The position numbers were made by a program, and so were the translations under genes. A model generated the notes under the pieces. It made no database searches. It had not been told where the DNA came from and saw nothing but the letters and a program-made list of their open reading frames with translations. A stretch of DNA of 64,000 nucleotides from Clostridiales bacterium (GTDB lineage: Bacteria > Bacillota > Clostridia > Christensenellales > Aristaeellaceae), in contig JAAYUF010000051.1 of NCBI GenBank assembly GCA_012517815.1, positions 1-64,000 of the forward strand, written 5' to 3'. How positions within the stretch are numbered: the stretch's first letter is position 1; each line of letters starts with the position of its first letter. Shown in pieces: positions 1 through 64,000 of the stretch.

Positions 1-139
1 ACCGATGCCTGTTCCTTCTGGTATTCTTTCATGGGTGACAGCTCCTTCTCGATCGTCTGATTTCTTGTTTGTGCAACTCAAGTATATCAGACCTTCTCGG
101 CGCTGTCGCCTTTCAAATTCTACGGAGCTCGGGACACCC

Positions 140-778
140 TCAATAGATGGAAATAAACCGGATCGTCACGTTCTGATACCGGGTATACAGAAGCTTGAAC
201 AATTCATAAAAGGGCTTGTACTGGGTTGTTAGCGTGACCTCGCCAGTCCATTGCGAAATTAGCCACGGTAAACCGGCAAGGTGGCGTTCTGCTTCGGGTA
301 TGAGGATGCTCTGGGGGGTTAGTGCCAGTACCCGCTCGTTGATGTAGCGCAGAAGCGGCAGTGGTGTAATCACTGTTCCGCTGCGATCATCCTGATAGAT
401 GCCCAGCACAAACTCATACAGGTCCACTTTTTTCAGTGCCTGATAGATTGCCGCGAAGTCGTTTCGATCCGCCGGAAAGAACCCGAGCACGTCTTCGGTA
501 TGCTGCTTCATCAACGAAAACAACACATCGGTATTACTTTCACTTTCCGCTACCGATGCGGTGATATGCACCCGGAGTGCTTCGGTTAGCAGTTGTTCTC
601 GGCTTGTGATGCGGCGCTGGTAGAGCACGTTGAGGGCTTCGTTCACAGAATTGTCCAGATTGCGTTCCCTCCTCTCTCTGAGGCTAATTGCATTATATTG
701 GAAACTGCTTAGTATGTCAATACTAAAGTTAAGTTCAACGATTCGAGTATCATTGCAACCATATATATCATGCTGCAA
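140..778 (-). CDS. Hypothetical protein, possibly the truncated or frameshifted 5' part of a larger gene
   Basis: 212-aa ORF. Directly downstream on the minus strand another frame stays open to the window edge (reads ...SIEGVPSSVEFERRQRREGLIYLSCTNKKSDDREGAVTHERIPEGTGIG), so this may be a disrupted gene or two overlapping genes. Confidence 0.45.
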   Translation of the reverse strand: MQHDIYGCNDTRIVELNFSIDILSSFQYNAISLRERRERNLDNSVNEALNVLYQRRITSREQLLTEALRVHITASVAESESNTDVLFSLMKQHTEDVLGFFPADRNDFAAIYQALKKVDLYEFVLGIYQDDRSGTVITPLPLLRYINERVLALTPQSILIPEAERHLAGLPWLISQWTGEVTLTTQYKPFYELFKLLYTRYQNVTIRFISIY

Positions 779-816
779 TTACGCAAGATTGCAAAACAAC
801 GATGCCCTGTGAATTC

Positions 817-943
817 TTGCAACCTTGACGAAAAAATGTAGGAATTTCAAGGGTTTTAGGCCATTTCAAGTTTGCAAAACCAGGTCACTTTTTGCAACCT
901 TGAAATGGCTATTTTGCAACCTTGAACCTGCTTTTAAAGCAGG
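817..943. repeat. Three direct copies of TTGCAACCTTGA, one near-inverted copy, and a 17-bp palindrome
   Basis: TTGCAACCTTGA at 817-828, 892-903 and 914-925; TTCAAGTTTGCAA (inverted, 1 mismatch) at 865-877; CCTGCTTTTAAAGCAGG at 927-943. Confidence 0.8.
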
Positions 944-1143
944 ATTCGATGCTGCCGTCACGGCATACCGTTGCCGTTTCGAGCTGGGTGATCCACAGCC
1001 GTTCATTCCACAGGTAAGCCACTGGCCGGATGCAAACGCCTAACTTATGCCTCGCGACCACGGTCACATAATCCCTGGATACAGATTCTATCGTATTATC
1101 AACGGTTTATCGCTTACTTTCCCGGTTGCCAATTTCCGGCCAT

Positions 1144-1168
1144 CAGTCATATGACTGTCATAATGACA
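1144..1168. promoter_or_regulatory. Overlapping palindromes, candidate repressor operator
   Basis: CAGTCATATGACTG (1144-1157, perfect) overlapping TGTCATAATGACA (1156-1168), about 90 bp upstream of the XRE repressor gene. Confidence 0.55.
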
Positions 1169-1195
1169 TTTTGAGAATATGTAGATATTTACAGA

Positions 1196-1224
1196 TTGAC
1201 AAACACTCGTTCCCGTGGTAGGAT
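1196..1224 (+). promoter_or_regulatory. Sigma-A type promoter for the repressor gene
   Basis: TTGACA (1196-1201), 17-bp spacer, TAGGAT (1219-1224), followed by AAAGGAGG and the ATG at 1257. Confidence 0.65.
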
Positions 1225-1256
1225 TGACTCACACATCAGAGCAAAGGAGGATCGAT

Positions 1257-1685
1257 ATGAAATCCACCGAAGAAATGGACTTTGGAGAGTACATCAAAGC
1301 GTTGCGGATCGCTGAAGATCGTTCGCTTCGACAGACCGCGATTGCCATTGGGGTTACCCCCCAGTTCTACAGCGACATTGAAAATCGGAAGCGCAATGTC
1401 TTTACCCCAGAGCGCCTGGACAGTCTTAAAAAGTACCTGCACTTGTCCGACGAGCAGACCGACATCATGTACAACAAAGCTGCCGAAGCGAGAAAAACCA
1501 GATGCGCTTACGTTCCACAGGACTTCTCCGGCTATATCGTCGACCGCGAATATGTTATGGCGGCATTGCGTACAGCAAAGAGTCTGGATGCCGATAGGAA
1601 CGATTGGCAGCTGTTTGTGGACGATCTGAAGCGCCGGAAGGGTGTTCCGGAGGAAGAGCTGGCAGGAAAGGACGATCTGCATTGA
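1257..1685 (+). CDS. XRE-family HTH transcriptional regulator (phage repressor-like)
   Basis: FGEYIKALRIAEDRSLRQTAIAIGVTPQFYSDIENRKRNVFTPERL is a Cro/cI-type HTH; good RBS. Confidence 0.85.
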   Translation: MKSTEEMDFGEYIKALRIAEDRSLRQTAIAIGVTPQFYSDIENRKRNVFTPERLDSLKKYLHLSDEQTDIMYNKAAEARKTRCAYVPQDFSGYIVDREYVMAALRTAKSLDADRNDWQLFVDDLKRRKGVPEEELAGKDDLH

Positions 1686-2512
1686 TTCCTCTGTACTTTG
1701 AAACAAAACCCGGTGGCGTTCCGCTTCTGTCCGACCGGGACATCGAACGGGATGCCGCCGCGCTGATCAGGGACTTCAATCCCAGCCTTCTTTCGGATCC
1801 CGTACCGGTGGATATTGAGCGTTTTGCAGAATCCTATCTGCAGCTGAGCATTGATTTTAACTGGTTATCCCACAACCAGACTTTGCTGGGAAGAATGGTC
1901 TTCTGTGATACCATCATTCCGGTATATGATCCTTATACCAAAAGGGCGGAGGATTTTCCGGTTCATGCCCACACAATGATCATCGATAACAGCCTGATCG
2001 AAAAGGAAGCCCTGCTGCGCTCCACGATCGCGCACGAGTGTGGACATGCGATTTACCATCGTTCCTATTATGGTCGCAAAAAAGCACAAACCGCAGCCTG
2101 TACCGTAAGCGATATAAGCATTCAAACGGATGCACATCAGTTGACTACTGATCTTGATTGGCTGGAGCATCATGCCAAACGATTCAGCGCGGCGATCCTC
2201 ATGCCCTATCCGGCGGTCAGACGCGTATGCAGAAGATATGCGGATCATTTGCAGCTCTGGTATAGGAATGAGCCACAACTGTGTAACCGCTTGATTGTCA
2301 ACCGTTTGGCTTCCATTTTCAAGGTATCCTGCACCACCGCCCAAATCCGCATGCATCAGCTTCATCTGGATTTTCAAGAGACTACTGAAACGCCAAGCAC
2401 AGCGCCGCCGTCCCCACGAAACGAGATCACTCTGATCAGCGCCACAGAAAATGCGTTGGCACGGATTGAAACGGAACACTATGACCGTCTCTACTGCCAA
2501 CACTATGGCTGA
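1682..2512 (+). CDS. ImmA/IrrE-family metallopeptidase
   Basis: HECGHAIYH zinc-peptidase motif; directly downstream of the XRE gene. The start is probably non-ATG, near 1682, overlapping the upstream stop. Confidence 0.8.
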   Translation: MIPLYFETKPGGVPLLSDRDIERDAAALIRDFNPSLLSDPVPVDIERFAESYLQLSIDFNWLSHNQTLLGRMVFCDTIIPVYDPYTKRAEDFPVHAHTMIIDNSLIEKEALLRSTIAHECGHAIYHRSYYGRKKAQTAACTVSDISIQTDAHQLTTDLDWLEHHAKRFSAAILMPYPAVRRVCRRYADHLQLWYRNEPQLCNRLIVNRLASIFKVSCTTAQIRMHQLHLDFQETTETPSTAPPSPRNEITLISATENALARIETEHYDRLYCQHYG

Positions 2513-2662
2513 GCGCAGGCCTGAGATAATCTCGCAAAATTACATTGTCAACTGAATCATCTGTAGGGTGACCGTACACACCCTTGTGTTTCTGTACCCA
2601 AAATCAGGAGGGATGGGCGAGCAATGCACCCCCTGTGTTAGTTATACCAAAAGGAGCGAACC

Positions 2663-2926
2663 ATGCGAGGAAGAGGGTCACAGGAGTGTTTCCCATCAAA
2701 CAACGGCAGTATGTCGACCACCAACGGTCAGCTCAAAAAGAAAGCGATCCAGCCGACATTTACCAGCATGACCTGTCCGTGTTGCAACCACAGGTTTATC
2801 GACCGCAATGCGAACAAGAAGTCCTTTGTGTTTGAAGCAAACGATCCCGAGCAACCTCCGTGGGAACCGGAGTTTGCGATGAAGTGCAAGTATTGCAAAC
2901 GAACCCTTCTGTTGTATAGCGAATAG
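2663..2926 (+). CDS. Small zinc-ribbon-like hypothetical protein
   Basis: CPCCNHRF ... CKYCKRTLL paired Cys motifs in an 87-aa ORF. Confidence 0.5.
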   Translation: MRGRGSQECFPSNNGSMSTTNGQLKKKAIQPTFTSMTCPCCNHRFIDRNANKKSFVFEANDPEQPPWEPEFAMKCKYCKRTLLLYSE

Positions 2927-2989
2927 CCCTTTTCGTCTAATTTGAATATCATTTCTCGCTTCGTACAGAGCACGGCGCAACCGCCCATG

Positions 2990-3191
2990 AGCCGGGGACA
3001 ACCCGGCTGCGTGTCGGATCGTGGGTGATCCGACCCAATATGCCTATGGCTATGCTGTAGGGGCATGGGAGCAACGGTATTGAATAATGACGCATGAGCC
3101 TGACAAGTAGCTTATTTAGCTATGTGTCAGGCTCATTTCATAGCTAACAGCCGCTTGTCAGGCTTCCGAGAGGAAGATGCAGGCGGCTGTT
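2990..3191. other. Non-coding region with four consecutive strong hairpins
   Basis: AGCCGGG/CCCGGCT (2990-3008); GTCGGATC/GATCCGAC (3013-3034); ATGAGCCTGACA/TGTCAGGCTCAT (3094-3136); AACAGCCGC...GGCGGCTGTT with inner CTTCC-GAGA-GGAAG (3146-3191). Confidence 0.55.
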
Positions 3192-3385
3192 TTGATGCTT
3201 GTCAGCGCACGCAATCAGCTTGAAACGCTGCAGATATAAGCAATCTGCACCACTGAGCATTTATGGGGAGAAATCATCCAAGGGCTTGTGCTTTTCTTTT
3301 TAAAGAAATTTCTCAAATAGGAAATTAGGCTTCCTATTTGACCGATATGATAGCCCCGAGCCCAAGAGAAAGGAGGTGAACGACT

Positions 3386-3730
3386 GTGGGAGCCAACGAG
3401 CGCCGCGCTGAAATCATGCGCATTCTGATCGGGAAAAGACATGAAACGATGCGCGCGCTCGCAGATGAGCTTCACGTGACGACGCGAACCATCCGAACGG
3501 ATATCACCGCTCTCACAGCCGATTACCCCCTGGAAACAGCGAGAGGAAATAGAGGCTGCGTAAAGCTTGCGGATTGGTACCATCCGCACAAGCGACTGTT
3601 CAGCAGGGAACAGCAGCAAGTCTTAACCGAACTGGTCGCGGTCAGCGACGCACGTCAGTCACGCGTGCTGCGTGAGTTGCTTGCCGCGTACGGCTCCATG
3701 AAACCAACCGAGATAGGAGGTACCCGATGA
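3386..3730 (+). CDS. HTH-domain (DeoR/HTH_11-like) regulator
   Basis: RRAEIMRILIGKRHETMRALADELHVTTRTIRTDITAL matches a winged-helix HTH; AAAGGAGGTG RBS. Confidence 0.75.
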   Translation: MGANERRAEIMRILIGKRHETMRALADELHVTTRTIRTDITALTADYPLETARGNRGCVKLADWYHPHKRLFSREQQQVLTELVAVSDARQSRVLRELLAAYGSMKPTEIGGTR

Positions 3731-5176
3731 TTGAAGCCAGATAAGCACTTCCCCGTTAAGGCCAGACTCTTCGAGCACCAATACCAAGCGGCAGACGTCG
3801 CACTGGCACACTTGGCGGATGGCGGCGGTTACGCTCTCCTCATGCAAATGGGGACAGGTAAGAGTTTAACCTCGATTGCCATCGTTGGCAAGCTATGGAA
3901 GGAGCGCCGCATCCGCAAAGCGCTCATCGTCGCCCCGCTCTCCATCCTGGGCGTCTGGGAAGAGGAGTTCCAGAAGTTTGCAGCCTTCGGCTACGAATTA
4001 ACGCTGCTCACTGGCTCGCTGACGCACAAGGCCGAAATCATCCGCGGCGTGTCCAGCCCTTCCCTGCAAGTGTTAGTGGTGAACTACGAATCCGCGTGGC
4101 GGCTGGAAACCGAGCTGCTCCGCTGGCACCCCGACTGCATCATCGCGGACGAATGCCACAAGATTAAGACGCCGGGCGCCCGCGCCAGCAAGACCATGCA
4201 CAAACTGGGCGCAGCCGCCAAGTACCGCCTCGCGCTCACCGGCACCGTGATCACCAACAAACCCATCGACGTGTTCAGCCAGTACAAATTCGCGGATCCC
4301 AGTGTTTTTGGCGGTAGCTTCTACCTTTTCCGTAATAGGTACTTCGACATGACCGGCTATGGCAAATACACACCTGTCATGAAGCAAGCCATGGAAACCG
4401 AGTTCACCCAGCGCCTGCACAGCATCGCCTTCCGCGCAACCAAGGCCGAGTGCCTTGATCTTCCCGACACGACCGACGTGATCCAGCGTATCGATTTGGA
4501 GTCTGCGGCGCTGCGCGTCTACCGCCAGCTTGTGAAGGACAGTTACACCGAACTACAGGAAGGCGCCGTGACCGTCACAAACGTACTGACCCGCCTGCTG
4601 CGCCTGTCCCAGCTTACCGGCGGCTTTCTGGGCAGCGACGATGACCCCAGACCGGAACAGGTATCCTCCGCCAAACTGGACGCGCTGGAAGAAATCCTTG
4701 AAAGCGCGGATGGGCAGAAACTGGTGATCATTGCCCGTTTTGTCCCGGAAATCCATGCGATCGAGCAGATGCTCACACGCAAAGGAATCCGCTACGCTAT
4801 CATCCACGGCAGTGTGACCGACCGGGCGGCGCAGGTGACCGCGTTCCAGACCGACCCCACGGTACAGGTGTTCATCGGGCAGATCGCCACAGCGGGGCTG
4901 GGCATCACGCTGACCGCCGCTTCCACCATGGTGTTCTACTCGCTGGATTACTCCATGAGCAACTATGAACAGACCAAAGCCCGCATCCACCGCGTCGGGC
5001 AGCGTTACCCCTGCACCTATATCCATCTAGTGGCCAGGGGCACGGTAGACGAGCAGGTGCTCAAAGCCCTCAAGGAAAAGGCCGATCTGGCCAAAACGCT
5101 GGTGGATGATTGCCGGGCAGGCCGTAACCCCTTCGACCCTTACAGGAGAATGTATGCAGCAGGAAAAGATGTTTGA
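3731..5176 (+). CDS. SNF2-family DEAD/DEAH helicase (phage)
   Basis: LLMQMGTGKSLTSIAI (Walker A), IIADECHKIK (DExH), LALTGTVITNKPIDVFSQ, ARIHRVGQ motif VI. Confidence 0.92.
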   Translation: MKPDKHFPVKARLFEHQYQAADVALAHLADGGGYALLMQMGTGKSLTSIAIVGKLWKERRIRKALIVAPLSILGVWEEEFQKFAAFGYELTLLTGSLTHKAEIIRGVSSPSLQVLVVNYESAWRLETELLRWHPDCIIADECHKIKTPGARASKTMHKLGAAAKYRLALTGTVITNKPIDVFSQYKFADPSVFGGSFYLFRNRYFDMTGYGKYTPVMKQAMETEFTQRLHSIAFRATKAECLDLPDTTDVIQRIDLESAALRVYRQLVKDSYTELQEGAVTVTNVLTRLLRLSQLTGGFLGSDDDPRPEQVSSAKLDALEEILESADGQKLVIIARFVPEIHAIEQMLTRKGIRYAIIHGSVTDRAAQVTAFQTDPTVQVFIGQIATAGLGITLTAASTMVFYSLDYSMSNYEQTKARIHRVGQRYPCTYIHLVARGTVDEQVLKALKEKADLAKTLVDDCRAGRNPFDPYRRMYAAGKDV

Positions 5177-5570
5177 ACTGGCAGATCGGCTCAAAGCGTT
5201 ACGCGATCAGAAGGATGCGCTGGAAGCCGAGCTCAAGCAGGTCAACATGGATATCGACAACGTCGACTGGCATCTGGCCAACCACATGGCGGAAACGGAG
5301 ACCCAGAATTTCACCCGCGCTGGCGTCATGTTCTGCCTGACCACCAAGACCCGTGCCAGCGCGCTGGCCGGGCAGAAGGAATCCCTGTATGACGCGCTAC
5401 GGGCGCAGGGCTATGGCGATCTGGTCTACGAGACCGTCAACGCCAATAGTCTCTCAGCCTTCGTCAAGGAGCAGATCGAGGCCAATGACGATGCGCTACC
5501 CAGCTGGCTCAACGGGCTGATCAGCGTATTTGACAAAACGACCGTTGGCGTGCGTAAAGCGCCCAAATAA
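5155..5570 (+). CDS. Conserved phage hypothetical protein (coiled coil N-terminus)
   Basis: MQQEKMFELADRLKALRDQKDALEAELKQVN; in the early replication operon. Confidence 0.6.
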
Positions 5571-5590
5571 CGAAAAGTGAGGATGCCACA

Positions 5591-6328
5591 ATGAACGAAA
5601 CCGAAATGATCACAACCACTGGATACACAGCCCTCCGGGATTTCAACCTTGCCGACGCCATGCGCGATGAACTGAACGGCATGGACATCACCTTTGACCG
5701 CGTCACTGTCCCAGCCGCCGGAGGCACTACCTTCGAGCTCCCCGGCGCGCTGCCTGGTGAAACCGATGCGGTGAAAGAGTTTACCGGGGTGATCCTCTAC
5801 CACCACCCGCTGTTCTCGTTCTACCGCGAACGCTTCACCGGCGGCAATAACGCCCCCGACTGCGGCAGCTACGACGGCGAGACCGGCGTTGGCAATCCAG
5901 GCGGCGACTGCGCATCCTGCCCGCTCAACCAATTCGGCTCCGGTGAAAACGGCGGCAAAGCCTGCAAGAACAAGCGCCGCATCTACATCCTGCGCGAGGG
6001 CGAAGTCATCCCACTTCTGCTGACCCTGCCCACCGGTTCCATGAAGGAGTTCGCGGTGTACATCAAGCGACTGCTCACCAAGGGAAAGAAGTCCCAAAGC
6101 GTGGTCACGCGCTTTTCCCTCAAGAAGGTCAGCAACGCCGGCGGCATTGCCTACTCTCAGGCGCAGTTCGCCGTGGCGCGGATGCTCACAGCAGAGGAAA
6201 CCCCGTGTATCGCGGCCATGGCGGAACATGTGAAGCAGCGTTCCACCCACGTGGGCTACGAAGCGGAGACTGTTACTGGCGAAATCATCGACCCCGAAAC
6301 CGGCGAGGTCACCCAGCCGCTGCAGTAA
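5591..6328 (+). CDS. Conserved phage hypothetical protein of the replication module
   Basis: 245-aa ORF with a CASCPLNQFGSG...KACKNKRR Cys motif; syntenic with DNA metabolism genes. Confidence 0.65.
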   Translation: MNETEMITTTGYTALRDFNLADAMRDELNGMDITFDRVTVPAAGGTTFELPGALPGETDAVKEFTGVILYHHPLFSFYRERFTGGNNAPDCGSYDGETGVGNPGGDCASCPLNQFGSGENGGKACKNKRRIYILREGEVIPLLLTLPTGSMKEFAVYIKRLLTKGKKSQSVVTRFSLKKVSNAGGIAYSQAQFAVARMLTAEETPCIAAMAEHVKQRSTHVGYEAETVTGEIIDPETGEVTQPLQ

Positions 6329-6337
6329 AGCCACCCC

Positions 6338-6363
6338 GGCGGAGGGTGGCAACGCCCTCCGCC
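6338..6363. repeat. 26-bp hairpin, copy 1 (identical to 7117-7142)
   Basis: GGCGGAGGGTGGCAACGCCCTCCGCC; 9-bp perfect stem, 8-nt loop. Confidence 0.9.
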
Positions 6364-6383
6364 CCATTTGAAAGGAGAATTTC

Positions 6384-7109
6384 ATGGACAACATACAAGT
6401 TTTTACCAATCGGCACTTTGGTCGGGTTCGTGTAGTGACACGCGATGGCGAACCCTGGTTTATCGCTTCAGATGTTTGCCGGGCACTGGAAGTTGGAAAT
6501 AATAGGCAAGCCTTGTCCCGCCTGGACGAGGATGAAAAGGGCGTCATTTTAAATGACACCCCTGGCGGAAAGCAAAGCATGGCGGTCGTTAGCGAGCCTG
6601 GCCTGTACGCGCTGGTTCTGGGCAGCCGTAAACCCGAAGCGCAATCCTTCCGTCGCTGGATCACCCACGAGGTGCTGCCTGCGATCCGCCAAGAAGGCGC
6701 GTACATGACGCCCGAACGCCTGCACAAGGTGCTGGAGGATCCAGACACGCTCATCGCGCTGGCTCAGCGGCTCAAACTGTTGCAGGAGAAAAATCGCACA
6801 TTGGCCGCCAAGAATGTCGAGTTGCTTCCCAAGGCGGACTACTTCGATCGGCTGGTCGATCATGAAGTCAACCTGACCCTGCGCGAAACAGCCAAGGAAT
6901 TGGGCGTGAAGGAGCGCAGCTTTATCGATTACCTCATCGAGCACGGCTATCTGTACCGGGATAAGAAGCAGCACCTCATGCCCTACGCCGACCATGTGGA
7001 TACCCTGTTCGCGGTGAAAGAGTGCATCAACGAGCGCACGGGCTGGGGCGGCACACAGACCTTGGTCACCCCGCAGGGGCGCGACTGTTTCCGCCGGCAG
7101 CTCTGCTGA
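6384..7109 (+). CDS. Phage antirepressor (BRO-N + KilAC-like)
   Basis: MDNIQVFTNRHFGRVRVVTRDGEPWFIASDVCRALEVGNNRQALSRLDEDEKG... is a BRO-N domain; C-terminus KilAC-like. Confidence 0.9.
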   Translation: MDNIQVFTNRHFGRVRVVTRDGEPWFIASDVCRALEVGNNRQALSRLDEDEKGVILNDTPGGKQSMAVVSEPGLYALVLGSRKPEAQSFRRWITHEVLPAIRQEGAYMTPERLHKVLEDPDTLIALAQRLKLLQEKNRTLAAKNVELLPKADYFDRLVDHEVNLTLRETAKELGVKERSFIDYLIEHGYLYRDKKQHLMPYADHVDTLFAVKECINERTGWGGTQTLVTPQGRDCFRRQLC

Positions 7110-7116
7110 ACCATAC

Positions 7117-7142
7117 GGCGGAGGGTGGCAACGCCCTCCGCC
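7117..7142. repeat. 26-bp hairpin, copy 2
   Basis: Identical GGCGGAGGGTGGCAACGCCCTCCGCC directly after the antirepressor stop codon. Confidence 0.9.
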
Positions 7143-7161
7143 TCCCGAAAGGAGGCATACC

Positions 7162-9093
7162 ATGGGCTACCAATGCGTCTCGGAGCTAAACAACATTCAG
7201 GATTACCTGCAGGGCGCCACGCTGGTCGCGTTCGACTTTGAAACCGCGCCACTGCTTCAGTACCGCTCCGACCCCAAGGCATCGCTCGATCCCCACCGCG
7301 CCTGCATCGTAGGCATCAGCCTGTCGGTAGAGGCTGGAAGCGCCATCTACATCCCTTTGCAGCATTTCGACGGGAGCAATGCAGACCCGGCAATCGTCAT
7401 CCCTTACCTGCGCGAGGCGCTGTGGATGAACTCCAGCGTCACCAAGGTGGCGCACAACCTGGCTTTCGAAGCGCAATTCCTGTACGCGCTGGGTATCGTT
7501 CTGCAGCCGCCGTGCTACGACACCATCGCCGCCGCGCAACTGACGCTCAAGAGCGACTATGAATTTCGGGGGCTCAGTGACTCTGGTCTGAAAACCCTTG
7601 TGCCAAAGCTGCTGCATGTTGATCTCCCCAGCTTTGGGGAGGTTACCGAAGGAAGATTCTTCGATGAACTGCTCTCTCGCGACCCGGAAACCATCCGCTA
7701 CGCCTGCGCGGACAGCGACTTTGCCTTGCAGCTATACCACCGCTTCAACGCCTGGTTTGAAACCTTCATCCCAGCGCACCGCACCCTTGTTGAGCAGATA
7801 GAATCTCCCACAGCCGTATTCTGCGGCCTTATGAAGTATAACGGGCTGCTCATGGATCGTCCTCGTATGATCTGCAAACAGGTGGAGTGCATGGATCATC
7901 TGGTTGAACTGCGGGAGCAGATCCGCAACCTGATCGGCGACGTGGATATCGGCGCGAACGCTGGTACGAAGGCGTTCAAGGACTATCTGTTCAAAGACCT
8001 GGGCTTGCCCATTCTGAAAACAACGGAGAAGAATGCCGATGCTGCAGATGACCAGGTCATGGTGATGCTAGCGCAGTGGTGCGCCGATCACAGGCCGGAG
8101 CTGGTTCCGCTGTTTGAACTGGTGCAGGATTACCGCAAGTGGTCAAAGCTGAAGAATACCTATGTCGACGGCTACCTCAAACACATTAGCGACGCCACGG
8201 GTCGCATCCACCCCGATCTATTGCCGTTGGCCACCGCGACGGGACGCTTTGCATCGCGTAACGCCAACATGCAGAATTGCCCCCGCAAGACTCACGATCC
8301 CGTGGGCATCCGTTCCTTCATCGTGGCGCCGGAAGGGCATGTGCTTGTAAGCTGCGATTTTTCGCAGATTGAACTTCGCGTCGGCGCGTTCTACTGCAGA
8401 GACGCCAGGATGCTCGAAACCTATCGCACCGGCGGAGACATCCATGCGCAGACCACCAGCGTCATTTTTTCCATTCCGTATGCGCAGGCGGTGGATAAAA
8501 ATGCGCCAGATTACAAAGAGCGTCGTACCATCGCCAAGAACGTGAATTTCGGCGTGTTCTACGGGCTGTTCCCAACGGGGTTGCAACGGACGCTGCGGTT
8601 CAAGGCGGGGCTAAACCCTTCGCTTACCGAGTGTGAGAGCATCATCGCCAACCTGAAAGCGGGCTATCCCAAGCTGGCCAAGTGGCAGGAGCAGGAAAAG
8701 CGCACCGCAGCCTCCACCCAGTACACCCAGACTCACCTTGGGCGGAGGCGGTATCTGCCCGGCATCCGCTCGCAGGATTGGGGCCGTAAAAGCTTTGCAG
8801 AACGCCGCGCGCTCAACACGCCCATTCAAGGCACGGCGGCGGATATCCTCAAACTGGCGCTGGGGCGATTGCTGGCGGGATTGCCGGAACGCCCCTGGCT
8901 CAAACCCCTGCTCCAAATCCACGATGAGCTGGTGTTTGAGCTGCCCGCCTATCGGCTTGACGAGGCAGTGGCTTTCATTCGCGCCTGTATGGAGCAGCAA
9001 CCCTTTTCCGGGTTTGATGTGCCGATCGTGGCGGAGGCTAGTTATGGCACCGACTTCGGGCACATGGCCGAGATCGAGAGGAGCGACGTATGA
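7162..9093 (+). CDS. Phage DNA polymerase I (family A, 3'-5' exonuclease + polymerase)
   Basis: VAFDFETAPL exonuclease motif; SCDFSQIELRVGAFYC; KNVNFGVFYGL; LQIHDELVFEL. Confidence 0.95.
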   Translation: MGYQCVSELNNIQDYLQGATLVAFDFETAPLLQYRSDPKASLDPHRACIVGISLSVEAGSAIYIPLQHFDGSNADPAIVIPYLREALWMNSSVTKVAHNLAFEAQFLYALGIVLQPPCYDTIAAAQLTLKSDYEFRGLSDSGLKTLVPKLLHVDLPSFGEVTEGRFFDELLSRDPETIRYACADSDFALQLYHRFNAWFETFIPAHRTLVEQIESPTAVFCGLMKYNGLLMDRPRMICKQVECMDHLVELREQIRNLIGDVDIGANAGTKAFKDYLFKDLGLPILKTTEKNADAADDQVMVMLAQWCADHRPELVPLFELVQDYRKWSKLKNTYVDGYLKHISDATGRIHPDLLPLATATGRFASRNANMQNCPRKTHDPVGIRSFIVAPEGHVLVSCDFSQIELRVGAFYCRDARMLETYRTGGDIHAQTTSVIFSIPYAQAVDKNAPDYKERRTIAKNVNFGVFYGLFPTGLQRTLRFKAGLNPSLTECESIIANLKAGYPKLAKWQEQEKRTAASTQYTQTHLGRRRYLPGIRSQDWGRKSFAERRALNTPIQGTAADILKLALGRLLAGLPERPWLKPLLQIHDELVFELPAYRLDEAVAFIRACMEQQPFSGFDVPIVAEASYGTDFGHMAEIERSDV

Positions 9094-9560
9094 AACAGAA
9101 CCCCTTACCGCTGGCAGATCGCCTGCTGGCAGACCCCGATTACGCCATCCGGGTATTTCGCGAACTCAAGCAAGAACGTTCCAAACGCGCTCATCTGGAA
9201 AAGCAAACCGCTGAACAGCGCCGCTGGGCGGCAATGATACGTCCCAAATTGGACTTCTTCGACCGGGTGCTGCGCAGGGGTGAGCTGCTCCCCACAGCGG
9301 TCATCGCTGCCGATTACGGCATGACGGAGCGCGATTTCACGGATATGCTCCGGGCGCTCGGCATCTGCTCGGATACAGGATACGGTCTGCGCCTGATGCC
9401 CCGGTATGCCCAGCAGGGCTACATGGCGTGGGAAACCATCCTGTATGGCAACCATCATAAGGATCAACGGCTGCTCTGGACGCAGCGTGGGCGATATTTC
9501 CTCTACCAGATGCTCAAGGATCACTACAATTTGCTGCCCCAAAAGGAGGCTATACCATGA
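9090..9560 (+). CDS. KilAC-like phage antirepressor C-terminal domain protein
   Basis: Similar to the C-terminus of the 6384 ORF: PKLDFFDRVL...MTERDFTDMLRALG...LWTQRGRYFLYQML. Confidence 0.65.
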   Translation: MKQNPLPLADRLLADPDYAIRVFRELKQERSKRAHLEKQTAEQRRWAAMIRPKLDFFDRVLRRGELLPTAVIAADYGMTERDFTDMLRALGICSDTGYGLRLMPRYAQQGYMAWETILYGNHHKDQRLLWTQRGRYFLYQMLKDHYNLLPQKEAIP

Positions 9561-9979
9561 TGTATCGCAATCACGAAGGCTATCCTGACCCTACTGCCGG
9601 CGCGGCGCTGGCCAGAATTGAGCAGGAGGAGTACCGGCAACGCTGTCCCTTCATGCCGCTGGTGTATATCTGCTCGCCGTATCAGGGAGATGTGGAACAC
9701 AACACACAGGCTGCGCAGCGCTACTCACGCTTTGCTTTGGAGAACAAGCGCCTGCCCATCGCGCCGCACCTGCTGTTCCCGCAGTTTATGGGCGCAGAAA
9801 CGGACGCTACGCGCGAGCTTGCCCTGCACATGGGCATGATCCTGCTCACCAAGTGCCATGAGCTGTGGTACTTCGGAGATCGGATCAGCGAGGGCATGAA
9901 ACTGGAGCTCAACCGGGCAAGGTGGCGCGGTATCCCCGTACGGCATTTCAACGAGAATTGTGAGGAGGTAGCCATTTGA
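9557..9979 (+). CDS. DUF4406/DUF7768-like (nucleoside 2-deoxyribosyltransferase-like) protein
   Basis: PLVYICSPYQGDVEHNTQAAQRYSRFALENKRLPIAPHLLFPQF...ELWYFGDRISEGMKLEL. Confidence 0.75.
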   Translation: MMYRNHEGYPDPTAGAALARIEQEEYRQRCPFMPLVYICSPYQGDVEHNTQAAQRYSRFALENKRLPIAPHLLFPQFMGAETDATRELALHMGMILLTKCHELWYFGDRISEGMKLELNRARWRGIPVRHFNENCEEVAI

Positions 9980-12474
9980 AAGCGCTCAACATCCCCTTAA
10001 CCGAATTCCTCCGCCCATTCTTTGAGCCTTCCGACAAGATCTGTCTGCGCATCTTCGACGACCGCAAGGCGGGCAGCATTTTCAAGGGCATGAAGGTGGA
10101 AACGTCGCTAGCCAAAGTTGACGCCATGGCGGAGGATCTGAAAAAGCATAACGCCCAGAATCGTGGCATCTACTTCGTAGTCAACGCTAGCGGCCATGAA
10201 GACAGCGAAATCCAGCGCGTCAACGCGCAGTTCATGGAATGCGACGAGCTGTCCCTGGAGGAGCAATGGGCCAAGATCAACGCTTTCCCGCTGGAACCGT
10301 CCATCGTGGTGAAAACCCGCAAGTCCCTGCACACCTATTGGCTGATGAAACATGCGGATGTCGCTTCCTTCCGCCGCGTACAGCAGGCGTTGGCTGCGTG
10401 CTTTGGCGGGGATAAAACCTGTGTTAACGAAAGCCGTGTGCTGCGTCTACCAGGCTTCTATCACTGCAAGCAGGAGCCGGTTATGGTGGAGTGCGTAAAA
10501 TTCAACCCTGAACTGCGCTACACGCAGGCCGAACTGGAGAAGCACCTCCCTAGGTTGGAGGAGGACACGCCCCGTAACCTTGTGAGCAACGTACCGAAGG
10601 GAACACAGCAGGGATTGACCTCCGTGCGCAAACGCTGTGATTTCATCCAGCACTGTGCGCAGAATGCCGCACAACTGTCTGAACATGACTGGTATGCCAT
10701 GATTACCAATCTGGCGGTTTTCGACGGCGGCGAGCAGGCAATCCATGCGCTGTCGGCTGAGTATCCCGGTTACCGCGCCTCGGAAACGCAGGAGAAAATC
10801 AACCACTTCATAGCCTCCGGCACCAAGCCCATGACCTGCAAAACCATTGCGGAGAAGGGTTTCCGTTGCCCCAGAATGCTGGATGGAAGTTGCGTGTGCA
10901 AGGCGCCGGCATCGATGTGTTATCTGCCGATGGATCTGGACGCATTGCGCGATAGACTGGCGGATCAGCCGGTCACTGGGCGCACCGTCGAGGATGCGAT
11001 CACCGCGCAGCATTTTGTACGCGAATACCTCTTCAATGTGGATCCTGTCGTAGCGGGCGCCTTCCTGCAATACGAGCTTCGCCAGCGGTTGGGCCTGAAG
11101 GCCATGGACATCAAGCCGCTGGACGCGATGCAAAAGGAACTGTTCAAGACATGGAAAAGCGCGAAAGAATCCCAACTCGACCGAAGCGACCTTGAGCTTC
11201 CCATTTGGTACGAGGTGACGGAGCGCGGCGGGCTACGCTTTAAGCCAGGCATCCTTGCCAACCATCTGGTACAGGACGTAGCGGCGTTCTATTCCACCGG
11301 CTCGTTCTACACCTACGACGGCGGCGTATACAAAATGCGGGATGACCTTTGGGCAGCCAACAAAGTACGCGAGTACATGAACGCGGGCACGGCGACGCAG
11401 AACGCGATCATGGACTGCACCTGGCAGTGGCGCATCCAAGTGCTCAAGCACGTGACGGAGATTAACGCCAACCCGTTCGTCATCAACCTGAAAAACGGCC
11501 TGTACAACGTGCTGGAGGAAACCCTGAAACCGCATTCGCCGGACTTCTGCTCCACCGTGCAGATCCAGGCCGCCTATCAGCCGGAAGCGCAATGCCCGCA
11601 GTTCATGGCTTTTCTGGAGAGCACGCTTGGAGCGCCTGAAATTGGACTGATGCAGGAGATCCTCGGATACTTCCTCGTGCCGCTCAACAAGGCGCAGAAG
11701 GCGTTCATCCTGGTCGGGGCACCGAATGCTGGCAAATCCACGATTCTATCTGTGGTTCAGGAAATCCTGCTAGGTCAGGACAACGTTTCCAACGTCGCCT
11801 GGCAGAATCTGAGCGACCGCTTCAACAAGGCGGAGCTGTTTGGCAAGCTGGCCAACATCTTTGCCGACCTGCCCAGCAAGGCGATCGAGGACAACGGTTT
11901 CTTCAAGTCCATGACCGGCGAGGATTACATCAGCGCGGAGCGTAAAAACAAGGACCCGTTCAACTTCCGACCTTACGCGCGGTTCCTGTTCTCATGCAAC
12001 GAGATCCCCCGCAACTACGGCGACCGCAGCGACGGTTTCTATCGCAGGCTGTGCATCATCCGCTTCAAAAAGCCTGTGCCCAAAGACCAGCGTGACCCGA
12101 ATCTGCTGGACAAGCTGGCGACCGAGCGCGACGGCATCCTGATGTGGGCGATCCAAGGCTTACGGCGTCTGATGGCGCAAAACTACCAGTTCACCGAAAC
12201 CGAGGCGACCGCGCAAGAGTTGAAACAATACCGCATTGAGTCCAACAGCGCGCTGCTGTTCATGGAGGAGTGCTGCGTTGTGGAGCCCAAGGCGGTGTCC
12301 GTGCGGGAGCAGGTGTTCGAGCGTTACCATGACTACTGCGTCAAAAACGGCTTGCGCCCGATGTCTCAAACCAGCTTCAACAAAGACGTTGAGAGCAATT
12401 ATCCAAGCGTCAGTCGCGCGACGGACAACGTTGCCAACCGACGCATCTGGCGGGGTGTGCGGCTGCATGACTAA
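9976..12474 (+). CDS. Phage/plasmid primase-helicase, P4 family C-terminal (D5-like)
   Basis: FILVGAPNAGKSTILSVVQEILLG Walker A; RPYARFLFSCNEIPRNYGDRSDGFYRRLCIIRF; 832 aa. Confidence 0.93.
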   Translation: MKALNIPLTEFLRPFFEPSDKICLRIFDDRKAGSIFKGMKVETSLAKVDAMAEDLKKHNAQNRGIYFVVNASGHEDSEIQRVNAQFMECDELSLEEQWAKINAFPLEPSIVVKTRKSLHTYWLMKHADVASFRRVQQALAACFGGDKTCVNESRVLRLPGFYHCKQEPVMVECVKFNPELRYTQAELEKHLPRLEEDTPRNLVSNVPKGTQQGLTSVRKRCDFIQHCAQNAAQLSEHDWYAMITNLAVFDGGEQAIHALSAEYPGYRASETQEKINHFIASGTKPMTCKTIAEKGFRCPRMLDGSCVCKAPASMCYLPMDLDALRDRLADQPVTGRTVEDAITAQHFVREYLFNVDPVVAGAFLQYELRQRLGLKAMDIKPLDAMQKELFKTWKSAKESQLDRSDLELPIWYEVTERGGLRFKPGILANHLVQDVAAFYSTGSFYTYDGGVYKMRDDLWAANKVREYMNAGTATQNAIMDCTWQWRIQVLKHVTEINANPFVINLKNGLYNVLEETLKPHSPDFCSTVQIQAAYQPEAQCPQFMAFLESTLGAPEIGLMQEILGYFLVPLNKAQKAFILVGAPNAGKSTILSVVQEILLGQDNVSNVAWQNLSDRFNKAELFGKLANIFADLPSKAIEDNGFFKSMTGEDYISAERKNKDPFNFRPYARFLFSCNEIPRNYGDRSDGFYRRLCIIRFKKPVPKDQRDPNLLDKLATERDGILMWAIQGLRRLMAQNYQFTETEATAQELKQYRIESNSALLFMEECCVVEPKAVSVREQVFERYHDYCVKNGLRPMSQTSFNKDVESNYPSVSRATDNVANRRIWRGVRLHD

Positions 12475-12477
12475 ACC

Positions 12478-12597
12478 ATGACGGGTTTGACGGGGGTTTC
12501 TTATCTCTCTACGTAAGCGTGCTTGAGAGATATAGATAGTGCCTAAAAATTGATAATAATATATAGCAACGGGCTTTTACCCCGTCAAACCCGTCAT
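12478..12597. repeat. 18-bp perfect inverted repeat enclosing a nested hairpin and an AT-rich stretch
   Basis: ATGACGGGTTTGACGGGG (12478-12495) and CCCCGTCAAACCCGTCAT (12580-12597); nested TATCTCTC/GAGAGATA (12502-12532). Confidence 0.9.
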
Positions 12598-12615
12598 CTC
12601 CGAGGGAGGAAACCC

Positions 12616-12912
12616 ATGGCAGAACGTGACATCGTGGCCGCCATCCTGCGGCTTCTCAAGAAAACCCCTTTTTGCTTCGCCTGGAAAACCCATGGTGGCA
12701 TGTACGGCACGGCCGGAATCCCGGACGTGATCGTCTGCTACCGTGGTCGGTTTGTGGCCTTTGAGGTTAAGACCCCTTCGGGCAAGCTCACAAAATTGCA
12801 AGAAAACACGATGACAAGAATCCAGAATGCAAAGGGACAAGCCTTCAAAGTCACCTCGGCAGCAGAGGTTGCCGCGATTTTGAAACAGCTGGAGGTTGAC
12901 CCTGATGAATAG
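12616..12912 (+). CDS. VRR-NUC domain nuclease
   Basis: MAERDIVAAILRLLKKTPFCFAWKTHGGMYGTAGIPDVIVCYRGRFVAFEVKTPSGKLTKLQ; GIPD...FEVK nuclease core. Confidence 0.88.
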   Translation: MAERDIVAAILRLLKKTPFCFAWKTHGGMYGTAGIPDVIVCYRGRFVAFEVKTPSGKLTKLQENTMTRIQNAKGQAFKVTSAAEVAAILKQLEVDPDE

Positions 12913-13201
12913 ATCGGAAATTTGCTCCTGTGTGGAGCCGGTATACGAAAAACGTTCCGCCATGCTTGGCAGCGGCTGGCAGGCGCTGGCAGACGCCATC
13001 ATCCTGCAGGCAGCGGATGATTACCGCCGTTTAACCCGTCGGCTGATCACACACCCAGACGAACTGGACAAGGCGTCTGAGAAGCGCCGCATTGAGCGGT
13101 TCCTGTGCTCGCCATGGTTTGGCGTGCTTAGTGAACTGGATGGGCGCAGACTGCTTCGGGATCTGAAAGCCGACTTGGGCGGAATGGAGGGCGTGCAATG
13201 A
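12905..13201 (+). CDS. Phage hypothetical protein
   Basis: 98-aa ORF (MNRSEICSCVEPVYEKRSAMLGSGWQALADAIILQAADDYRRL...), overlapping neighbours as in an operon. Confidence 0.6.
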   Translation: MNRSEICSCVEPVYEKRSAMLGSGWQALADAIILQAADDYRRLTRRLITHPDELDKASEKRRIERFLCSPWFGVLSELDGRRLLRDLKADLGGMEGVQ

Positions 13202-13626
13202 CAGCCAAGGAGTATTTGAGCCAGGCCTACATGATCGATCAGCGCATCAATGCGAAACTGGAACAGGTGATGTCCTTGCGCAATACGGCTAGCCGGGCAA
13301 CCAGCTTGGTATCCGATATGCCGCGCTCTTCCACCCCCAATGTCTGCCGCATGGAGGATATCATTCTCAAGTTTATCGATACCGAGAACGATATCAACGC
13401 TGAGATTGATCAGCTTGTAGATCTCAAGCGTGAAGTGCGCTTGGTGATCAGCCAGATAAACCATAGGGAGTACCAAACGCTGTTGGAACTGAGATACCTG
13501 TGCTTTAAAACATGGGATCAGATTGGCGACTTGATGAACTACAGCACCAAGTATATCTTCGAGCTTCATGAGCGTGCGCTAAAGAAAATCAAAGTTCCTA
13601 AAAAAGATCTGACCAAAACCGACTAA
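13198..13626 (+). CDS. DUF1492/ArpU-RinA-like phage late transcriptional regulator
   Basis: MTAKEYLSQAYMIDQRINAKLEQVMSLRN...LLELRYLCFKTWDQIGDLMNYSTKYIFELHERALKKI. Confidence 0.8.
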   Translation: MTAKEYLSQAYMIDQRINAKLEQVMSLRNTASRATSLVSDMPRSSTPNVCRMEDIILKFIDTENDINAEIDQLVDLKREVRLVISQINHREYQTLLELRYLCFKTWDQIGDLMNYSTKYIFELHERALKKIKVPKKDLTKTD

Positions 13627-13644
13627 AACCGACTAAAACCGACT
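13615..13644 (+). repeat. Three perfect tandem copies of AAAACCGACT
   Basis: Direct reading of 13615-13644; spans the stop codon of the regulator gene. Confidence 0.95.
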
Positions 13645-13668
13645 TTTTCCGAATCCAATTTTGTGTTA

Positions 13669-13677
13669 TGGTATACT
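13669..13677 (+). promoter_or_regulatory. Extended -10 (TGGTATACT) lacking a consensus -35, candidate late promoter
   Basis: TG-N-TATACT at 13669-13677; the -35 position is CCGAAT; tandem repeats lie immediately upstream. Confidence 0.45.
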
Positions 13678-13740
13678 CAGCAAGAGCGATAGGAGCGGGA
13701 GAAATCCTGCTCCTTTCCTATGCCCATGGAGGTGCTCCCG

Positions 13741-14106
13741 ATGCCAAGCCGACCCAAGCGTCCCTGTTCCCACCCCGGTTGTCCAGGGCTGACCAACGCA
13801 CGCTTCTGCGCGGAACATGCAAGGCAGGAAGCCCAGCGGTACGAACGATACCAGCGTGACCCTGCTGTGAAGAAGCGCTACGGCCGGGTTTGGAAACGGG
13901 TACGCGACCGCTTCATTGCTGCCCACCCCCTGTGCCAGCGGTGCCAGGAGCGTGGCAGGATCACCCCAGCGCAAGAGGTTCATCACATCGTACCGTTGTC
14001 CCAAGGCGGCACGCACGATGAAACGAACCTCATGTCACTTTGTACCTCCTGCCACTCCGAGATCACCGCCAGAGAGGGCGGTCGCTGGGTTAGGGGGGGA
14101 GTTTAA
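13741..14106 (+). CDS. HNH endonuclease
   Basis: HPLCQRCQERGRITPAQEVHHIVPLSQGGTHDETNLMSLCTSCHSEITAREGG. Confidence 0.92.
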   Translation: MPSRPKRPCSHPGCPGLTNARFCAEHARQEAQRYERYQRDPAVKKRYGRVWKRVRDRFIAAHPLCQRCQERGRITPAQEVHHIVPLSQGGTHDETNLMSLCTSCHSEITAREGGRWVRGGV

Positions 14107-14207
14107 CTCTCTACAGCTCACTGTTCGCCGAACGGCCTGGGGGTCACGCAAATAAAAACTGCAATTCAAACAGGGGATAAACCCAAGCAGGAAAGGGGGT
14201 ACATCGC

Positions 14208-14789
14208 ATGGCCAAGGATGGCACCAACCGGGGCGGCCGACGCGTGCGCGCCGGAGACAAACCTACACCGCTGGCAAACAAAATCACGGCAGGCAAGGCG
14301 GCCAAAGTGCTGGAAGCGCCTGACCTCAAGCCTGAAACCGCGCTGGCTGGAACACTGCTCCCTTCACCCGCAGTCCTGACCGGAATGGATATGCCGGAGC
14401 CCAGCGAGTACCTCCGCGCCAACCAGAAGGACGGCAAGCCGCTCGGCGCGGATGCCTTGTTCATCGAAACTTGGCGCTGGCTCAAAGAGCGTGCCTGTGA
14501 CCAGTTCATCAGCCCCCGGCTGGTGGAAGCCTACGCGCAGGCATTCGCGCGCTACATCCAGTGCGAGGAAGCCATCAGCGCCTACGGCCTGTTGGGCAGG
14601 CACCCCACCACCGGCGGCGCGATTGCCAGCCCGTTTGTGCAGATGAGCCAGTCTTTTCAGAAGCAGGCAAACCTGCTCTGGTACGAGATTTTCGATGTGG
14701 TCAAGCAAAATTGCACCACCGCATTTGCGGGCAACCCACAGGACGATATCATGGAAGCCCTCCTGTCGGGCAGAAAGGGGAAACGATGA
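14208..14789 (+). CDS. Phage terminase small subunit (P27 family)
   Basis: FIETWRWLKERACDQFISPRLVEAYAQAFARYIQCEEAISAYGLLGRHPTTGGAIASPFVQM; HNH-TerS-TerL synteny. Confidence 0.85.
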   Translation: MAKDGTNRGGRRVRAGDKPTPLANKITAGKAAKVLEAPDLKPETALAGTLLPSPAVLTGMDMPEPSEYLRANQKDGKPLGADALFIETWRWLKERACDQFISPRLVEAYAQAFARYIQCEEAISAYGLLGRHPTTGGAIASPFVQMSQSFQKQANLLWYEIFDVVKQNCTTAFAGNPQDDIMEALLSGRKGKR

Positions 14790-16027
14790 ACACCACCGAG
14801 CGTTTTGAAAAAGTCGGCATCGACAAACTCATCCCGTATGCGCGCAATGCACGCCTTCACAGCAAGGAACAGATCAAGCAGCTGCGCGCCAGCCTTCGGG
14901 AATTTGGCTTCGTCAATCCGTGCATTATTGACAAGGATTACAACATCATCGCAGGGCATGGTCGTGTCATGGCAGCCAAGGAAGAAGGCATTTCAGAGAT
15001 CCCCTGTGTCTTTGCTGAGCATCTCAGCGATGCGCAGAAGCGCGCTTACATCCTCGCCGATAACCGTCTGGCGCTCAATGCCGGTTGGGACGATGAGATG
15101 CTCTCCGTGGAGCTGTCCGATCTGCAAACCAACGCCTTTGACCTCTCCCTGCTGGGTTTCAGCGATGCGGAGATGAACAAACTCATGGGCGGCATGGAAA
15201 ATGCCAAAGACGACGATTTCGATGTGGACGCGGAACTCCAAAAGCCCACGCTCACCAGGTCCGGCGATCTGTGGCTGCTGGGGAACCACCGTCTGGTTTG
15301 CGGCGACAGCACCAAGCCCGAAACGTATGCCCTGCTCATGGAGGGAAAGACAGCCAACCTTGTGATCACCGATCCTCCGTACAATTGCAATTATGAGGGC
15401 ACGGCTGGGAAAATCAAAAACGACAACATGGCAAGCGAGGCGTTTTATCAATTCCTGCTGGATGCTTTTAACCAGATGGAGAAGGTCATGGCGCAGGATG
15501 CCAGCATCTACGTTTTCCACGCGGACACCGAGGGGCTTAACTTTCGTAAAGCCTTTACAGAGGCCGGTTTCTATCTATCTGGCACATGTATCTGGAAAAA
15601 ACAGAGCCTTGTGTTGGGTCGCTCGCCCTATCAGTGGCAGCACGAGCCGGTGCTGTTCGGCTGGAAGAAATCCGGCAAGCATGCCTGGTATGCTGATCGG
15701 AAACAAACAACCATTTGGGAATTTGATCGGCCCCGCAAAAACGGCGACCACCCCACGATGAAGCCGATTCCGCTTCTGGCCTACCCGATCGTCAACTCGT
15801 CCATGACGGGCTGCGTGGTACTCGACCCCTTCGGTGGCAGCGGCTCGACGCTCATCGCCTGTGAACAGACTGGGCGTGTGTGCCGTATGGCCGAACTGGA
15901 TGAAAAGTTCTGCGACGTGATCGTCCGGCGGTTCATCCAGCAGGTCGGTACGGACAAGGACGTGTACCTCTCCCGCGAGGGACAGATGATACCGTTTTCC
16001 ACTGTAGAGGTGTCCACTAATGGATAA
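14786..16027 (+). CDS. ParB-domain + DNA N6/N4 methyltransferase
   Basis: N-terminal ParB-like IDKLIPYARNARLHSKEQIKQLRASLREFGFVNPCIID..GHGRVMAA; LVITDPPYNCNYEG (DPPY); DPFGGSGSTLIACEQTGR. Confidence 0.93.
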   Translation: MNTTERFEKVGIDKLIPYARNARLHSKEQIKQLRASLREFGFVNPCIIDKDYNIIAGHGRVMAAKEEGISEIPCVFAEHLSDAQKRAYILADNRLALNAGWDDEMLSVELSDLQTNAFDLSLLGFSDAEMNKLMGGMENAKDDDFDVDAELQKPTLTRSGDLWLLGNHRLVCGDSTKPETYALLMEGKTANLVITDPPYNCNYEGTAGKIKNDNMASEAFYQFLLDAFNQMEKVMAQDASIYVFHADTEGLNFRKAFTEAGFYLSGTCIWKKQSLVLGRSPYQWQHEPVLFGWKKSGKHAWYADRKQTTIWEFDRPRKNGDHPTMKPIPLLAYPIVNSSMTGCVVLDPFGGSGSTLIACEQTGRVCRMAELDEKFCDVIVRRFIQQVGTDKDVYLSREGQMIPFSTVEVSTNG

Positions 16028-17459
16028 CGTTCTTACCCTTGGTTCCCTGTTTGACGGCTCCGGCGGGTTTCCGCTTGGAGCCGTTTTCAGTGGTATCCTA
16101 CCCCTCTGGGCAAGCGAGATTGGGCCTTTCCCGATTAGGGTTACCACCAAGCGATTTCCCTGGATGCGGCATCTGGGGGATATCCACGGTATCAACGGCG
16201 CGGAAATCGAGCCTGTGGACATCATCACCTTCGGTTCGCCATGCACTGACATGTCGGTCGCTGGGAAGCGCGCAGGGCTTGAAGGTAAGCAATCTGTCCT
16301 TTTCTATGAAGCCATTCGTATCATCCGTGAAATGAGGAGTACCACGCATGGAAAATACCCACGGTTCATCGTCTGGGAAAATGTGCCCGGCGCGTTCTCC
16401 TCAAACAAAGGCGAAGACTTCCGCGCCGTTCTCAACGCCATCGTCCAAACCGCCGAGCCGGAAGCCGAGGTGCCTGCGCCTGACAAAAAGGGATGGCCAA
16501 CCGCCGACGTTCTGCTGGGAAACGGATGGAGCGTGGCGTACCGCACTGTCGATTCGCAATACTTCGGCGTCGCCCAACGGCGCCGTCGCATCTACCTTGT
16601 CGCAGATTTTGGAAGCGAGTGTGCCAGCGAGATTCTATTTGAGCGCGAAGGCGTGTCAAGGGATTTTGCGCCGGGCTTCCCTGCGGGGGAAACGGCTGCC
16701 GGACATCCTGCGAATCGCGCTGGAACAGCAGTCGCTTTCGAACCCGGAGCAGCCTCCCGTTTAGGCGGGCACTGCTGGACGGAGCACGCCGGAACGCTTC
16801 GCGCGGACGCTGGGGATAACCAGACGGCGGTCGTCATTGACCATACCCCCGTTGCTTTTGGTATCGGGTCGATGGATTCCGAAGGGATGAAGTCCGATAA
16901 TCCCCTCGTCGGTTTCTACGAAGCGCAGACCGCCAGAACGATCGACCGGGGCGGTGGCAACCCAACGTGCAACCAAGGCGGCATCGCCGTTTGCGCTCAA
17001 TCCGCTGTGCCCAACGAGGATAACGCATCCGTTGCTTGTACGATGACCACGGGCGAATTCACACAGGTTTGCCGCGAGCAATCTCCCTGCCTGCAGGCAA
17101 GGGACTACAAAGACCCACCGGTCGTGGGAAGACCGCGCTACACCATCCGTAGACTAACCCCTTCGGAGTGTGCGAAGCTGCAGGGTTTCCCGGACGATTG
17201 GTGTGCGGGGCTTGAAACACCGGCTCCCACAGAGGACGATATTACGTGGTGGGCGCGGGTGTTTGAAACGCATCGAAAAATCGTGGGCGTGGCCAAAAAA
17301 CCAAAGAGCAGGAAGCAGATCATCAAATGGCTGAGACAGCCTTACTCCGAGGCCGCCGAATATATGCTTTGGGGCAATGGGGTCGCTTTACCCTGCGTGT
17401 GCTTTGCGCTGCGTGGTATCACTGAGTTGGTTTCGACGGAACAGGAGAAAATAGTGTGA
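16020..17459 (+). CDS. DNA (cytosine-5)-methyltransferase
   Basis: LGSLFDGSGGFPLGA; FGSPCTDMSVAGKRAGLEG (catalytic PC); VWENVPGAFSS (ENV); FGVAQRRRRIYLVADF; RRLTPSECAKLQGFPDDW. Confidence 0.93.
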   Translation: MDNVLTLGSLFDGSGGFPLGAVFSGILPLWASEIGPFPIRVTTKRFPWMRHLGDIHGINGAEIEPVDIITFGSPCTDMSVAGKRAGLEGKQSVLFYEAIRIIREMRSTTHGKYPRFIVWENVPGAFSSNKGEDFRAVLNAIVQTAEPEAEVPAPDKKGWPTADVLLGNGWSVAYRTVDSQYFGVAQRRRRIYLVADFGSECASEILFEREGVSRDFAPGFPAGETAAGHPANRAGTAVAFEPGAASRLGGHCWTEHAGTLRADAGDNQTAVVIDHTPVAFGIGSMDSEGMKSDNPLVGFYEAQTARTIDRGGGNPTCNQGGIAVCAQSAVPNEDNASVACTMTTGEFTQVCREQSPCLQARDYKDPPVVGRPRYTIRRLTPSECAKLQGFPDDWCAGLETPAPTEDDITWWARVFETHRKIVGVAKKPKSRKQIIKWLRQPYSEAAEYMLWGNGVALPCVCFALRGITELVSTEQEKIV

Positions 17460-17537
17460 AAACCCCAGACACCGCTTGCATTTTAAGGCCAACGGAGTGA
17501 TGTATGTAAGCACCCAAGAACAAGGAGGATGCTTACC

Positions 17538-18329
17538 ATGAGGATTCACTACAACCTTTCCGGCGCCGCCCGTAAAGCCCTGGTTGCCGCCATTTCCGAG
17601 GAATTGAACCTGCCAGCCCATTACCGGGGTGCTCCAACCTTCGCCTACGAGGTCGGTGGCTACCAGATCGACAAGGCTGGAACGCTGGAAGGCGCTGACA
17701 ACCGCGGTCTGATCGCCGACCTACTGGGTTTGCACGATTTCAAGGCTGAACAGGAGGAATACGACACGATGCCTTTGGCTGAGATAATGGTTCCTGACGA
17801 TTTGGCGATACCAGAGACGGCAGCCTTGGGCGGCAAGGTCAGCCCCTACCATGACGAGCAGGAGCCACCCGCCTACGCCCAACCGGAAGGCAACGACTTA
17901 GCGATAGAGGTTCCGCTGACGGGCTTCACGCCCGACAAACTGGATAACCTCGCCAAGCTGGTGAAGGCGAAGGAAACCCTGCTCCGAACTGCGCTTAGGG
18001 CTGGCGACTTGCCAATTCAGCAAACCACCGAGACGCTCAGGTTCCCTTGGTTTACCTTGGAGGGAAACGCCCAAGACAATAGCGACAAGGTCAAAGCCTA
18101 CACCTTGCTGGTTGAAAAGCTCTGCGCGGCGGCCATGCAACAGAAACGCGTCACCGCCAAAGAAAAGCCAGTGGAGAATGAGAAGTTCGCTTTCCGCGTT
18201 TTCTTGATCAGGCTTGGGTTTGTGGGTGACGAGTACCGGGTTGCGAGAAAAATCCTGCTCACGAATCTCCCTGGCAACAGCGCGTATAAAAACGGTTCGC
18301 CAAGCAAGGAGGTGGATGTGAATGAATAA
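17538..18329 (+). CDS. Conserved phage hypothetical ('virulence-related'-type) protein
   Basis: MRIHYNLSGAARKALVAAISEELNLPAHYRGAPTFAYEVGGYQIDKAGTLEG. Confidence 0.65.
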   Translation: MRIHYNLSGAARKALVAAISEELNLPAHYRGAPTFAYEVGGYQIDKAGTLEGADNRGLIADLLGLHDFKAEQEEYDTMPLAEIMVPDDLAIPETAALGGKVSPYHDEQEPPAYAQPEGNDLAIEVPLTGFTPDKLDNLAKLVKAKETLLRTALRAGDLPIQQTTETLRFPWFTLEGNAQDNSDKVKAYTLLVEKLCAAAMQQKRVTAKEKPVENEKFAFRVFLIRLGFVGDEYRVARKILLTNLPGNSAYKNGSPSKEVDVNE

Positions 18330-18567
18330 GTTTCCGTCGAAAGAGGCCGTTATGGCTCTCCGCAAACAGTATCCAAAAGGCACACGCGTGGTGCTTGTTC
18401 ATATGAACGATCCCTACACCAAGCTGCGGTCGGGCGATCTTGGCACCGTTGATTTCATTGACGATGCTGGCAGCATTTTCTGTGTTTGGGACAATGGCTC
18501 CACGCTCGGCGTGGCATTCGGGGAGGACGAAATTCGCCTCTATGACAACACAGATAATGCCGATTGA
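18322..18567 (+). CDS. DUF4314-like protein
   Basis: YPKGTRVVLVHMNDPYTKLRSGDLGTVDFIDDAGSIFCVWDNGSTLGVAFGEDEIRL. Confidence 0.75.
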   Translation: MNKFPSKEAVMALRKQYPKGTRVVLVHMNDPYTKLRSGDLGTVDFIDDAGSIFCVWDNGSTLGVAFGEDEIRLYDNTDNAD

Positions 18568-18588
18568 ACAGGAATAAACGCTGTCTTG

Positions 18589-18615
18589 AAAGAGCTTCTT
18601 CGTGAGGCTCTTTTT
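18589..18615 (+). terminator. Rho-independent terminator upstream of TerL
   Basis: AAAGAGC-TTCTTCGTGAG-GCTCTTTTT. Confidence 0.7.
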
Positions 18616-18633
18616 CATTAACGCTGGAAAGGG

Positions 18634-21270
18634 GTGGGCATAATCCGAAAGCTGAAAAAGTATAAGCCCACCGCCTTCATGGCCAAGACTTCACAGTACA
18701 GTCAACCCGCTGCCGATTACGCCGTATCCTTCATCGAGGCTCTTGCTCACACGAAAGGCAGCTGGGCGGGCAAGCCCTTTGAGCTGATCGACTGGCAGGA
18801 GCAGATCATCCGCGATGTGTTCGGCATCCTGAAATCCAACGGATACCGGCAATTCAACACGGCCTATGTCGAAATCCCGAAAAAGATGGGCAAACAAGTG
18901 GCGCTGGATACGCCGATACCCACGCCGGATGGTTTTTCGACAATGGGCGCCATCGCCGTGGGCGACATCGTTTTCGACGAGCGTGGGAAACCCTGCCATG
19001 TCGTTGCCAAGAGCGCGGTGGACTATGCCGAACGCGCATACCGAATCACCTTCAAAGACGGTGAGGTCATTGAGGCGGGTGAAAACCATCAGTGGTTCGG
19101 TGAGTATACGCGCGGTAAAAACAAACCCTGTGTTCTAACAACAGGTGAGTTAGCACGCCTGCCTCGTGATAGAAACTGCTATCGCTTTCGGATCCCCTTG
19201 GCGGGAGCGCTTGAGACGCCTGATGCAGACTTGCCGGTGGAGCCTTATCTATACGGCTACTGGCTCGGCAACGGAAACGCGGTCAAGCCGGAGATCACCG
19301 TAAAGACAGGTGATGTCGCTGCTGTTTTCAGGCACATCCTGCCTTTCCATGCAGTCGGTAGCGTACGGCAAAACACGGGCGACAGCCTTGTTTTCCGGAT
19401 ACCGGCGCTTCGTTGTGCTTTACTTGACAGCTTTCGTGACAAGGTAATCCCCGTCGCTTATCTACGCGCCTCCAAGGAGCAACGGCTACGTTTGCTGAAA
19501 GGCTTAATGGATTCAGATGGCGCAATCAGCAATCGAAAAGGCCAAGCGATCTATTCATCCACCGAGCGCGGACTTGCTAAAAGTGTCAGCGAATTGCTGT
19601 GGAGCCTTGGTATCAAGAATGCGATCGAAACAGCGGTCTCCACACAAAGGGTCGACTGGAGTATGCCAAGTGCGGAATGTGGACGGATAGCAACCGGTGA
19701 AACGCTGTACTATGTCAAGTTTACAGCGTTCAAGGATACGCCGGTTTCGGGGATGCACAGAAAGAAAAACCAGTCGGTGACACGCAATCCGCGAACGCGG
19801 AGCCATTACCGCTACATTGACACAATTGAGCCGATCGAAAACCGGGGCATGCAATGCATCCAGGTCAGCAGCGCGTCCCACCGATACTTGGTAGGCCGTT
19901 CGTGTTTACAGACGCACAATTCCGAACTGGCCGCCGCCATCGCCTTGCTGCTGACCTGTGGCGACGGCGAGGAGCGAGCCGAGGTCTACGGCTGCGCAGC
20001 CGATCGGCAGCAGGCGTCTATTGTGTTCGAGGTGGCTGCCGACATGGTGCGCATGTGCCCGGCGCTCTCCAAACGGGTCAAAATCCTTGCCTCCACCAAG
20101 CGGATCATCTATCTGCCCACAAACAGTTTCTATCAGGTGCTCAGCGCTGAGGCGTATTCTAAACATGGTTTTAACATCCATGGCGTGGTGTTTGACGAGC
20201 TGCATACCCAGCCCAACCGCAAGCTCTTTGACGTGATGACCAAAGGCTCCGGCGACGCGCGTACCCAGCCGCTCTACTTCCTGATCACCACGGCGGGAAC
20301 CGATACACAAAGCATCTGCTATGAGACCCACCAGAAAGCGCTGGATATCCTTGAAGGCCGAAAGCGTGACCCCACCTTCTACCCAGTTATCTACGGCGCC
20401 AAGGAAGAGGACGATTGGACGGATCCCAAGGTTTGGAAGAAAGCCAATCCATCGCTTGGCATCACGGTGTCGATTGACAAGGTGAAGGATGCCTGTGAGA
20501 GCGCCAAGCAGAATCCCGCCGAGGAAAACAGTTTCCGGCAGCTGCGCCTAAACCAGTGGGTCAAGCAGGCCGTGCGCTGGATGCCGATGGCCAAGTGGGA
20601 TGCCTGCTCGTTTACGGTTGATCTGGAAAGGCTTTCCGGCCGCGTCTGTTACGGCGGGCTTGACCTGTCCAGCACCACCGACGTGACAGCCTTTGTGCTG
20701 GTGTTCCCGCCGGAGGATGCGGACGGCAAGTACGAGGTTCTGCCCTTCTTCTGGATTCCAGAGGAAAATATCGATTTACGCGTGCGGCGTGATCATGTCC
20801 AATACGATCTCTGGGAAAAACAAGGGTTTCTGCTAACCACGGAAGGAAACGTTGTGCATTATGGTTTCATCGAAAAGTTCATTGAGGAACTAAGCACGCG
20901 CTTCAACATCCGGGAAATCGCCTTTGACCGCTGGGGCGCTGTGCAGATGGTGCAAAACCTTGAGGGATTGGGCTTCACGGTCGTTCCCTTCGGGCAAGGT
21001 TTCAAAGATATGTCGCCGCCCACCAAGGAACTGATGAAACTGACGCTGGAACAGAAACTCGCCCATGGCGGGCATCCGGTGCTCCGGTGGATGATGGACA
21101 ATATATACGTTCGCACTGACCCGGCGGGAAACATCAAGCCGGACAAGGAGAAATCTACGGAGAAGATCGACGGCGCGGTGGCGACCATCATGGCGCTGGA
21201 TCGGGCGATACGTTGCGGCGGTGGCAATAGCGAGAGCGTTTATAACGCGCGTGGCCTGTTGGTTCTATAA
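18634..21270 (+). CDS. Terminase large subunit precursor containing an intein
   Basis: Exteins SQPAADYAVSFIEALAHTKGSWAGKPFELIDWQEQIIRDVFG...YVEIPKKMGK + SELAAAIALLLTCGDGEERAEVYGCAADRQQA are TerL; 342 aa interrupts GK/S of Walker A. Confidence 0.95.
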   Translation: MGIIRKLKKYKPTAFMAKTSQYSQPAADYAVSFIEALAHTKGSWAGKPFELIDWQEQIIRDVFGILKSNGYRQFNTAYVEIPKKMGKQVALDTPIPTPDGFSTMGAIAVGDIVFDERGKPCHVVAKSAVDYAERAYRITFKDGEVIEAGENHQWFGEYTRGKNKPCVLTTGELARLPRDRNCYRFRIPLAGALETPDADLPVEPYLYGYWLGNGNAVKPEITVKTGDVAAVFRHILPFHAVGSVRQNTGDSLVFRIPALRCALLDSFRDKVIPVAYLRASKEQRLRLLKGLMDSDGAISNRKGQAIYSSTERGLAKSVSELLWSLGIKNAIETAVSTQRVDWSMPSAECGRIATGETLYYVKFTAFKDTPVSGMHRKKNQSVTRNPRTRSHYRYIDTIEPIENRGMQCIQVSSASHRYLVGRSCLQTHNSELAAAIALLLTCGDGEERAEVYGCAADRQQASIVFEVAADMVRMCPALSKRVKILASTKRIIYLPTNSFYQVLSAEAYSKHGFNIHGVVFDELHTQPNRKLFDVMTKGSGDARTQPLYFLITTAGTDTQSICYETHQKALDILEGRKRDPTFYPVIYGAKEEDDWTDPKVWKKANPSLGITVSIDKVKDACESAKQNPAEENSFRQLRLNQWVKQAVRWMPMAKWDACSFTVDLERLSGRVCYGGLDLSSTTDVTAFVLVFPPEDADGKYEVLPFFWIPEENIDLRVRRDHVQYDLWEKQGFLLTTEGNVVHYGFIEKFIEELSTRFNIREIAFDRWGAVQMVQNLEGLGFTVVPFGQGFKDMSPPTKELMKLTLEQKLAHGGHPVLRWMMDNIYVRTDPAGNIKPDKEKSTEKIDGAVATIMALDRAIRCGGGNSESVYNARGLLVL
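18895..19920 (+). other. In-frame intein (342 aa) with LAGLIDADG homing endonuclease domain; class 3 signature
   Basis: Starts QVALDTPIPTPDGFSTMGAIAVGDIVFDERGKPC (block A-like), ENHQW (block B), YLYGYWLGNG and LLKGLMDSDG (LAGLIDADG motifs), MQCIQVSSASHRYLVG (block F), CLQTHN|S (block G and +1 Ser). Confidence 0.93.
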
Positions 21271-21312
21271 CATTGTAAAGCGTGTTACTCCGTGCTATAC
21301 TTGAAAACAACA

Positions 21313-21340
21313 GGCCGTTTCAGTCAATAACTGATCGGCC
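21313..21340. other. Inverted repeat upstream of the diguanylate cyclase gene
   Basis: GGCCGTTTCAGT-CAATA-ACTGATCGGCC. Confidence 0.5.
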
Positions 21341-21457
21341 CCTAGCAATCGCAGCGATACGCATTGATGATGTTCAAGAGCACATATTCGCAATTCGAGT
21401 CGATGGGCTCACACGGCGCAATGTGTTATTTCGATTCATAAGCCTAAGGGGGCGTTA

Positions 21458-22357
21458 TTGTTGGAGGCAAACGAACAGTATAAGGAAATCTTTGAGAACT
21501 TGAATGATGGTGTCTATTATGTTGATAGAGACCGCAGAATCACCTTTTGGAATAAGGGTGCCGAACGGATTTCCGGCTTTTCCAGCGATGAAGTGATCAA
21601 TACGCATTGCTATGATAATGTCTTAATGCATACAAACGACGAAGGAACACAACTCTGCATGAGCGGTTGTCCGTTGCTAAATAGTATCCAAACCAACCAT
21701 ATTAACGTCGCCTCCGTATATTTGCTACACAAAGCAGGCTATCGCGTGCCAGTGTCAGTACGAACTGTACCAATAGTAGAAAACGGCGAGGTATTCGGCG
21801 CGGTTGAGATATTTCAAGTGCAACACGAGCGGATGGAAAGTCTTTATAATATGCAGGAGCTAAAAACGCTAGCACTAACCGACCAGTTGACCGGCTTGCC
21901 CAACCGAAGATATACCGAAACGTTTTTGGCTTCAAGGATCAGCGAATATAAAGCGCTCGGGATAAATTTTGGCGTTCTTTTTATGGATATTGATCACTTT
22001 AAACTATTCAACGATCAGTATGGTCACGGGGTAGGCGACGACGTATTGCGAATCTTAGCAAAAACCTTTACCAGCAATCTTCGTAATAGTGACTTCATTG
22101 GCAGATGGGGCGGCGAGGAATTTATTGGGATCTGTGTTTGCCCCGATGAAGATAGTTTGAGGCAAGTTGCAGAAAAGATCAGAATTCTGGCAGAAAAAAC
22201 ATCGATTCCTTATGCAGATCAATCCTTAAGCGTAAGCATTTCGATCGGAGCGACACTATACCAAACGGACGAAACGGCTGAACAAGTTGTACAGCGAGCG
22301 GATAATTTGCTGTATATGAGCAAAACCAGCGGAAGAAACTGTGTTACCTTGGGTTAA
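21458..22357 (+). CDS. PAS-GGDEF diguanylate cyclase
   Basis: PAS: NLNDGVYYVDRDRRITFWNKGAERISGFSSDEVINTHC...LCMSGCPL; GGDEF: LTDQLTGLPNRRYTE...FMDIDHFKLFNDQYGHGVGDDVLR...GRWGGEEFIGI. TTG start. Confidence 0.93.
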   Translation: MLEANEQYKEIFENLNDGVYYVDRDRRITFWNKGAERISGFSSDEVINTHCYDNVLMHTNDEGTQLCMSGCPLLNSIQTNHINVASVYLLHKAGYRVPVSVRTVPIVENGEVFGAVEIFQVQHERMESLYNMQELKTLALTDQLTGLPNRRYTETFLASRISEYKALGINFGVLFMDIDHFKLFNDQYGHGVGDDVLRILAKTFTSNLRNSDFIGRWGGEEFIGICVCPDEDSLRQVAEKIRILAEKTSIPYADQSLSVSISIGATLYQTDETAEQVVQRADNLLYMSKTSGRNCVTLG

Positions 22358-22410
22358 TGCAATCTTTCGTGTGCGATGCGAACATGAAGGCTTGTATGTT
22401 TCAATCCTCA

Positions 22411-22436
22411 AGAGCAATCGAAAGGTTGCTCTTTTT
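22411..22436 (+). terminator. Rho-independent terminator after the GGDEF gene
   Basis: AGAGCAA-TCGAAAGG-TTGCTCT-TTTTAT, perfect 7-bp stem plus T tract. Confidence 0.85.
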
Positions 22437-22462
22437 ATATGCCATACACCGGAGGTGTGTCT

Positions 22463-23755
22463 GTGAAAACTCCCTTTCGTAATTTCTTTCACTCCCGCGA
22501 TAAGCCCAAAAACAGCCTGGGCAGCGCGTTCTCCTTCCTGTTTGGCGGCACGACCTCCGGCAAAACGGTCAACGAGTATACCGCGCTGCAAACCACGGCG
22601 GTGTATGCCTGTGTCCGAATCCTTGCTGAAACAGTCGCGGGGCTTCCGCTCCATGTGTATCAATACCGCTTGGACGGCAGCAAAGAGCGGTTCCCACAGC
22701 ACCCGCTTTACAATCTGCTGCATAACGAACCAAATCCCGAGATGACGTCATTTGTGTTCAGGGAAACACTCATGAGTCATCTTTTGCTTTGGGGCAACGC
22801 CTATGCGCAGATCGTCCGAAACGGGCGTGGTCAACCTGTCGCGCTGTACCCACTGCTGCCCAACAAGATGGACGTGAGCCGCGCGCCAAATGGCGAGCTT
22901 CGCTACACTTACTATCGGGATGTGGATGAGAGCGGACTGAGACCCAAGGGCGGCTATGTCACGCTGCGTAAGGACGAGGTGCTTCATATCCCCGGTTTGG
23001 GGTTTAACGGCTTGATCGGTTACAGCCCCATTGCCATGGCCAAGAATGCGATCGGTATGGCGCTGGCGACCGAAGAATATGGCGCGAGCTTTTTTGCCAA
23101 CGGCGCCAACCCCGGCGGTGTGCTGGAGCATCCGGGGGTCATTAAGGATGTGCAACGGGTCAAAGACAGCTGGAACGCGGCATATCAGGGGAGCGGAAAT
23201 GCCCATCGTGTGGCGGTGCTGGAAGAGGGCATGAAGTTTCAGGACATCGGCATTCCCCCAGAACAAGCGCAGTTTTTGGAGACGCGCAAGTTCCAGATCA
23301 ATGAAATCGCCCGTATCTTTCGCGTACCGCCGCACATGGTCGGCGATCTGGAGAAGAGCAGTTTTTCAAATATCGAGCAGCAGTCGCTGGAATTTGTCAA
23401 ATTCACCATTGATCCTTGGGTGGTAAGGTGGGAACAGTCGCTCAGCCAAGCGCTACTGCTACCCTCCGAAAAAAGCGACATCTTCATTCGCTTCAACCTG
23501 GACGGCTTACTTCGAGGCGATTACGCTAGCCGCATGACCGGGTACGCCACCGGCAGGCAGAACGGTTGGTTATCGGCCAACGATATCCGCGAGTTGGAAG
23601 ACATGAACCGTATTCCGGCATCCGAAGGTGGCGACCTTTTCCTCGTGAACGGGAGTATGACCAAATTAGTCCAGGCCGGCGCGTTCGCAGGCAAGGAAAG
23701 CCCTGTAAAGCAAGCAACACAACGAAAACACAAGGAGGAGACCAATGAAAAGTAG
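22463..23755 (+). CDS. Phage portal protein (HK97 family)
   Basis: TAVYACVRILAETVAGLPLHVYQ...HPLYNLLHNEPNPEMTSFVFRETLMSHLLLWGNAYAQI. Confidence 0.95.
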   Translation: MKTPFRNFFHSRDKPKNSLGSAFSFLFGGTTSGKTVNEYTALQTTAVYACVRILAETVAGLPLHVYQYRLDGSKERFPQHPLYNLLHNEPNPEMTSFVFRETLMSHLLLWGNAYAQIVRNGRGQPVALYPLLPNKMDVSRAPNGELRYTYYRDVDESGLRPKGGYVTLRKDEVLHIPGLGFNGLIGYSPIAMAKNAIGMALATEEYGASFFANGANPGGVLEHPGVIKDVQRVKDSWNAAYQGSGNAHRVAVLEEGMKFQDIGIPPEQAQFLETRKFQINEIARIFRVPPHMVGDLEKSSFSNIEQQSLEFVKFTIDPWVVRWEQSLSQALLLPSEKSDIFIRFNLDGLLRGDYASRMTGYATGRQNGWLSANDIRELEDMNRIPASEGGDLFLVNGSMTKLVQAGAFAGKESPVKQATQRKHKEETNEK

Positions 23756-24464
23756 CCACTTTTGGAACTGGGTACGCGATGAAACCGAACCGGAATCCCG
23801 CACGCTGTATCTGAACGGCGTGATCGCGGAGGAAAGCTGGTTTTCAGATGAAGTGACCCCCGCCGCTTTTAAAGCCGATCTCGCTTCCGGCAGTGGGCCA
23901 ATCACCGTCTGGATCAACTCGGTCGGCGGCGACTGCGTCGCGGCGGCCCAGATTTACAACATGCTGATGGAATACCCGCATGACGTGACCGTCAAGATCG
24001 ACGGCATCGCTGCCAGCGCGGCCTCGGTGATCGCTATGGCGGGTACGCGTGTGCTCATGTCGCCGACATCGCTTCTCATGGTGCATAACCCTTTCACCGT
24101 CGCCATGGGCGACAGCGAGGAGATGCGCAAGGCGATCCAGTTATTGGACGAAGTGAAAGAATCCATCATCAACGCGTATGCGATCAAAACCGGGCTTTCG
24201 CGCACGAAGCTCTCCAACCTCATGGATTCAGAGACGTGGATGAACGCCAACAAGGCACTGGAGCTTGGTTTCTGCGATGAGATCATGTTTCAGCCCGCTA
24301 CGCCCGCCGAGCCTGTGGAGAACAGCTTCGTGTTCTCCCGCCGTGCGGTCACCAACAGCCTGCTGGATAAGCTCCGCGCCAAGGTTCCCAAGCCCCCGAT
24401 AACACCGGAACAGCCCAGGACGAAAGCGTCAGACCTCGACAAGAGGCTGGCGCTTTTAAAGTAA
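23745..24464 (+). CDS. Head maturation protease, ClpP-related
   Basis: LYLNGVIAEESW...ITVWINSVGGDCVAAAQIYNMLMEYPHDVTVKIDGIAASAASVIAMAGTRVLMSPTSLLMVHNP. Confidence 0.94.
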   Translation: MKSSHFWNWVRDETEPESRTLYLNGVIAEESWFSDEVTPAAFKADLASGSGPITVWINSVGGDCVAAAQIYNMLMEYPHDVTVKIDGIAASAASVIAMAGTRVLMSPTSLLMVHNPFTVAMGDSEEMRKAIQLLDEVKESIINAYAIKTGLSRTKLSNLMDSETWMNANKALELGFCDEIMFQPATPAEPVENSFVFSRRAVTNSLLDKLRAKVPKPPITPEQPRTKASDLDKRLALLK

Positions 24465-24487
24465 CAGGACGAAAGATGGAGGTACAC

Positions 24488-25687
24488 ATGAATCAGATTT
24501 TGACCCTGCGCGAAAAACGCGCCAAGGCATGGGACGCCGCCAAGGCGTTTCTGGACACCAAGCGTGGCACCGACGGCCTGCTCTCCGCTGAAGATGTCGC
24601 CACGTATGAAAAGATGGAAGCCGACGTGGTTAGTCTCGGCAAGGAGATCGATCGGCTGGAGCGGCAGGCTAGCCTGGATCGGGAGCTTTCCCAGCCCACG
24701 ACCAGCCCCATCACCAATCAGCCTACGGCAGGCGGAAAGGCCAAAGATGGCCGCGCCTCCGACGAGTACACTCGTTCCTTCTGGGCGCTCATGCGCAACA
24801 AGAGCGTGAGCCATGAAGTGTACAATGCCCTCAAGATCGGTCAGGACGATCACGGCGGCTTCCTGGCTCCGGATGAATTCCAGCGCACGCTGCTGGAAGC
24901 CCTGCAGGAGCAGAACATCTTCCGTCAGCTCGCGCACGTGATCACTACCAGTTCCGGCGACCGCAAGATCCCCGTCGTGGCCAGCAAGGGTACGGCGGCG
25001 TGGATTGACGAGGAGGCGGCCTACCCCGAAAGCGACGATACCTTCGGTCTGGTGTCTATCGGCGCGTATAAGCTCGCGACCATGATCAAGGTGAGCGAAG
25101 AGTTGCTCAACGACGGCGTGTTTGATATCGCAGCCTACATCGCCACAGAGTTTGCCCGTCGTATCGGCGCTGCCGAAGAGGAAGCTTTCTTTACCGGCAA
25201 CGGCACCGGCAAGCCCACGGGCATCCTGAACGCTACCGGCGGCGCAGAACTGGGCGTCACCACGGCGGGCGCGACCGCGATCACCATGGACGAGGTGATG
25301 GACTTGTTCTACGCCCTGCGCTCGCCGTATCGCCGCAATGCCAACTTCCTCATGAACGACGCCACGGTGAAGGCGCTGCGCAAGCTCAAGAACGCTAGCG
25401 GCGACTATATCTGGCAGCCCAGCGTCACGGCGGGCGCGCCTGATACCATCCTCAACCGCCCCGTGTACACCAGCGCCTTCATGCCCACGATCGCCGGTGG
25501 CGCCAAGAGTATCCTGTTTGGCGATCTGGGCTACTACTGGGTAGCTGACCGTGAAGGCCGTTCCTTCAAGCGCCTGAACGAGCTGTATGCCCCGACCGGT
25601 CAGGTAGGCTTCCTCGCTTCCGAGCGCGTGGATGGCAAGCTGATTCTGCCCGAAGCAGTCAAAGTGCTCCAGCAGAAGGCTTCGTAA
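24488..25687 (+). CDS. Phage major capsid protein (HK97 fold)
   Basis: N-terminal scaffold-like coiled coil; GGFLAPDEFQRTLLEALQEQNIFRQLAHVITTSSGDRKIPVVA...FFTGNGTGKPTGILNATGG. Confidence 0.95.
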   Translation: MNQILTLREKRAKAWDAAKAFLDTKRGTDGLLSAEDVATYEKMEADVVSLGKEIDRLERQASLDRELSQPTTSPITNQPTAGGKAKDGRASDEYTRSFWALMRNKSVSHEVYNALKIGQDDHGGFLAPDEFQRTLLEALQEQNIFRQLAHVITTSSGDRKIPVVASKGTAAWIDEEAAYPESDDTFGLVSIGAYKLATMIKVSEELLNDGVFDIAAYIATEFARRIGAAEEEAFFTGNGTGKPTGILNATGGAELGVTTAGATAITMDEVMDLFYALRSPYRRNANFLMNDATVKALRKLKNASGDYIWQPSVTAGAPDTILNRPVYTSAFMPTIAGGAKSILFGDLGYYWVADREGRSFKRLNELYAPTGQVGFLASERVDGKLILPEAVKVLQQKAS

Positions 25688-25691
25688 CGGG

Positions 25692-26021
25692 GTGGCGGTA
25701 TTGAGCATCGTGGATATGCTTTTGCCCAAGGTGAAAGCGAACCTCATTCTGGAGCATGGCGCGGATGACGACCTCCTCAAGGGTCTCATCCGCGCCGCCG
25801 TTAGCTATGCCGAAAGCTACCAGCATATTGCAGCCGGGAGCTATGAGGTAGACGCCATGTTACCTACTACCGAACAGGCCGTAATCATGCTGTCGAGCCA
25901 TTTCTACGAGAGTCGGGATGGTGCGACGGCGGGTTTCTTTGCGGACAGCGTACAGGCGGGACAGCAGGTCTGGAATACGGTAAACCTGTTGTTACGCCTC
26001 GATCGGAACTGGAAGGTGTGA
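25692..26021 (+). CDS. Head-tail connector (gp6-like)
   Basis: Position after the capsid gene; LLKGLIRAAVSYAESYQHI...EQAVIMLSSHFYESRDG. Confidence 0.85.
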   Translation: MAVLSIVDMLLPKVKANLILEHGADDDLLKGLIRAAVSYAESYQHIAAGSYEVDAMLPTTEQAVIMLSSHFYESRDGATAGFFADSVQAGQQVWNTVNLLLRLDRNWKV

Positions 26022-26023
26022 CC

Positions 26024-26359
26024 ATGAGCTTTGGCAAGATGAATACGCTGGTGGATATCATTCAAACCGCGCCTGTGAAGGATGCGGAAGGCTTCGTTGT
26101 AAGCGGTGATACCATTCTGGCCACCGCACGCGCTTACCGGGAAGAAAAACATGGCAATGAAAGCTGGGCAAACCGTGCTGCCTTTTCTACCGCTAGCGCG
26201 CTATTCCGATTCCGTAAGCAACCGGCGCTCACCATCACCACAGATATGACGCTGGTTTGTGACACGGGGCGGTACCGAATCCTCAGCGTGGAGGACGTTC
26301 GCGGACGCGGTCTGTATATCGAGGCGCTGGCTGAAAAGCTGGAACCATCGGTGAGGTGA
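26024..26359 (+). CDS. Head closure / head-tail adaptor protein
   Basis: MSFGKMNTLVDIIQTAPVKDAEGFVVSGDTILATARAYREEKHGNESWANRAAFSTASALFRFR. Confidence 0.85.
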   Translation: MSFGKMNTLVDIIQTAPVKDAEGFVVSGDTILATARAYREEKHGNESWANRAAFSTASALFRFRKQPALTITTDMTLVCDTGRYRILSVEDVRGRGLYIEALAEKLEPSVR

Positions 26360-26796
26360 TTGTTATCGCGAAAGCAATCGTGAAGATGCCAGAAGATTTT
26401 CTCCAAAAAATCAGCCGACTTGAAAGTAAGACCGATGAGATTGTGCCCAAAGTGCTCGAAGCCGGTGGCAATGTGATGCTTCAGAAGGTAAAAAGCAATC
26501 TGCAGGCGGTCATTGGCAAGGGCACGAAACGCCGTTCCAAGAGCACGGGTGAACTACTGCGCTCGATCGGTCTATCTCAGGCCAGGCAGGATCGTAACGG
26601 GGATCACAATGTGAAGGTGGGTTTCGCTGAACCGCGCAGCGACGGCGGCAGCAATGCCAAACTGGCTAATATCCTCGAATATGGAAAGAGTGGCCAACCT
26701 GCGCGGCCTTTCCTGAAACCAGCCAAGTCATCGTCCAAAAAAGCCTGTGAAGATGCCATGATCGCCAAGCTGGAGGAGGAATTGCGGCAGATATGA
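26356..26796 (+). CDS. HK97 gp10-family tail completion protein
   Basis: Position; KVLEAGGNVMLQKVKSNLQ...STGELLRSIGLS...GKSGQPARPFLKPA. Confidence 0.85.
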   Translation: MIVIAKAIVKMPEDFLQKISRLESKTDEIVPKVLEAGGNVMLQKVKSNLQAVIGKGTKRRSKSTGELLRSIGLSQARQDRNGDHNVKVGFAEPRSDGGSNAKLANILEYGKSGQPARPFLKPAKSSSKKACEDAMIAKLEEELRQI

Positions 26797-27134
26797 GCTT
26801 GTTATCGGAACTGAATACTCTGCTGGGTGATCTCCATATTCCTGTCGAAACGGGTGTTTTCACCGGGAAAGCGCCTGAAACCTATGTGGTCATCACCCCG
26901 CTGACGGACACGTTTGCCCTGTATGCTGGGGACGATCCCCAGTACGAGGTGCAGGAAGCGCGACTGTCGCTGTTTTCCCAAGGCAACTACCGTCCGCTTA
27001 AACGGCAGATTGAAAAAGCGCTGCTGGCAGCGGGCATTACCATAACCGACAGGCGTTACATCGAGCACGAGAATGATTCGGGGTATCATCACCTCGCCAT
27101 CGATGCGGCAGCCCATTACACATTGGAGGTATGA
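26793..27134 (+). CDS. Tail terminator/minor tail component
   Basis: Position between gp10-like and major tail genes; 113 aa; TYVVITPLTDTFALYAGDDPQYEVQEARLSLFSQGNY. Confidence 0.7.
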   Translation: MSLLSELNTLLGDLHIPVETGVFTGKAPETYVVITPLTDTFALYAGDDPQYEVQEARLSLFSQGNYRPLKRQIEKALLAAGITITDRRYIEHENDSGYHHLAIDAAAHYTLEV

Positions 27135-27137
27135 AAA

Positions 27138-27734
27138 TTGGCAACGATTGGTTTGGATCGGCTGTATTACGCGAAAATCACCGAAGCCTCAGACGGAGAG
27201 GAAACCTACGGCGTGCCCGCTCCGCTGGCGAAAGCCATGAAGGCGGAACTGTCTATCGAGCTTTCGGATGCGGTGCTCTATGCGGATGATGGGGCCGCCG
27301 AGGTGATTAAGGATTTCAAATCGGGCACGCTCTCGTTGGGCGTAGACGATATCGGCGTCGCTGCGGCACGCGACCTGACCGGCGCGGTGGCGGATGACAA
27401 CGGCGTTCTCGTCTCCGCGAGCGAAAATGCGGGCGTTCCGGTGGCGATTGGCTTCCGCGCGCTCAAACCGGACGGCAGATACCGATATTTCTGGATTTAC
27501 AAGGTGAAATTCGGGATTCCTGCCACCAACCTGCAGACCAAGGGCGAATCCATCACCTTCTCCACGCCTACGATCGAGGGTACGGTGCTCCGGCGCAACA
27601 AGCTGGACGGTCTGGGTAAGCACCCCTGGAAGGCCGAAGTGACGGAAGGCGCCGCCGGGGTGTCCACCGCCACGGTTACGGGCTGGTTTGGTCAGGTCTA
27701 TGAGCCGGTGTACACGCTCTCCGGCGGTGAATAA
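27138..27734 (+). CDS. Major tail protein (phi13-like)
   Basis: MATIGLDRLYYAKITEASDGEETYGVPAPLAKAMKAELSIELSDAVLYADDGAAEVIKDFKSGTLSLGVDDIG. Confidence 0.9.
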   Translation: MATIGLDRLYYAKITEASDGEETYGVPAPLAKAMKAELSIELSDAVLYADDGAAEVIKDFKSGTLSLGVDDIGVAAARDLTGAVADDNGVLVSASENAGVPVAIGFRALKPDGRYRYFWIYKVKFGIPATNLQTKGESITFSTPTIEGTVLRRNKLDGLGKHPWKAEVTEGAAGVSTATVTGWFGQVYEPVYTLSGGE

Positions 27735-27756
27735 GGATTTTCAGGAGGTATGAGCT

Positions 27757-28143
27757 ATGGATACGGAACGCAGCGCCACTATTGTGATTGGTGGGAAGCC
27801 CTATGAACTGATCCTCACGACCCGCGCTACTAAGGAAATCGCCCGTCGTTATGGTGGGCTGGAAAATCTCGGTGAGAAGCTCATGAAGTCGGAGAACTTC
27901 GAAATGGCGTTGGATGAGGTGGTGTGGCTGCTTACGTTGCTGGCCAACCAGTCCATTCTGGTGCGCAACCTGAAAAACAAGGAGGCGCCTGAACCGCTGC
28001 TGACCGAGGATGAGATTGAGTTGCTCACCTCCCCATTGGATCTGGCTGCGTACAAGGAAGCGATCACGGAAGCCATGTTTCGGGGCACCAAGCGCAATAT
28101 CGAAAGCGAGGAAGAAAGCTTAAAAAACGTGGCAGTCGGGTAA
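27757..28143 (+). CDS. Tail assembly chaperone, zero-frame product
   Basis: Position between the major tail and tape measure genes; 128 aa. Confidence 0.85.
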   Translation: MDTERSATIVIGGKPYELILTTRATKEIARRYGGLENLGEKLMKSENFEMALDEVVWLLTLLANQSILVRNLKNKEAPEPLLTEDEIELLTSPLDLAAYKEAITEAMFRGTKRNIESEEESLKNVAVG

Positions 28144-28331
28144 CGGACGAAGAAGTCTTTACCCGACTTTACTATTTTGCCACAGTGCCGATGGGCATGC
28201 ACGCGGATGAGTTCTGGCTCATGCCCATCGGGCTGTTCTTCGATCTTTGGTGCTGTCACAAGCAGTTCTTGGGGCTTGAAAAGCCAAAGCGGATTTTGTC
28301 GATTGACGATCTCATTCCGCCGGGGATCTAG
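28122..28331 (+). CDS. -1 frame extension of the tail assembly chaperone (gpGT-like fusion)
   Basis: Slippery A_AAA_AAC at 28122-28128 in correct phase; the -1 frame then reads RGSRVTDEEVFTRLYYFATVPMGMHADEFWLMPIGLFFDLWCCHKQFLGLEKPKRILSIDDLIPPGI to the stop at 28329-28331. Confidence 0.88.
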   Translation, partial: KKRGSRVTDEEVFTRLYYFATVPMGMHADEFWLMPIGLFFDLWCCHKQFLGLEKPKRILSIDDLIPPGI

Positions 28332-28349
28332 CTTTCCATGTGTAGCGAC

Positions 28350-29351
28350 TTAGTACTTCTTAGGGAACTTCTCCTTGCCATACTGCCACAAGTACTGGTC
28401 TATCTCTTTCAGAGTGAAGTTTTCAAGCGAGTAGAATGCTTGCAATTTGAGGAGCGTCTTCTTAAATACAGATATGTTCCGCAAGTCTTCCCTGTGGAAA
28501 TTTGCAAAATTGTCAACGTCCCTCAGGTAGACCAGTAACTCTTCTACAAAACTATCATATATGGGATAAACCTCTGGCTGATGGTGGCTACAGTATTTGG
28601 TAGCGAACGAGTAAAAGCGCAATTCTTTACCATTTTTTGTATTCCTCACGCCATGTCCTGAGGCAATATCCATAACCAAGGATTCATCGCCGCGCTTGAG
28701 CCGATCGTCAATATTGAGAGAGACAATATGCCGTGCAACCGCAAAAACATTATATATGTTGGTGCTGTAAAACGCGTTGAGTGCTGCTACCTTCAGCAGA
28801 ACATCGTCGAGGCTGTTATTTTCTGGGCTGAATTGCTTGAACAGTTTACTTAGGGCGCTTTCTTGCGCCTTGTAATTCTCAAGCGTGTTCCATTTCTCAA
28901 TGTAGCATTCTACAGCATCACGGCTTGGGTGTTCAAAATCAGACAGAGTGCGCGTTCTGTGAACAGTACGCAGAATTCGTGTTGTATAGGACCCAATGTT
29001 GGGATTCGTGTTGATGCTTTCATTCGTTTGCCTGACCACCAGCTTTCCCTCATGCTCAGCGATTTCCCATACGCCATGCTTCTTCGGGTCATAAAGGGTT
29101 ACAACCCCTCTGCTGACTGAATACAGGAAATCATATTTATCATTTGCGATACGCGGTCTATTGTTTTCAGGCATACTGACACGACTTTGGCGGTTTACGC
29201 AGCATGCAAGTGCCTGCGCATTGATTGTGCCTTCGTTTACAGTGCCATAATGATCAAAAATGTATTTCCTGATTTCAGCCATTGATATAGCATCGGTTCC
29301 AATGCTGGTTACTGCTTCTTGTATCATTTTCCAAACGGCTATATTAGACAT
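28350..29351 (-). CDS. Accessory (moron) protein with N-terminal DUF7669-like/winged-helix region; candidate phage-encoded defence factor
   Basis: 333-aa ORF antisense to the late genes: MSNIAVWKMIQEAVTSIGTDAISMAEIRKYIFDHYGTVNEGTINAQALACCVNRQSR...; C-terminal RFYSFATKYCSHHQPEVYPIYDSFVEELL. Confidence 0.8.
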   Translation of the reverse strand: MSNIAVWKMIQEAVTSIGTDAISMAEIRKYIFDHYGTVNEGTINAQALACCVNRQSRVSMPENNRPRIANDKYDFLYSVSRGVVTLYDPKKHGVWEIAEHEGKLVVRQTNESINTNPNIGSYTTRILRTVHRTRTLSDFEHPSRDAVECYIEKWNTLENYKAQESALSKLFKQFSPENNSLDDVLLKVAALNAFYSTNIYNVFAVARHIVSLNIDDRLKRGDESLVMDIASGHGVRNTKNGKELRFYSFATKYCSHHQPEVYPIYDSFVEELLVYLRDVDNFANFHREDLRNISVFKKTLLKLQAFYSLENFTLKEIDQYLWQYGKEKFPKKY

Positions 29352-29470
29352 GACACTCTCCTACCGAAATAAAATCATGGCCATATTGTATACGAAATGA
29401 AGAGCTTTGTACATGCGTGAAGGCTGTCAACACTTATTTTTAACGCCCGAATGTGTAAGGAGGTGACGAC

Positions 29471-31900
29471 ATGGGACAGGACAATTTCGGCCTGAAAATT
29501 GGGGTTGAGGGAGAGCGCGAATTTCGACAGGCGCTCAGCGATATCAACCAGACATTCAAAGTGCTGGGCAGCGAAATGGCGCTGGCAACCAGCCAGTTTG
29601 AAAAAAACGACAAGTCCATCCAAGCCGTCACCTCCCGTAACGCCGTCCTCAACAAAGAGATCGATGCTCAGAAAGAAAAGATTTCCACCCTGAAAGCCGC
29701 GCTGGATAACGCGGCTTCTTCTTTTGGCGAGAATGACCGTCGTACCCAGAACTGGCAGATCCAGCTCAACAAAGCGCAGGCAGAGCTCAACGGCATGGAG
29801 CGCGAGCTGGAGGAATCCGCCGAGGACGCAGACGATCTGGGCGAGCAAATTACCGATTCGGGCGAAAACGCCGAAAAGGCGGGTGGCAAGTTCGAAAAGC
29901 TCGGCAGCATCTTAAGCGGCATCGGCAAGGCGATGGGCACAGTGGCCGCCGCTGCCGGCGCCGCTGCGATCAAGCTGGGCAAGGAAGTCGTTCAGCAGTT
30001 CGGCGAGCTGGAACAAAACCTCGGCGGTTCGGAGGCGGTGTTTGGCAAATACGCCGACTCCATCCAGCGCACAGGCGAGGAAGCCTACAAGAACCTCGGC
30101 GTTTCCCAAAGCCAGTACCTCGCCACCGCCAACAAGATGGGCGCGCTGTTTCAGGGCTCGGGCGTTGAGCAGCAGAAAAGTCTGGAACTGACCGAAAAAG
30201 CCATGCAACGCGCCGCCGACATGGCTTCTGTCATGGGCATCGACATGCAGATGGCGCTGGATTCCGTCGCGGGCGCTGCCAAAGGCAACTTCACCATGAT
30301 GGACAACCTCGGTGTGTCCATGAACGCCACAACCCTTGAAGCCTATGCGCTTGCCAAAGGTCTGGATTTCACATGGGCGTCAGCCAGCAACTCGCAAAAG
30401 GCTGAACTGGCTATGCAGATGTTCTTTGAAAACACGGAGCAGTACGCGGGCAACTTCGCGCGGGAATCCACGCAGACCATTTCCGGCTCGCTTGGGCTCA
30501 TGAAAGCCGCGCTTGGTTCCTTTACGGCAGGTCTTGGCAACGCGAACGCTGACATGACCAACCTGACCCAGAATCTGGTGGACGCGTTTCAGGCTGTGGT
30601 GCAAAACATCGTGCCGGTGCTGGAAAACGTCGTGAGCGCCCTGCCGGTTGCGACCGGTGCTATCCTTACGGCCATCAGAGATCTGCTGCCGATGCTACTT
30701 GAGACTGTCACTTCCCTGTTCACGCAGGTGCTGGGAACGCTGCTGAGCCTACTGCCGGAACTGATCCCGTCGGCAGTGAGCGCGGTCATGACGATCACAG
30801 GCGCGCTGATTGAAAACCTGCCGCTGCTGGTCGCGGCGGCGGTGCAGCTCGTAACAGCACTGGTGGGAGGCATCGGGGCAGCGCTTCCCACGCTCATCCC
30901 TGCCGCTGTGACTGCCGTTATGACCATTGTGCAGGGATTACTGGAACAGTTGCCCCTCCTGCTGGACGCGGCGCTGCAGCTGATCTTGGGGCTTGCACAG
31001 GGCTTGCTCAATGCCATACCACAACTGATCGACGCATTGCCCGCCATCATCGACGCGCTGGTAAGCTTTCTGGTCCAGTCCATCCCGCAGATCATCCAGA
31101 CGGGAATCAAGCTCCTGACCGCACTAGTGACGGCGCTGCCGACTATCATCGCGGCCATCGTGAAGGCGATCCCGCAGATAATTTCAAGCATTATCAACGC
31201 AGTCATTACCGCCATCCCGCTCATTATCGACGCGGGCGTCAAGCTGCTGGTCGCGCTGATTCAAGCGCTTCCGCAGATCATCACAACGGTAGTCACAGCG
31301 GTACCTCAGATCGTAGGAGCGTTGACCGGGGCGTTTGTGGGGAACATCGACAAGATCATCCTTGCGGGCGTGCAGCTGTTCGTTGCCCTTATCAAGAACC
31401 TTCCGACCATCATCGTCGAGATTGTGAAGGCCGTTCCCCAAATCATAACAGCATTGGTGAACGGCTTTACAAGCTCTATCAGCCAGATCGCTACCGTGGG
31501 CGGAAACCTCATCAAGGGGTTGTGGCAGGGCATCTCGGATGCAGGCGCTTGGCTTCGCGACAAGATCTCTGGCTTCTTTGGCGGCGTGGTGGACAGCATC
31601 AAGAACTTCTTCGGCATCCATTCGCCCTCGACTCTATTTGCCGGGCTTGGCCGCAATATGGGTGAAGGCATCGGGGTCGGCTTTGAAGAAGCGATGGCCG
31701 GCGTGGCCAGAGATATGCAAAATGCCATTCCTACCAGCTTTGACATGAATGCAAGGGTGAACGAGTATGGCGCTAGCGCAGGAACCAACGGCACGAGCAT
31801 CACCCAGAATATCTCGGTCGTATCGCCCAAAGCGCTCTCCGAAAAAGAGATCGCACGCGAATTCAAGAACCTCTCCCGCAAGCTGGCGCTCGAATATTAG
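29471..31900 (+). CDS. Phage tail tape measure protein
   Basis: 809 aa; coiled coil N-terminus; long hydrophobic repetitive C-terminal half (LLEQLPLLLDAALQLI...ALPQIITTVVTAVPQIVG); KNFFGIHSPSTLFAGLGRNMGEGIGVGFEE. Confidence 0.95.
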   Translation: MGQDNFGLKIGVEGEREFRQALSDINQTFKVLGSEMALATSQFEKNDKSIQAVTSRNAVLNKEIDAQKEKISTLKAALDNAASSFGENDRRTQNWQIQLNKAQAELNGMERELEESAEDADDLGEQITDSGENAEKAGGKFEKLGSILSGIGKAMGTVAAAAGAAAIKLGKEVVQQFGELEQNLGGSEAVFGKYADSIQRTGEEAYKNLGVSQSQYLATANKMGALFQGSGVEQQKSLELTEKAMQRAADMASVMGIDMQMALDSVAGAAKGNFTMMDNLGVSMNATTLEAYALAKGLDFTWASASNSQKAELAMQMFFENTEQYAGNFARESTQTISGSLGLMKAALGSFTAGLGNANADMTNLTQNLVDAFQAVVQNIVPVLENVVSALPVATGAILTAIRDLLPMLLETVTSLFTQVLGTLLSLLPELIPSAVSAVMTITGALIENLPLLVAAAVQLVTALVGGIGAALPTLIPAAVTAVMTIVQGLLEQLPLLLDAALQLILGLAQGLLNAIPQLIDALPAIIDALVSFLVQSIPQIIQTGIKLLTALVTALPTIIAAIVKAIPQIISSIINAVITAIPLIIDAGVKLLVALIQALPQIITTVVTAVPQIVGALTGAFVGNIDKIILAGVQLFVALIKNLPTIIVEIVKAVPQIITALVNGFTSSISQIATVGGNLIKGLWQGISDAGAWLRDKISGFFGGVVDSIKNFFGIHSPSTLFAGLGRNMGEGIGVGFEEAMAGVARDMQNAIPTSFDMNARVNEYGASAGTNGTSITQNISVVSPKALSEKEIAREFKNLSRKLALEY

Positions 31901-31912
31901 GGAGGTGTGCCG

Positions 31913-32764
31913 TTGGAACTGACCTATACGAATGCAAACGGTGAAAGCGTCACCCTCCGGCAGACCCGGCCGTTCTTTCTGACGCGGGTTGACGGCGCCG
32001 GAAAAGTGCGCCAGACGGTAAATACCTTCAAAGCGCTCGATCAGGACGGCGCTTTTTTCATCTCCTCCGCCATGGACATGCGCAACATCACGCTGGAAGG
32101 GTCGGTTATCACGCCTACGATTGCGGAAACCTATGATCAGCGGCGGCGTTTCCTGCGGGTGTTCACGCCCAAGCTGCAAGGGACGCTTACTTACCGCAAT
32201 CGGCAGATCCAGTGTGTCGTGGAGGAAGCAGGATTCACAGCATCATCCCGCGAGCGCGCACCAAATTTCTTCATCAGCCTCCTCTGCCCATCGCCTTTCT
32301 TCGAAGCGCTGGAAGAGATTCGCGAAGAACTGGCTATGTGGTCGCCGCTCCTTTTCTTCCCTTTGGAAGTCCTAAACACAGGGTTGGAATTCGGTATCCG
32401 GCAGCCCAGCCAGATCATCACGGTGGACAATATCGGCGATGTTGCTTGCGGATGCCACATCATCTTTCGGGCGCTCGGCAGCGTGACCAACCCGGAACTC
32501 ATGAGCCTTGACACCGGCGATGTGCTGCGCCTGAACACGGTCATGGAATCTGGCGAGGAACTGCATGTGTACACCCATTTTGCCGGGAAACGGGTGACAC
32601 GGCTGTTCGGGCAGGTGGAAAGCAACGCTTTCTCACTGTTGGACACCAGTTCGGTGTTCCTGCAGTTGGAGCCTAGGCGCAATCTGCTTCGCTACAACGC
32701 CGCTGAAAACATGGATTTGCTGGAAGTGACCATCCTGTACCGGCCTAAGTTTCTGGGGGTGTAG
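31913..32764 (+). CDS. Distal tail protein (Dit-like)
   Basis: LELTYTNANGESVTLRQTRPFFLTRVDGAG...ITLEGSVITPTIAETYDQRRRFLRVFTPKLQGTLTY; position after the tape measure gene. Confidence 0.88.
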   Translation: MELTYTNANGESVTLRQTRPFFLTRVDGAGKVRQTVNTFKALDQDGAFFISSAMDMRNITLEGSVITPTIAETYDQRRRFLRVFTPKLQGTLTYRNRQIQCVVEEAGFTASSRERAPNFFISLLCPSPFFEALEEIREELAMWSPLLFFPLEVLNTGLEFGIRQPSQIITVDNIGDVACGCHIIFRALGSVTNPELMSLDTGDVLRLNTVMESGEELHVYTHFAGKRVTRLFGQVESNAFSLLDTSSVFLQLEPRRNLLRYNAAENMDLLEVTILYRPKFLGV

Positions 32765-32765
32765 T

Positions 32766-33803
32766 GTGGAATTGTATGTGTATGGGTACACACGTCAGCT
32801 AATCGGCGTTGTAGAATCCTTTGAATACCTGCGCTGGACACGGAGGTATTCCCAATGTGGAGCCTTTGAGTTGAAAGCCATAGCCACCCCGGACAACATT
32901 GCGCTGCTTACCCTTGGCAATCTACTCTGGAAAAGCGATGATGAGGAAATCGGGATCATTGAGCATTTGGAGATGGCGCATTCGGACAAAGAAATGATCA
33001 CGGTCAGCGGGCGGTTTGCAACCAGCTTGCTGGCTCGTCGCATCATTTGGGGTACAGAAACACTCAGCGGAGATTTGTCCGCATGTGCTTTACAGCTCAT
33101 CAACAATCACCTGATTACACCCAGCGATACCAATCGGCAGATTGCTAGGGTTGCGTTCACCTCACCCATCCTTGGCGTGACGGTCAACACGCAGGTATCC
33201 TACAAAAACCTTATGGGTACGATCACCGGACTTTGCGATGCTTCCGACAGGGGCATCAAGACGGTGTTTGACCCCTCAACTGGGAACTTGACGATCACGC
33301 TCTATACCGGCACGGTTTCGGAGGCTGTGTTCTCCCGAGAGTACGAAAACCTGACGACGCAAATCTATACGCAGAGTGCTGTGGACTATGCCAACGCTGC
33401 GCTCGTCGGCGGAGAAGGTGATGGTGCGTCGCGCGTGCTGGCTTCCATAGCGAATAGCGCTGGGGAAGCCAGGCGCGAAGTTTTTGTTGACGCTAAAGAC
33501 CTGCGGCAAGAAGATTTCGGGACTGGATATACCGATGCGCTTCTGTATCGTGGGCAGAACAGACTGTCAGAGTTATCCATGGCGCATTCCTTTGACGCGG
33601 AGGTTAATCCGCACGGGAACCTGCGCTACAAGGTTGATTTCGATCTTGGGCAAGTGGTCACCGTACTCTCGAAAAAATGGGGCGTCACATTAGCTGCGCG
33701 TATCACGGAGATCGAAGAAAGCTATGATGCGAGCGGGCTAGCACTGAATATTGTGTTTGGCAAAGGCGCGTTATCCCTTCTCCAAAAACTGAAAGGCGGT
33801 TGA
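32766..33803 (+). CDS. Siphovirus ReqiPepy6 Gp37-like tail protein
   Basis: MELYVYGYTRQLIGVVESFEYLRWTRRYSQCGAFELKA; 345 aa after Dit. Confidence 0.85.
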   Translation: MELYVYGYTRQLIGVVESFEYLRWTRRYSQCGAFELKAIATPDNIALLTLGNLLWKSDDEEIGIIEHLEMAHSDKEMITVSGRFATSLLARRIIWGTETLSGDLSACALQLINNHLITPSDTNRQIARVAFTSPILGVTVNTQVSYKNLMGTITGLCDASDRGIKTVFDPSTGNLTITLYTGTVSEAVFSREYENLTTQIYTQSAVDYANAALVGGEGDGASRVLASIANSAGEARREVFVDAKDLRQEDFGTGYTDALLYRGQNRLSELSMAHSFDAEVNPHGNLRYKVDFDLGQVVTVLSKKWGVTLAARITEIEESYDASGLALNIVFGKGALSLLQKLKGG

Positions 33804-33807
33804 AAGT

Positions 33808-34311
33808 ATGGAAAAAAGCGGGTTCTTCAATTCCTCCGGTGGCGACCGGGTCTACAGCGCCACAGACTTTGCCGCCTATTTCGGCAGACTGGTCAGCAAC
33901 GGGATCTTCTACGCTTCTGGCACCAACTTGCAGGTCACGCCGGGAAGCGGCATGGCGCTCAGCGTCGCGGCTGGGAGCGCGTGGATCAACGGGTACTCGT
34001 ATGAAAACACGGATTCGCTGACACTTAATCTCGCCACAGCCAGCGGCGTGAACCCACGCATCGACCGGGTCGTCGTGCGCTTCAGCGCTGTGGAGCGACG
34101 CATCTACCTGGCGGTACTGACAGGCACACCAGCGGAGACGCCAACCGCGCCCGCGCTAACTCGTAGCAATGACACCTATGAGCTTGGGGTCGCAGACATT
34201 TTGGTGCCGAAAGGCTCTGTAACGGTCACGGCGCTAAACATCACCGATACGCGGCTGAACACGGCGCTTTGCGGGTTGGTCAACTCGCTGGTAACCGCCG
34301 TGTATGAGTAA
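33808..34311 (+). CDS. Baseplate/tail structural protein
   Basis: SGGDRVYSATDFAAYFGRLVSNGIFYASGTNLQVTPGSGMALSVAAGSAWINGYSYEN. Confidence 0.75.
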   Translation: MEKSGFFNSSGGDRVYSATDFAAYFGRLVSNGIFYASGTNLQVTPGSGMALSVAAGSAWINGYSYENTDSLTLNLATASGVNPRIDRVVVRFSAVERRIYLAVLTGTPAETPTAPALTRSNDTYELGVADILVPKGSVTVTALNITDTRLNTALCGLVNSLVTAVYE

Positions 34312-34322
34312 GGGGTGATCGG

Positions 34323-36668
34323 ATGCCGTCGATTTCCTACTCTCTGAGCAGTTTTACCAAGACCAACACTGATATGGCGGCGGGAACCACCTTCACTGCC
34401 AGCGCTTCAGGCGCGACCGTAACTGGCGCGTCGATTACGTCCGGTACGCTGTACCTGAGCAGTATCCGCACGTACTCCGGCGTTGGGTATCTTGATTTTT
34501 CGCTGGGTTCGGGCACTGGCTCGACTGGCACTTTTTCCTCCAACAGCGCTACGCACTCTGACACGGTATCTCTGAGCGGGTATAGCAACGCTTTGCTGAC
34601 GGCTGGCAGCGGCACAATATCCTTCACGCTTAGGCGAACTACATCCGGTTCCGGCAACGTTCTCAACCTACGTAGCGGCATCACCGGGACGCTGACGCTG
34701 AATTACCAGCTTAACTCTACCGCCTGCACCGCGCCGACTGCCTGCTCTGTCAGCAGCACACTCGCTGAGGGGAATGTGACGCTCTCGTGGAGCGGGGCAG
34801 CCGGTGGTACCAGCAACGCCATTTCCTCGTATGAAATCCAGTACAGCGAATCCAGCGACAACGCCACGTGGGGCGCATGGACAGCGCTGACAACCGTCAC
34901 CACGACCACCACCAGCGGCAGCGCTTCGGTCGCGCCTTCTTCGACAAGAGGATACTATCGCCGCTTTCAGGTGCGCACACGCGGCGCTGCCGGGGCGAGC
35001 TACTATTCCGGCTGGAAAGTGTCCACCAATTCGGTGCGCCGGGACACACTACCGACTGCGCCAACCGCTGTCACCGCTACGCCTGCTGTGTACAGTACGG
35101 AAGCCATTTCCCTGACATGGAGCGGCGCGGTCGGGGGTACTAGCGCGATCAAGGGGTTCACGATTACCAGCCGTACCTCCACAGACAATGCCACCTGGAG
35201 CGCGTGGACGACGCTTGCCACGCTGACGCAGACCGCAGGCAGCGGTACATATGCCCCTACGGTATCGCGGGTCATTGGCACGTATACGCAGTTTGGGATT
35301 TCAACGATCGATGCGCTGAATGTCAGTTCCGCCGTTAAGGCCAGCGCTAGCATCCTTTGCTCCATTACGGCCTGTGGACTGCCAACCGCTTTCTCGCTCA
35401 GCACGACGCTGACGGAAGGCGCGGTCACGCTTTCGTGGAGCGGTGCAACCCATGGCGCAGGCAATACGATCACCGCGTATGAGCTGCAGTACAGCGAATC
35501 CACAGATGCCTCCACGTGGGGCGCCTGGACAGCACTGACGGTTGTGAGCAGTACCGCAACCAGCGGCAGTCAGAGTGTGAATCCATCAAGCACGGCAGGG
35601 ACGTACCGCCGATTCCGGCTCCGCATTCAAGGCACAGCCGGTGAAACCTACTACTCGGCTTGGCTGACTTCTACCAATAATGTCAGGCGTAATATCCCGC
35701 CGACCGCGCCGACGGTGTTTACAGCAGCCCCTGCTGTTTACGATGTGGGTACGATCGCCCTTGCTTGGAGCGGCATCGTAGCCGGAACCAGTGCGATCAA
35801 GCAGGTTGTGATTCAGCAGGCCACCTCAACGGATGGCGTTTCATGGGGCACGTATGCGGCGCTTACCACGATCACAACCACTGCAACCTCTGGCACCTAT
35901 GAAGCCACGCCGTCCAGCGTTTCCGGCATGTCGACACGGTATCGCCTGAGCGCGACGGATACCCTGAATTCAATCTCCGCGTATGCGCTCAGCAACGTAG
36001 TGCGTAAGGTTAGCCCGCCGACTGCGCCGGTGGTCACCGCGCCAAAAGCGGCAGGCCAGACCTACGCTGCCACGCCGCGCTACCTGATCACGACCGGAAC
36101 AAGATTGGGTGGCGGCACGCAGAAGGTGTGCGTGAAGATCGGCACGGCGGATTGGGAGGATTCGGTCGCCAACCCGGAGAGGTTCTCCACTGGTGGGTAT
36201 CTGGCCAACGGGGTACCGACGATCTACACACCTGTCGCTCTTGCACCGGGCAATTACACCGTCACCTTTCGCAGCGTGGACAGTGGCTCAGAAGCTGTCA
36301 GCCCTGAGGTGATGCGAAGCTTTACGGTTCTGGCATCGCCCTTCGAGGAGATTATCGCCAATGTGACCAAAGTCAAGGCTGCGCACATGAGAAGTCTGCG
36401 TACTGCTATCAACAACGTCCGCGATTTCTATGGTATGTCAACGCTAAGCTGGTCGGAGGATATCATATCAGGCAAAACCTATGTGAAGAACTGGCCGTTT
36501 CATGTGCTGGAGCTTCGCAAAGCCATTGAGCAGGTGGTGGATGCCATCAACGCTTTTGATCAGGCGTGGACAAACAAGCTTCCTGACCCGGCATGGATCC
36601 CCATCACGACGGGCAGACCGCAGACGGCTGTGATGCAGCAGTTACAGGCTATAATCCTTGGGTTATAA
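34323..36668 (+). CDS. Tail fibre/adhesin with duplicated fibronectin III-like domains
   Basis: A-B-A-B arrangement: TLAEGNVTLSWSGAAGGTSNAISSYEIQYSESSDNATWGAWTAL vs TLTEGAVTLSWSGATHGAGNTITAYELQYSESTDASTWGAWTAL. Confidence 0.85.
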   Translation: MPSISYSLSSFTKTNTDMAAGTTFTASASGATVTGASITSGTLYLSSIRTYSGVGYLDFSLGSGTGSTGTFSSNSATHSDTVSLSGYSNALLTAGSGTISFTLRRTTSGSGNVLNLRSGITGTLTLNYQLNSTACTAPTACSVSSTLAEGNVTLSWSGAAGGTSNAISSYEIQYSESSDNATWGAWTALTTVTTTTTSGSASVAPSSTRGYYRRFQVRTRGAAGASYYSGWKVSTNSVRRDTLPTAPTAVTATPAVYSTEAISLTWSGAVGGTSAIKGFTITSRTSTDNATWSAWTTLATLTQTAGSGTYAPTVSRVIGTYTQFGISTIDALNVSSAVKASASILCSITACGLPTAFSLSTTLTEGAVTLSWSGATHGAGNTITAYELQYSESTDASTWGAWTALTVVSSTATSGSQSVNPSSTAGTYRRFRLRIQGTAGETYYSAWLTSTNNVRRNIPPTAPTVFTAAPAVYDVGTIALAWSGIVAGTSAIKQVVIQQATSTDGVSWGTYAALTTITTTATSGTYEATPSSVSGMSTRYRLSATDTLNSISAYALSNVVRKVSPPTAPVVTAPKAAGQTYAATPRYLITTGTRLGGGTQKVCVKIGTADWEDSVANPERFSTGGYLANGVPTIYTPVALAPGNYTVTFRSVDSGSEAVSPEVMRSFTVLASPFEEIIANVTKVKAAHMRSLRTAINNVRDFYGMSTLSWSEDIISGKTYVKNWPFHVLELRKAIEQVVDAINAFDQAWTNKLPDPAWIPITTGRPQTAVMQQLQAIILGL

Positions 36669-36678
36669 CGGGCTCCCG

Positions 36679-36705
36679 GTTCGCGCCTCTGTGAAAGCAG
36701 GGGCG
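36679..36705 (+). terminator. Terminator-like hairpin after the tail fibre gene
   Basis: GCGCCTCTG-TGAAAG-CAGGGGCGC; weak T tract. Confidence 0.5.
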
Positions 36706-36743
36706 CTTCATTATATAAACACAGAATACAGGAGGATGGACTC

Positions 36744-37160
36744 ATGAAGGAAATCTGGGCATGGATTCAGGCGGCGCTGGTAGCCGTGGGTGGTTTTCTC
36801 GGTTGGTTTGTCGGTGGCTTCGATGGTCTGCTTTATGCGCTGATTGCGCTAATGGCTGCCGATTACGTGACGGGTGTGATGTGCGCCATTGCCGACAGGA
36901 CGCTTTCCAGCGCGGTCGGCTTTCGCGGCATTGCCAAGAAGGTGCTGATCTTCGTACTGGTCGGCGTCGGGCACATCGTGGACACCTATCTGATCGGCAA
37001 CGGCAGCGCGTTGCGCACGGCGGTGCTGTTCTTCTATTGCTCCAACGAGGGCGTGTCGATGCTGGAAAACGCCGGGCATCTGGGCTTGCCGATTCCGCAG
37101 AAGCTCAAGGATGTGCTGGAGCAGCTACACTCGAGGGACGGCGACAACGAAATCAAGTAA
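36744..37160 (+). CDS. Phage holin (toxin secretion/phage lysis, phi-LC3/Cph1-like)
   Basis: LYALIALMAADYVTGVMCAIADRTLSSAVGFRGIAKKVLIFVLVGVGHIVDTYLIG...LLEN-type C-terminus. Confidence 0.92.
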   Translation: MKEIWAWIQAALVAVGGFLGWFVGGFDGLLYALIALMAADYVTGVMCAIADRTLSSAVGFRGIAKKVLIFVLVGVGHIVDTYLIGNGSALRTAVLFFYCSNEGVSMLENAGHLGLPIPQKLKDVLEQLHSRDGDNEIK

Positions 37161-37212
37161 GACAGGGGGACGGCGAGTAATCGCCGCCCTCTTTTCCTTT
37201 GGAGGAGCTAGC

Positions 37213-38031
37213 ATGATGGTCAAGACGAATCTGGGGCTGGTCGAGTGGGCAAAGGCGTGGCTGGGTCAAGCCTATTGGTTTGGCACATGCTGCTACGCTT
37301 GTACACAGAGCCTTCTTACGCGCAAAGCGAAGCAATATCCCAAGTCATACGCGGAGAACCGAATGAGCCGCTACCGGGCGGATATTGCCGCCGACAAGAA
37401 ATGCGCCGACTGCATTGGACTGGTTAAGGGCTATTACTGGGCACGGGAGGACGGCACGCAGGTCTACGGACTCGACGGCAGGCCGGATCAGGGCGCAAAC
37501 GGCGCGTACAATTCCGCCAAAATGAAGGGCACGATCGCCACCCTGCCGGAGCTGCCCGGCCTGATCCTCTGGAAAAGCGGCCATGTGGGCGTTTACATCG
37601 GAAACGGCGAGGCCATTGAAGCCAAGGGTTTCAGCTACGGCATTGTGAAAACCAAGGTTATAGGGCGCGGCTGGACGCACTGGTTCCGCTCGCCCTACAT
37701 CGATTATCTCACTGAAGGGAGCGCGGGCGATGCGCAGACAGGCGTGGAGGAAACGAATGAAAATGCGAACCAACCCGTTGAAGGTGGCGCGGAAGAACCG
37801 GCGCTGGATCTGGGCACGCGGCTCCTGTGCGTTACGCCGGGGCAGCCTCTGATGCGCGGTAGCGACGTGTTGGCTGTGCAGACGCGCCTGCTGGCCAAAG
37901 GGTTTGCGCCCGGCAAGCTGGACGGTGTGTACGGGAACATCACCAAGGCTGCGGTGGTAGCCTTGCAGACAGCCTGTGGCATCAAGGCAGATGGCGTTGT
38001 GGGGCCGGATACGCGGGTGTTCTTACGATAG
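37213..38031 (+). CDS. Endolysin (NlpC/P60-like + peptidoglycan-binding domain)
   Basis: CADCIGLVKGYYWAREDG...GLILWKSGHVGVYIGNGEAIEAKGF; C-terminal PG_binding LLAKGFAPGKLDGVYGNITKAAVVALQTACGIKADGVVGPDT. Confidence 0.92.
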   Translation: MMVKTNLGLVEWAKAWLGQAYWFGTCCYACTQSLLTRKAKQYPKSYAENRMSRYRADIAADKKCADCIGLVKGYYWAREDGTQVYGLDGRPDQGANGAYNSAKMKGTIATLPELPGLILWKSGHVGVYIGNGEAIEAKGFSYGIVKTKVIGRGWTHWFRSPYIDYLTEGSAGDAQTGVEETNENANQPVEGGAEEPALDLGTRLLCVTPGQPLMRGSDVLAVQTRLLAKGFAPGKLDGVYGNITKAAVVALQTACGIKADGVVGPDTRVFLR

Positions 38032-38063
38032 TCTTTACCAACGGGAATTGTAGATATGTTTGA

Positions 38064-38099
38064 CCGCCAGATGACTCGATCGTCTGGCGGTTCTTTTTT
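38064..38099 (+). terminator. Rho-independent terminator after the endolysin gene
   Basis: CCGCCAGA-TGACTCGATCG-TCTGGCGG-TTCTTTTTT. Confidence 0.9.
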
Positions 38100-38141
38100 C
38101 CCCGTTAACTTTCGACGTTTTCACGGCCTTTTGTCGGAGGG

Positions 38142-38555
38142 ATGTACATGACGATTATACAGAAAAGAAAAGTGGTTTACCTGCGGGAGAAGGGCGAAAG
38201 CTATGCTGCGATTGCTTCGGCCATCGGAGTATCTGAGAACACAGTCAAATCCTACTGCCGAAGAAGCGGCCTTGGTTCGGGGGCTGTAGCACAAATAATG
38301 CAAGCGGTTGGGGAAGCTTGCGGCTATTGCGGCGAGCCGCTTCATCACACGCCGGGCGCGAAGAAAAAGCGGTTCTGCTCTGATCACTGCCGTATGAGAT
38401 GGTGGGCGAAGCATCCGGAAGCAATCCACAGGAAGGCTATCTACCATTTTACCTGCTCAACTTGCGGTAAGCCGTTTGAGAGCTATGGGAATTCTCATCG
38501 CCAATACTGCTCCAGAGCTTGTTATGGCTTGGACAGGAGACACAACAATGGATAA
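38142..38555 (+). CDS. Sigma-70 r4/HTH-like protein with zinc-ribbon cysteines
   Basis: KVVYLREKGESYAAIASAIGVSENTVKSYCRRSG; CGYCGEPL...CSDHCRMRWW; CSTCGKPF...YCSRACY. Confidence 0.75.
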   Translation: MYMTIIQKRKVVYLREKGESYAAIASAIGVSENTVKSYCRRSGLGSGAVAQIMQAVGEACGYCGEPLHHTPGAKKKRFCSDHCRMRWWAKHPEAIHRKAIYHFTCSTCGKPFESYGNSHRQYCSRACYGLDRRHNNG

Positions 38556-38745
38556 GGCGGAATCGGTATTTCGGTATCACACTGCCATGGCATTCATGCG
38601 AAGCATTGTGTCTAAAGGGATTCTTGGCCCCGAGGATTTGCCCGCTGTATCGGACACACTCGCCCAAAAGTACGGTTTATCATTGTGGAGTATATTCCTC
38701 GATTCGGACTTGCTATGTCGGGAAAACGGAGCCAATATGCCATGA
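38548..38745 (+). CDS. Small SHOCT-like protein upstream of the recombinases
   Basis: MDKAESVFRYHTAMAFMRSIVSKGILGPEDLPAVSDTLAQKYGLSLWSIF. Confidence 0.65.
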   Translation: MDKAESVFRYHTAMAFMRSIVSKGILGPEDLPAVSDTLAQKYGLSLWSIFLDSDLLCRENGANMP

Positions 38746-38760
38746 TGGGAGGTGGGCATT

Positions 38761-40074
38761 ATGGGCAGAAAGATAACAAAACTGGCGGTTTCGGAGCCTA
38801 TCCCGACTCGGGAAAGGGTGGCTGCCTACGCACGGGTATCCTGTGGTAAGGATGAAATGCTGCACTCACTCGCGGCACAGGTCAGTTATTACAAGGAATT
38901 CATCCAAAGCCAGTCAGGATGGGACTTTGCAGGCGTATATGCCGACGAGGCTGTGACGGGAACGAAGGACAATCGGGTTGAGTTCGTTCGGATGCTTGCG
39001 GATTGCCAGTCGGGCAAGATCGATAGGGTGATCACAAAATCCATCTCCCGATTCGCACGGAATACGGTTACCTTACTGGAAACCGTCCGTGGCCTTGGAG
39101 AACTGGGCATCGATGTTTTCTTTGAGGAGCAGAACCTCCATACGGCCAGCGCGGATGGTGAGCTTCTCCTAACTATTCTGGCCAGTTATGCACAGGAGGA
39201 GAGCCGCTCAGTCAGTGAAAACTGCAAGTGGCGTATTCGTAAGGATTATCAGGAAGGCAAGCTAACCGGCGGCGTTCACATGTACGGCTACGATTACAGG
39301 GAAGGGACGCTGGTGGTTAATCCGCAGGAGGCCGAGGTTGTCCGGATGATCTTTTCGGATTACCTTTCCGGTATGGGCAGAAACGCCATTATGCGCAAGT
39401 TGATACGGTTGGGCATCCCCACCAAGCTCGGCGGGCGTTGGGCAGAAAACACCGTTGCCAGCATTCTAAACAATGAAAAGGTGGTCGGTGATCTCTGCTT
39501 GCAGAAGGGTTTTATATCCGACCACCTTACCAAACAGAAGCGAGTCAATCGTGGCGAGCTTCCCATGTATTATGTGGAAGGCGCTCATGAAGCCATTATC
39601 GACCGGGCAACCTTCGATGCCGTTCAGGCGGAAGTGGCTCGGAGAGCGCATGAGTGCAAGCCTGCCAGCAAAAAGCCTCGCAGCGAATTTTGCGGCATGA
39701 TCCGCTGTGGTCGCTGCGGCGCGAACTTCATCCAGAAAATCAACGCGATCGGTACGAAGTACGCCAAAGCGAACTGGGCGTGCGCTACCTACACCACGCA
39801 CGGCAAGGATTACTGCGCGGCAAAGCGTATCCCTGAGGATATCCTCCGACAGAAATGCGCGGAAGCCTTGGGAAGCAACGCTTACAACGCTGCTGACTTC
39901 ATGGCAAGGGTAGCAGCCATAACGATTCCAGAAGATGGGGTTTTGGTGTTCACCTTCAAAGATGGCACGCAAGTAACCATTCCATGGGAAAAGCACTCCC
40001 GTCGGGACAGTTGGACAGATGAGATGAAAAGCAAGGCGAAGGTCGCGGCAAAGAGGAGGCTTGGCAATGGCTAA
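38761..40074 (+). CDS. Large serine recombinase 1
   Basis: VAAYARVSCGKDEMLHSLAAQVSYY; SKSISRFARNT-type motif; Recombinase and zinc-ribbon domains (CGRCGANF). Confidence 0.95.
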   Translation: MGRKITKLAVSEPIPTRERVAAYARVSCGKDEMLHSLAAQVSYYKEFIQSQSGWDFAGVYADEAVTGTKDNRVEFVRMLADCQSGKIDRVITKSISRFARNTVTLLETVRGLGELGIDVFFEEQNLHTASADGELLLTILASYAQEESRSVSENCKWRIRKDYQEGKLTGGVHMYGYDYREGTLVVNPQEAEVVRMIFSDYLSGMGRNAIMRKLIRLGIPTKLGGRWAENTVASILNNEKVVGDLCLQKGFISDHLTKQKRVNRGELPMYYVEGAHEAIIDRATFDAVQAEVARRAHECKPASKKPRSEFCGMIRCGRCGANFIQKINAIGTKYAKANWACATYTTHGKDYCAAKRIPEDILRQKCAEALGSNAYNAADFMARVAAITIPEDGVLVFTFKDGTQVTIPWEKHSRRDSWTDEMKSKAKVAAKRRLGNG

Positions 40075-41668
40075 CGTTCGGGTTATCCCCGCTCTGGCGC
40101 CGATCGTGTCCGCTCAGGTAAAGGATACGACGGTCAAGCGGCGGGTGGCGGCTTACGCGCGAGTTTCGACCGATAGCGACGAGCAGCAGACCAGTTATGA
40201 AGCGCAGGTGGATTATTATACCAAGCTGATCCACTCCCGGCCGGACTGGTCTATGGTCGATGTATTTACGGACGAGGGAATCTCGGCAGTCAACACCAAG
40301 CGGCGTGAGGGTTTCAAGCGGATGGTCGCGGACGCGCTCTCCGGCAAGATTGACCTGATTGTCACCAAATCGGTCAGCCGTTTTGCCCGCAACACGGTCG
40401 ACAGCCTCACCACGGTTCGCAAGCTGAAGGATAACGGCGTTGAAGTCTGGTTCGAAAAGGAAAACATCTACACGCTGGACAGCAAAGGCGAACTGTTGAT
40501 CACCATCATGTCGTCGCTAGCCCAGGAAGAAAGCCGTTCCATTTCCGAAAACGTCACCTGGGGTGCGCGTAAACGGATGGCCGACGGCAAGATTTCCTTG
40601 CCCTACGGTCAATTCCTGGGCTATGAAAAGGGCGAGGATGGCTTGCCGAGTATCGTTGAGAGCGAAGCCGTGATTGTGCGCCGCATTTTTCGCCAATACA
40701 TGGAGGGCAAAACCCCCTCGATGATCGGCAAGCTGCTGGAAAAGGACGGGATTCCGGCTCCGGGCGGCGGTATGATATGGCAGTCCGCCACGGTTCGCTC
40801 CATACTCACCAACGAAAAGTACAAAGGGCATGCCCTGATGCAGAAAACCTACTGCTCAAACTTCCTGACCAAGAAGATGGTCAAAAATACCGGACAGGTT
40901 CAGCAGTATTACGTCGAGGACAGCCATCCAGCGATCGTGTCTCCCGATGAGTTTGACATGGTACAGGCTGAAATCGAGCGCCGCAAGAGTCTGGGCAGAC
41001 CGGGTCGATGCAACAGCATATTCGCTGGCAAGATCGTCTGCGGCGATTGCGGCGGCCTTTACGGCAGAAAGGTTTGGGGCAGTTATAAAGAGGATAAAAA
41101 CTACCGCAAAGCGGTATACCAGTGCAACGATAAGTATAAAGGGAGCAAGCGATGCACAACCCCGCACGTGACCGAGGAGCAGATCACGGCTGGGTTTCTG
41201 GTTGCGTTTAACAAACTGATGGAAAACCGCTCCCGTCTGATTGAGGATTGCCGCTTGGTGCAGGCTACGCTTTGTGACACTAGCGCCATCGACGCAGAGA
41301 TATCCACCCTGCGGCGTGATCTGGATGTGGTTTCGGCACTGGCCCGAAAAGAAATCGCGCAAACCGCAAAAGCAGCAGGCGACTCGGATTGCAGCAATAG
41401 CCACTTGGAACGTTTCCGACAGGTCAATGAACAGATTACGGGGTTGGAAGCCGAAAAGGTAAAACGACTTGCCAAAGCGAAGGCGCTTGATCGGTTTGTT
41501 CGAGAAGTGGAGGGCAAGCCGCTGATCCTGGAAGCCTTTGATGAAAAGCTGTGGCTTGCGGTCGTGGATCAGGTGACAGTTGGTGTGGATGGAGAGATGG
41601 TGTTTCGGTTTAGAAATGGTGCGGATCTGGCATGTCAATATTCGCTATCAGGACTAGTTATTATATAG
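40067..41668 (+). CDS. Large serine recombinase 2
   Basis: VAAYARVSTDSDEQQTSYEAQVDYY; VTKSVSRFARNTVDSL; AGKIVCGDCGGLYGRKVW; C-terminal coiled coil. Confidence 0.95.
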   Translation: MANVRVIPALAPIVSAQVKDTTVKRRVAAYARVSTDSDEQQTSYEAQVDYYTKLIHSRPDWSMVDVFTDEGISAVNTKRREGFKRMVADALSGKIDLIVTKSVSRFARNTVDSLTTVRKLKDNGVEVWFEKENIYTLDSKGELLITIMSSLAQEESRSISENVTWGARKRMADGKISLPYGQFLGYEKGEDGLPSIVESEAVIVRRIFRQYMEGKTPSMIGKLLEKDGIPAPGGGMIWQSATVRSILTNEKYKGHALMQKTYCSNFLTKKMVKNTGQVQQYYVEDSHPAIVSPDEFDMVQAEIERRKSLGRPGRCNSIFAGKIVCGDCGGLYGRKVWGSYKEDKNYRKAVYQCNDKYKGSKRCTTPHVTEEQITAGFLVAFNKLMENRSRLIEDCRLVQATLCDTSAIDAEISTLRRDLDVVSALARKEIAQTAKAAGDSDCSNSHLERFRQVNEQITGLEAEKVKRLAKAKALDRFVREVEGKPLILEAFDEKLWLAVVDQVTVGVDGEMVFRFRNGADLACQYSLSGLVII

Positions 41669-41871
41669 TTCTCTTCGTAGCGTTCCACGGAATTGATATG
41701 TTTTGTGCGTCGAGATTCTGTTTAGTTGGGCTTCAAAACGTTCAAGAATGTTAACCCACAGTTACACTCACAGCGCGTAGTGTTGCAAATCCTTGATCAA
41801 TTTGCTAATCCGTGATACAATACTTCATAATCATTGAAGATAGACAAATCTGACCGAGGAAGGTAAGCCTT

Positions 41872-42564
41872 ATGAAAACTATGCTTGAAATGACTTGTCC
41901 TAAATGCGGAGCAAATTTATCTGCCGAAACAGATAGAGATGCTATTTTTTGTATACATTGCGGTGTGAAGATACTTTTAAACGATGAAAATACATATACA
42001 ATTCGCAATGTCGATGAAGCAAAAATCAAACAGGCCGAAACTGATCACATAATACGCATCAAGCAAATAGAGATGGCAGAAAAAAGAGCTGAGGCGACCC
42101 AGAGAAATTTGAAGCTGAAGGTTATAATTTCTCTAAGTCTTGCAATTGTTGGAATCTTTATGATGGTAATCGGAGGTATGGCGGGGCAAGCGAGTGGCGA
42201 TCCAGACTCCGGATTCTATATGCTTACTTTAATCGGATTTTTTCCACTTATGGGGGCTGCATATATCTGGCTCAATTCCAAAAAGGAAGATGATGGGAAC
42301 GATTATGGAGATATGGTAAGAGTGCCGTCTGCTGTAGATAGTTTTCAAAGCAAAAATCACGCAGTAATTGTATCTATTTTTAAGGCTGCTGGATTTAAAA
42401 ATGTCCAATGTATACCTCTTAATGATTTAACCATTGGAATTCTCAAAAAACCGGGCATGGTAGAGTCAATATCAATAAATGGCAACGAAATCACCTCTAG
42501 TGGTAAAAAGTTCCCATCGAGTGCGTCTGTAGTAATATCTTACCACAGCTTTGCAAACAGATAA
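41872..42564 (+). CDS. Zinc-ribbon, membrane-spanning hypothetical protein
   Basis: MTCPKCGANLSAETDRDAIFCIHCGVKIL; two hydrophobic segments; AT-rich relative to its surroundings. Confidence 0.7.
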   Translation: MKTMLEMTCPKCGANLSAETDRDAIFCIHCGVKILLNDENTYTIRNVDEAKIKQAETDHIIRIKQIEMAEKRAEATQRNLKLKVIISLSLAIVGIFMMVIGGMAGQASGDPDSGFYMLTLIGFFPLMGAAYIWLNSKKEDDGNDYGDMVRVPSAVDSFQSKNHAVIVSIFKAAGFKNVQCIPLNDLTIGILKKPGMVESISINGNEITSSGKKFPSSASVVISYHSFANR

Positions 42565-42900
42565 TTAACAACGATCTTACCAAAGGCGATTGGCTGCAAT
42601 AAGTTGGTCGCCATTATTTACAGATATTTTCCGTGGAGATGATCATGTATCAGCAGTCAAGTTTTCCCATCATACTGTATGCCCTTCAATCTTGATTCCC
42701 TCAGTCGTATGTACACGAAGATTGTTCACCATCAATGAATTAGGGTAATAAAGTCATTATTCTTCATATATAATGGAGTAGGCTGAGTGGAAACTTCGGT
42801 ATTGATTTGTCATGGTGAATCGTCAAATATTAGCCCAAAAGGGGTGCAAATTTGACGATTCCCTATCTTACAACGATTCCTCTTTGCTCGTGCCAAAATG

Positions 42901-42931
42901 AACAGGGTGTTCGAGTCCCGTCATCTCTACA
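42901..42931 (+). other. tRNA/tmRNA 3'-end-like fragment, possible integration scar
   Basis: GTTCGAGTCCCGTCATCTCTAC resembles a T-loop + acceptor 3' half, but no complete RNA folds upstream. Confidence 0.35.
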
Positions 42932-43071
42932 AAAAGCCCTCTGCAACTACCAGAGATTGATACAGCAATAGCATGTAACCGCGAGCAAAACCCTATAAAC
43001 ACTAGGGTTTCACGATATACCAAACACCACCTATCGACAAGATTTCTCTTATCAATAGGTGGTATCAGTTA

Positions 43072-43147
43072 TGGTACACCATTAGGGACTCGAACCCTAG
43101 ACACCCTGATTAAGAGTCAGGTGCTCTACCAACTGAGCTAATGGTGC
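43072..43147 (-). tRNA. tRNA-Lys (anticodon CTT), CCA encoded
   Basis: Minus strand GCACCATTAGCTCAGTTGGTAGAGCACCTGACTCTTAATCAGGGTGTCTAGGGTTCGAGTCCCTAATGGTGTACCA; cloverleaf with CTCTTAA loop. Confidence 0.96.
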
Positions 43148-43231
43148 ATCTTGTCGTCTCACGTAGTTACGTTGACCGACGAAGACTATTATACGCATTC
43201 TCAGCGAATTGTCAACTTATTTTTCGTTCTC

Positions 43232-43268
43232 GCGTCGGTTTGTGTGTCGGTTTGTATGTCGGTTTGTG
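43232..43268 (+). repeat. Short tandem repeat, about three 12-bp units (GTCGGTTTGTGT)
   Basis: GCGTCGGTTTGTGTGTCGGTTTGTATGTCGGTTTGTG. Confidence 0.85.
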
Positions 43269-44046
43269 AATGGCAGGTAGAATTGCCGCCACCCTGTCGC
43301 GTCAGGCAACACAAAGGGTACGCCTTTTTGAAGCGGCCTTGCGGCCAAGGCGTCCGCGAGGATCATGGCAAGCCCGGCAATCAATCCGTCTGCCTTCGCG
43401 GTGGGTATACTTGACCGTATCCGTTTCCATGGGCAGAAAACGAGGGATGAGCTTGTTCCGGTTCTCCTTGCCGCCCCGTTCCCACGCGCAGTAGGGATGC
43501 GAAAAACCGATGTTCGCGCGCTATGGGGACCTGGATCGGACGGAGCGCTCCATCCACGCCCCATCCTAAAACTATGCCATTGGAAGTATTACGGTAAAGA
43601 ATGAAAAAGCGTTTGTGCTCCGGTAGCATCAAGCCGCAAAGAACAACGGCCGCCAGGAAGGGAACGCTTTCTCTGCAACGGTTTCATTGCGAAACCTGCA
43701 AGGTTTGGCAGATATGTTCGTCCAAGCGTATGAAAAGAATAGGAAAGACCATCACGTTTGTCTTGAATGCCTTTGAAGCGCGCTCGCCGTCTCCAAAAGC
43801 GGAACGGCCATCTCGCTTCGGGCAGCGTCATCCGCATACCGGCTGCATCGCCCGCAACCCGGTTTCTCCCCTTTCCCTCCCATGGTGTTCCGTCGCCTTG
43901 ACAACCGGTTCATCCTCGGAAAAATGGCGGCGCAGGGTTGTCAGGCCGAGCCACATGGGATACAATAACAAAAATGGCGAGGCGTTCCAAATGAACCGGA
44001 TCGGACAAGCGAAGCGCCCCGCCCACGTAGCAGGAGGTAGCGGAAT

Positions 44047-44538
44047 ATGGCGTCCAAAGTCGGTACCCTCATCAAGGAAGCCCGGAAACTGGCAGGGTTA
44101 ACCCAGGAAAAACTGGCCAAGAAGTTGGGCGGCGGCCTTACGGCGGCGGATATCGGCAAAGCGGAACGCGGCGAGCTAACGCTGCCGGTTGCCACCCTGC
44201 GAAAAATCGCCAAGCTAACGGGCGTCACGCAAGCGTCGCTGGTCAACGCGGCGAAAGGCACAGGCAGCACGGCCGCCGGCACAGCCGCCGCCAAGCCCCC
44301 CGCAAACGCCAGCATGAGCATGCGCGTTACATCAACCGAGAAAAAGCTCATCGAAAGCTACCGCAAAGCGGACACCGCCACCAAAAAGGCGGCCCTCGAC
44401 CTGCTGAAGGGAAAAAGCACGAGCCTCCTGTCCACGCTGGTTGGCGGCAGTACGGGCACAAGCGCCACAGGCCAGGATCAAGGGTCCGTCGCCGAAATGA
44501 TCACCGATGCCATCGGAAGCCTGTTAGGCAAAAGCTGA
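44047..44538 (+). CDS. XRE-family HTH protein with Ala/Gly-rich linker
   Basis: VGTLIKEARKLAGLTQEKLAKKLGGGLTAADIGKAERGELTLPVATLRKIAKLTGV. Confidence 0.8.
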   Translation: MASKVGTLIKEARKLAGLTQEKLAKKLGGGLTAADIGKAERGELTLPVATLRKIAKLTGVTQASLVNAAKGTGSTAAGTAAAKPPANASMSMRVTSTEKKLIESYRKADTATKKAALDLLKGKSTSLLSTLVGGSTGTSATGQDQGSVAEMITDAIGSLLGKS

Positions 44539-44903
44539 GATTTCACCGGATCGCGGGATGCGCCCTCATGCCGATCCGCGCGGATTCCGCCCTCCGTTCG
44601 CCGGCGAGCGTGTGATCCTCATGCCCCGGAAGGAGTACGGCGCATACACCCTGCGCCCATCCGGGCAACCTGGCGCATCGCCGTTGCGCCTGACGAACCG
44701 CGCCTCCCCGCTCAATGCCAGGGCGTTCACAGGCGGCCCGCGGGTTCCTCGGCCGGTCAGGAACGGCAATCCCAATTATAGCCGACCCGCAGCGCGATCA
44801 AGCAGATCAGCGCCTCCATTCCCCACCCAAACGACCAGGGAACCATTGAACACGGCCCGCAAATGCCTGTTAATCCAAGGCGGATTTGGGGTATACCCAA
44901 CGC

Positions 44904-46610
44904 ATGGAAGGAGGAGTTCCTCTGATCAATCTCTGTATTGGCGGCGCCGCCGGCGAAGGCATCGAGACCATGGCCGGCATTCTGGAAAAGGCACTGCAAC
45001 GTTCCGGGTATTTCGTGTTTTCCATGCGCGATTTCATGTCCCGCATCCGCGGAGGGCATAATTTCGCGCAGATCCGCTTCGGCTCCGAGCCGGTCGCGGC
45101 GCATGTGGATGCGCTGGACATACTGGTTGCCTACGACGAGCGCACGTATGCCGAGCATCAAAGCCGGCTGAAAGCCGACGGGCTGCTGCTGTGCGATCCG
45201 GGCCTGGGCCTTTCGGACGCTCGCCTGCTGCCGATCCCCATCCGCAGCCTGGCGAAGGAATCCGGCAACGCGCGCACCGTAGGCGTGGTTTGCGTTGGCG
45301 CGTTGCTCAAGCTGATGAGCCTGCCGCTGGCAAACGCCGAGGCGGCGCTGCGGGAAACGCTGGCTCCGGGCATCCTGGAGATGAACCTCACGGCGCTGCA
45401 CAAGGGTTATGAAAGCTCCGCTGAAATGCGCCGTCTGCCGCCTCCCACGGCGAGCGGACGGCTGCTGATGACCGGCGCGGAAGCCATGGCCATGGGCGCG
45501 CTGGCGGGGGGCCTGCGGTTCTACAGCGCCTACCCGATGTCCCCCGCCACTTCGTTGCTGACGTTCTTTACGGCGCAAAGCGAACCCCTGCGCCTGATGG
45601 TGGAGCAGGCGGAGGACGAAATCGCGGCGATCAACATGGCGTTGGGCGCATCCTACGCGGGCGCGCGCGCGATGGTCGGCACCAGCGGCGGCGGTTTTTC
45701 GCTGATGGTCGAAGGCCTCGGGCTAGCGGGCATCGCCGAACTGCCCATCGTGATTGCCGACGTACAGCGCCCCGGCCCGGCCACGGGCTTGCCGACCCGT
45801 ACCGAGCAAAGCGATTTGCTGTTTGCCTGTTTTGCCTCGCAGGGCGAGTTCCCCCGGATAGTCATTGCCGTTCGGGATCATGCCGACGCGTTCTACCAGA
45901 CGGCGCGCGCCTTCCAGCTTGCGTGGAAGTACCAGATGCCGGTGCTGCTGTTAAGCGATGAATATCTGGCCGATTCCGCAGCGACCATTGCGCCGCCGGA
46001 TGTGGAAAAGGCCGCGCACAGCGTCGCCCCGCTTCCGCGTGAGGCCGATCCGCCGGGCGTGTACCGCCGCTACGCGCTGACCGACAGCGGCATATCGCCC
46101 CTGCGCGTTCCGGGCAAGAGCGACGGGCTGGTGCGCGCGGACAGCGACGAACACGCGGAGGAAGGCACGATCACCGAAAGCGCGCAGGTGCGCGTCCAGA
46201 TGGTCGACAAGCGTGCCCGCAAGCTGGAGGGGCTCAAAGCCGAGCTTTATGAGCCCGAGTATACCGGCGTGACCAGGCCCAGGGTGCTGCTGGTCGGGTT
46301 TGGCTCGACCTCCGCCGCAATCACCGAGGCCGTGTCCATCCTCAACAGCCACGGGCTGTCGGTCGGCGCGCTCTTGTTTGGCGACGTGTATCCGCTCCCC
46401 CGCAAACGCCTCGAAGCCTTCTGGCAGCAGGCCGACGCAGTCTACAGCGTGGAACAGAACGCGACCGCCCAGTTGGCGAAGCTCATCCGCATGGAAACCG
46501 GCCTGGGCTGCACGGACAGCCTGCTTAAGTACAGCGGCCGGCAACTGTCGGTGGATGAGATCGTCTCGGGGCTGGAAGCGTTCGGGATTGGCAGGGAGGT
46601 GCCGGTATGA
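44904..46610 (+). CDS. korA: 2-oxoacid:ferredoxin oxidoreductase, fused gamma-alpha subunit
   Basis: IGGAAGEGIETMAGILEKALQRSGYFVFSMRDFMSRIRGGHNFAQIR; FYSAYPMSPATSLLTFF...EQAEDEIAAINMALGASYAGARAMVGTSGGGFSLM. Confidence 0.88.
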   Translation: MEGGVPLINLCIGGAAGEGIETMAGILEKALQRSGYFVFSMRDFMSRIRGGHNFAQIRFGSEPVAAHVDALDILVAYDERTYAEHQSRLKADGLLLCDPGLGLSDARLLPIPIRSLAKESGNARTVGVVCVGALLKLMSLPLANAEAALRETLAPGILEMNLTALHKGYESSAEMRRLPPPTASGRLLMTGAEAMAMGALAGGLRFYSAYPMSPATSLLTFFTAQSEPLRLMVEQAEDEIAAINMALGASYAGARAMVGTSGGGFSLMVEGLGLAGIAELPIVIADVQRPGPATGLPTRTEQSDLLFACFASQGEFPRIVIAVRDHADAFYQTARAFQLAWKYQMPVLLLSDEYLADSAATIAPPDVEKAAHSVAPLPREADPPGVYRRYALTDSGISPLRVPGKSDGLVRADSDEHAEEGTITESAQVRVQMVDKRARKLEGLKAELYEPEYTGVTRPRVLLVGFGSTSAAITEAVSILNSHGLSVGALLFGDVYPLPRKRLEAFWQQADAVYSVEQNATAQLAKLIRMETGLGCTDSLLKYSGRQLSVDEIVSGLEAFGIGREVPV

Positions 46611-47455
46611 CGGACTTTGCATTTCACAGCGACCAGAGCGCGTGGTGCCCGGGCTGCGGGAATTTTGACATCGCCGTCACATTGGCCGCGGTGCTGGGAG
46701 AATTGCGGCTGACGCCGGAACGGGTGCTGTTGGTGGGCGGCATCGGGCAAGCCGCCAAGCTGAACCAGTATATCGACGCCAACGGGTATTCGGGCCTGCA
46801 CGGGCGCGCCCTGCCCGCGGCCGTCGCGGCCAAGATGGCCAACGAGGCGCTGACCGTGATTGTCGACACCGGGGACGGAGATTCCTACGGCGAAGGCGGC
46901 AACCACTTCCTGCACAACATCCGCCGCAATGTGGACATCACGCATTTCGCGCACGACAACCAGATCTACGGGCTCACCAAGGGCCAGACGTCGCCCACCT
47001 CCGATCCCTGCGGGCAGGGCCGGGGCGGCGCGTGCAACCTCGGCAAACCGTTCAATCCGCTGCTGGTCGCACTGGCGGCGGGCGCAACCTTTGTGGCCCG
47101 CACAATCAGCGGCAACCGGGAGCACATGGCCGGGGTCATGAAAGCCGCCATCCTGCACAATGGGTACGCGCTGGTGGATATCCTGCAGCCCTGCGTGAGC
47201 TTTAACAAAGTGAACACCTTCGCCTACTACAAGGAACATACCTACGCACTGGAGGCGGATTACGACGCGGCCCATCTGGAAACGGCCCTGCTCAGGAGCC
47301 TCGAATACGGTCCGAAGATTCCCATCGGCATCTTCTATCAGGTGGAGCGGCCCACCTATCACCAGCAGCGCCCCGGGCTGTACGACGGCACGCCCATGAT
47401 CGACAAGCCGGTTTCGCTTCCCGAGGTGGAAGCGCTGCTGGCCCGTTTCGCCTGA
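46607..47455 (+). CDS. korB: 2-oxoacid:ferredoxin oxidoreductase beta subunit (TPP-binding)
   Basis: WCPGCGNFDI; VIVDTGDGDSYGEGGNHFLHNIRRNVDITHFAHDNQIYGLTKGQTSPTS. Confidence 0.9.
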   Translation: MTDFAFHSDQSAWCPGCGNFDIAVTLAAVLGELRLTPERVLLVGGIGQAAKLNQYIDANGYSGLHGRALPAAVAAKMANEALTVIVDTGDGDSYGEGGNHFLHNIRRNVDITHFAHDNQIYGLTKGQTSPTSDPCGQGRGGACNLGKPFNPLLVALAAGATFVARTISGNREHMAGVMKAAILHNGYALVDILQPCVSFNKVNTFAYYKEHTYALEADYDAAHLETALLRSLEYGPKIPIGIFYQVERPTYHQQRPGLYDGTPMIDKPVSLPEVEALLARFA

Positions 47456-47586
47456 GGGCGCGTATTTCGGCCCAATGCGCCGGGGCGCCGGCGAGCTCGT
47501 CCCGCGCGTCCGAAGCGGGCGGCAGGGCGCGGCGGGCCGCAAGGAGGCGGCCGCTGCGCGTTACCCGCCGGCGCGGGCCTGCGGAT

Positions 47587-48711
47587 TCACCGAAAGAAGG
47601 TGCGAATCACGTTGCGGACGGTTTCGTAGAGATTGACGTCCGAAAGCTGTCTGGCTTCCTCAAACGCCATCGGAAGGCGATTGATGCTGAAGGCCGCGGT
47701 AAGCCCCTGCTCGTACAGCGCGTCGACATTCCCCTGAATGCCCCCGCACACTGCGATCACAGGCACGGCGTGCGCGCGCGTCTCCCGCAGGATGCCGCTG
47801 ATCACCTTGCCGTACGCGCTCTGGGCGTCCATGCGGCCTTCGCCGGTCAGCACCAGCGAGGCATCGGCCACCTGCCGCCGGAAGCCTGCCACCTCCAGCA
47901 CGGTTTGAATGCCGCTGGCCAGCGTGCCGCCCAGCAGCGCAACGGCGCCCGCGCCCATCCCGCCGGCGGCCCCGCTGCCGGGAACGTTGCGGATATCCGC
48001 GCCCAAATCGCGCTGGATAACGTCCGCCAGATGGGACAGGCCCTCGTCCAGAACCCGGACCATCGCCTCGTCCGCGCCTTTCTGGGGGGCGTAGACGGCC
48101 GCCGCGCCAAGCTCGCCGCACAGCGGGTTGGTCACGTCGCACATCACCTGCAACTGAACGGATTCCCGCCTGAGGAGGGAGTCGCTAAGGTTGATGCGCT
48201 CAATCTCGCGCAGGGTACGCCCGACGGGGACAAACGCCAGGCCGTCCCGGTTGATGAAACGCACGCCCAGCGCCGCCGCCGCGCCGCACCCGCCGTCGTT
48301 GGTGGCGCTGCCGCCCAAGCCCAAGTAGACGCGCCTTGCGCCGCTGCGAACCGCCTCGCCGATCAGCTCTCCAACGCCGAAGGTCCCGGCGTTCATCACA
48401 TCCGGCTGAGCCCCCATCAGCGGCAGCCCGGCCGCCATGGCGGTTTCCACCACGGCGCTGCCGTCGGGCAGCCATCCGTAGGCGGCGTCCAGCATTTCCC
48501 CGCGCGGGCCGTGCACCCGGACGGGTTTCCGCTGCCCGCCGGTTGCCAGCACGATCGCGTCCACCGTGCCCTCCCCGCCGTCCGCGATCGGCATACGCAC
48601 AACCCGGATGGTCGGGTCTTCCGCGTGGATCGCGGATTGCATCACGTTGCACACCGTAAGGGCGGATAACGTTCCCTTGAACGAATCAGGCGCCAGAAGA
48701 ACCTTTTTCAT
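47587..48711 (-). CDS. Glycerate kinase
   Basis: MKKVLLAPDSFKGTLSALTVCNVM...IADGGEGTVDAIVLATGG...LGLGGSATNDGGCGAAAALG. Confidence 0.95.
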   Translation of the reverse strand: MKKVLLAPDSFKGTLSALTVCNVMQSAIHAEDPTIRVVRMPIADGGEGTVDAIVLATGGQRKPVRVHGPRGEMLDAAYGWLPDGSAVVETAMAAGLPLMGAQPDVMNAGTFGVGELIGEAVRSGARRVYLGLGGSATNDGGCGAAAALGVRFINRDGLAFVPVGRTLREIERINLSDSLLRRESVQLQVMCDVTNPLCGELGAAAVYAPQKGADEAMVRVLDEGLSHLADVIQRDLGADIRNVPGSGAAGGMGAGAVALLGGTLASGIQTVLEVAGFRRQVADASLVLTGEGRMDAQSAYGKVISGILRETRAHAVPVIAVCGGIQGNVDALYEQGLTAAFSINRLPMAFEEARQLSDVNLYETVRNVIRTFFR

Positions 48712-49126
48712 GTCCGTTTCCTTTCATGGTTGACGGCGGCTCAGGCGCGGGATACGCCGCCGCCGGAGTAATATGGTTTCAAATCATGAGCGCCACCCTC
48801 TGGCGGCGATTTGACGCCGCGGCGTTGTCGTCAACGCCGGACGCAGCCCCGCAGCGCCTTCGTTTCCGCTTCTCGCCGCCGCAAAGCATCGTGCGCGCGC
48901 TTTGACGCCTGCATGAAATGCCTTGCATACGGAAGGTGCAAAGATGCCGCCTGCCGCCAAAGAGCCGCGCCCCCGCCCGCCGTTTGCGCCTCCGCCCCCA
49001 CGCCCCGCGGCGCTTGCCGGCAACGCGTCAAATGAATAACCAAAATCATGCGTGAGGCTTTCCCTTTTTCCCCATCTCTGGTATACTGTATCCGTAATCC
49101 AATCGCACGGAAAGAAAGGCAAGCGC

Positions 49127-49810
49127 ATGTACGATAATACCAACAGACCGAAAAGGGAATCCCCCATCGTGACCGAAACGGTATCCGACAAGGTGTACCG
49201 TCATTTAAAGGATGCCATCATCCGCGGGGATCTTCGCCGGGGCCAACGCATCGTGCAGGAACAGCTGACGGAGGAATTGCAGGTGAGCCGCACGCCGATC
49301 CGCGACGCGCTGCAACGCCTGAGCGCCGAGGGGCTGGTCGTCAGCAAGCCGTTTCACGGCGCGGTTGTGTTTGAGCTCTCGGAAAGCGAGCTGCACGAGC
49401 TGTACGATATCCGCATCCTGATGGAGAACTACGCTTGCGAGCATTCATTGGACACAATGTCCAAAGACCAGCTTCACGCCATGGAGGTGCTCAACGACCG
49501 CATCCTCAGCAACCGCAACGATGTGCACGCATGCATGGCCTGCGACAGCGAGTTCCACATGATCGCGTGCTGCTCCAACAACCTGCACTACATCAAGCCG
49601 TTTCTGGACAGCGTATGGGATAAAAGCAACCCCTACAAGGCGCTCTACTACACCGTGCCCCGCTACGTGGAGGAAACCTACAAGCAGCACAAGCAGATCA
49701 TCGACTGCTTTGCCCGGAAGGATCGCGCGCGCCTGTCCCAAAGCATCGAAAGCCACCTGCGCGACGTGGTGCATGTCGTTTCCATGAACCCGCTGTTTCA
49801 CGACACCTGA
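49127..49810 (+). CDS. GntR-family (FadR subfamily) transcriptional regulator
   Basis: VSDKVYRHLKDAIIRGDLRRGQRIVQEQLTEELQVSRTPIRDALQRLSAEGLV; FCD domain. Confidence 0.93.
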   Translation: MYDNTNRPKRESPIVTETVSDKVYRHLKDAIIRGDLRRGQRIVQEQLTEELQVSRTPIRDALQRLSAEGLVVSKPFHGAVVFELSESELHELYDIRILMENYACEHSLDTMSKDQLHAMEVLNDRILSNRNDVHACMACDSEFHMIACCSNNLHYIKPFLDSVWDKSNPYKALYYTVPRYVEETYKQHKQIIDCFARKDRARLSQSIESHLRDVVHVVSMNPLFHDT

Positions 49811-49841
49811 AAGCGCGCGGCGGGCTGATCCTTTTGGCGAA

Positions 49842-49887
49842 AACCCAACGGGGAGAACCGGCGCAGGCCGGTTCTCCCCGTTGGGTT
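49842..49887. terminator. Bidirectional terminator hairpin between convergent genes
   Basis: Perfect 20-bp stem AACCCAACGGGGAGAACCGG-CGCAGG-CCGGTTCTCCCCGTTGGGTT. Confidence 0.9.
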
Positions 49888-49905
49888 ACTGAACCGGCGC
49901 GCCGC

Positions 49906-50505
49906 TTACCCGCTCAGCCCGGAGAGCTGCGCGATCATGGCGGTTTCTTCCACCAGTTCGGCCGTCAGGGCGGCGTCGCGCATGTCCGCGCCCAACGCCA
50001 CCTGGCCGTGCCCGCGCAGCAGGAAGGATTTCATCTGCGGGTGTTGCCGCAGGATGTCCAAGATGCCCGCGAAATGTTCTTCCGGCACAACATAGCTGTG
50101 CGTGTCAAACACGGGGCAAAGGCCCCCCAGCTTGATCCCCGCATGATGCGTGGCCATGAGCAGCTCCTCGTGCCGGGCCGCCCAGGCGGTCGCCCACGGC
50201 GAGTGACAGTGCATGATGGCGCCGATCTGCGCAAATTCGCGGTAGATCGCCCCGTGCAACAGGCTTTCCTTGGACGGCTTTCCGTTTCCCTCCACGCGCT
50301 GCCCCGCGAAATCGGCGATCACCAGCGTGTCCAGGCTCAGGCTGCCGAAGTCCACGTTGCTGCCCTTGACGATCATATACGCCGTTCCCGGGATGCGGAC
50401 GCTCAGGTTGCCGCCGTCGCTCCGCTGGTATTGGAGCGTGTAGAATTTGTGCGCCTCCCACAGGAGCGCTTCCGCAAGCCCGCGGTACTGTTCCAGCAAT
50501 TTCAT
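49906..50505 (-). CDS. Class II aldolase/adducin family protein
   Basis: GGNLSVRIPGTAYMIVKGSNVDFGSL...IGAIMHCHSPWATAWAA (HxH metal site). Confidence 0.88.
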   Translation of the reverse strand: MKLLEQYRGLAEALLWEAHKFYTLQYQRSDGGNLSVRIPGTAYMIVKGSNVDFGSLSLDTLVIADFAGQRVEGNGKPSKESLLHGAIYREFAQIGAIMHCHSPWATAWAARHEELLMATHHAGIKLGGLCPVFDTHSYVVPEEHFAGILDILRQHPQMKSFLLRGHGQVALGADMRDAALTAELVEETAMIAQLSGLSG

Positions 50506-51728
50506 ACGCCCTCCAGCAATTTCAGGGTTTCCTGCACGATCAGGTCGGCGAAGGCCGTGTCGATAAACGCGTACGGGCTGCTCACATAGCGGATTTCCTT
50601 TTTCAGCCCCTGCCGGAACATCGCGTCCATCCTGCGGATCGTCTCCGGCTTATGGAACGGCTCGCCCTCCTGGCACAGCGTGCGCAGCCCTCCCAGCGGC
50701 AGGAGCACCGTGACGGGCCCCCGGGACGCGTTCACGCGCCGGATGATGGTACCGGTGATGTCGAGAATCTCCTTCTCATACAGCCGGGTGTGGGTCAGGT
50801 CCGCGTTATGCCACACATAGCCGCGGGCTTCCTCGTCGTCAAACAGCTCATCCTTGCGCAGGCAGGCAAAGTCGATCCCGCCGGGGCACACCAGCATGGG
50901 GACGCCCATCTCCGCCGCCGCCGTCAGCCGGTTGTCCGCGCCCTTGCTGTACCCGTAACCGCCGAAGTATTCGGCCGTCATTTCGTGCAGGGTCAGGTCC
51001 ATGACCGCCCGGATATGGCCGTCGCGGATCATTTCCTCCATCACGCGGCCGCCCATGCCGGTGGAATGGAAGCTGATCGTCTCTTTGCCCAGCGCGCGCA
51101 GCGCGTCCATCGCGCGCATGACGGTATCGTTGGTGATGCCCATCAGCGTCGCGGCGATCAGGTTTCGCCCCGCGGTGTTGATTTCCCCGTTGCCGCGCTC
51201 CGCCATGCCGATGATGGCCGCGGCCGCGTTGCCAAGGATGGACTCCGACAGCGGATTGATCCCCGTGAAGTCCACCACGGAGGGCACCACCGTGATATCC
51301 CGGTCGCCGACGACCGTCTCAAAATGACGGTAGCCGCTCGCGATGGTGGATACGATCAGCTTGGGAAAGCCGATGGGCAACCTGCGAAAGGCGGCGGAGC
51401 TTACCACTGTGTTTTGCAAACCGCCCATGCCCAGCGCCGCGTCGACGATTTTCTCCTTTTGCAACCGGCCGACCACCCTGGTCACCGAGGCGGACATCGC
51501 CGCGATCGCTTCGGATTTGGGCAGCCGGTGGACGTCCGCCCACTCCCAGCCGCCCTCGCGCAGCACTTCCTCGCGGGTGATATCGGCCGTGAACGCGACG
51601 TTGGGGCCGGTGCTGATATCCACCACCAGCGGCCGATGGCCGGCGTTGCGGATGAAGTCGGCCATGTAGCGGATTTCATGGTATTTCGTATCGCAGCACG
51701 CGACGATGGCTATGCTTTTCACGCCCAA
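50502..51728 (-). CDS. Tm-1-like ATP-binding domain (UPF0261) protein
   Basis: SIAIVACCDTKYHEIRYMADFIRNAGHRPLVVDIS...FHSTGMGGRVMEEMIRDG...LTLHEMTAEYFGG. Confidence 0.9.
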   Translation of the reverse strand: MGVKSIAIVACCDTKYHEIRYMADFIRNAGHRPLVVDISTGPNVAFTADITREEVLREGGWEWADVHRLPKSEAIAAMSASVTRVVGRLQKEKIVDAALGMGGLQNTVVSSAAFRRLPIGFPKLIVSTIASGYRHFETVVGDRDITVVPSVVDFTGINPLSESILGNAAAAIIGMAERGNGEINTAGRNLIAATLMGITNDTVMRAMDALRALGKETISFHSTGMGGRVMEEMIRDGHIRAVMDLTLHEMTAEYFGGYGYSKGADNRLTAAAEMGVPMLVCPGGIDFACLRKDELFDDEEARGYVWHNADLTHTRLYEKEILDITGTIIRRVNASRGPVTVLLPLGGLRTLCQEGEPFHKPETIRRMDAMFRQGLKKEIRYVSSPYAFIDTAFADLIVQETLKLLEGV

Positions 51729-51734
51729 TCCCCC

Positions 51735-52532
51735 TTACTTGCCCAGGACCGGCGTTTTCTGGACACGCTCCACCAGTTTGCTTTCGTGGCAGGGCAGCAG
51801 GAAGCTCTCGTCCTTTGCCCGCGCTTTGATCCGCTCGATGCTCTTCCACGTGGCGACGATATCCGCGTATCGCCCGGGAGGGGTGATGTTGTAATGAAGC
51901 TCGGGGATTTCCCTGATGTTGTCCAGGATGAAAATCGCGTCCCCGCAGATGATATAGCTTCCGTCGTTGGTATCCACTTCCACGCACTGGTGCCCCGGCG
52001 AATGCCCGAAGGTTTCAAACACGCGCATCCCCGGCACGATTTCCATCTCGCCGCTGGTCAGGGTAAAGGAGATGTGCTCAAAAGGCCGTTCGATGCCCAG
52101 CGCGGGATTCTCGTACGATTTGTAGTACAGCGGAATCGGGTCCATGGCAAACGCGTATTCCTTCTCATGCACGTAGCATTTCGCGTTTGTGAATTTCTCC
52201 AGGTAGTAGATGTGATCCCAGTGCATGTGGGTGAAAACGATGATGCCGATGTCCTCCGGCTTGTAGCCCAGTTTGGCCAGCTGCTCGATGATGGACATGC
52301 CCTCCGGCTGGCAGGAGCCGGGGTGGTGATAGGCGTTGGCGCGTTCCGTCCAGGCCATGCCGGTATCCACCAACATCGGGGTTTCGCCGCCTTCGATGAG
52401 GAACGCGAAGCAGGGCATGTCGATGCGCTCGTCCGGGATGTGCCTGAGGGCCGCCACCGTGGTGTGATGGTACAGATACTGCTTGGGAATCGTGGTCACA
52501 AAACCGGTGTTGATGGGTCGGATCGTCAGTGA
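51735..52532 (-). CDS. N-acyl homoserine lactonase-like MBL-fold hydrolase
   Basis: IIVFTHMHWDHIYYLEKF (HxHxDH); FGHSPGHQCVEVDTNDGSYIICGDAIF. Confidence 0.9.
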   Translation of the reverse strand, partial: SLTIRPINTGFVTTIPKQYLYHHTTVAALRHIPDERIDMPCFAFLIEGGETPMLVDTGMAWTERANAYHHPGSCQPEGMSIIEQLAKLGYKPEDIGIIVFTHMHWDHIYYLEKFTNAKCYVHEKEYAFAMDPIPLYYKSYENPALGIERPFEHISFTLTSGEMEIVPGMRVFETFGHSPGHQCVEVDTNDGSYIICGDAIFILDNIREIPELHYNITPPGRYADIVATWKSIERIKARAKDESFLLPCHESKLVERVQKTPVLGK

Positions 52533-52614
52533 CATATATCCTCCTTCCGCTGAAAGGAGGGGCTGATGAATTGATTCATGCAAGCCCCTCCGTTCAACGT
52601 TATGCTGCTATGGT

Positions 52615-53253
52615 TTACTCCAACGCCGCGAGGAACTCCTGATAGTTCATGAGCTTGCCGATTTTGGGGAAGATCCACTTCTCGCAGAAATCCTGTTCCT
52701 CCTGCGTATCGGTCGCGGTGCAGTCGCCGATGACGATCACGCGGTAGCCCTTGTCGTAGGCGGAACGGGCGCTGGATTCCACGCACCAGTCGGTGTGGAA
52801 GCCGGTGAAGGCCACATACTCGATCTCGTTGGCGCGCAGCAGGTAGTCCAGCGCCGTGGAGTGGAACGCATCCAGCGTTTTCTTGCCTTCGACGATGATA
52901 TCGCCCTTTTGCGGGGTGAGCTCGTCAATGATTTCCGGGCCGGGGGTGCCTCGCAGCCAGGCGCCGGTGCCCCAGTCGGCTTCCATATCGATTTCGATGC
53001 CGCGCAGGCCTTCGTAGCCCGGGCCGCCTTTTTTCAGTTCCGGGAAGCCTTCCTCAAAGGAGTGGAAGGGCACGTAGAAGATCTTGGCCACCTTGCCGCG
53101 AGCGCCGTCCAGCAGGTTCTGGAGGTTCTGGATCACATGGCGCTCCGCCAGCTGTTCCTTGATGTGAGCATACATGGTGCCGCCTTCCGTGAGGAAGTCA
53201 TTCTGGGGCTCGATCAGAACGATGGCGACTTTGTCCTTGGGAATCCGGTACAT
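52615..53253 (-). CDS. Isochorismatase-like cysteine hydrolase
   Basis: VAIVLIEPQNDFL; GKKTLDAFHSTALDYLLRANEIEYVAFTGFHTDWCVESSARSAYDKGYRVIVIGDCTA. Confidence 0.9.
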   Translation of the reverse strand: MYRIPKDKVAIVLIEPQNDFLTEGGTMYAHIKEQLAERHVIQNLQNLLDGARGKVAKIFYVPFHSFEEGFPELKKGGPGYEGLRGIEIDMEADWGTGAWLRGTPGPEIIDELTPQKGDIIVEGKKTLDAFHSTALDYLLRANEIEYVAFTGFHTDWCVESSARSAYDKGYRVIVIGDCTATDTQEEQDFCEKWIFPKIGKLMNYQEFLAALE

Positions 53254-53274
53254 AGGGGTGGCCTCCTCTTGCTT

Positions 53275-54585
53275 CTATAATACAATTTGGGGTACGAAAA
53301 TCATCAGCAGCAGAACGAAGATCATCGTCAGAAAGTACGGGAACGATCCGGAGAAGATCTCTTCCACCCGAATGCCCCTGGCTTCCGGCATGTCCACGAT
53401 GGCCGCCTTCACGGTAAACACGTTCATGCCAAACGGCGGGGTCAGCAGCCCGCATTCCACGGCCACGATCATCACGATGCCAAACCAGACCGGATCCATG
53501 CCGAAGCTCTTGACAATCGGCACCATCAGCGGAATGGTCAGAAGCAGGATGGAGGTCGAATCCAGAATGCAGCCCAGGAGCAGCAGCACCACCATGAACA
53601 GCAGGATGATGACGACCGGCGGCAGGCTCAGGCCGAGGATCGCGCTGCTGAACATGTTGACCACGCCCGCCATGGACAGGGTCTTGGAATAGCAGGAGGC
53701 CGCGATCAGCAGGATCAGCACGGCACCCGAGGTGGAAACCGCGGACAGGAGCGTGTCCTTCATGGTTTTCCAGTTGAACTTGCCCTTGAGAATCACGATC
53801 AGGAATGCGCCGAACGCGCCCACACCGCCCGCTTCCGTCGGGGTAAAGATGCCCATCCAGATGCCGCCCAGCGATACGAAGATCAGGATCAGCATCGCCC
53901 AGGGGCGCAGCACGATTTTCCAGAAGTTCTTCTTTTCATCCTCGGTGAGGGGTTCGGGCTTGGGGATGTACTTGGGCTTCACGATCGCGGTAAGCGCGAT
54001 GGTCACGCAAAACGCCAGGGACAGCACGATGCCGGGGAGCACGCCGCCCAGGAACAGCTTGCCGATGGAAACGTCCGCCTGGGAGCCGTACACGATCATC
54101 AGGAGGCTGGGCGGGATCAGCATGCCCAGCACCGCGGAGCCCGCGATGCAGCCCACCGACACCTTGCGGTTGTAGCCGAGGCGCAGCATCTGGGGCAGCG
54201 CGATCTTGGTAAATATCGCGGAGGAAGCGATGGAAACGCCGGTGATGGCCGCGAAAATGGCATTGGCGACGACGGTAGCCATGCCCACGCCGCCGCGCAC
54301 CTTTTTGAGCATCAGGTTGGCGGAATCGTACAGCTCCTTGCTGGCGCCCGAAAGGTTGGCAAAGAGCCCCATGAGCATAAACAGGGGGATCACGCCGAAC
54401 ATGTAGTCCCGGATGGAACCCCACGCCGACATCGAAAGCACGTTGATGGCGGTGGTCATCCGCCCGGTAACCAGGAATACGCCGACCAGGCTGGTCGTCA
54501 TCAGGGTGGTCACCAGATGGACGCCGCTGAAGAGCAGCAGCAGCAGCAAGCCCAGGGTGATCAGAGCGATTTCAAGCGGACTCAT
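53275..54585 (-). CDS. dctM: TRAP transporter large permease
   Basis: SGVHLVTTLM...PLFMLMGLFANLSGASKELYDSANLMLKKVRGGVGMATVVANAIFAAITGVSIASSAIF. Confidence 0.95.
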   Translation of the reverse strand: MSPLEIALITLGLLLLLLFSGVHLVTTLMTTSLVGVFLVTGRMTTAINVLSMSAWGSIRDYMFGVIPLFMLMGLFANLSGASKELYDSANLMLKKVRGGVGMATVVANAIFAAITGVSIASSAIFTKIALPQMLRLGYNRKVSVGCIAGSAVLGMLIPPSLLMIVYGSQADVSIGKLFLGGVLPGIVLSLAFCVTIALTAIVKPKYIPKPEPLTEDEKKNFWKIVLRPWAMLILIFVSLGGIWMGIFTPTEAGGVGAFGAFLIVILKGKFNWKTMKDTLLSAVSTSGAVLILLIAASCYSKTLSMAGVVNMFSSAILGLSLPPVVIILLFMVVLLLLGCILDSTSILLLTIPLMVPIVKSFGMDPVWFGIVMIVAVECGLLTPPFGMNVFTVKAAIVDMPEARGIRVEEIFSGSFPYFLTMIFVLLLMIFVPQIVL

Positions 54586-55139
54586 GTGCCAGCTCCTTCC
54601 GAATTTTCTTCAACGTGAAAGTCCTTGGCGAACATATCGGGATGCTTGAGGCGGATCAGGCTCTTGATCGCGATGAACACAAACTCGATGACCATCACGG
54701 CGGAGCCGAAGATCACGGAGAAGCGGCCCGGCGTCGTCGGGATGCGCACGCTGCCGGCGACCTCCGAATCGTTGATGGCCCAGGCGCTCAGGAAATTGGG
54801 CCAGCTGCCCTTGATCAGCAGCACAAACACCACGATGCCAAGCACCGCCGCCAGAAAATCGATCACGCACTTCACGCGGACGGGAACCTTGTCGTACACA
54901 AGCGACGTGCGAACAAGCGAGCCCTTCATCAGCGCGTAGGAAATCTCCAGAAAACACAGGATGATGATGCTGTTGGCAACCACTTCGGACACACCCTGGA
55001 ACGGACTGCTGAAGACCGTTCTGGCCACAACATCGGCCGTAATGATCAGCATGATCGCGGCTACGATCAGCGCGGCGATGCTGTTGAGAAATTCCAGAAA
55101 TTTGGAAAACAGGCGATCTATTTTAATGAAAGCCGTCAT
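54582..55139 (-). CDS. dctQ: TRAP transporter small permease
   Basis: DVVARTVFSSPFQGVSEVVANSIIILCFLEISYALMKGSLVRTSLV; overlaps dctM. Confidence 0.9.
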   Translation of the reverse strand: MTAFIKIDRLFSKFLEFLNSIAALIVAAIMLIITADVVARTVFSSPFQGVSEVVANSIIILCFLEISYALMKGSLVRTSLVYDKVPVRVKCVIDFLAAVLGIVVFVLLIKGSWPNFLSAWAINDSEVAGSVRIPTTPGRFSVIFGSAVMVIEFVFIAIKSLIRLKHPDMFAKDFHVEENSEGAGT

Positions 55140-55376
55140 TTCTGCCCTTCTTTCTGCAGGCTTAGCGAGGATGCGTTCACAGCGGAGGTTCGTTCGCAAA
55201 ACGCTGCCGACCGAACAGCGCTGCGGCGACGGTCATCGCACAGGCGACAACCGTCACCGCGGCGTTTCCCGGAACGGGATGGGATAGGATGGGGCACGAT
55301 GGGAGGGAATCACGGGGCGCCGGCTCCAAGGTACAGGCATGTCGTCGGGCGCCCCGTGCGGGGGCCAATCGGGGGA

Positions 55377-56462
55377 TCAGTTCATGTTCCAGTCGCGCAC
55401 AGGCTCCACGCCGTTTTCCTTGAGCAGTTCATAGTACCGGGCGACAATCTCGTTGCCGCGATAGCCGGCGTCGTTGAGGAGCTTGATCTGGCTGGCGACG
55501 ATGTCGTTGAGGCTGGCGGCCCAGGCAACCTGCGCCTCGCGGCTCAGGGTATCCACCTGCACGTTGTTGGCCTTCATGAACTCGAGGTCCTGCGCGTGCA
55601 CGGTGCTGATGTACTGGCTCTCATAATCCAGATACTGGCTGCCCACTTCGGTCATGATGGTCTTGACTTCTTCGGGCCAGCTGTTCCAGGAATCGGTGTT
55701 GGCGGTAACGGCGTTGAAGGGCACCACGTTCAGGTTCGCGTCCAGGTAGTAGGGGGCCACTTCGTACACCTTGAGGTTCAGGCAGGAGTGGGTGGGCTGA
55801 ATCGTCGCGCCGCACACGCTAGTCTGCAGGTTCTGGTAGGTGTCGTTGAGGCTGGTCTGCACGCCGATGGCGCCGGAGCCCTCGATCCAGGTCAGGTTGA
55901 CGCCGGCCGCGCCGATCTTCATGCCGGCCATGTCGGTCAGGCTGGTGATGGGCTTGGTGCTGTACAGGCCGTACTGGTCGGAAACGCCCATGCCCAGCAG
56001 CTTCTGGTTGTACTTGGTTTCATAGTCGGTCGCCAGTTCCGGGAACTCGGTTTCCATCTGGCGGTACACCTTCGCCACGATCAGCGGATCGGAGCAGGAG
56101 AAGGGCATGGAGTACACCATGGTCTGCAGCGGCAGGCGGGAAGCTTCAAACACCAGAATGATGCAGCCGATATCCACAAGGCCCATCTGCACGCCTTCCA
56201 GCTCGTTGCGCAGCGTGATGGTGGAGCCGCCGTAAGACTTAACCCAGTTGATGGTATAGTTGGTTTCCGCCTCGACGCGGTCGGACACGTTCTTGACAAA
56301 GAAATCTTCCAGCGCCTGAACCCAGGGGTTGGACGTCGAGTGGCCGGAGCCGATGCGCACGGTGATCTGCTGCTTATCGGCGGCGCTGGCAAAGGACGTA
56401 ACGGAGAGAACCATGACCAGAGCGAGCGCGATGGCAAGCGTTTTACGTAGGGATTGTTTCAT
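55377..56462 (-). CDS. dctP: TRAP transporter substrate-binding protein
   Basis: Signal peptide; RIGSGHSTSNPWVQALEDFFVKNVSDRVEAETNYTINWVKSYGG...MAGMKIGAAGVNLTWIEGSGA. Confidence 0.92.
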   Translation of the reverse strand: MKQSLRKTLAIALALVMVLSVTSFASAADKQQITVRIGSGHSTSNPWVQALEDFFVKNVSDRVEAETNYTINWVKSYGGSTITLRNELEGVQMGLVDIGCIILVFEASRLPLQTMVYSMPFSCSDPLIVAKVYRQMETEFPELATDYETKYNQKLLGMGVSDQYGLYSTKPITSLTDMAGMKIGAAGVNLTWIEGSGAIGVQTSLNDTYQNLQTSVCGATIQPTHSCLNLKVYEVAPYYLDANLNVVPFNAVTANTDSWNSWPEEVKTIMTEVGSQYLDYESQYISTVHAQDLEFMKANNVQVDTLSREAQVAWAASLNDIVASQIKLLNDAGYRGNEIVARYYELLKENGVEPVRDWNMN

Positions 56463-56669
56463 GGTTGGATACCCCTTTCGTTATGAAGTTGACTTATTGG
56501 ATACAATATACAATATCCCATCTCGTCTGTCAAGATGTTTTTCGAAAAATCCTCTCCTTGATTTTCGACACGAAACGGTCTGGCCGCCCGGAAAGCCGGC
56601 GCGCTCCGAAAGCCTTTCCTTCGGCCGATTTGGCGGTAGCGGACGCCTCCGCCGGCTCAGCCTGTCACG

Positions 56670-56815
56670 GCAGTACCGGGCTGTTTCACCCGGCCGCCGG
56701 CAGGGCGCGGTCGGGCGCTATGGCCTGTTGCGTTTATCACGGCCGCAGCGGGTTGCCTCGCCCGGCCGACGGCAGGGCGCGGTCGGGCGGCTGTCGATCT
56801 CGGCGGTTTCACGTG
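56670..56815. repeat. Two degenerate GC-rich direct repeats, period 72 bp
   Basis: CCCGGCCGCCGGCAGGGCGCGGTCGGGCG (from 56689) and CCCGGCCGACGGCAGGGCGCGGTCGGGCG (from 56761). Confidence 0.85.
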
Positions 56816-57336
56816 ATCAGGACGTTTCGCCTGCTTCGCTTGTGCGGCGGCGTCGGGCCGTTCTGCCTTTCCCCCGGTTCGGCGGCGCCATAACGTTCCG
56901 CCGGGCAACCGACGCGCCCATGGCCGACGACGTCATCAGCGCCGAAGGTTGGCAGCGGCAGCACGGCTATTGGAATGCGACGTCAGCGCTTTGGCGGCAA
57001 CGCGCGCATCCGCCTGTTCGTAACGCAACGCTCCTTGCAGCGGCGGGCCGACGATGTTGGACAGAGCCCTGCCAAAGCCCGAATGGCGCGCTCGGCCCCG
57101 CCCGTCCAAAAAAAAGCTGGAAAGTGTGCTTTCAGCCCACCTATTTCTGACAACAATCTGCTACAGTAATAGCAATGACAAAGTAGCAATGCTATCGCAA
57201 TGCTTCGCAGTCCCTTCTCTCGTCACGGTTTCCCTCTCCTTCCCTCCCGGCTGTCCGGCCATCCCGAGCGCCCCGTACCGCGCGCTGGATACGCCGGAGA
57301 TCCCCTCGACCATAGAAAAAGGAAGGTGTACCCATC

Positions 57337-60162
57337 ATGAAACCAAACCGCAACGGCACAAAATGGCTGCTCTTCACCGCCGCGTTCCTGCTCTCGCTAT
57401 GCCTGTGCGTCGGCGCGCTGGCGGAAACCGGCACCATCTTCCCCTGGTTAACCTACACGCTGGATGTGGCGCTCGTCTCAACCGACCCGGACACCGTCGG
57501 CGTCCAGGATGCGCCCGACGACGGCGTCATGGTGATGGTGCAGCTGGTTCCCCTGTCCGGCACGATCCAGACGGACGATATCCAAGCCAGTTGCGAGGAA
57601 ATCCGTTTCCGCGCCGGGGACGGCGACGAGTTCGAGCCGTATTCCTGGCGCGTCCGCGGCGTCGGGTTTGACGCATCCAGCGGCATGTTCTCCACCAATC
57701 CCGAACAGACCGCCTTTGAAATGCTGTACTTCCTCCAGGGCAAGCAGGCGGAGGCCCTGAGCGGCGCGAAGCTGCTGGTCCCCACCGGTGTGAAGGGCGA
57801 AACCATCCTGGTGCCGCTGGACAAGGCTCCCCGGAGCACCGGCGAGGAGCAGGCGTCCGGGGGCGACGCTGCACCGGAGGACACCGGGACGGCGGATGCC
57901 GCCGCCGGCGACGCTTCCTTTACCCTGGGGGGGATCCGCTATACCATCGCCTCGATTGAGGACGAGCCTTCCTTTGTGCCGCCCAATAGGATGGACGGCA
58001 AGGAAGGGCATCTGGTCACCTTCACCTACGCCGAAAGCGGCACGGTGGCGGAGGACGCCAACGGCATGCTCTACAGCGGCGCCAAGGTGATCCAGCCCAA
58101 CGGCGACGCGGTCGTCCCCTACTGCAACAGCGATAACATCGGCAATCCCTACGAGCTGTACTTCGGCCTGTCCGACGGGGTGGTGCTTAGCGATTGCGAT
58201 TTCTCCATCGAGGCCGACAACGGGGAAGTGAAGATTCCGCTCTCCGGCCTGGCGGGTGATACGGCGCAGAGTGCGGAAAACGGGCCGGCCGCCGCCGAGG
58301 AGCCGGCCGCCGAACCCTCGCCCACGCCCGACGCCGATTCGCAGGCCGAAGCGGAAGCAACGTCCGAGCCCCTCGCGGAGCGGGCCGAGAACACGTTTAC
58401 CCTGACTGTGGGCGGCGCCGCGTATGAGCTGGCCCTGGACAGCGTAGCGTATGACAGCGAAGAAAAGCAGATGGGCGTGGATGTGATTCTCTACGACCAC
58501 GAACTGCTGGACTTCGTTTCGAACAAGCAGCTGGTCATGCCGTTTGGGTGCGGCATCATCAGCACGAAGGACGGCTTCCTGTATAACGAGGGCATCACGG
58601 CCACCATGTCCACGCCCATGCACCTGATCTTCTATTTCGACACGAAAAACGTGCCCGATCTGGTCTGCTTTGGCAAGCTGAACGACAAAAGCTACGCGGA
58701 CTCCGAGGATTTCGCGCTGGTAGACCCGACGACCAAGGCGTACGTGACGACCTTCCCCCTGACGGCGCTCTCCAAGAATGAGAAGGACCCCGAGAAACTG
58801 CTGGACGCGGTCACCTCGGGCGAGAGCGAACCTGCCGTAGCCGAGGCGACCGTCCAGCCGACGGCGACGCCCGTACCGTCGGCCGCGGTGAGCGAAGCCG
58901 CCGACGATACGGAACGGAGCATCGCGGATGTGCTGAGCCGCTGCGCGCAGGGCGTGAAAGACGAGTGGCAACTGGCCATCTACCGCGCCGGCGTGAAGAA
59001 CGTGCAGGCGGACCCGGCCGCGGAAGGCGTCTACACCTTCCTGCTGCGCTCCTTCGACCCGGGGCTCAAGGCGCTTGGGAAGTACCAGGACGACAACCGG
59101 GACGGCTACCTGGCCCGGCTGCTGGAAAACACCAGGGCCTACAACCTCTCGGTTTCCCTGACCCTCAAGGACGGCGCGTTCACCGATAAAAGCGTCAAGG
59201 CGCTGCAAAGCGCCGTGAAAAAAGCCGCCGCCGCGTCCCTGAAAGCCTTTAAGGACAAGCGGGTGCTCAGCGCTTTTGCCGACGAGCTCTTCTTCACCAA
59301 TTTTGCCAGCGGGATCAAGAATGCCGACATGCTGTACGCCATCACCACGGAATACGTGGGCTGGCTGACCGACCACAGCAGCCTGTTTTCCGAGGACGAC
59401 GCGCTGCAGTGGGTGCCGTTCTTCTACGGGCAGGTGAAGCGGACGCTGGACGTCACCGGCGGCCCGTTCGCCCTCAAGCTCAAGTGCACCAGCGTGGATA
59501 TGAGCGTCCTGCTGGCGGAAGCCCGCGCCGACGCCCTCCGGGCTCTGATGTTCCTGGACTACGACCACCGCTGGGACAACAACCATGTGGAAAGCGAGTT
59601 CAGGTGGGCGCTGGCCGATAACGTCATCGCCATGAAAAAGAAGGGCAAGCAGGCCACTACCGTTACCCTGAACGTGGACGGTTCCCCGATTTACGACAGT
59701 GCCTATTCGGACATGCTCGGCGCTTACCCCTACGCCGACGAGCTGGACACCCTGAAGTCCGATACCGAGGACCTGCCCGACGAGGCCGCGCAGTCCTTCC
59801 CCAAAGCCGGCTGGATGAGCGGTTCCACGCGCGGTACCCAGGTGCGCATCAAGGCCCCGAAGGACTCCGCCGCCTACTACGTGCAGCTGCGCGACTACGA
59901 CACCGACGAGATCGCGGTCTCCGGCTTCGTGCGGCCCGGCACCACCTGCACGCTGCGCCTGCCCAAGGGCAATTACTACTTCGTGATGGCGAGCGGTTCG
60001 GTATGGTACGGCGAGGAGAAGCTCTTCGGAGAAAACACCGAGTTTACCAAGACCGGCCTGTTTGAGGTGTACAACAGCAACTACTACCACACCGTGACGC
60101 TCAAGGTGGTTGAAAACGGCAACATGCCCATCTACGGCGCGGACGAGGAAGACCTGCGCTGA
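57337..60162 (+). CDS. Large secreted protein of unknown function with Pro/Glu/Ala-rich linkers
   Basis: 941 aa; signal peptide MKPNRNGTKWLLFTAAFLLSLCLCVGALAE; linkers EEPAAEPSPTPDADSQAEAE and TVQPTATPVPSAAVSEA. Confidence 0.85.
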   Translation: MKPNRNGTKWLLFTAAFLLSLCLCVGALAETGTIFPWLTYTLDVALVSTDPDTVGVQDAPDDGVMVMVQLVPLSGTIQTDDIQASCEEIRFRAGDGDEFEPYSWRVRGVGFDASSGMFSTNPEQTAFEMLYFLQGKQAEALSGAKLLVPTGVKGETILVPLDKAPRSTGEEQASGGDAAPEDTGTADAAAGDASFTLGGIRYTIASIEDEPSFVPPNRMDGKEGHLVTFTYAESGTVAEDANGMLYSGAKVIQPNGDAVVPYCNSDNIGNPYELYFGLSDGVVLSDCDFSIEADNGEVKIPLSGLAGDTAQSAENGPAAAEEPAAEPSPTPDADSQAEAEATSEPLAERAENTFTLTVGGAAYELALDSVAYDSEEKQMGVDVILYDHELLDFVSNKQLVMPFGCGIISTKDGFLYNEGITATMSTPMHLIFYFDTKNVPDLVCFGKLNDKSYADSEDFALVDPTTKAYVTTFPLTALSKNEKDPEKLLDAVTSGESEPAVAEATVQPTATPVPSAAVSEAADDTERSIADVLSRCAQGVKDEWQLAIYRAGVKNVQADPAAEGVYTFLLRSFDPGLKALGKYQDDNRDGYLARLLENTRAYNLSVSLTLKDGAFTDKSVKALQSAVKKAAAASLKAFKDKRVLSAFADELFFTNFASGIKNADMLYAITTEYVGWLTDHSSLFSEDDALQWVPFFYGQVKRTLDVTGGPFALKLKCTSVDMSVLLAEARADALRALMFLDYDHRWDNNHVESEFRWALADNVIAMKKKGKQATTVTLNVDGSPIYDSAYSDMLGAYPYADELDTLKSDTEDLPDEAAQSFPKAGWMSGSTRGTQVRIKAPKDSAAYYVQLRDYDTDEIAVSGFVRPGTTCTLRLPKGNYYFVMASGSVWYGEEKLFGENTEFTKTGLFEVYNSNYYHTVTLKVVENGNMPIYGADEEDLR

Positions 60163-60526
60163 TACCCCCGCCCGTCCGGCAGCCGTCCACGGGCCGACGT
60201 GTTTCTCCCGCTCCTCTCCGCGGTTTGCCGTGGGGGGAGCGGGAGGCTCTCAGCGAATACTTGGTGGTTGAGTCGGCAAACCGGAGGGCTTCCCCCGGCA
60301 GGCGCACGGCGACGATTCTGAAACCCCCCTCCACGAAGGCAACGGAGGAACGCCCATCGGCGGCGGTGCGCAGGCTGCCCGGAAGGGACCTCCGCGCCGG
60401 CGCGGCCCCTTTCCCAGGCATCGGCGCCTGCCAACCGGCGGTTCGCATGGAAACACGCGGCCGTCACGAACGGCGGCGGCGCCGCCAAACGCCCCGGGCA
60501 TACTTCGATGAAGGTGAGGAAATCCT

Positions 60527-62089
60527 ATGCGCGAGCCAAACGGCAGCCTGAAAGCCGTGCTGGAGTATTTCGGACTGACCAACCTCGCGGTATCCCGGGC
60601 AACCGGCATCGAGCCTTCGAGCCTCAGCCGGATCATCACCGGCCAGCGGAGGCTGTTGGCCGCGAGCCCGCAGATGGACGCGCTGGCCGATTTCATCCTG
60701 GCCCAGAGCCGGCATGGGAAGGATATGGACTGGCTCAAGGCGCGCTTTCAGGAGGCCGGGCTCCCCACGGACCTTTCCACCGTCTACCGTTTCCGGCAAA
60801 ACCTGATCATGTGGCTGGCGACGGACGGCAACAGGCTGCGGCGCAATCTGGGCGCTTCCTTTCCCGGAGACATCGCGGGGGAAGCCCCGCCAAAGCCGGC
60901 GCAGGCCCTCCGCAATGCCGCGCACGCCGACGGGGACGTGCGCATCGGCATCCTCGAAATTCTGCTCGCCCTCCGGCCTGCGCTTGCCGCCTTGCCCGAG
61001 GACGCGACCATCCAGCTATTCCTCTCCAACGACCGGCTGACCACCGCTACGGACGAAGGGTTTGCCGGGCTGATCAACGAGATGATCTTAGCGCGCGGCC
61101 TGCGCGTGAATCTGGTGATCTGCGTCTCCGGGGATACGCAGGCTATGGCCCGCCTGCTGGACAGCTACATGGCCGCGCTGATCTCCGGCCATGTGCGCCT
61201 CTCGGTGGTCCACGGCATGACCCAGACCGTCACCAGCGCCCTGCATATCCTGCTTCCCAGCGTTCTGTGCTTTTTGGTGAACGAAACCGTCGGCCTCAGC
61301 GCGCCGCCCGTCGCCTTGCTCCTGCGGGACCGCGCCTTCGTCGCGGAAACGGAGAGCAACTTCAGCGCGACGGCGCGCTTTGCGCAGCCCATCCTGACCG
61401 TGTACGACGACCATTACGCGCGCAACGTTCTGGAAATCCTCTATCTGGAATTCTGTACGCAGGGCGCGCTGGATATCGTCAAGGACAGCCTCAACCCCAT
61501 GTACATGACCCCGCAGGCCTACGACCGCTTTTTGCAGACCAGGGGTCACCCGCCTCAGGAGTTCGCGTGGCGCAGTTCGGAGTTCGTGCGTTTCAAGGGC
61601 GGGATGGACGCCGTGCTGAGCGCGGGGGCTGTCTACCGCGAAATCCTGCCCCTGTCCCGCCTCAACGACATCGCCCAGCGCGGCTCCTGCCGGATGGCGG
61701 GGCTGTACTTCATGGAACGGGGCTATGTCGATCTGGATACGGAGGGCTGCCTGGCGATTCTCATGGGCTACATCGATTATCTGGAGCACATTCCCAACTT
61801 TCACATGCTGATCCTCGACGATCTGACCCTCCTGCACCAGAACAGCTGCTGGCACCTGAAACGCAACCAGAGCCTGGGCATCAACAACTGGCAGGGGCAG
61901 GAACCGGTGATGATCCATTCCGATCAGCTCATCCTGCTGCGCGAGTTCCAGCGGCATTTCGACGCGCTCTGGGCCAGGGGGGAGGATGCCGGCAGCAGTC
62001 GCGCCAGCGTCATCAGCATCCTTAAGGACGTGGTCGCGCGGCTGAGCGCCGCCCGCAGCCGGAAGCCCAACCCGCGCGTCCGGCCCTGA
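60527..62089 (+). CDS. XRE-type HTH N-terminus fused to a large uncharacterised domain
   Basis: GSLKAVLEYFGLTNLAVSRATGIEPSSLSRIITGQRRL is HTH-like; the remaining ~450 aa match no family I recognise. Confidence 0.8.
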   Translation: MREPNGSLKAVLEYFGLTNLAVSRATGIEPSSLSRIITGQRRLLAASPQMDALADFILAQSRHGKDMDWLKARFQEAGLPTDLSTVYRFRQNLIMWLATDGNRLRRNLGASFPGDIAGEAPPKPAQALRNAAHADGDVRIGILEILLALRPALAALPEDATIQLFLSNDRLTTATDEGFAGLINEMILARGLRVNLVICVSGDTQAMARLLDSYMAALISGHVRLSVVHGMTQTVTSALHILLPSVLCFLVNETVGLSAPPVALLLRDRAFVAETESNFSATARFAQPILTVYDDHYARNVLEILYLEFCTQGALDIVKDSLNPMYMTPQAYDRFLQTRGHPPQEFAWRSSEFVRFKGGMDAVLSAGAVYREILPLSRLNDIAQRGSCRMAGLYFMERGYVDLDTEGCLAILMGYIDYLEHIPNFHMLILDDLTLLHQNSCWHLKRNQSLGINNWQGQEPVMIHSDQLILLREFQRHFDALWARGEDAGSSRASVISILKDVVARLSAARSRKPNPRVRP

Positions 62090-62130
62090 TCGCGCGCCGC
62101 ATCCGCGCGCAGCCGTCGGTTTGTTCGATT

Positions 62131-62575
62131 GCAATGCGTAAATGCAGCAAAGCTCGCGGGCGCTTGTCTGCCGGGACGGGGCGGGGAAGCAGAGGCGCAG
62201 CGGCTTAGCGTCTGGCATTCGCGGCGTAGCCCCGGCGGCAAAGCGCCGCGAGAGCGAGGCGTTCCTGATGTGAAAACCGCATGAAAATGCGCAGCCGACC
62301 GTGAGCGCGCCCGTGTTTCAGTCAGGGAAACGGGCGCGCTCATGGTCGGTTGCGCAGGTTTGCGCCGAGGCAGGGGCAACCGGTATCCACGCGGGTGGCG
62401 GGCGAATGCGGTTGCTCATACGATTTCCATTCCCCGATGCAGCAAAGCTCTCGAGCGCGTTTCTGTCGGGGCGGGGCGCGGAAGCAGAAAGGCAGCGGCG
62501 CCGCGTCGGGCGTTCGCGGCAAAGCCGCGGCAGAAAGGCGCCGCGGGAGGGCGGCGTTCATGATTTGAAAAACGT
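62131..62575. repeat. Pair of diverged ~145-bp direct repeats flanking a long hairpin
   Basis: Both copies begin ATGCAGCAAAGCTC and share CGGGGCGG..GAAGCAGA..GCAGCGGC..TTCGCGGC..AAAG..GCCGCG..GGCGTTC.TGAT.TGAAAA (about 62131-62275 and 62431-62575). Confidence 0.75.
62288..62356. other. Long imperfect hairpin (~28-bp arms) between the repeats
   Basis: TGCGCAGCCGACCGTGAGCGCGCCCGT...ACGGGCGCGCTCATGGTCGGTTGCGCA, two mismatches or wobbles. Confidence 0.85.
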
Positions 62576-62646
62576 ATCCCCCGGTACGGCGACGGGATAC
62601 GCCGGTCGCGTGTGCCCGCGTCCAAAACGCCGCGCCGGAATGGATG

Positions 62647-63141
62647 TCACGCGGACAGATGAATGCGGACCGCCTCCATGAACTGCGCGACGCCCTGACA
62701 GAGGCATTCCGTCAGCCAGGCCGTTTTCTCAAAATCCGGCTCGGCCACCAACGTTTGTTCGAGGATCGCATCCGGGTTATCCGGCTCATGGTGAACCGCT
62801 ATGCCATTGAGTTCCAGCACGTGCCAGCCTGCCTCGTACCGCCTGGCAAGCTCCCTGTTCCGTGCGGAGAGCCACACCTCAAAACAGCCCTTCTCGTGCA
62901 GGTAGACGAGGGCAATTTTCAGGCCCAGTTCTTTCAGGGCTTGCGAGCCGATTGAGAAGTAGGACATATCCATATACCCCTGATAAAGCCCGCCCACTTC
63001 CCACTGCGGGTATCTCCTGACGAACTCGGCACGAAGTTTGCCCAGATAGTCCATGATGCCCCGGTACGCCATTTGGATTTCCTGTTTCTGCAACAGGAGC
63101 GTATAAGCGCGAATCAGCCGGTTCAAGCGGTTCATGCACAC
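62647..63141 (-). CDS. DUF7000-like hypothetical protein
   Basis: IRAYTLLLQKQEIQMAYRGIMDYLGKLRAEFVRRYPQWEVGGLYQGYMDMSYFSIGSQALKELGLKIALVYLHEKGCFEVWLSARNRELARRYE. Confidence 0.75.
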   Translation of the reverse strand: MCMNRLNRLIRAYTLLLQKQEIQMAYRGIMDYLGKLRAEFVRRYPQWEVGGLYQGYMDMSYFSIGSQALKELGLKIALVYLHEKGCFEVWLSARNRELARRYEAGWHVLELNGIAVHHEPDNPDAILEQTLVAEPDFEKTAWLTECLCQGVAQFMEAVRIHLSA

Positions 63142-63843
63142 ACCCCGTTCCTACTTTCCGTTTTCCGTATTGTATCACGCATGCCATATCCTGACAATTC
63201 CCAAATGGATGGTTTGCATGCGCGCCCGCCGCCGAATGCCGCAGCTGGACAGGCTGGGCCCTTGCTCGAGGCTGGGCGAGTCGAGGCGGTTTTTCTCTGA
63301 CGGGGATGTTCGCCGATCGGATCAGCAAATGCCCGCCATTACGGCGGGCACAGGCTGCTGAAGCATTCGCCGCAGCGGAATTGGGTCAAGGGTGAAACCC
63401 TTGCGGGGTTTGGGCGAAGCCTTAAACCCTTATGCCGAAACGTTTTCTCAAAGCGAGCGAACAGCCCGAAGGGCGATGAGGCGAGCGGCACTGCGCGTCG
63501 CCTTTCATTTTCGACCTGTTCGCTCACCCAAACTGAAATATTGCTGCATCAGGCTTTGGAGCGTTTCCGGTCGGTTTCGGTGTCGGGTTGGGCCTTGCCA
63601 TGCCCAACGCTTGTGAAACCCCGGCCCATCCGCCGGATCGGCGCACGCCGCCCGGTCTTGCGCCGAGTTCATCAGGCTGGCCCGTCACGCTTCGCTATCG
63701 ATTTTCCGAAGCGATCGCCGGGCAAACGCTTGCCTCCGGTGCAACCGTACCGGTTCCACCTGCGCGGGCTCTCTTCGACCGCCGGAAAGCCCGCTGTCAG
63801 GGCAAGCTCGCCCTGATGTTCCGCATCCACGCCCGGCGATCGA

Positions 63844-64000
63844 CTATCCCCGCACTGCGCAACGCGCCGCCCTGCTACGCAGCCGCAGGGCCAGCGCCGT
63901 CATGCCGGCCAGCGTCAGCGCCATCACAAGGTAGAGCAGCCCGTTGGGGATGGCCGTCTTGTCCAGTGCGAACTCCACGGCCACGCAGATACCCACGCCG
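63844..64000 (-). CDS. C-terminal fragment of a membrane protein running off the right edge
   Basis: Minus strand reads GVGICVAVEFALDKTAIPNGLLYLVMALTLAGMTALALRLRSRAARCAVRG-stop. Confidence 0.6.
   Translation of the reverse strand, partial: GVGICVAVEFALDKTAIPNGLLYLVMALTLAGMTALALRLRSRAARCAVRG

Follow-up and report, generated by a model that had tools for sequence, protein, structure and literature searches.

What is a gene for a diguanylate cyclase doing between the large terminase gene (terL) and the portal gene of a prophage? The window analysed here, a 64,000-nucleotide stretch of DNA from an uncultured Clostridia lineage, contains a prophage in which every module is represented (Table 1), and the cyclase lies inside its packaging module. 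The product of such enzymes, c-di-GMP, is the bacterial "settle down" signal. An earlier note, made from the letters of the sequence, had taken the gene and its flanking signals for a self-contained cassette, and had proposed that it serves either lysogenic conversion of the host's c-di-GMP signalling, through motility or biofilm, or the sensing of the phage's own state.

Pfam searches of the gene and of both its flanks confirmed that an intact PAS and GGEEF gene lies between TerL and portal. The open reading frame at 21458-22357 matched PAS (PF00989, E 8.8e-12) and GGDEF (PF00990, E 2.7e-43), and the protein was also recognised as a diguanylate cyclase domain by NCBIfam (TIGR00254, E 7e-45). 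Translation was assigned to the second TTG because the sister copies, described below, lack the first one. In the AlphaFold model (pLDDT 90, pTM 0.61) the fold matches the PAS-GGDEF and LOV-GGDEF structures 5xgb and 8c05. Aligned with 34 relatives, the protein has the active-site loop GGEEF and the metal Asp motif MDIDHFK, and the feedback (inhibitory) I-site RxxD is intact upstream of the GGEEF loop (RNSD, RNSDFIGRWGGEEF); judged from these motifs, the catalytic and inhibitory sites of the phage cyclase are intact.

Table 1. Positions of the prophage modules and of the cassette elements in the window
Feature	Position	Strand	Remarks
ImmA-like peptidase	1604		prophage
Helicase, DNA polymerase, primase	3731-12474		prophage
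Small terminase	14208		prophage
Two DNA methyltransferases			prophage
terL, large terminase subunit with intein	18634-21270	+	Pfam TerL_nuclease, TerL_ATPase (PF20441/PF03354); left border of the slot
Promoter-like site TTGTAA-17-TATACT	21273-21301	+	extended -10 (TGc); just 3' of the terL stop; consensus scan
Predicted 5' leader	21302-21460	+	about 150 nt; 75% DNA identity with the sister, less conserved than the gene
Inverted repeat GGCCG-TTTCAGT-CAATA-ACTGA-TCGGCC	21313-21340	+	hairpin
PAS-GGDEF diguanylate cyclase	21461-22357	+	298 aa from the conserved TTG (299 aa from TTG 21458)
Intrinsic terminator AAGAGCAATC-GAAA-GGTTGCTCTT, T-rich tail	22410-22433	+	ATGCC and the portal ribosome-binding site come next
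Portal gene, GTG start	22463-23755	+	Pfam Phage_portal PF04860, E 1e-132; right border of the slot
ClpP-like protease, then capsid and tail genes	after portal		capsid and tail read from gene order and the sister prophage
Endolysin	37111		prophage
Serine recombinases	38752, 40061 (38752-41668)		two adjacent genes at the prophage end

The cassette is AT-richer than its flanks, as had been claimed (GC about 0.44 against 0.53-0.57); the prophage as a whole has a GC content of 0.55 and the host one of about 0.61. Its own terminator was confirmed as a stem just before portal. The start of portal was placed by a GGAGG site and by the sister sequence, and since the gene begins at a GTG behind this site, the terminator falls within the untranslated gap. 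Upstream lies a promoter-like site that the earlier note does not mention; its TG-N-TATACT is kept in all three cassette copies. Such sites number 3 in the region, against 2.3 +/- 1.6 in shuffles, a count that alone is not above chance; across the slots described below there are 21 against 10.9 in shuffles, about twofold.

The inverted repeat upstream of the cyclase is present, as the earlier note had it, and folds better than all 200 shuffles (z -4.6). In each of the two other copies some of its pairs are broken, so that the pairing is conserved in part. The repeat would lie near the 5' end of the predicted transcript and may act as an RNA hairpin or as an operator. Consensus folding of the three leaders was suggestive, with three sequences only to draw on. 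A riboswitch or other known RNA in the leader was considered and rejected, the leader having no match in Rfam.

Other features of the prophage are recorded here in their own right. TerL holds an intein of about 342 aa (window 18895-19920, TerL residues 88-429, LAGLIDADG_3), which starts with what reads as Gln and ends in THN ahead of Ser; it has homologues in loci L066 (89%) and L131 (68%), and the site is uninterrupted in 72 related TerL matches. A second probable cargo slot lies before the tape-measure gene, with an AT-rich DUF7669 gene in the window (28350-29351, minus strand) and a ParE-type toxin in the sister prophage (L061 10023-10334, minus strand). The sister also carries a group II intron-like reverse-transcriptase gene between its ClpP-like and capsid genes (L061 3910-5706).

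The terL-portal junction in related phages

The reading of the locus had started from the premise that TerL is normally followed directly by portal. Scanning IMG/VR with the C-terminal part of the window's TerL gave 80 contigs at 82-95% identity, and the premise proved right for about half of these relatives and wrong for the rest: the gap between terL stop and portal start was 56 nt or shorter in 33 of the 72 measurable loci and longer than 150 nt in the other 39. By the same measure, gaps above 150 nt were found at 1 of 62 portal-ClpP junctions and at 2 of 57 ClpP-capsid junctions. The slot gap at L117 is doubtful (its terL is interrupted by an early stop, and what counts there as "cargo" is terL sequence), which leaves the comparison unaffected. 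Prophages that lack the cassette, with which a comparison had been proposed, exist in the host family itself: one, an 84% relative by TerL, has an 11-nt gap, and others have gaps of 17 and 18 nt, a toxin-antitoxin-like pair in one case, or HNH genes.

The slot contents vary between phages and mostly have a higher AT content than the contig around them. Among them Pfam recognised Fic/Doc, ParE with a partner, RelE, MNT/HepT, GNAT, a CAAX-type protease, a PAPS-reductase-like protein, HNH, DUF3800, a transporter with a MarR regulator, a metallophosphoesterase and a host-surface lipoprotein (Lipoprotein_Ltp); part of the cargo is metabolic-looking or without assigned identity. In five loci (L079, L067, L111, L084 and L143) the slot gap, 200-510 nt long, holds no clear protein gene. 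These gaps are possibly small RNAs or remnants, and no tRNA genes were found in the slot loci without an ORF.

Many slot gaps end in the same way before the portal ribosome-binding site, with GCATCT-loop-AGGTGC-TTTTTT-CATGCCCATTTT. Terminators were present in 14 of the 35 slot gaps, where shuffled sequence would lead one to expect 0.38, and a search of 2.9 million viral contigs in IMG/VR found the exact string AGGTGCTTTTTTCATGCCCATTTT in 39 stretches. Portal stands directly behind this terminator box, or a near form of it, in 41 of 42 loci, the exception being L098, which has no match there. In all 32 loci whose contig includes terL, the gap ahead of the box measures 446-2034 nt, and in 31 of these its largest ORF has the same strand as the phage genes. 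The genes found before the box encode DarT, DarG-like, GmrSD-like, SoFic, nucleotidyltransferase, ParE/RelB and HEPN proteins. The window's own terminator (GAGCAATC-GAAA-GGTTGCTC-TTTTTATATGCCAT) has the layout of the shared one and a different stem. These arrangements make the terL-portal junction a slot for variable cargo, a result new here; we found no earlier description of a terL-portal slot with a shared terminator in the literature searched, which covers subscription journals poorly.

Morons, as known from phages of the HK97 and lambda type, are extra genes that sit between two phage genes and have a promoter and a terminator of their own. Several marks of a moron are found here: the cyclase gene lies between phage genes that are adjacent in relatives, and it has its own base composition and its own terminator. 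Because the junction is a variable cargo slot with a terminator box, the cyclase looks like a typical phage moron, and we think it probable that it is one, namely an independently transcribed cargo gene in the variable terL-portal slot of a temperate phage of this uncultured Clostridia lineage. Most likely it is an extra gene that alters the behaviour of the infected bacterium and has no part in building the virus.

The same slot data bear on the idea that the cyclase is a lytic-cycle factor, co-transcribed late with terL and changing c-di-GMP during infection, for example for lysis or in neighbouring cells. Such a role would suit a gene on the strand of the late genes, inside the packaging module. 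We nevertheless rate it unlikely: the promoter-like site and the terminator directly before portal are such as independently transcribed cargo would have, and the identified slot cargo consists largely of toxin-antitoxin and defence genes, which are active in lysogens.

Copies, selection and family of the cyclase

The cassette is known from three copies, all of them within a single genus. Besides the window's own, one is carried at the identical location by a sister prophage from another assembly of the genus (LVAQ01000012.1, "Clostridiales bacterium Firm_11", our G003:C36; also IMGVR_UViG_2751185645_000005), whose cyclase protein is 95% identical. Both junctions of its cassette lie inside one contig, the noncoding flanks match, and its species differs from that of the window. 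A decayed prophage remnant in the genome from which the window comes holds the third copy (G000:C109:6208-7101), which is 86% identical; there it follows a short C-terminal fragment of TerL (65% identical) and precedes another TerL fragment (50%). The upstream reading frames contain stops and the cyclase is intact; outside the TerL and cyclase stretches, none of the other window proteins of at least 100 aa has a match at the remnant, and the surroundings, read from their ORFs, are bacterial transport and regulatory genes. The order of the fragments in the remnant (L060 5744-7459), with the C-terminal one before the cyclase and the ATPase one after it, is reversed, which suggests two prophage remnants or a rearrangement. 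An element of about 100-140 nt is repeated in the host genome (window 63353-63496; L060 1839-2161 and 10028-10127), with three copies within contig C109 alone.

By the Nei-Gojobori method, dN/dS of the cyclase was 0.023/0.264 between window and sister, 0.075/0.732 between window and remnant (ratio about 0.10) and 0.075/0.924 between sister and remnant. These low values imply that purifying selection has maintained the cyclase, the remnant copy included. At the DNA level, window and sister are 93% identical in the cyclase, 90% in terL, 81% in portal and 75% and 73% in the noncoding flanks, and dS is lower for the cyclase than for terL (0.56) and portal (1.15). This may hint, within the limits that saturation and codon bias set on dS, that the last exchange of the cassette came after the divergence of its neighbours. 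The remnant copy has a GC content of 0.50 in a host region of 0.63-0.64, a rise of the kind that amelioration would give.

Members of the cyclase family, 35 of which were compared, are spread over many phyla, among them Bacillota, Thermodesulfobacteriota, Spirochaetota and Acidobacteriota. The three phage copies group together in a clade of their own (100/100) beside Bacillota genes, the exact neighbour being weakly supported. On other viral contigs, the family was found only in the sister prophage and as three partial matches to the PAS region. Cellular PAS-GGDEF cyclases such as that of Anaeromicropila populeti (53% identical) share domain order, Cys/His set and length with the phage cyclase; unlike it, they are bacterial genes without TerL or portal nearby, and they lie outside the clade of the phage copies.

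That the gene is a captured host gene, neutral baggage recently hitch-hiking in the slot, is a reading to which this wide cellular distribution lends some weight, as do a base composition unlike that of phage and host and the restriction of the cassette to one genus. A dN/dS of about 0.08-0.10 maintained over dS values up to 0.9 in three copies speaks against it, as do the intact catalytic and inhibitory sites and a remnant copy that stayed intact while terL decayed, and we hold this reading to be improbable.

In the PAS domain the earlier note had picked out an HC...LC...C pattern as a possible metal or redox site. The cysteines are indeed conserved among the 35 relatives and the histidine H50 is not; the conserved set is C51 (34/35), C67, C71, H58 and H91. 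A metal or redox site thus stays plausible, with a ligand set other than the one first proposed, and it is to this that the conservation of the Cys/His set, as a sequence pattern, suggestively points. No paper on this set was found in the literature searched.

Sensing of the phage's state gained no support, given a PAS family that is widespread in bacterial phyla and whose members fetched from genome contigs, the sister prophage excepted, have neither this TerL nor this portal beside them. A prophage self-regulator, in which the PAS domain would sense redox or metal and c-di-GMP or the leader RNA would control induction, could draw on the conserved Cys/His set and on the long leader with its hairpins. 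It is nonetheless very improbable: no c-di-GMP riboswitch or other Rfam RNA was found in the window apart from one tRNA, relatives manage with quite different cargo or none, and in the remnant the gene persists with the remainder of the phage gone. Finally, an assembly chimera joining a chromosomal cyclase to the prophage, conceivable from two draft genomes and from composition shifts at both junctions, is ruled out because the second assembly, from another species, has the same cassette at the same place, with both junctions and matching noncoding flanks.

The host pathway and the likely output

The host genome contains 28 GGDEF matches, 6 EAL and 2 PilZ matches, and 2 c-di-GMP-I riboswitches. 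One of the riboswitches (L204, G000:C71:8342-8436) stands upstream of several small putative secreted proteins that resemble one another and of one Pro/Thr-rich protein; these secreted proteins gave no convincing Pfam family. Because this genome, 94% complete, shows no flagellin, flagellar motility is an unlikely output, and the suggestion of motility in the earlier note is not supported; the output is more likely to be at the surface or in aggregation than in swimming. One cyclase added to 27 other GGDEF matches may have little effect. PADLOC found no match between the cyclase and a known defence system, and it was rejected as a known defence protein.

The view of the locus as a self-contained accessory cassette is borne out by purifying selection and by the other lysogeny and competition genes that the slot holds in relatives. 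Because such a cassette sits in a slot of this kind, and with the rest of the pathway present in the host, lysogenic conversion of c-di-GMP signalling is the best reading. The cyclase would be transcribed in the lysogen from its own predicted promoter, with the terminator keeping its transcript out of the late portal operon. The protein would dimerise and make c-di-GMP, limited by the RxxD site, and the PAS domain would gate this synthesis, with a Cys3/His metal or redox site (C51, C67 and C71 with H58 and/or H91) as a possible basis. The c-di-GMP would then act through the host riboswitches, including the one upstream of the putative secreted surface protein cluster, and through the PilZ proteins. 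The lysogen would shift to a surface-modified, aggregated state, which would benefit the host and/or block superinfection, as with the defence and exclusion cargo of relatives.

By analogy, the blocking of superinfection would be a reasonable second role for the cyclase, because the identified slot cargo is largely made up of toxin-antitoxin, defence and exclusion genes. A bolder proposal goes further, taking the widespread slot, marked by its own conserved terminator, for an exchange site for phage-phage weapons, in which a redox- or metal-gated cyclase would here remodel the surface against superinfection and hosts would keep the gene after the phage has decayed. We regard this as possible and put it forward tentatively.

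Comparison with known systems

The view that phage-borne GGDEF enzymes are unusual holds as far as rarity goes, with a tblastn hit in 104 of 50,697 phage records and none at 60% identity or above, and needs qualifying by the published cases (PMC8471281, PMC7785012, PMC4287979). To this short list of phage-borne c-di-GMP enzymes the cyclase adds a conserved example under selection, in uncultured Clostridia. Of more use than the enzyme, itself a moron and a GGDEF cyclase, is the terL-portal slot together with the terminator shared there. The junction and the terminator sequence locate cargo genes in many phages, and since 11 of the 30 cargo proteins scanned singly have no Pfam family, the slot is a direct way to seek new defence, exclusion and conversion genes.

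Two of the published cases can be set beside the cyclase. Bordetella phage LK3 (Vojvodinavirus) carries a GGDEF gene, and its lysogens form more biofilm (PMC8471281). Like the phage studied here it is a temperate siphovirus with a diguanylate cyclase gene; its host, in contrast, is proteobacterial. DgcX of E. coli O104:H4 is a prophage-associated cyclase thought to spread with prophages (PMC4287979), and its A-site and I-site are intact, as in the phage cyclase. DgcX has a membrane sensor domain and is encoded beside lambdoid prophages, whereas our gene lies inside the structural module and encodes a protein with a cytoplasmic PAS domain. A link between cyclases and phage resistance has been reported in Vibrio, where loss of an island with three cyclases lowered that resistance (PMC10672970). 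This case and the biofilm of LK3 lysogens are parallels drawn from other enzymes than the phage cyclase studied here.

With the morons of HK97- and lambda-type phages the cassette shares a single gene of distinct base composition, a promoter-like site and a terminator of its own, and a junction at which relatives have nothing or another gene. It differs from them in that its product makes a second messenger, and in a terL-portal slot whose terminator is recognisable across many phages. The slot itself has its nearest parallel in the defence hotspots of P2-like phages and P4 satellites, where a fixed locus between conserved phage genes holds exchangeable accessory and defence genes (PMC9122126). 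The P2 hotspot lies beside cos, between the replication gene and portal, whereas the slot described here is bordered by terL and portal, belongs to phages related to one of Clostridia, and has a terminator in common ahead of portal.

Follow-up and report, generated by a model that had tools for sequence, protein, structure and literature searches.

An antisense gene for a winged-helix and putative glycosylase-like protein in an accessory hotspot of siphophage tail modules

Comparison of related loci shows the junction between the tail assembly chaperone and tape-measure genes to be an accessory hotspot in one family of temperate siphophages. In the prophage analyzed here, which lies in a window of 64,000 nucleotides (the whole stretch of Clostridiales DNA that was analyzed), this junction holds a single antisense gene for a 333-aa protein, P0001. 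The explanation we prefer, and hold with moderate confidence, is that the gene is a moron expressed in the lysogen from a recurrent cargo slot, and that its winged helix and glycosylase-like domain would act on incoming DNA as a single-gene defence.

The left flank of the site is a gpG-like tail assembly chaperone gene (27757–28143, plus strand; PHROG 2115 tail protein, E = 2.4e-27; 68–73% identity in the other carriers). A slippery AAAAAAC (28122–28128) leads by −1 frameshifting into a gpT-like extension (28122–28331, plus strand) that ends in a TAG at 28331, as read from the −1 frame translation and from relatives with the same extension. The right flank is the tape measure gene (29471–31900, plus strand; PHROG 58, E = 3.7e-80). 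Comparison with the empty sites of loci L006 and L086 defines an insert of 1127 bp (28332–29458), and against the empty L006 site its ends are exactly the gpT stop and the tape-measure Shine-Dalgarno (SD) sequence GGAGGTGA (29459–29466, plus strand), the latter forming its right boundary. The insert has 43% GC compared with about 57% in its neighbors, and the third-position GC of the antisense gene is 0.49 versus 0.69–0.73 in the flanking genes. The gene itself (28350–29351, minus strand) starts with ATG behind an SD-like GGAGAG (29356–29361, minus strand), and its stop codon lies 19 bp beyond the TAG of the chaperone −1 product. The initial annotation had described a minus-strand ORF of 333 aa in this position, 19 bp past the stop of the frameshift product and richer in AT than its neighbors, and all of this is borne out. 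It had also called the gene the sole one on the minus strand within the phage modules; we likewise saw no other convincing one, the other long minus-strand ORFs overlapping plus-strand genes.

The ORF is not a chance reading frame, because three related phage contigs from IMG/VR (L002, L003 and L004) encode a protein 63–67% identical over its whole length, and in every case the gene lies antisense in this same junction, with a frameshift in the L004 copy. No relative of the 333-aa protein was found in the phage GenBank collection, and among 150 related genomes a single one had a match to the whole protein, which was partial and interrupted.

To follow the junction in other phages, about 150 loci were gathered with the chaperone or the tail tube protein as bait and the interval separating the chaperone stop from the tape-measure start was measured; once near-identical copies had been removed, there remained 94 distinct loci in which both flanking genes are present. 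The junction was empty in 68 of these (189–314 bp, accounted for by the frameshift extension only) and occupied in 26 (527–3751 bp), rates that describe the loci nearest to the bait rather than all phages. When the four loci fetched through the antisense gene are left out, occupancy is 22 of 90. Cargo GC was below that of the flanks in all 26 occupied loci. The initial annotation had looked to related prophages for unrelated genes at the same junction, and 22 of the 26 occupied loci indeed carry cargo unrelated to the antisense gene. This cargo includes AbiEi/AbiEii (L092), ParE with an antitoxin-like gene and an 8xMP-like membrane protein (L141), a NOV_C protein (L026), DUF2971 (L136), an Imm5-like protein (L022), a GNAT protein (L105), an isochorismatase together with an HTH-methyltransferase (L081), DUF1232 (L018) and several unknowns. 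In L088 the slot holds three consecutive tyrosine-recombinase-like genes (7317–10663), one of which was tested by HMM; their likeness to a recombinase-in-trio element suggests that mobile elements also land in the slot. For this phage group, the junction thereby shows exactly where prophage cargo can be mined: more than about 320 bp between chaperone and tape measure marks an accessory unit, which is the case in roughly a quarter of the sampled phages, and much of this cargo is uncharacterized.

Hotspots of this general kind are already known from the morons of Burkholderia phages at fixed sites (PMC2920897) and from the defence hotspots of P2 and P4 prophages (PMC9122126); there, too, a junction conserved among related prophages holds differing accessory genes, defence systems included. 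The slot described here differs from these: it belongs to a single siphophage family and is a gap of 2 bp that separates the stop codon of the frameshifted chaperone product from the tape-measure SD. No description of the chaperone/tape-measure junction as a hotspot was found in the literature searched, the coverage of which was incomplete.

A hairpin of the type GGAGCAACCGAAAGGTTGCTCCTTTTTCATGCCC stands just before the tape-measure SD in 16 of the 22 other occupied sites (15 by pattern and L116 by eye), compared with 1 of the 68 empty ones. Unrelated sense cargos (for example L022, L025, L031, L136 and L144) end in nearly the same terminator followed by CATGCCC. This common terminator end suggests that the cargos either share a partner sequence for recombination or have been exchanged repeatedly through that end. 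A transposon with terminal repeats was considered as well and rejected: the ends of the insert have only ATGTGTA in common, and the cargo families are without common left ends.

The content of the slot changes fast relative to its flanks, by exchange or loss, because the closest relative found (L006; chaperone 94% and tape-measure N-terminus 97.5% identical) has an empty site, while L007 (chaperone 92%, tape-measure N-terminus 93%) has a ParE/Phd pair in the slot instead. Among the carriers, on the other hand, the cargo is about as diverged (63–67% identity) as the chaperone and tail tube genes (68–73%), and the antisense unit may therefore be old in this phage group. Within the cargo of L007, on the same contig as L087, part of the chaperone frameshift extension occurs a second time (YYHTRLFYYATLPMSMRAEDFWLMPI; 6213–6404), likely as the scar of an unequal recombination at the slot.

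Upstream of the antisense gene, a scan identified a consensus-matching promoter sequence, TGTACA-17-TACAAT (29385–29413, minus strand), directed away from the tape measure. In the alignment, both hexamers and the 17-bp spacing are kept in all four carriers (this prophage, L002, L003 and L004) amid diverged DNA, although L002 and L004 are close copies and the conservation thus amounts to three independent lineages. Given this conservation of a promoter sequence of the sigma-70 type, expression of the gene in the lysogen is likely. Reading the other antisense cargos (L081, L105, L141 and L153) gave TTGAAA/T-17-TATAAT (TATCAT in L153) just upstream of the tape measure and pointing away from it. 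These four are without the shared hairpin, and a sequence scan found no terminator downstream of the antisense gene studied here. As read from sequence, the slot units thus have the layout of morons: a promoter and a gene, plus a terminator in the sense cargos. The initial annotation had regarded the gene as such an accessory unit, and the vacant or differently filled sites of relatives, the gene's own conserved promoter sequence and its deviant GC uphold that assignment.

Among known morons, HK97 gp15 also sits in the tail region. Another parallel is Tab of Pseudomonas phage JBD26, an 83-aa protein encoded between the terminase genes that blocks tail assembly (PMC10884400). Both are minus-strand morons within a late operon with a promoter of their own, Tab being expressed by the prophage and the gene described here having a promoter read from sequence and a predicted expression. 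They differ in site and size, the present protein having 333 aa and its gene lying at the chaperone/tape-measure junction. Tab is a tested precedent for a self-promoted defence moron on the minus strand inside late genes (PMC10884400).

The whole protein was modeled with AlphaFold2 at a mean pLDDT of 86.5, with a confident winged helix and a confident helical domain separated by a disordered linker (aa 112–137; 28941–29018, minus strand; pLDDT <50). The N-terminal part (aa 6–85; 29097–29336, minus strand) is a DUF7669 winged-helix domain, matching Pfam PF24706 with 48.5 bits against a cut-off of 23 (E = 1e-12) and showing helices and a beta-wing in the model, and its Foldseek neighbors are forkhead and other winged-helix DNA-binding domains. 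The resemblance to DUF7669 proposed from the sequence at the outset was thus correct; in this protein the domain is fused to a helical one. Few genomes of the class have DUF7669 (3 of 148, this one included), and no described function for it was found in the literature searched, again with incomplete coverage. Sequence searches of NCBIfam, PADLOC, PHROGs and the PDB with the protein returned nothing useful, and a viral fold library gave no meaningful match.

The C-terminal domain (C-domain; aa 138–333; 28353–28940, minus strand) is all-helical, with a pLDDT of 94.7 when modeled in isolation. Its best PDB match in Foldseek is an archaeal OGG2 (E 0.066, probability 0.94, TM 0.36), followed by the queuosine-salvage protein DUF2419 in second place and by MutY. 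Glycosylases of the helix-hairpin-helix (HhH) type make up 17 of the best 32 PDB matches, with TM values of up to 0.44 (Thermotoga OGG2); no structural match reached an E value of 0.001 or better. Two polar residues are invariant in alignments A4, A6 and A8: Lys252 (SFATK252YCS; codon 28596–28598, minus strand) and Asp266 (PIYD266; codon 28554–28556, minus strand). SFATKYCS was itself the pattern of the species-genome search, which biases the invariance of Lys252 there, but both residues are also kept throughout A4, whose 11 members were retrieved by profile or whole-protein searches and include three with an identity of only 30–34%. The 14-residue spacing from Lys to Asp is indeed shorter than in canonical OGG1, as had been noted from the sequence: it is 19 in hOGG1 (K249/D268) and 32 in AGOG (K140/D172) (PMC3397491).

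At the sequence level, HhH-GPD HMMs did not match the protein, Pfam OGG (PF21790) was unmatched at E ≤ 10, the Nth and MutY sets gave hhalign probabilities below 1%, and the LPGxG hairpin of HhH proteins is absent from the sequence. DUF6308 (PF19827) came closest, with a sub-threshold 13.6 bits against 27.3 and weak matches in 4 of the 11 relatives (best E 0.0011); almost no DUF6308 or Pfam OGG members for a profile-profile comparison were present in the genomes reached. The C-domain, which has OGG2 and MutY among its best PDB neighbors, is all-helical like them and has a conserved Lys and Asp as candidate counterparts of the catalytic Asp of HhH-GPD enzymes and the Lys of their bifunctional members; it differs from them in its Lys-Asp spacing and in having neither the hairpin nor an HMM match. 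The OGG-like C-terminus suggested in the initial annotation is accordingly upheld in part: the best structural neighbors are HhH glycosylases and the Lys/Asp pair is invariant, but the likeness is weak (E 0.066, TM 0.36–0.44) and unaccompanied by sequence homology or the hairpin. The Foldseek comparison it had envisaged for an AlphaFold model came out in the same way, with winged helices matching the N-terminus and glycosylases the C-domain, the glycosylase match being below significance. On the strength of the model, a remote glycosylase-like domain is a plausible assignment.

Sequence searches indicate that the C-domain is a family of its own, present in more than 80 genomes, conserved across phyla, often carried on mobile elements and without a Pfam model above threshold. 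A profile search of 392 genomes of the class found the 196-aa domain in 16, and the pattern search of species genomes returned 205 encoding stretches, of which 80 were kept, from Clostridia, Bacilli, Bacteroidota, Spirochaetota, Proteobacteria, Patescibacteria and one archaeon; a plasmid search yielded mainly distant Enterococcus matches. About half of the members stand alone (~195 aa). The others are fused to DUF7669 (L179 and L242, which also pass the PF24706 cut-off), to DUF7225 (L208), to an HTH-like module (L190, L194, L213, L214 and L246) or to a YLWR-type N-terminus. Because near-identical 334-aa copies occur across different genera (L229, L235, L237, L239 and L258) and several copies lie just downstream of the serine integrases of prophages or integrative and conjugative elements (ICEs), the family is often mobile cargo elsewhere too. 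Loci with the YLWR-type fusion (the same five, and L226, L232, L238 and L241) are found in mobile elements, where the fusion gene neighbors a nucleotidyltransferase-like gene or is overlapped for about 60 bp by an uncharacterized gene of 357–359 aa (MKIHYFQRYHEKENVATANTML...). Neighbor tallies of the C-domain loci showed no constant partner gene. A PD-(D/E)XK nuclease gene (PF14281) lies downstream of the C-domain gene in L269; an ADP-ribosylglycohydrolase gene stops 1 bp before it in L256, and a fragment of one overlaps it in L200, a neighborhood seen in 2 of the 80 loci only and hence thin.

Several of these observations point to a role of the gene in competition between mobile elements, as far as gene content and position can tell: the cargo slot itself and the defence- and toxin-type genes that relatives have there, a promoter of lysogen type, the positions beside integrases elsewhere, and the PD-(D/E)XK and ADP-ribosylglycohydrolase neighbors. 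We envisage a self-contained unit that entered the chaperone/tape-measure junction in antisense orientation and that the lysogen would transcribe constitutively. The winged helix would carry the C-domain to DNA, where a glycosylase-like pocket around Lys252 and Asp266 would remove or recognize a base, probably a modified one, of the incoming DNA, and a competing phage would thereby be stopped. Because of the antisense placement, induction would set rightward late transcription against the gene, and the phage could thereby be protected from its own weapon. Known anti-phage defence models give no lead here, 0 families being matched in PADLOC.

Such a mode of action would follow the manner of Brig1 and Brig3, defence DNA glycosylases of the uracil-DNA-glycosylase (UDG) superfamily that have an ADP-ribosylglycohydrolase-type neighbor, BapA in the case of the Brig3 operon (PMC11078745, PMC13160076). 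The proposed base-directed attack on phage DNA and, in a few C-domain loci, the ADP-ribosylglycohydrolase-type neighbor are alike, whereas the fold is a different one: the C-domain is all-helical, and there is no UDG structure among its 50 listed structure matches. If the C-domain removes bases, it would constitute a second structural lineage of defence glycosylases. More tentatively, and with the odds rather against it, the family could represent a new class of its own: mobile defence proteins of a DNA glycosylase-like type that differ in sequence from HhH-GPD and UDG enzymes, are directed to DNA by swappable N-terminal modules (DUF7669, DUF7225, HTH-like) and have an ADP-ribosylglycohydrolase-type enzyme or a PD-(D/E)XK nuclease as an occasional partner.

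Among the alternatives, a toxic or abortive moron fares best, though we regard it as unlikely. The helical domain would then hydrolyze a nucleoside, a nucleotide or a tRNA base and kill or arrest the infected cell, and the winged helix would serve as sensor or autorepressor. DUF2419 being the second structural match fits this reading, as do the toxin-antitoxin pairs in the same slot of relatives and a DNA-binding domain encoded beside its own promoter, which could autoregulate; yet the gene is without an antitoxin partner, and the family consists largely of stand-alone single genes whose N-terminal domains are freely swapped. It is improbable that the gene instead serves the fitness of the lysogen, for instance by removing damaged bases, independently of phage competition. 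The patchy and mobile distribution (the 16 of 392 genomes mentioned above), the cargo positions in prophages and ICEs, and the 1–5 HhH-GPD proteins that the host and its relatives each already possess argue against such a role, despite the remote likeness to 8-oxoguanine and MutY repair enzymes and a PAS-GGDEF signaling gene in a probable second accessory site, which indicates that not all cargo of this prophage is defence.

A regulatory role, in which the protein would bind phage DNA via DUF7669 and antisense transcription would dampen the chaperone genes in the lysogen, draws on the N-terminal winged helix and on a gene that reads towards the chaperone with no terminator found behind it. It is rendered very improbable by the 68 of 94 relatives that do without any cargo, by other slot cargo that is often in sense orientation with terminators, and by a C-domain that also occurs alone and whose invariant polar residues are of the kind usual in catalytic pockets. 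Finally, a conserved role in tail structure or assembly, as the same place and orientation in four phages might suggest, can be set aside almost entirely: 68 of 94 close relatives lack the gene, 22 have unrelated genes in its stead, and its domain occurs outside phages as well.

A few further features of the prophage were noted. The large terminase ORF (window positions 18634–21270, plus strand; 878 aa) contains an in-frame intein between ...VEIPKKMGK and SELAAAI..., recognized by comparison with the uninterrupted L004 sequence KKNGKSELAAAV; it apparently starts with Gln (QVALDTPIPT...) and ends in CLQTHN before Ser. Between the terminase and portal genes lies the PAS-GGDEF (diguanylate cyclase) gene (21458–22357, plus strand; 44% GC), and L003 has a HigBA-like pair, identified by eye, at this junction, which is probably a second accessory slot of the phage group. 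Further upstream (14561–17459, plus strand), a ParB-like/N6-type DNA methyltransferase gene adjoins one for a C5-cytosine methyltransferase, both recognized by eye; the prophage may mark its own DNA with these enzymes. At the right end of the prophage there are two overlapping serine recombinase genes (38752–41668, plus strand), which are followed by a gene (41872–42564) for a zinc-ribbon protein that likely includes a membrane segment.
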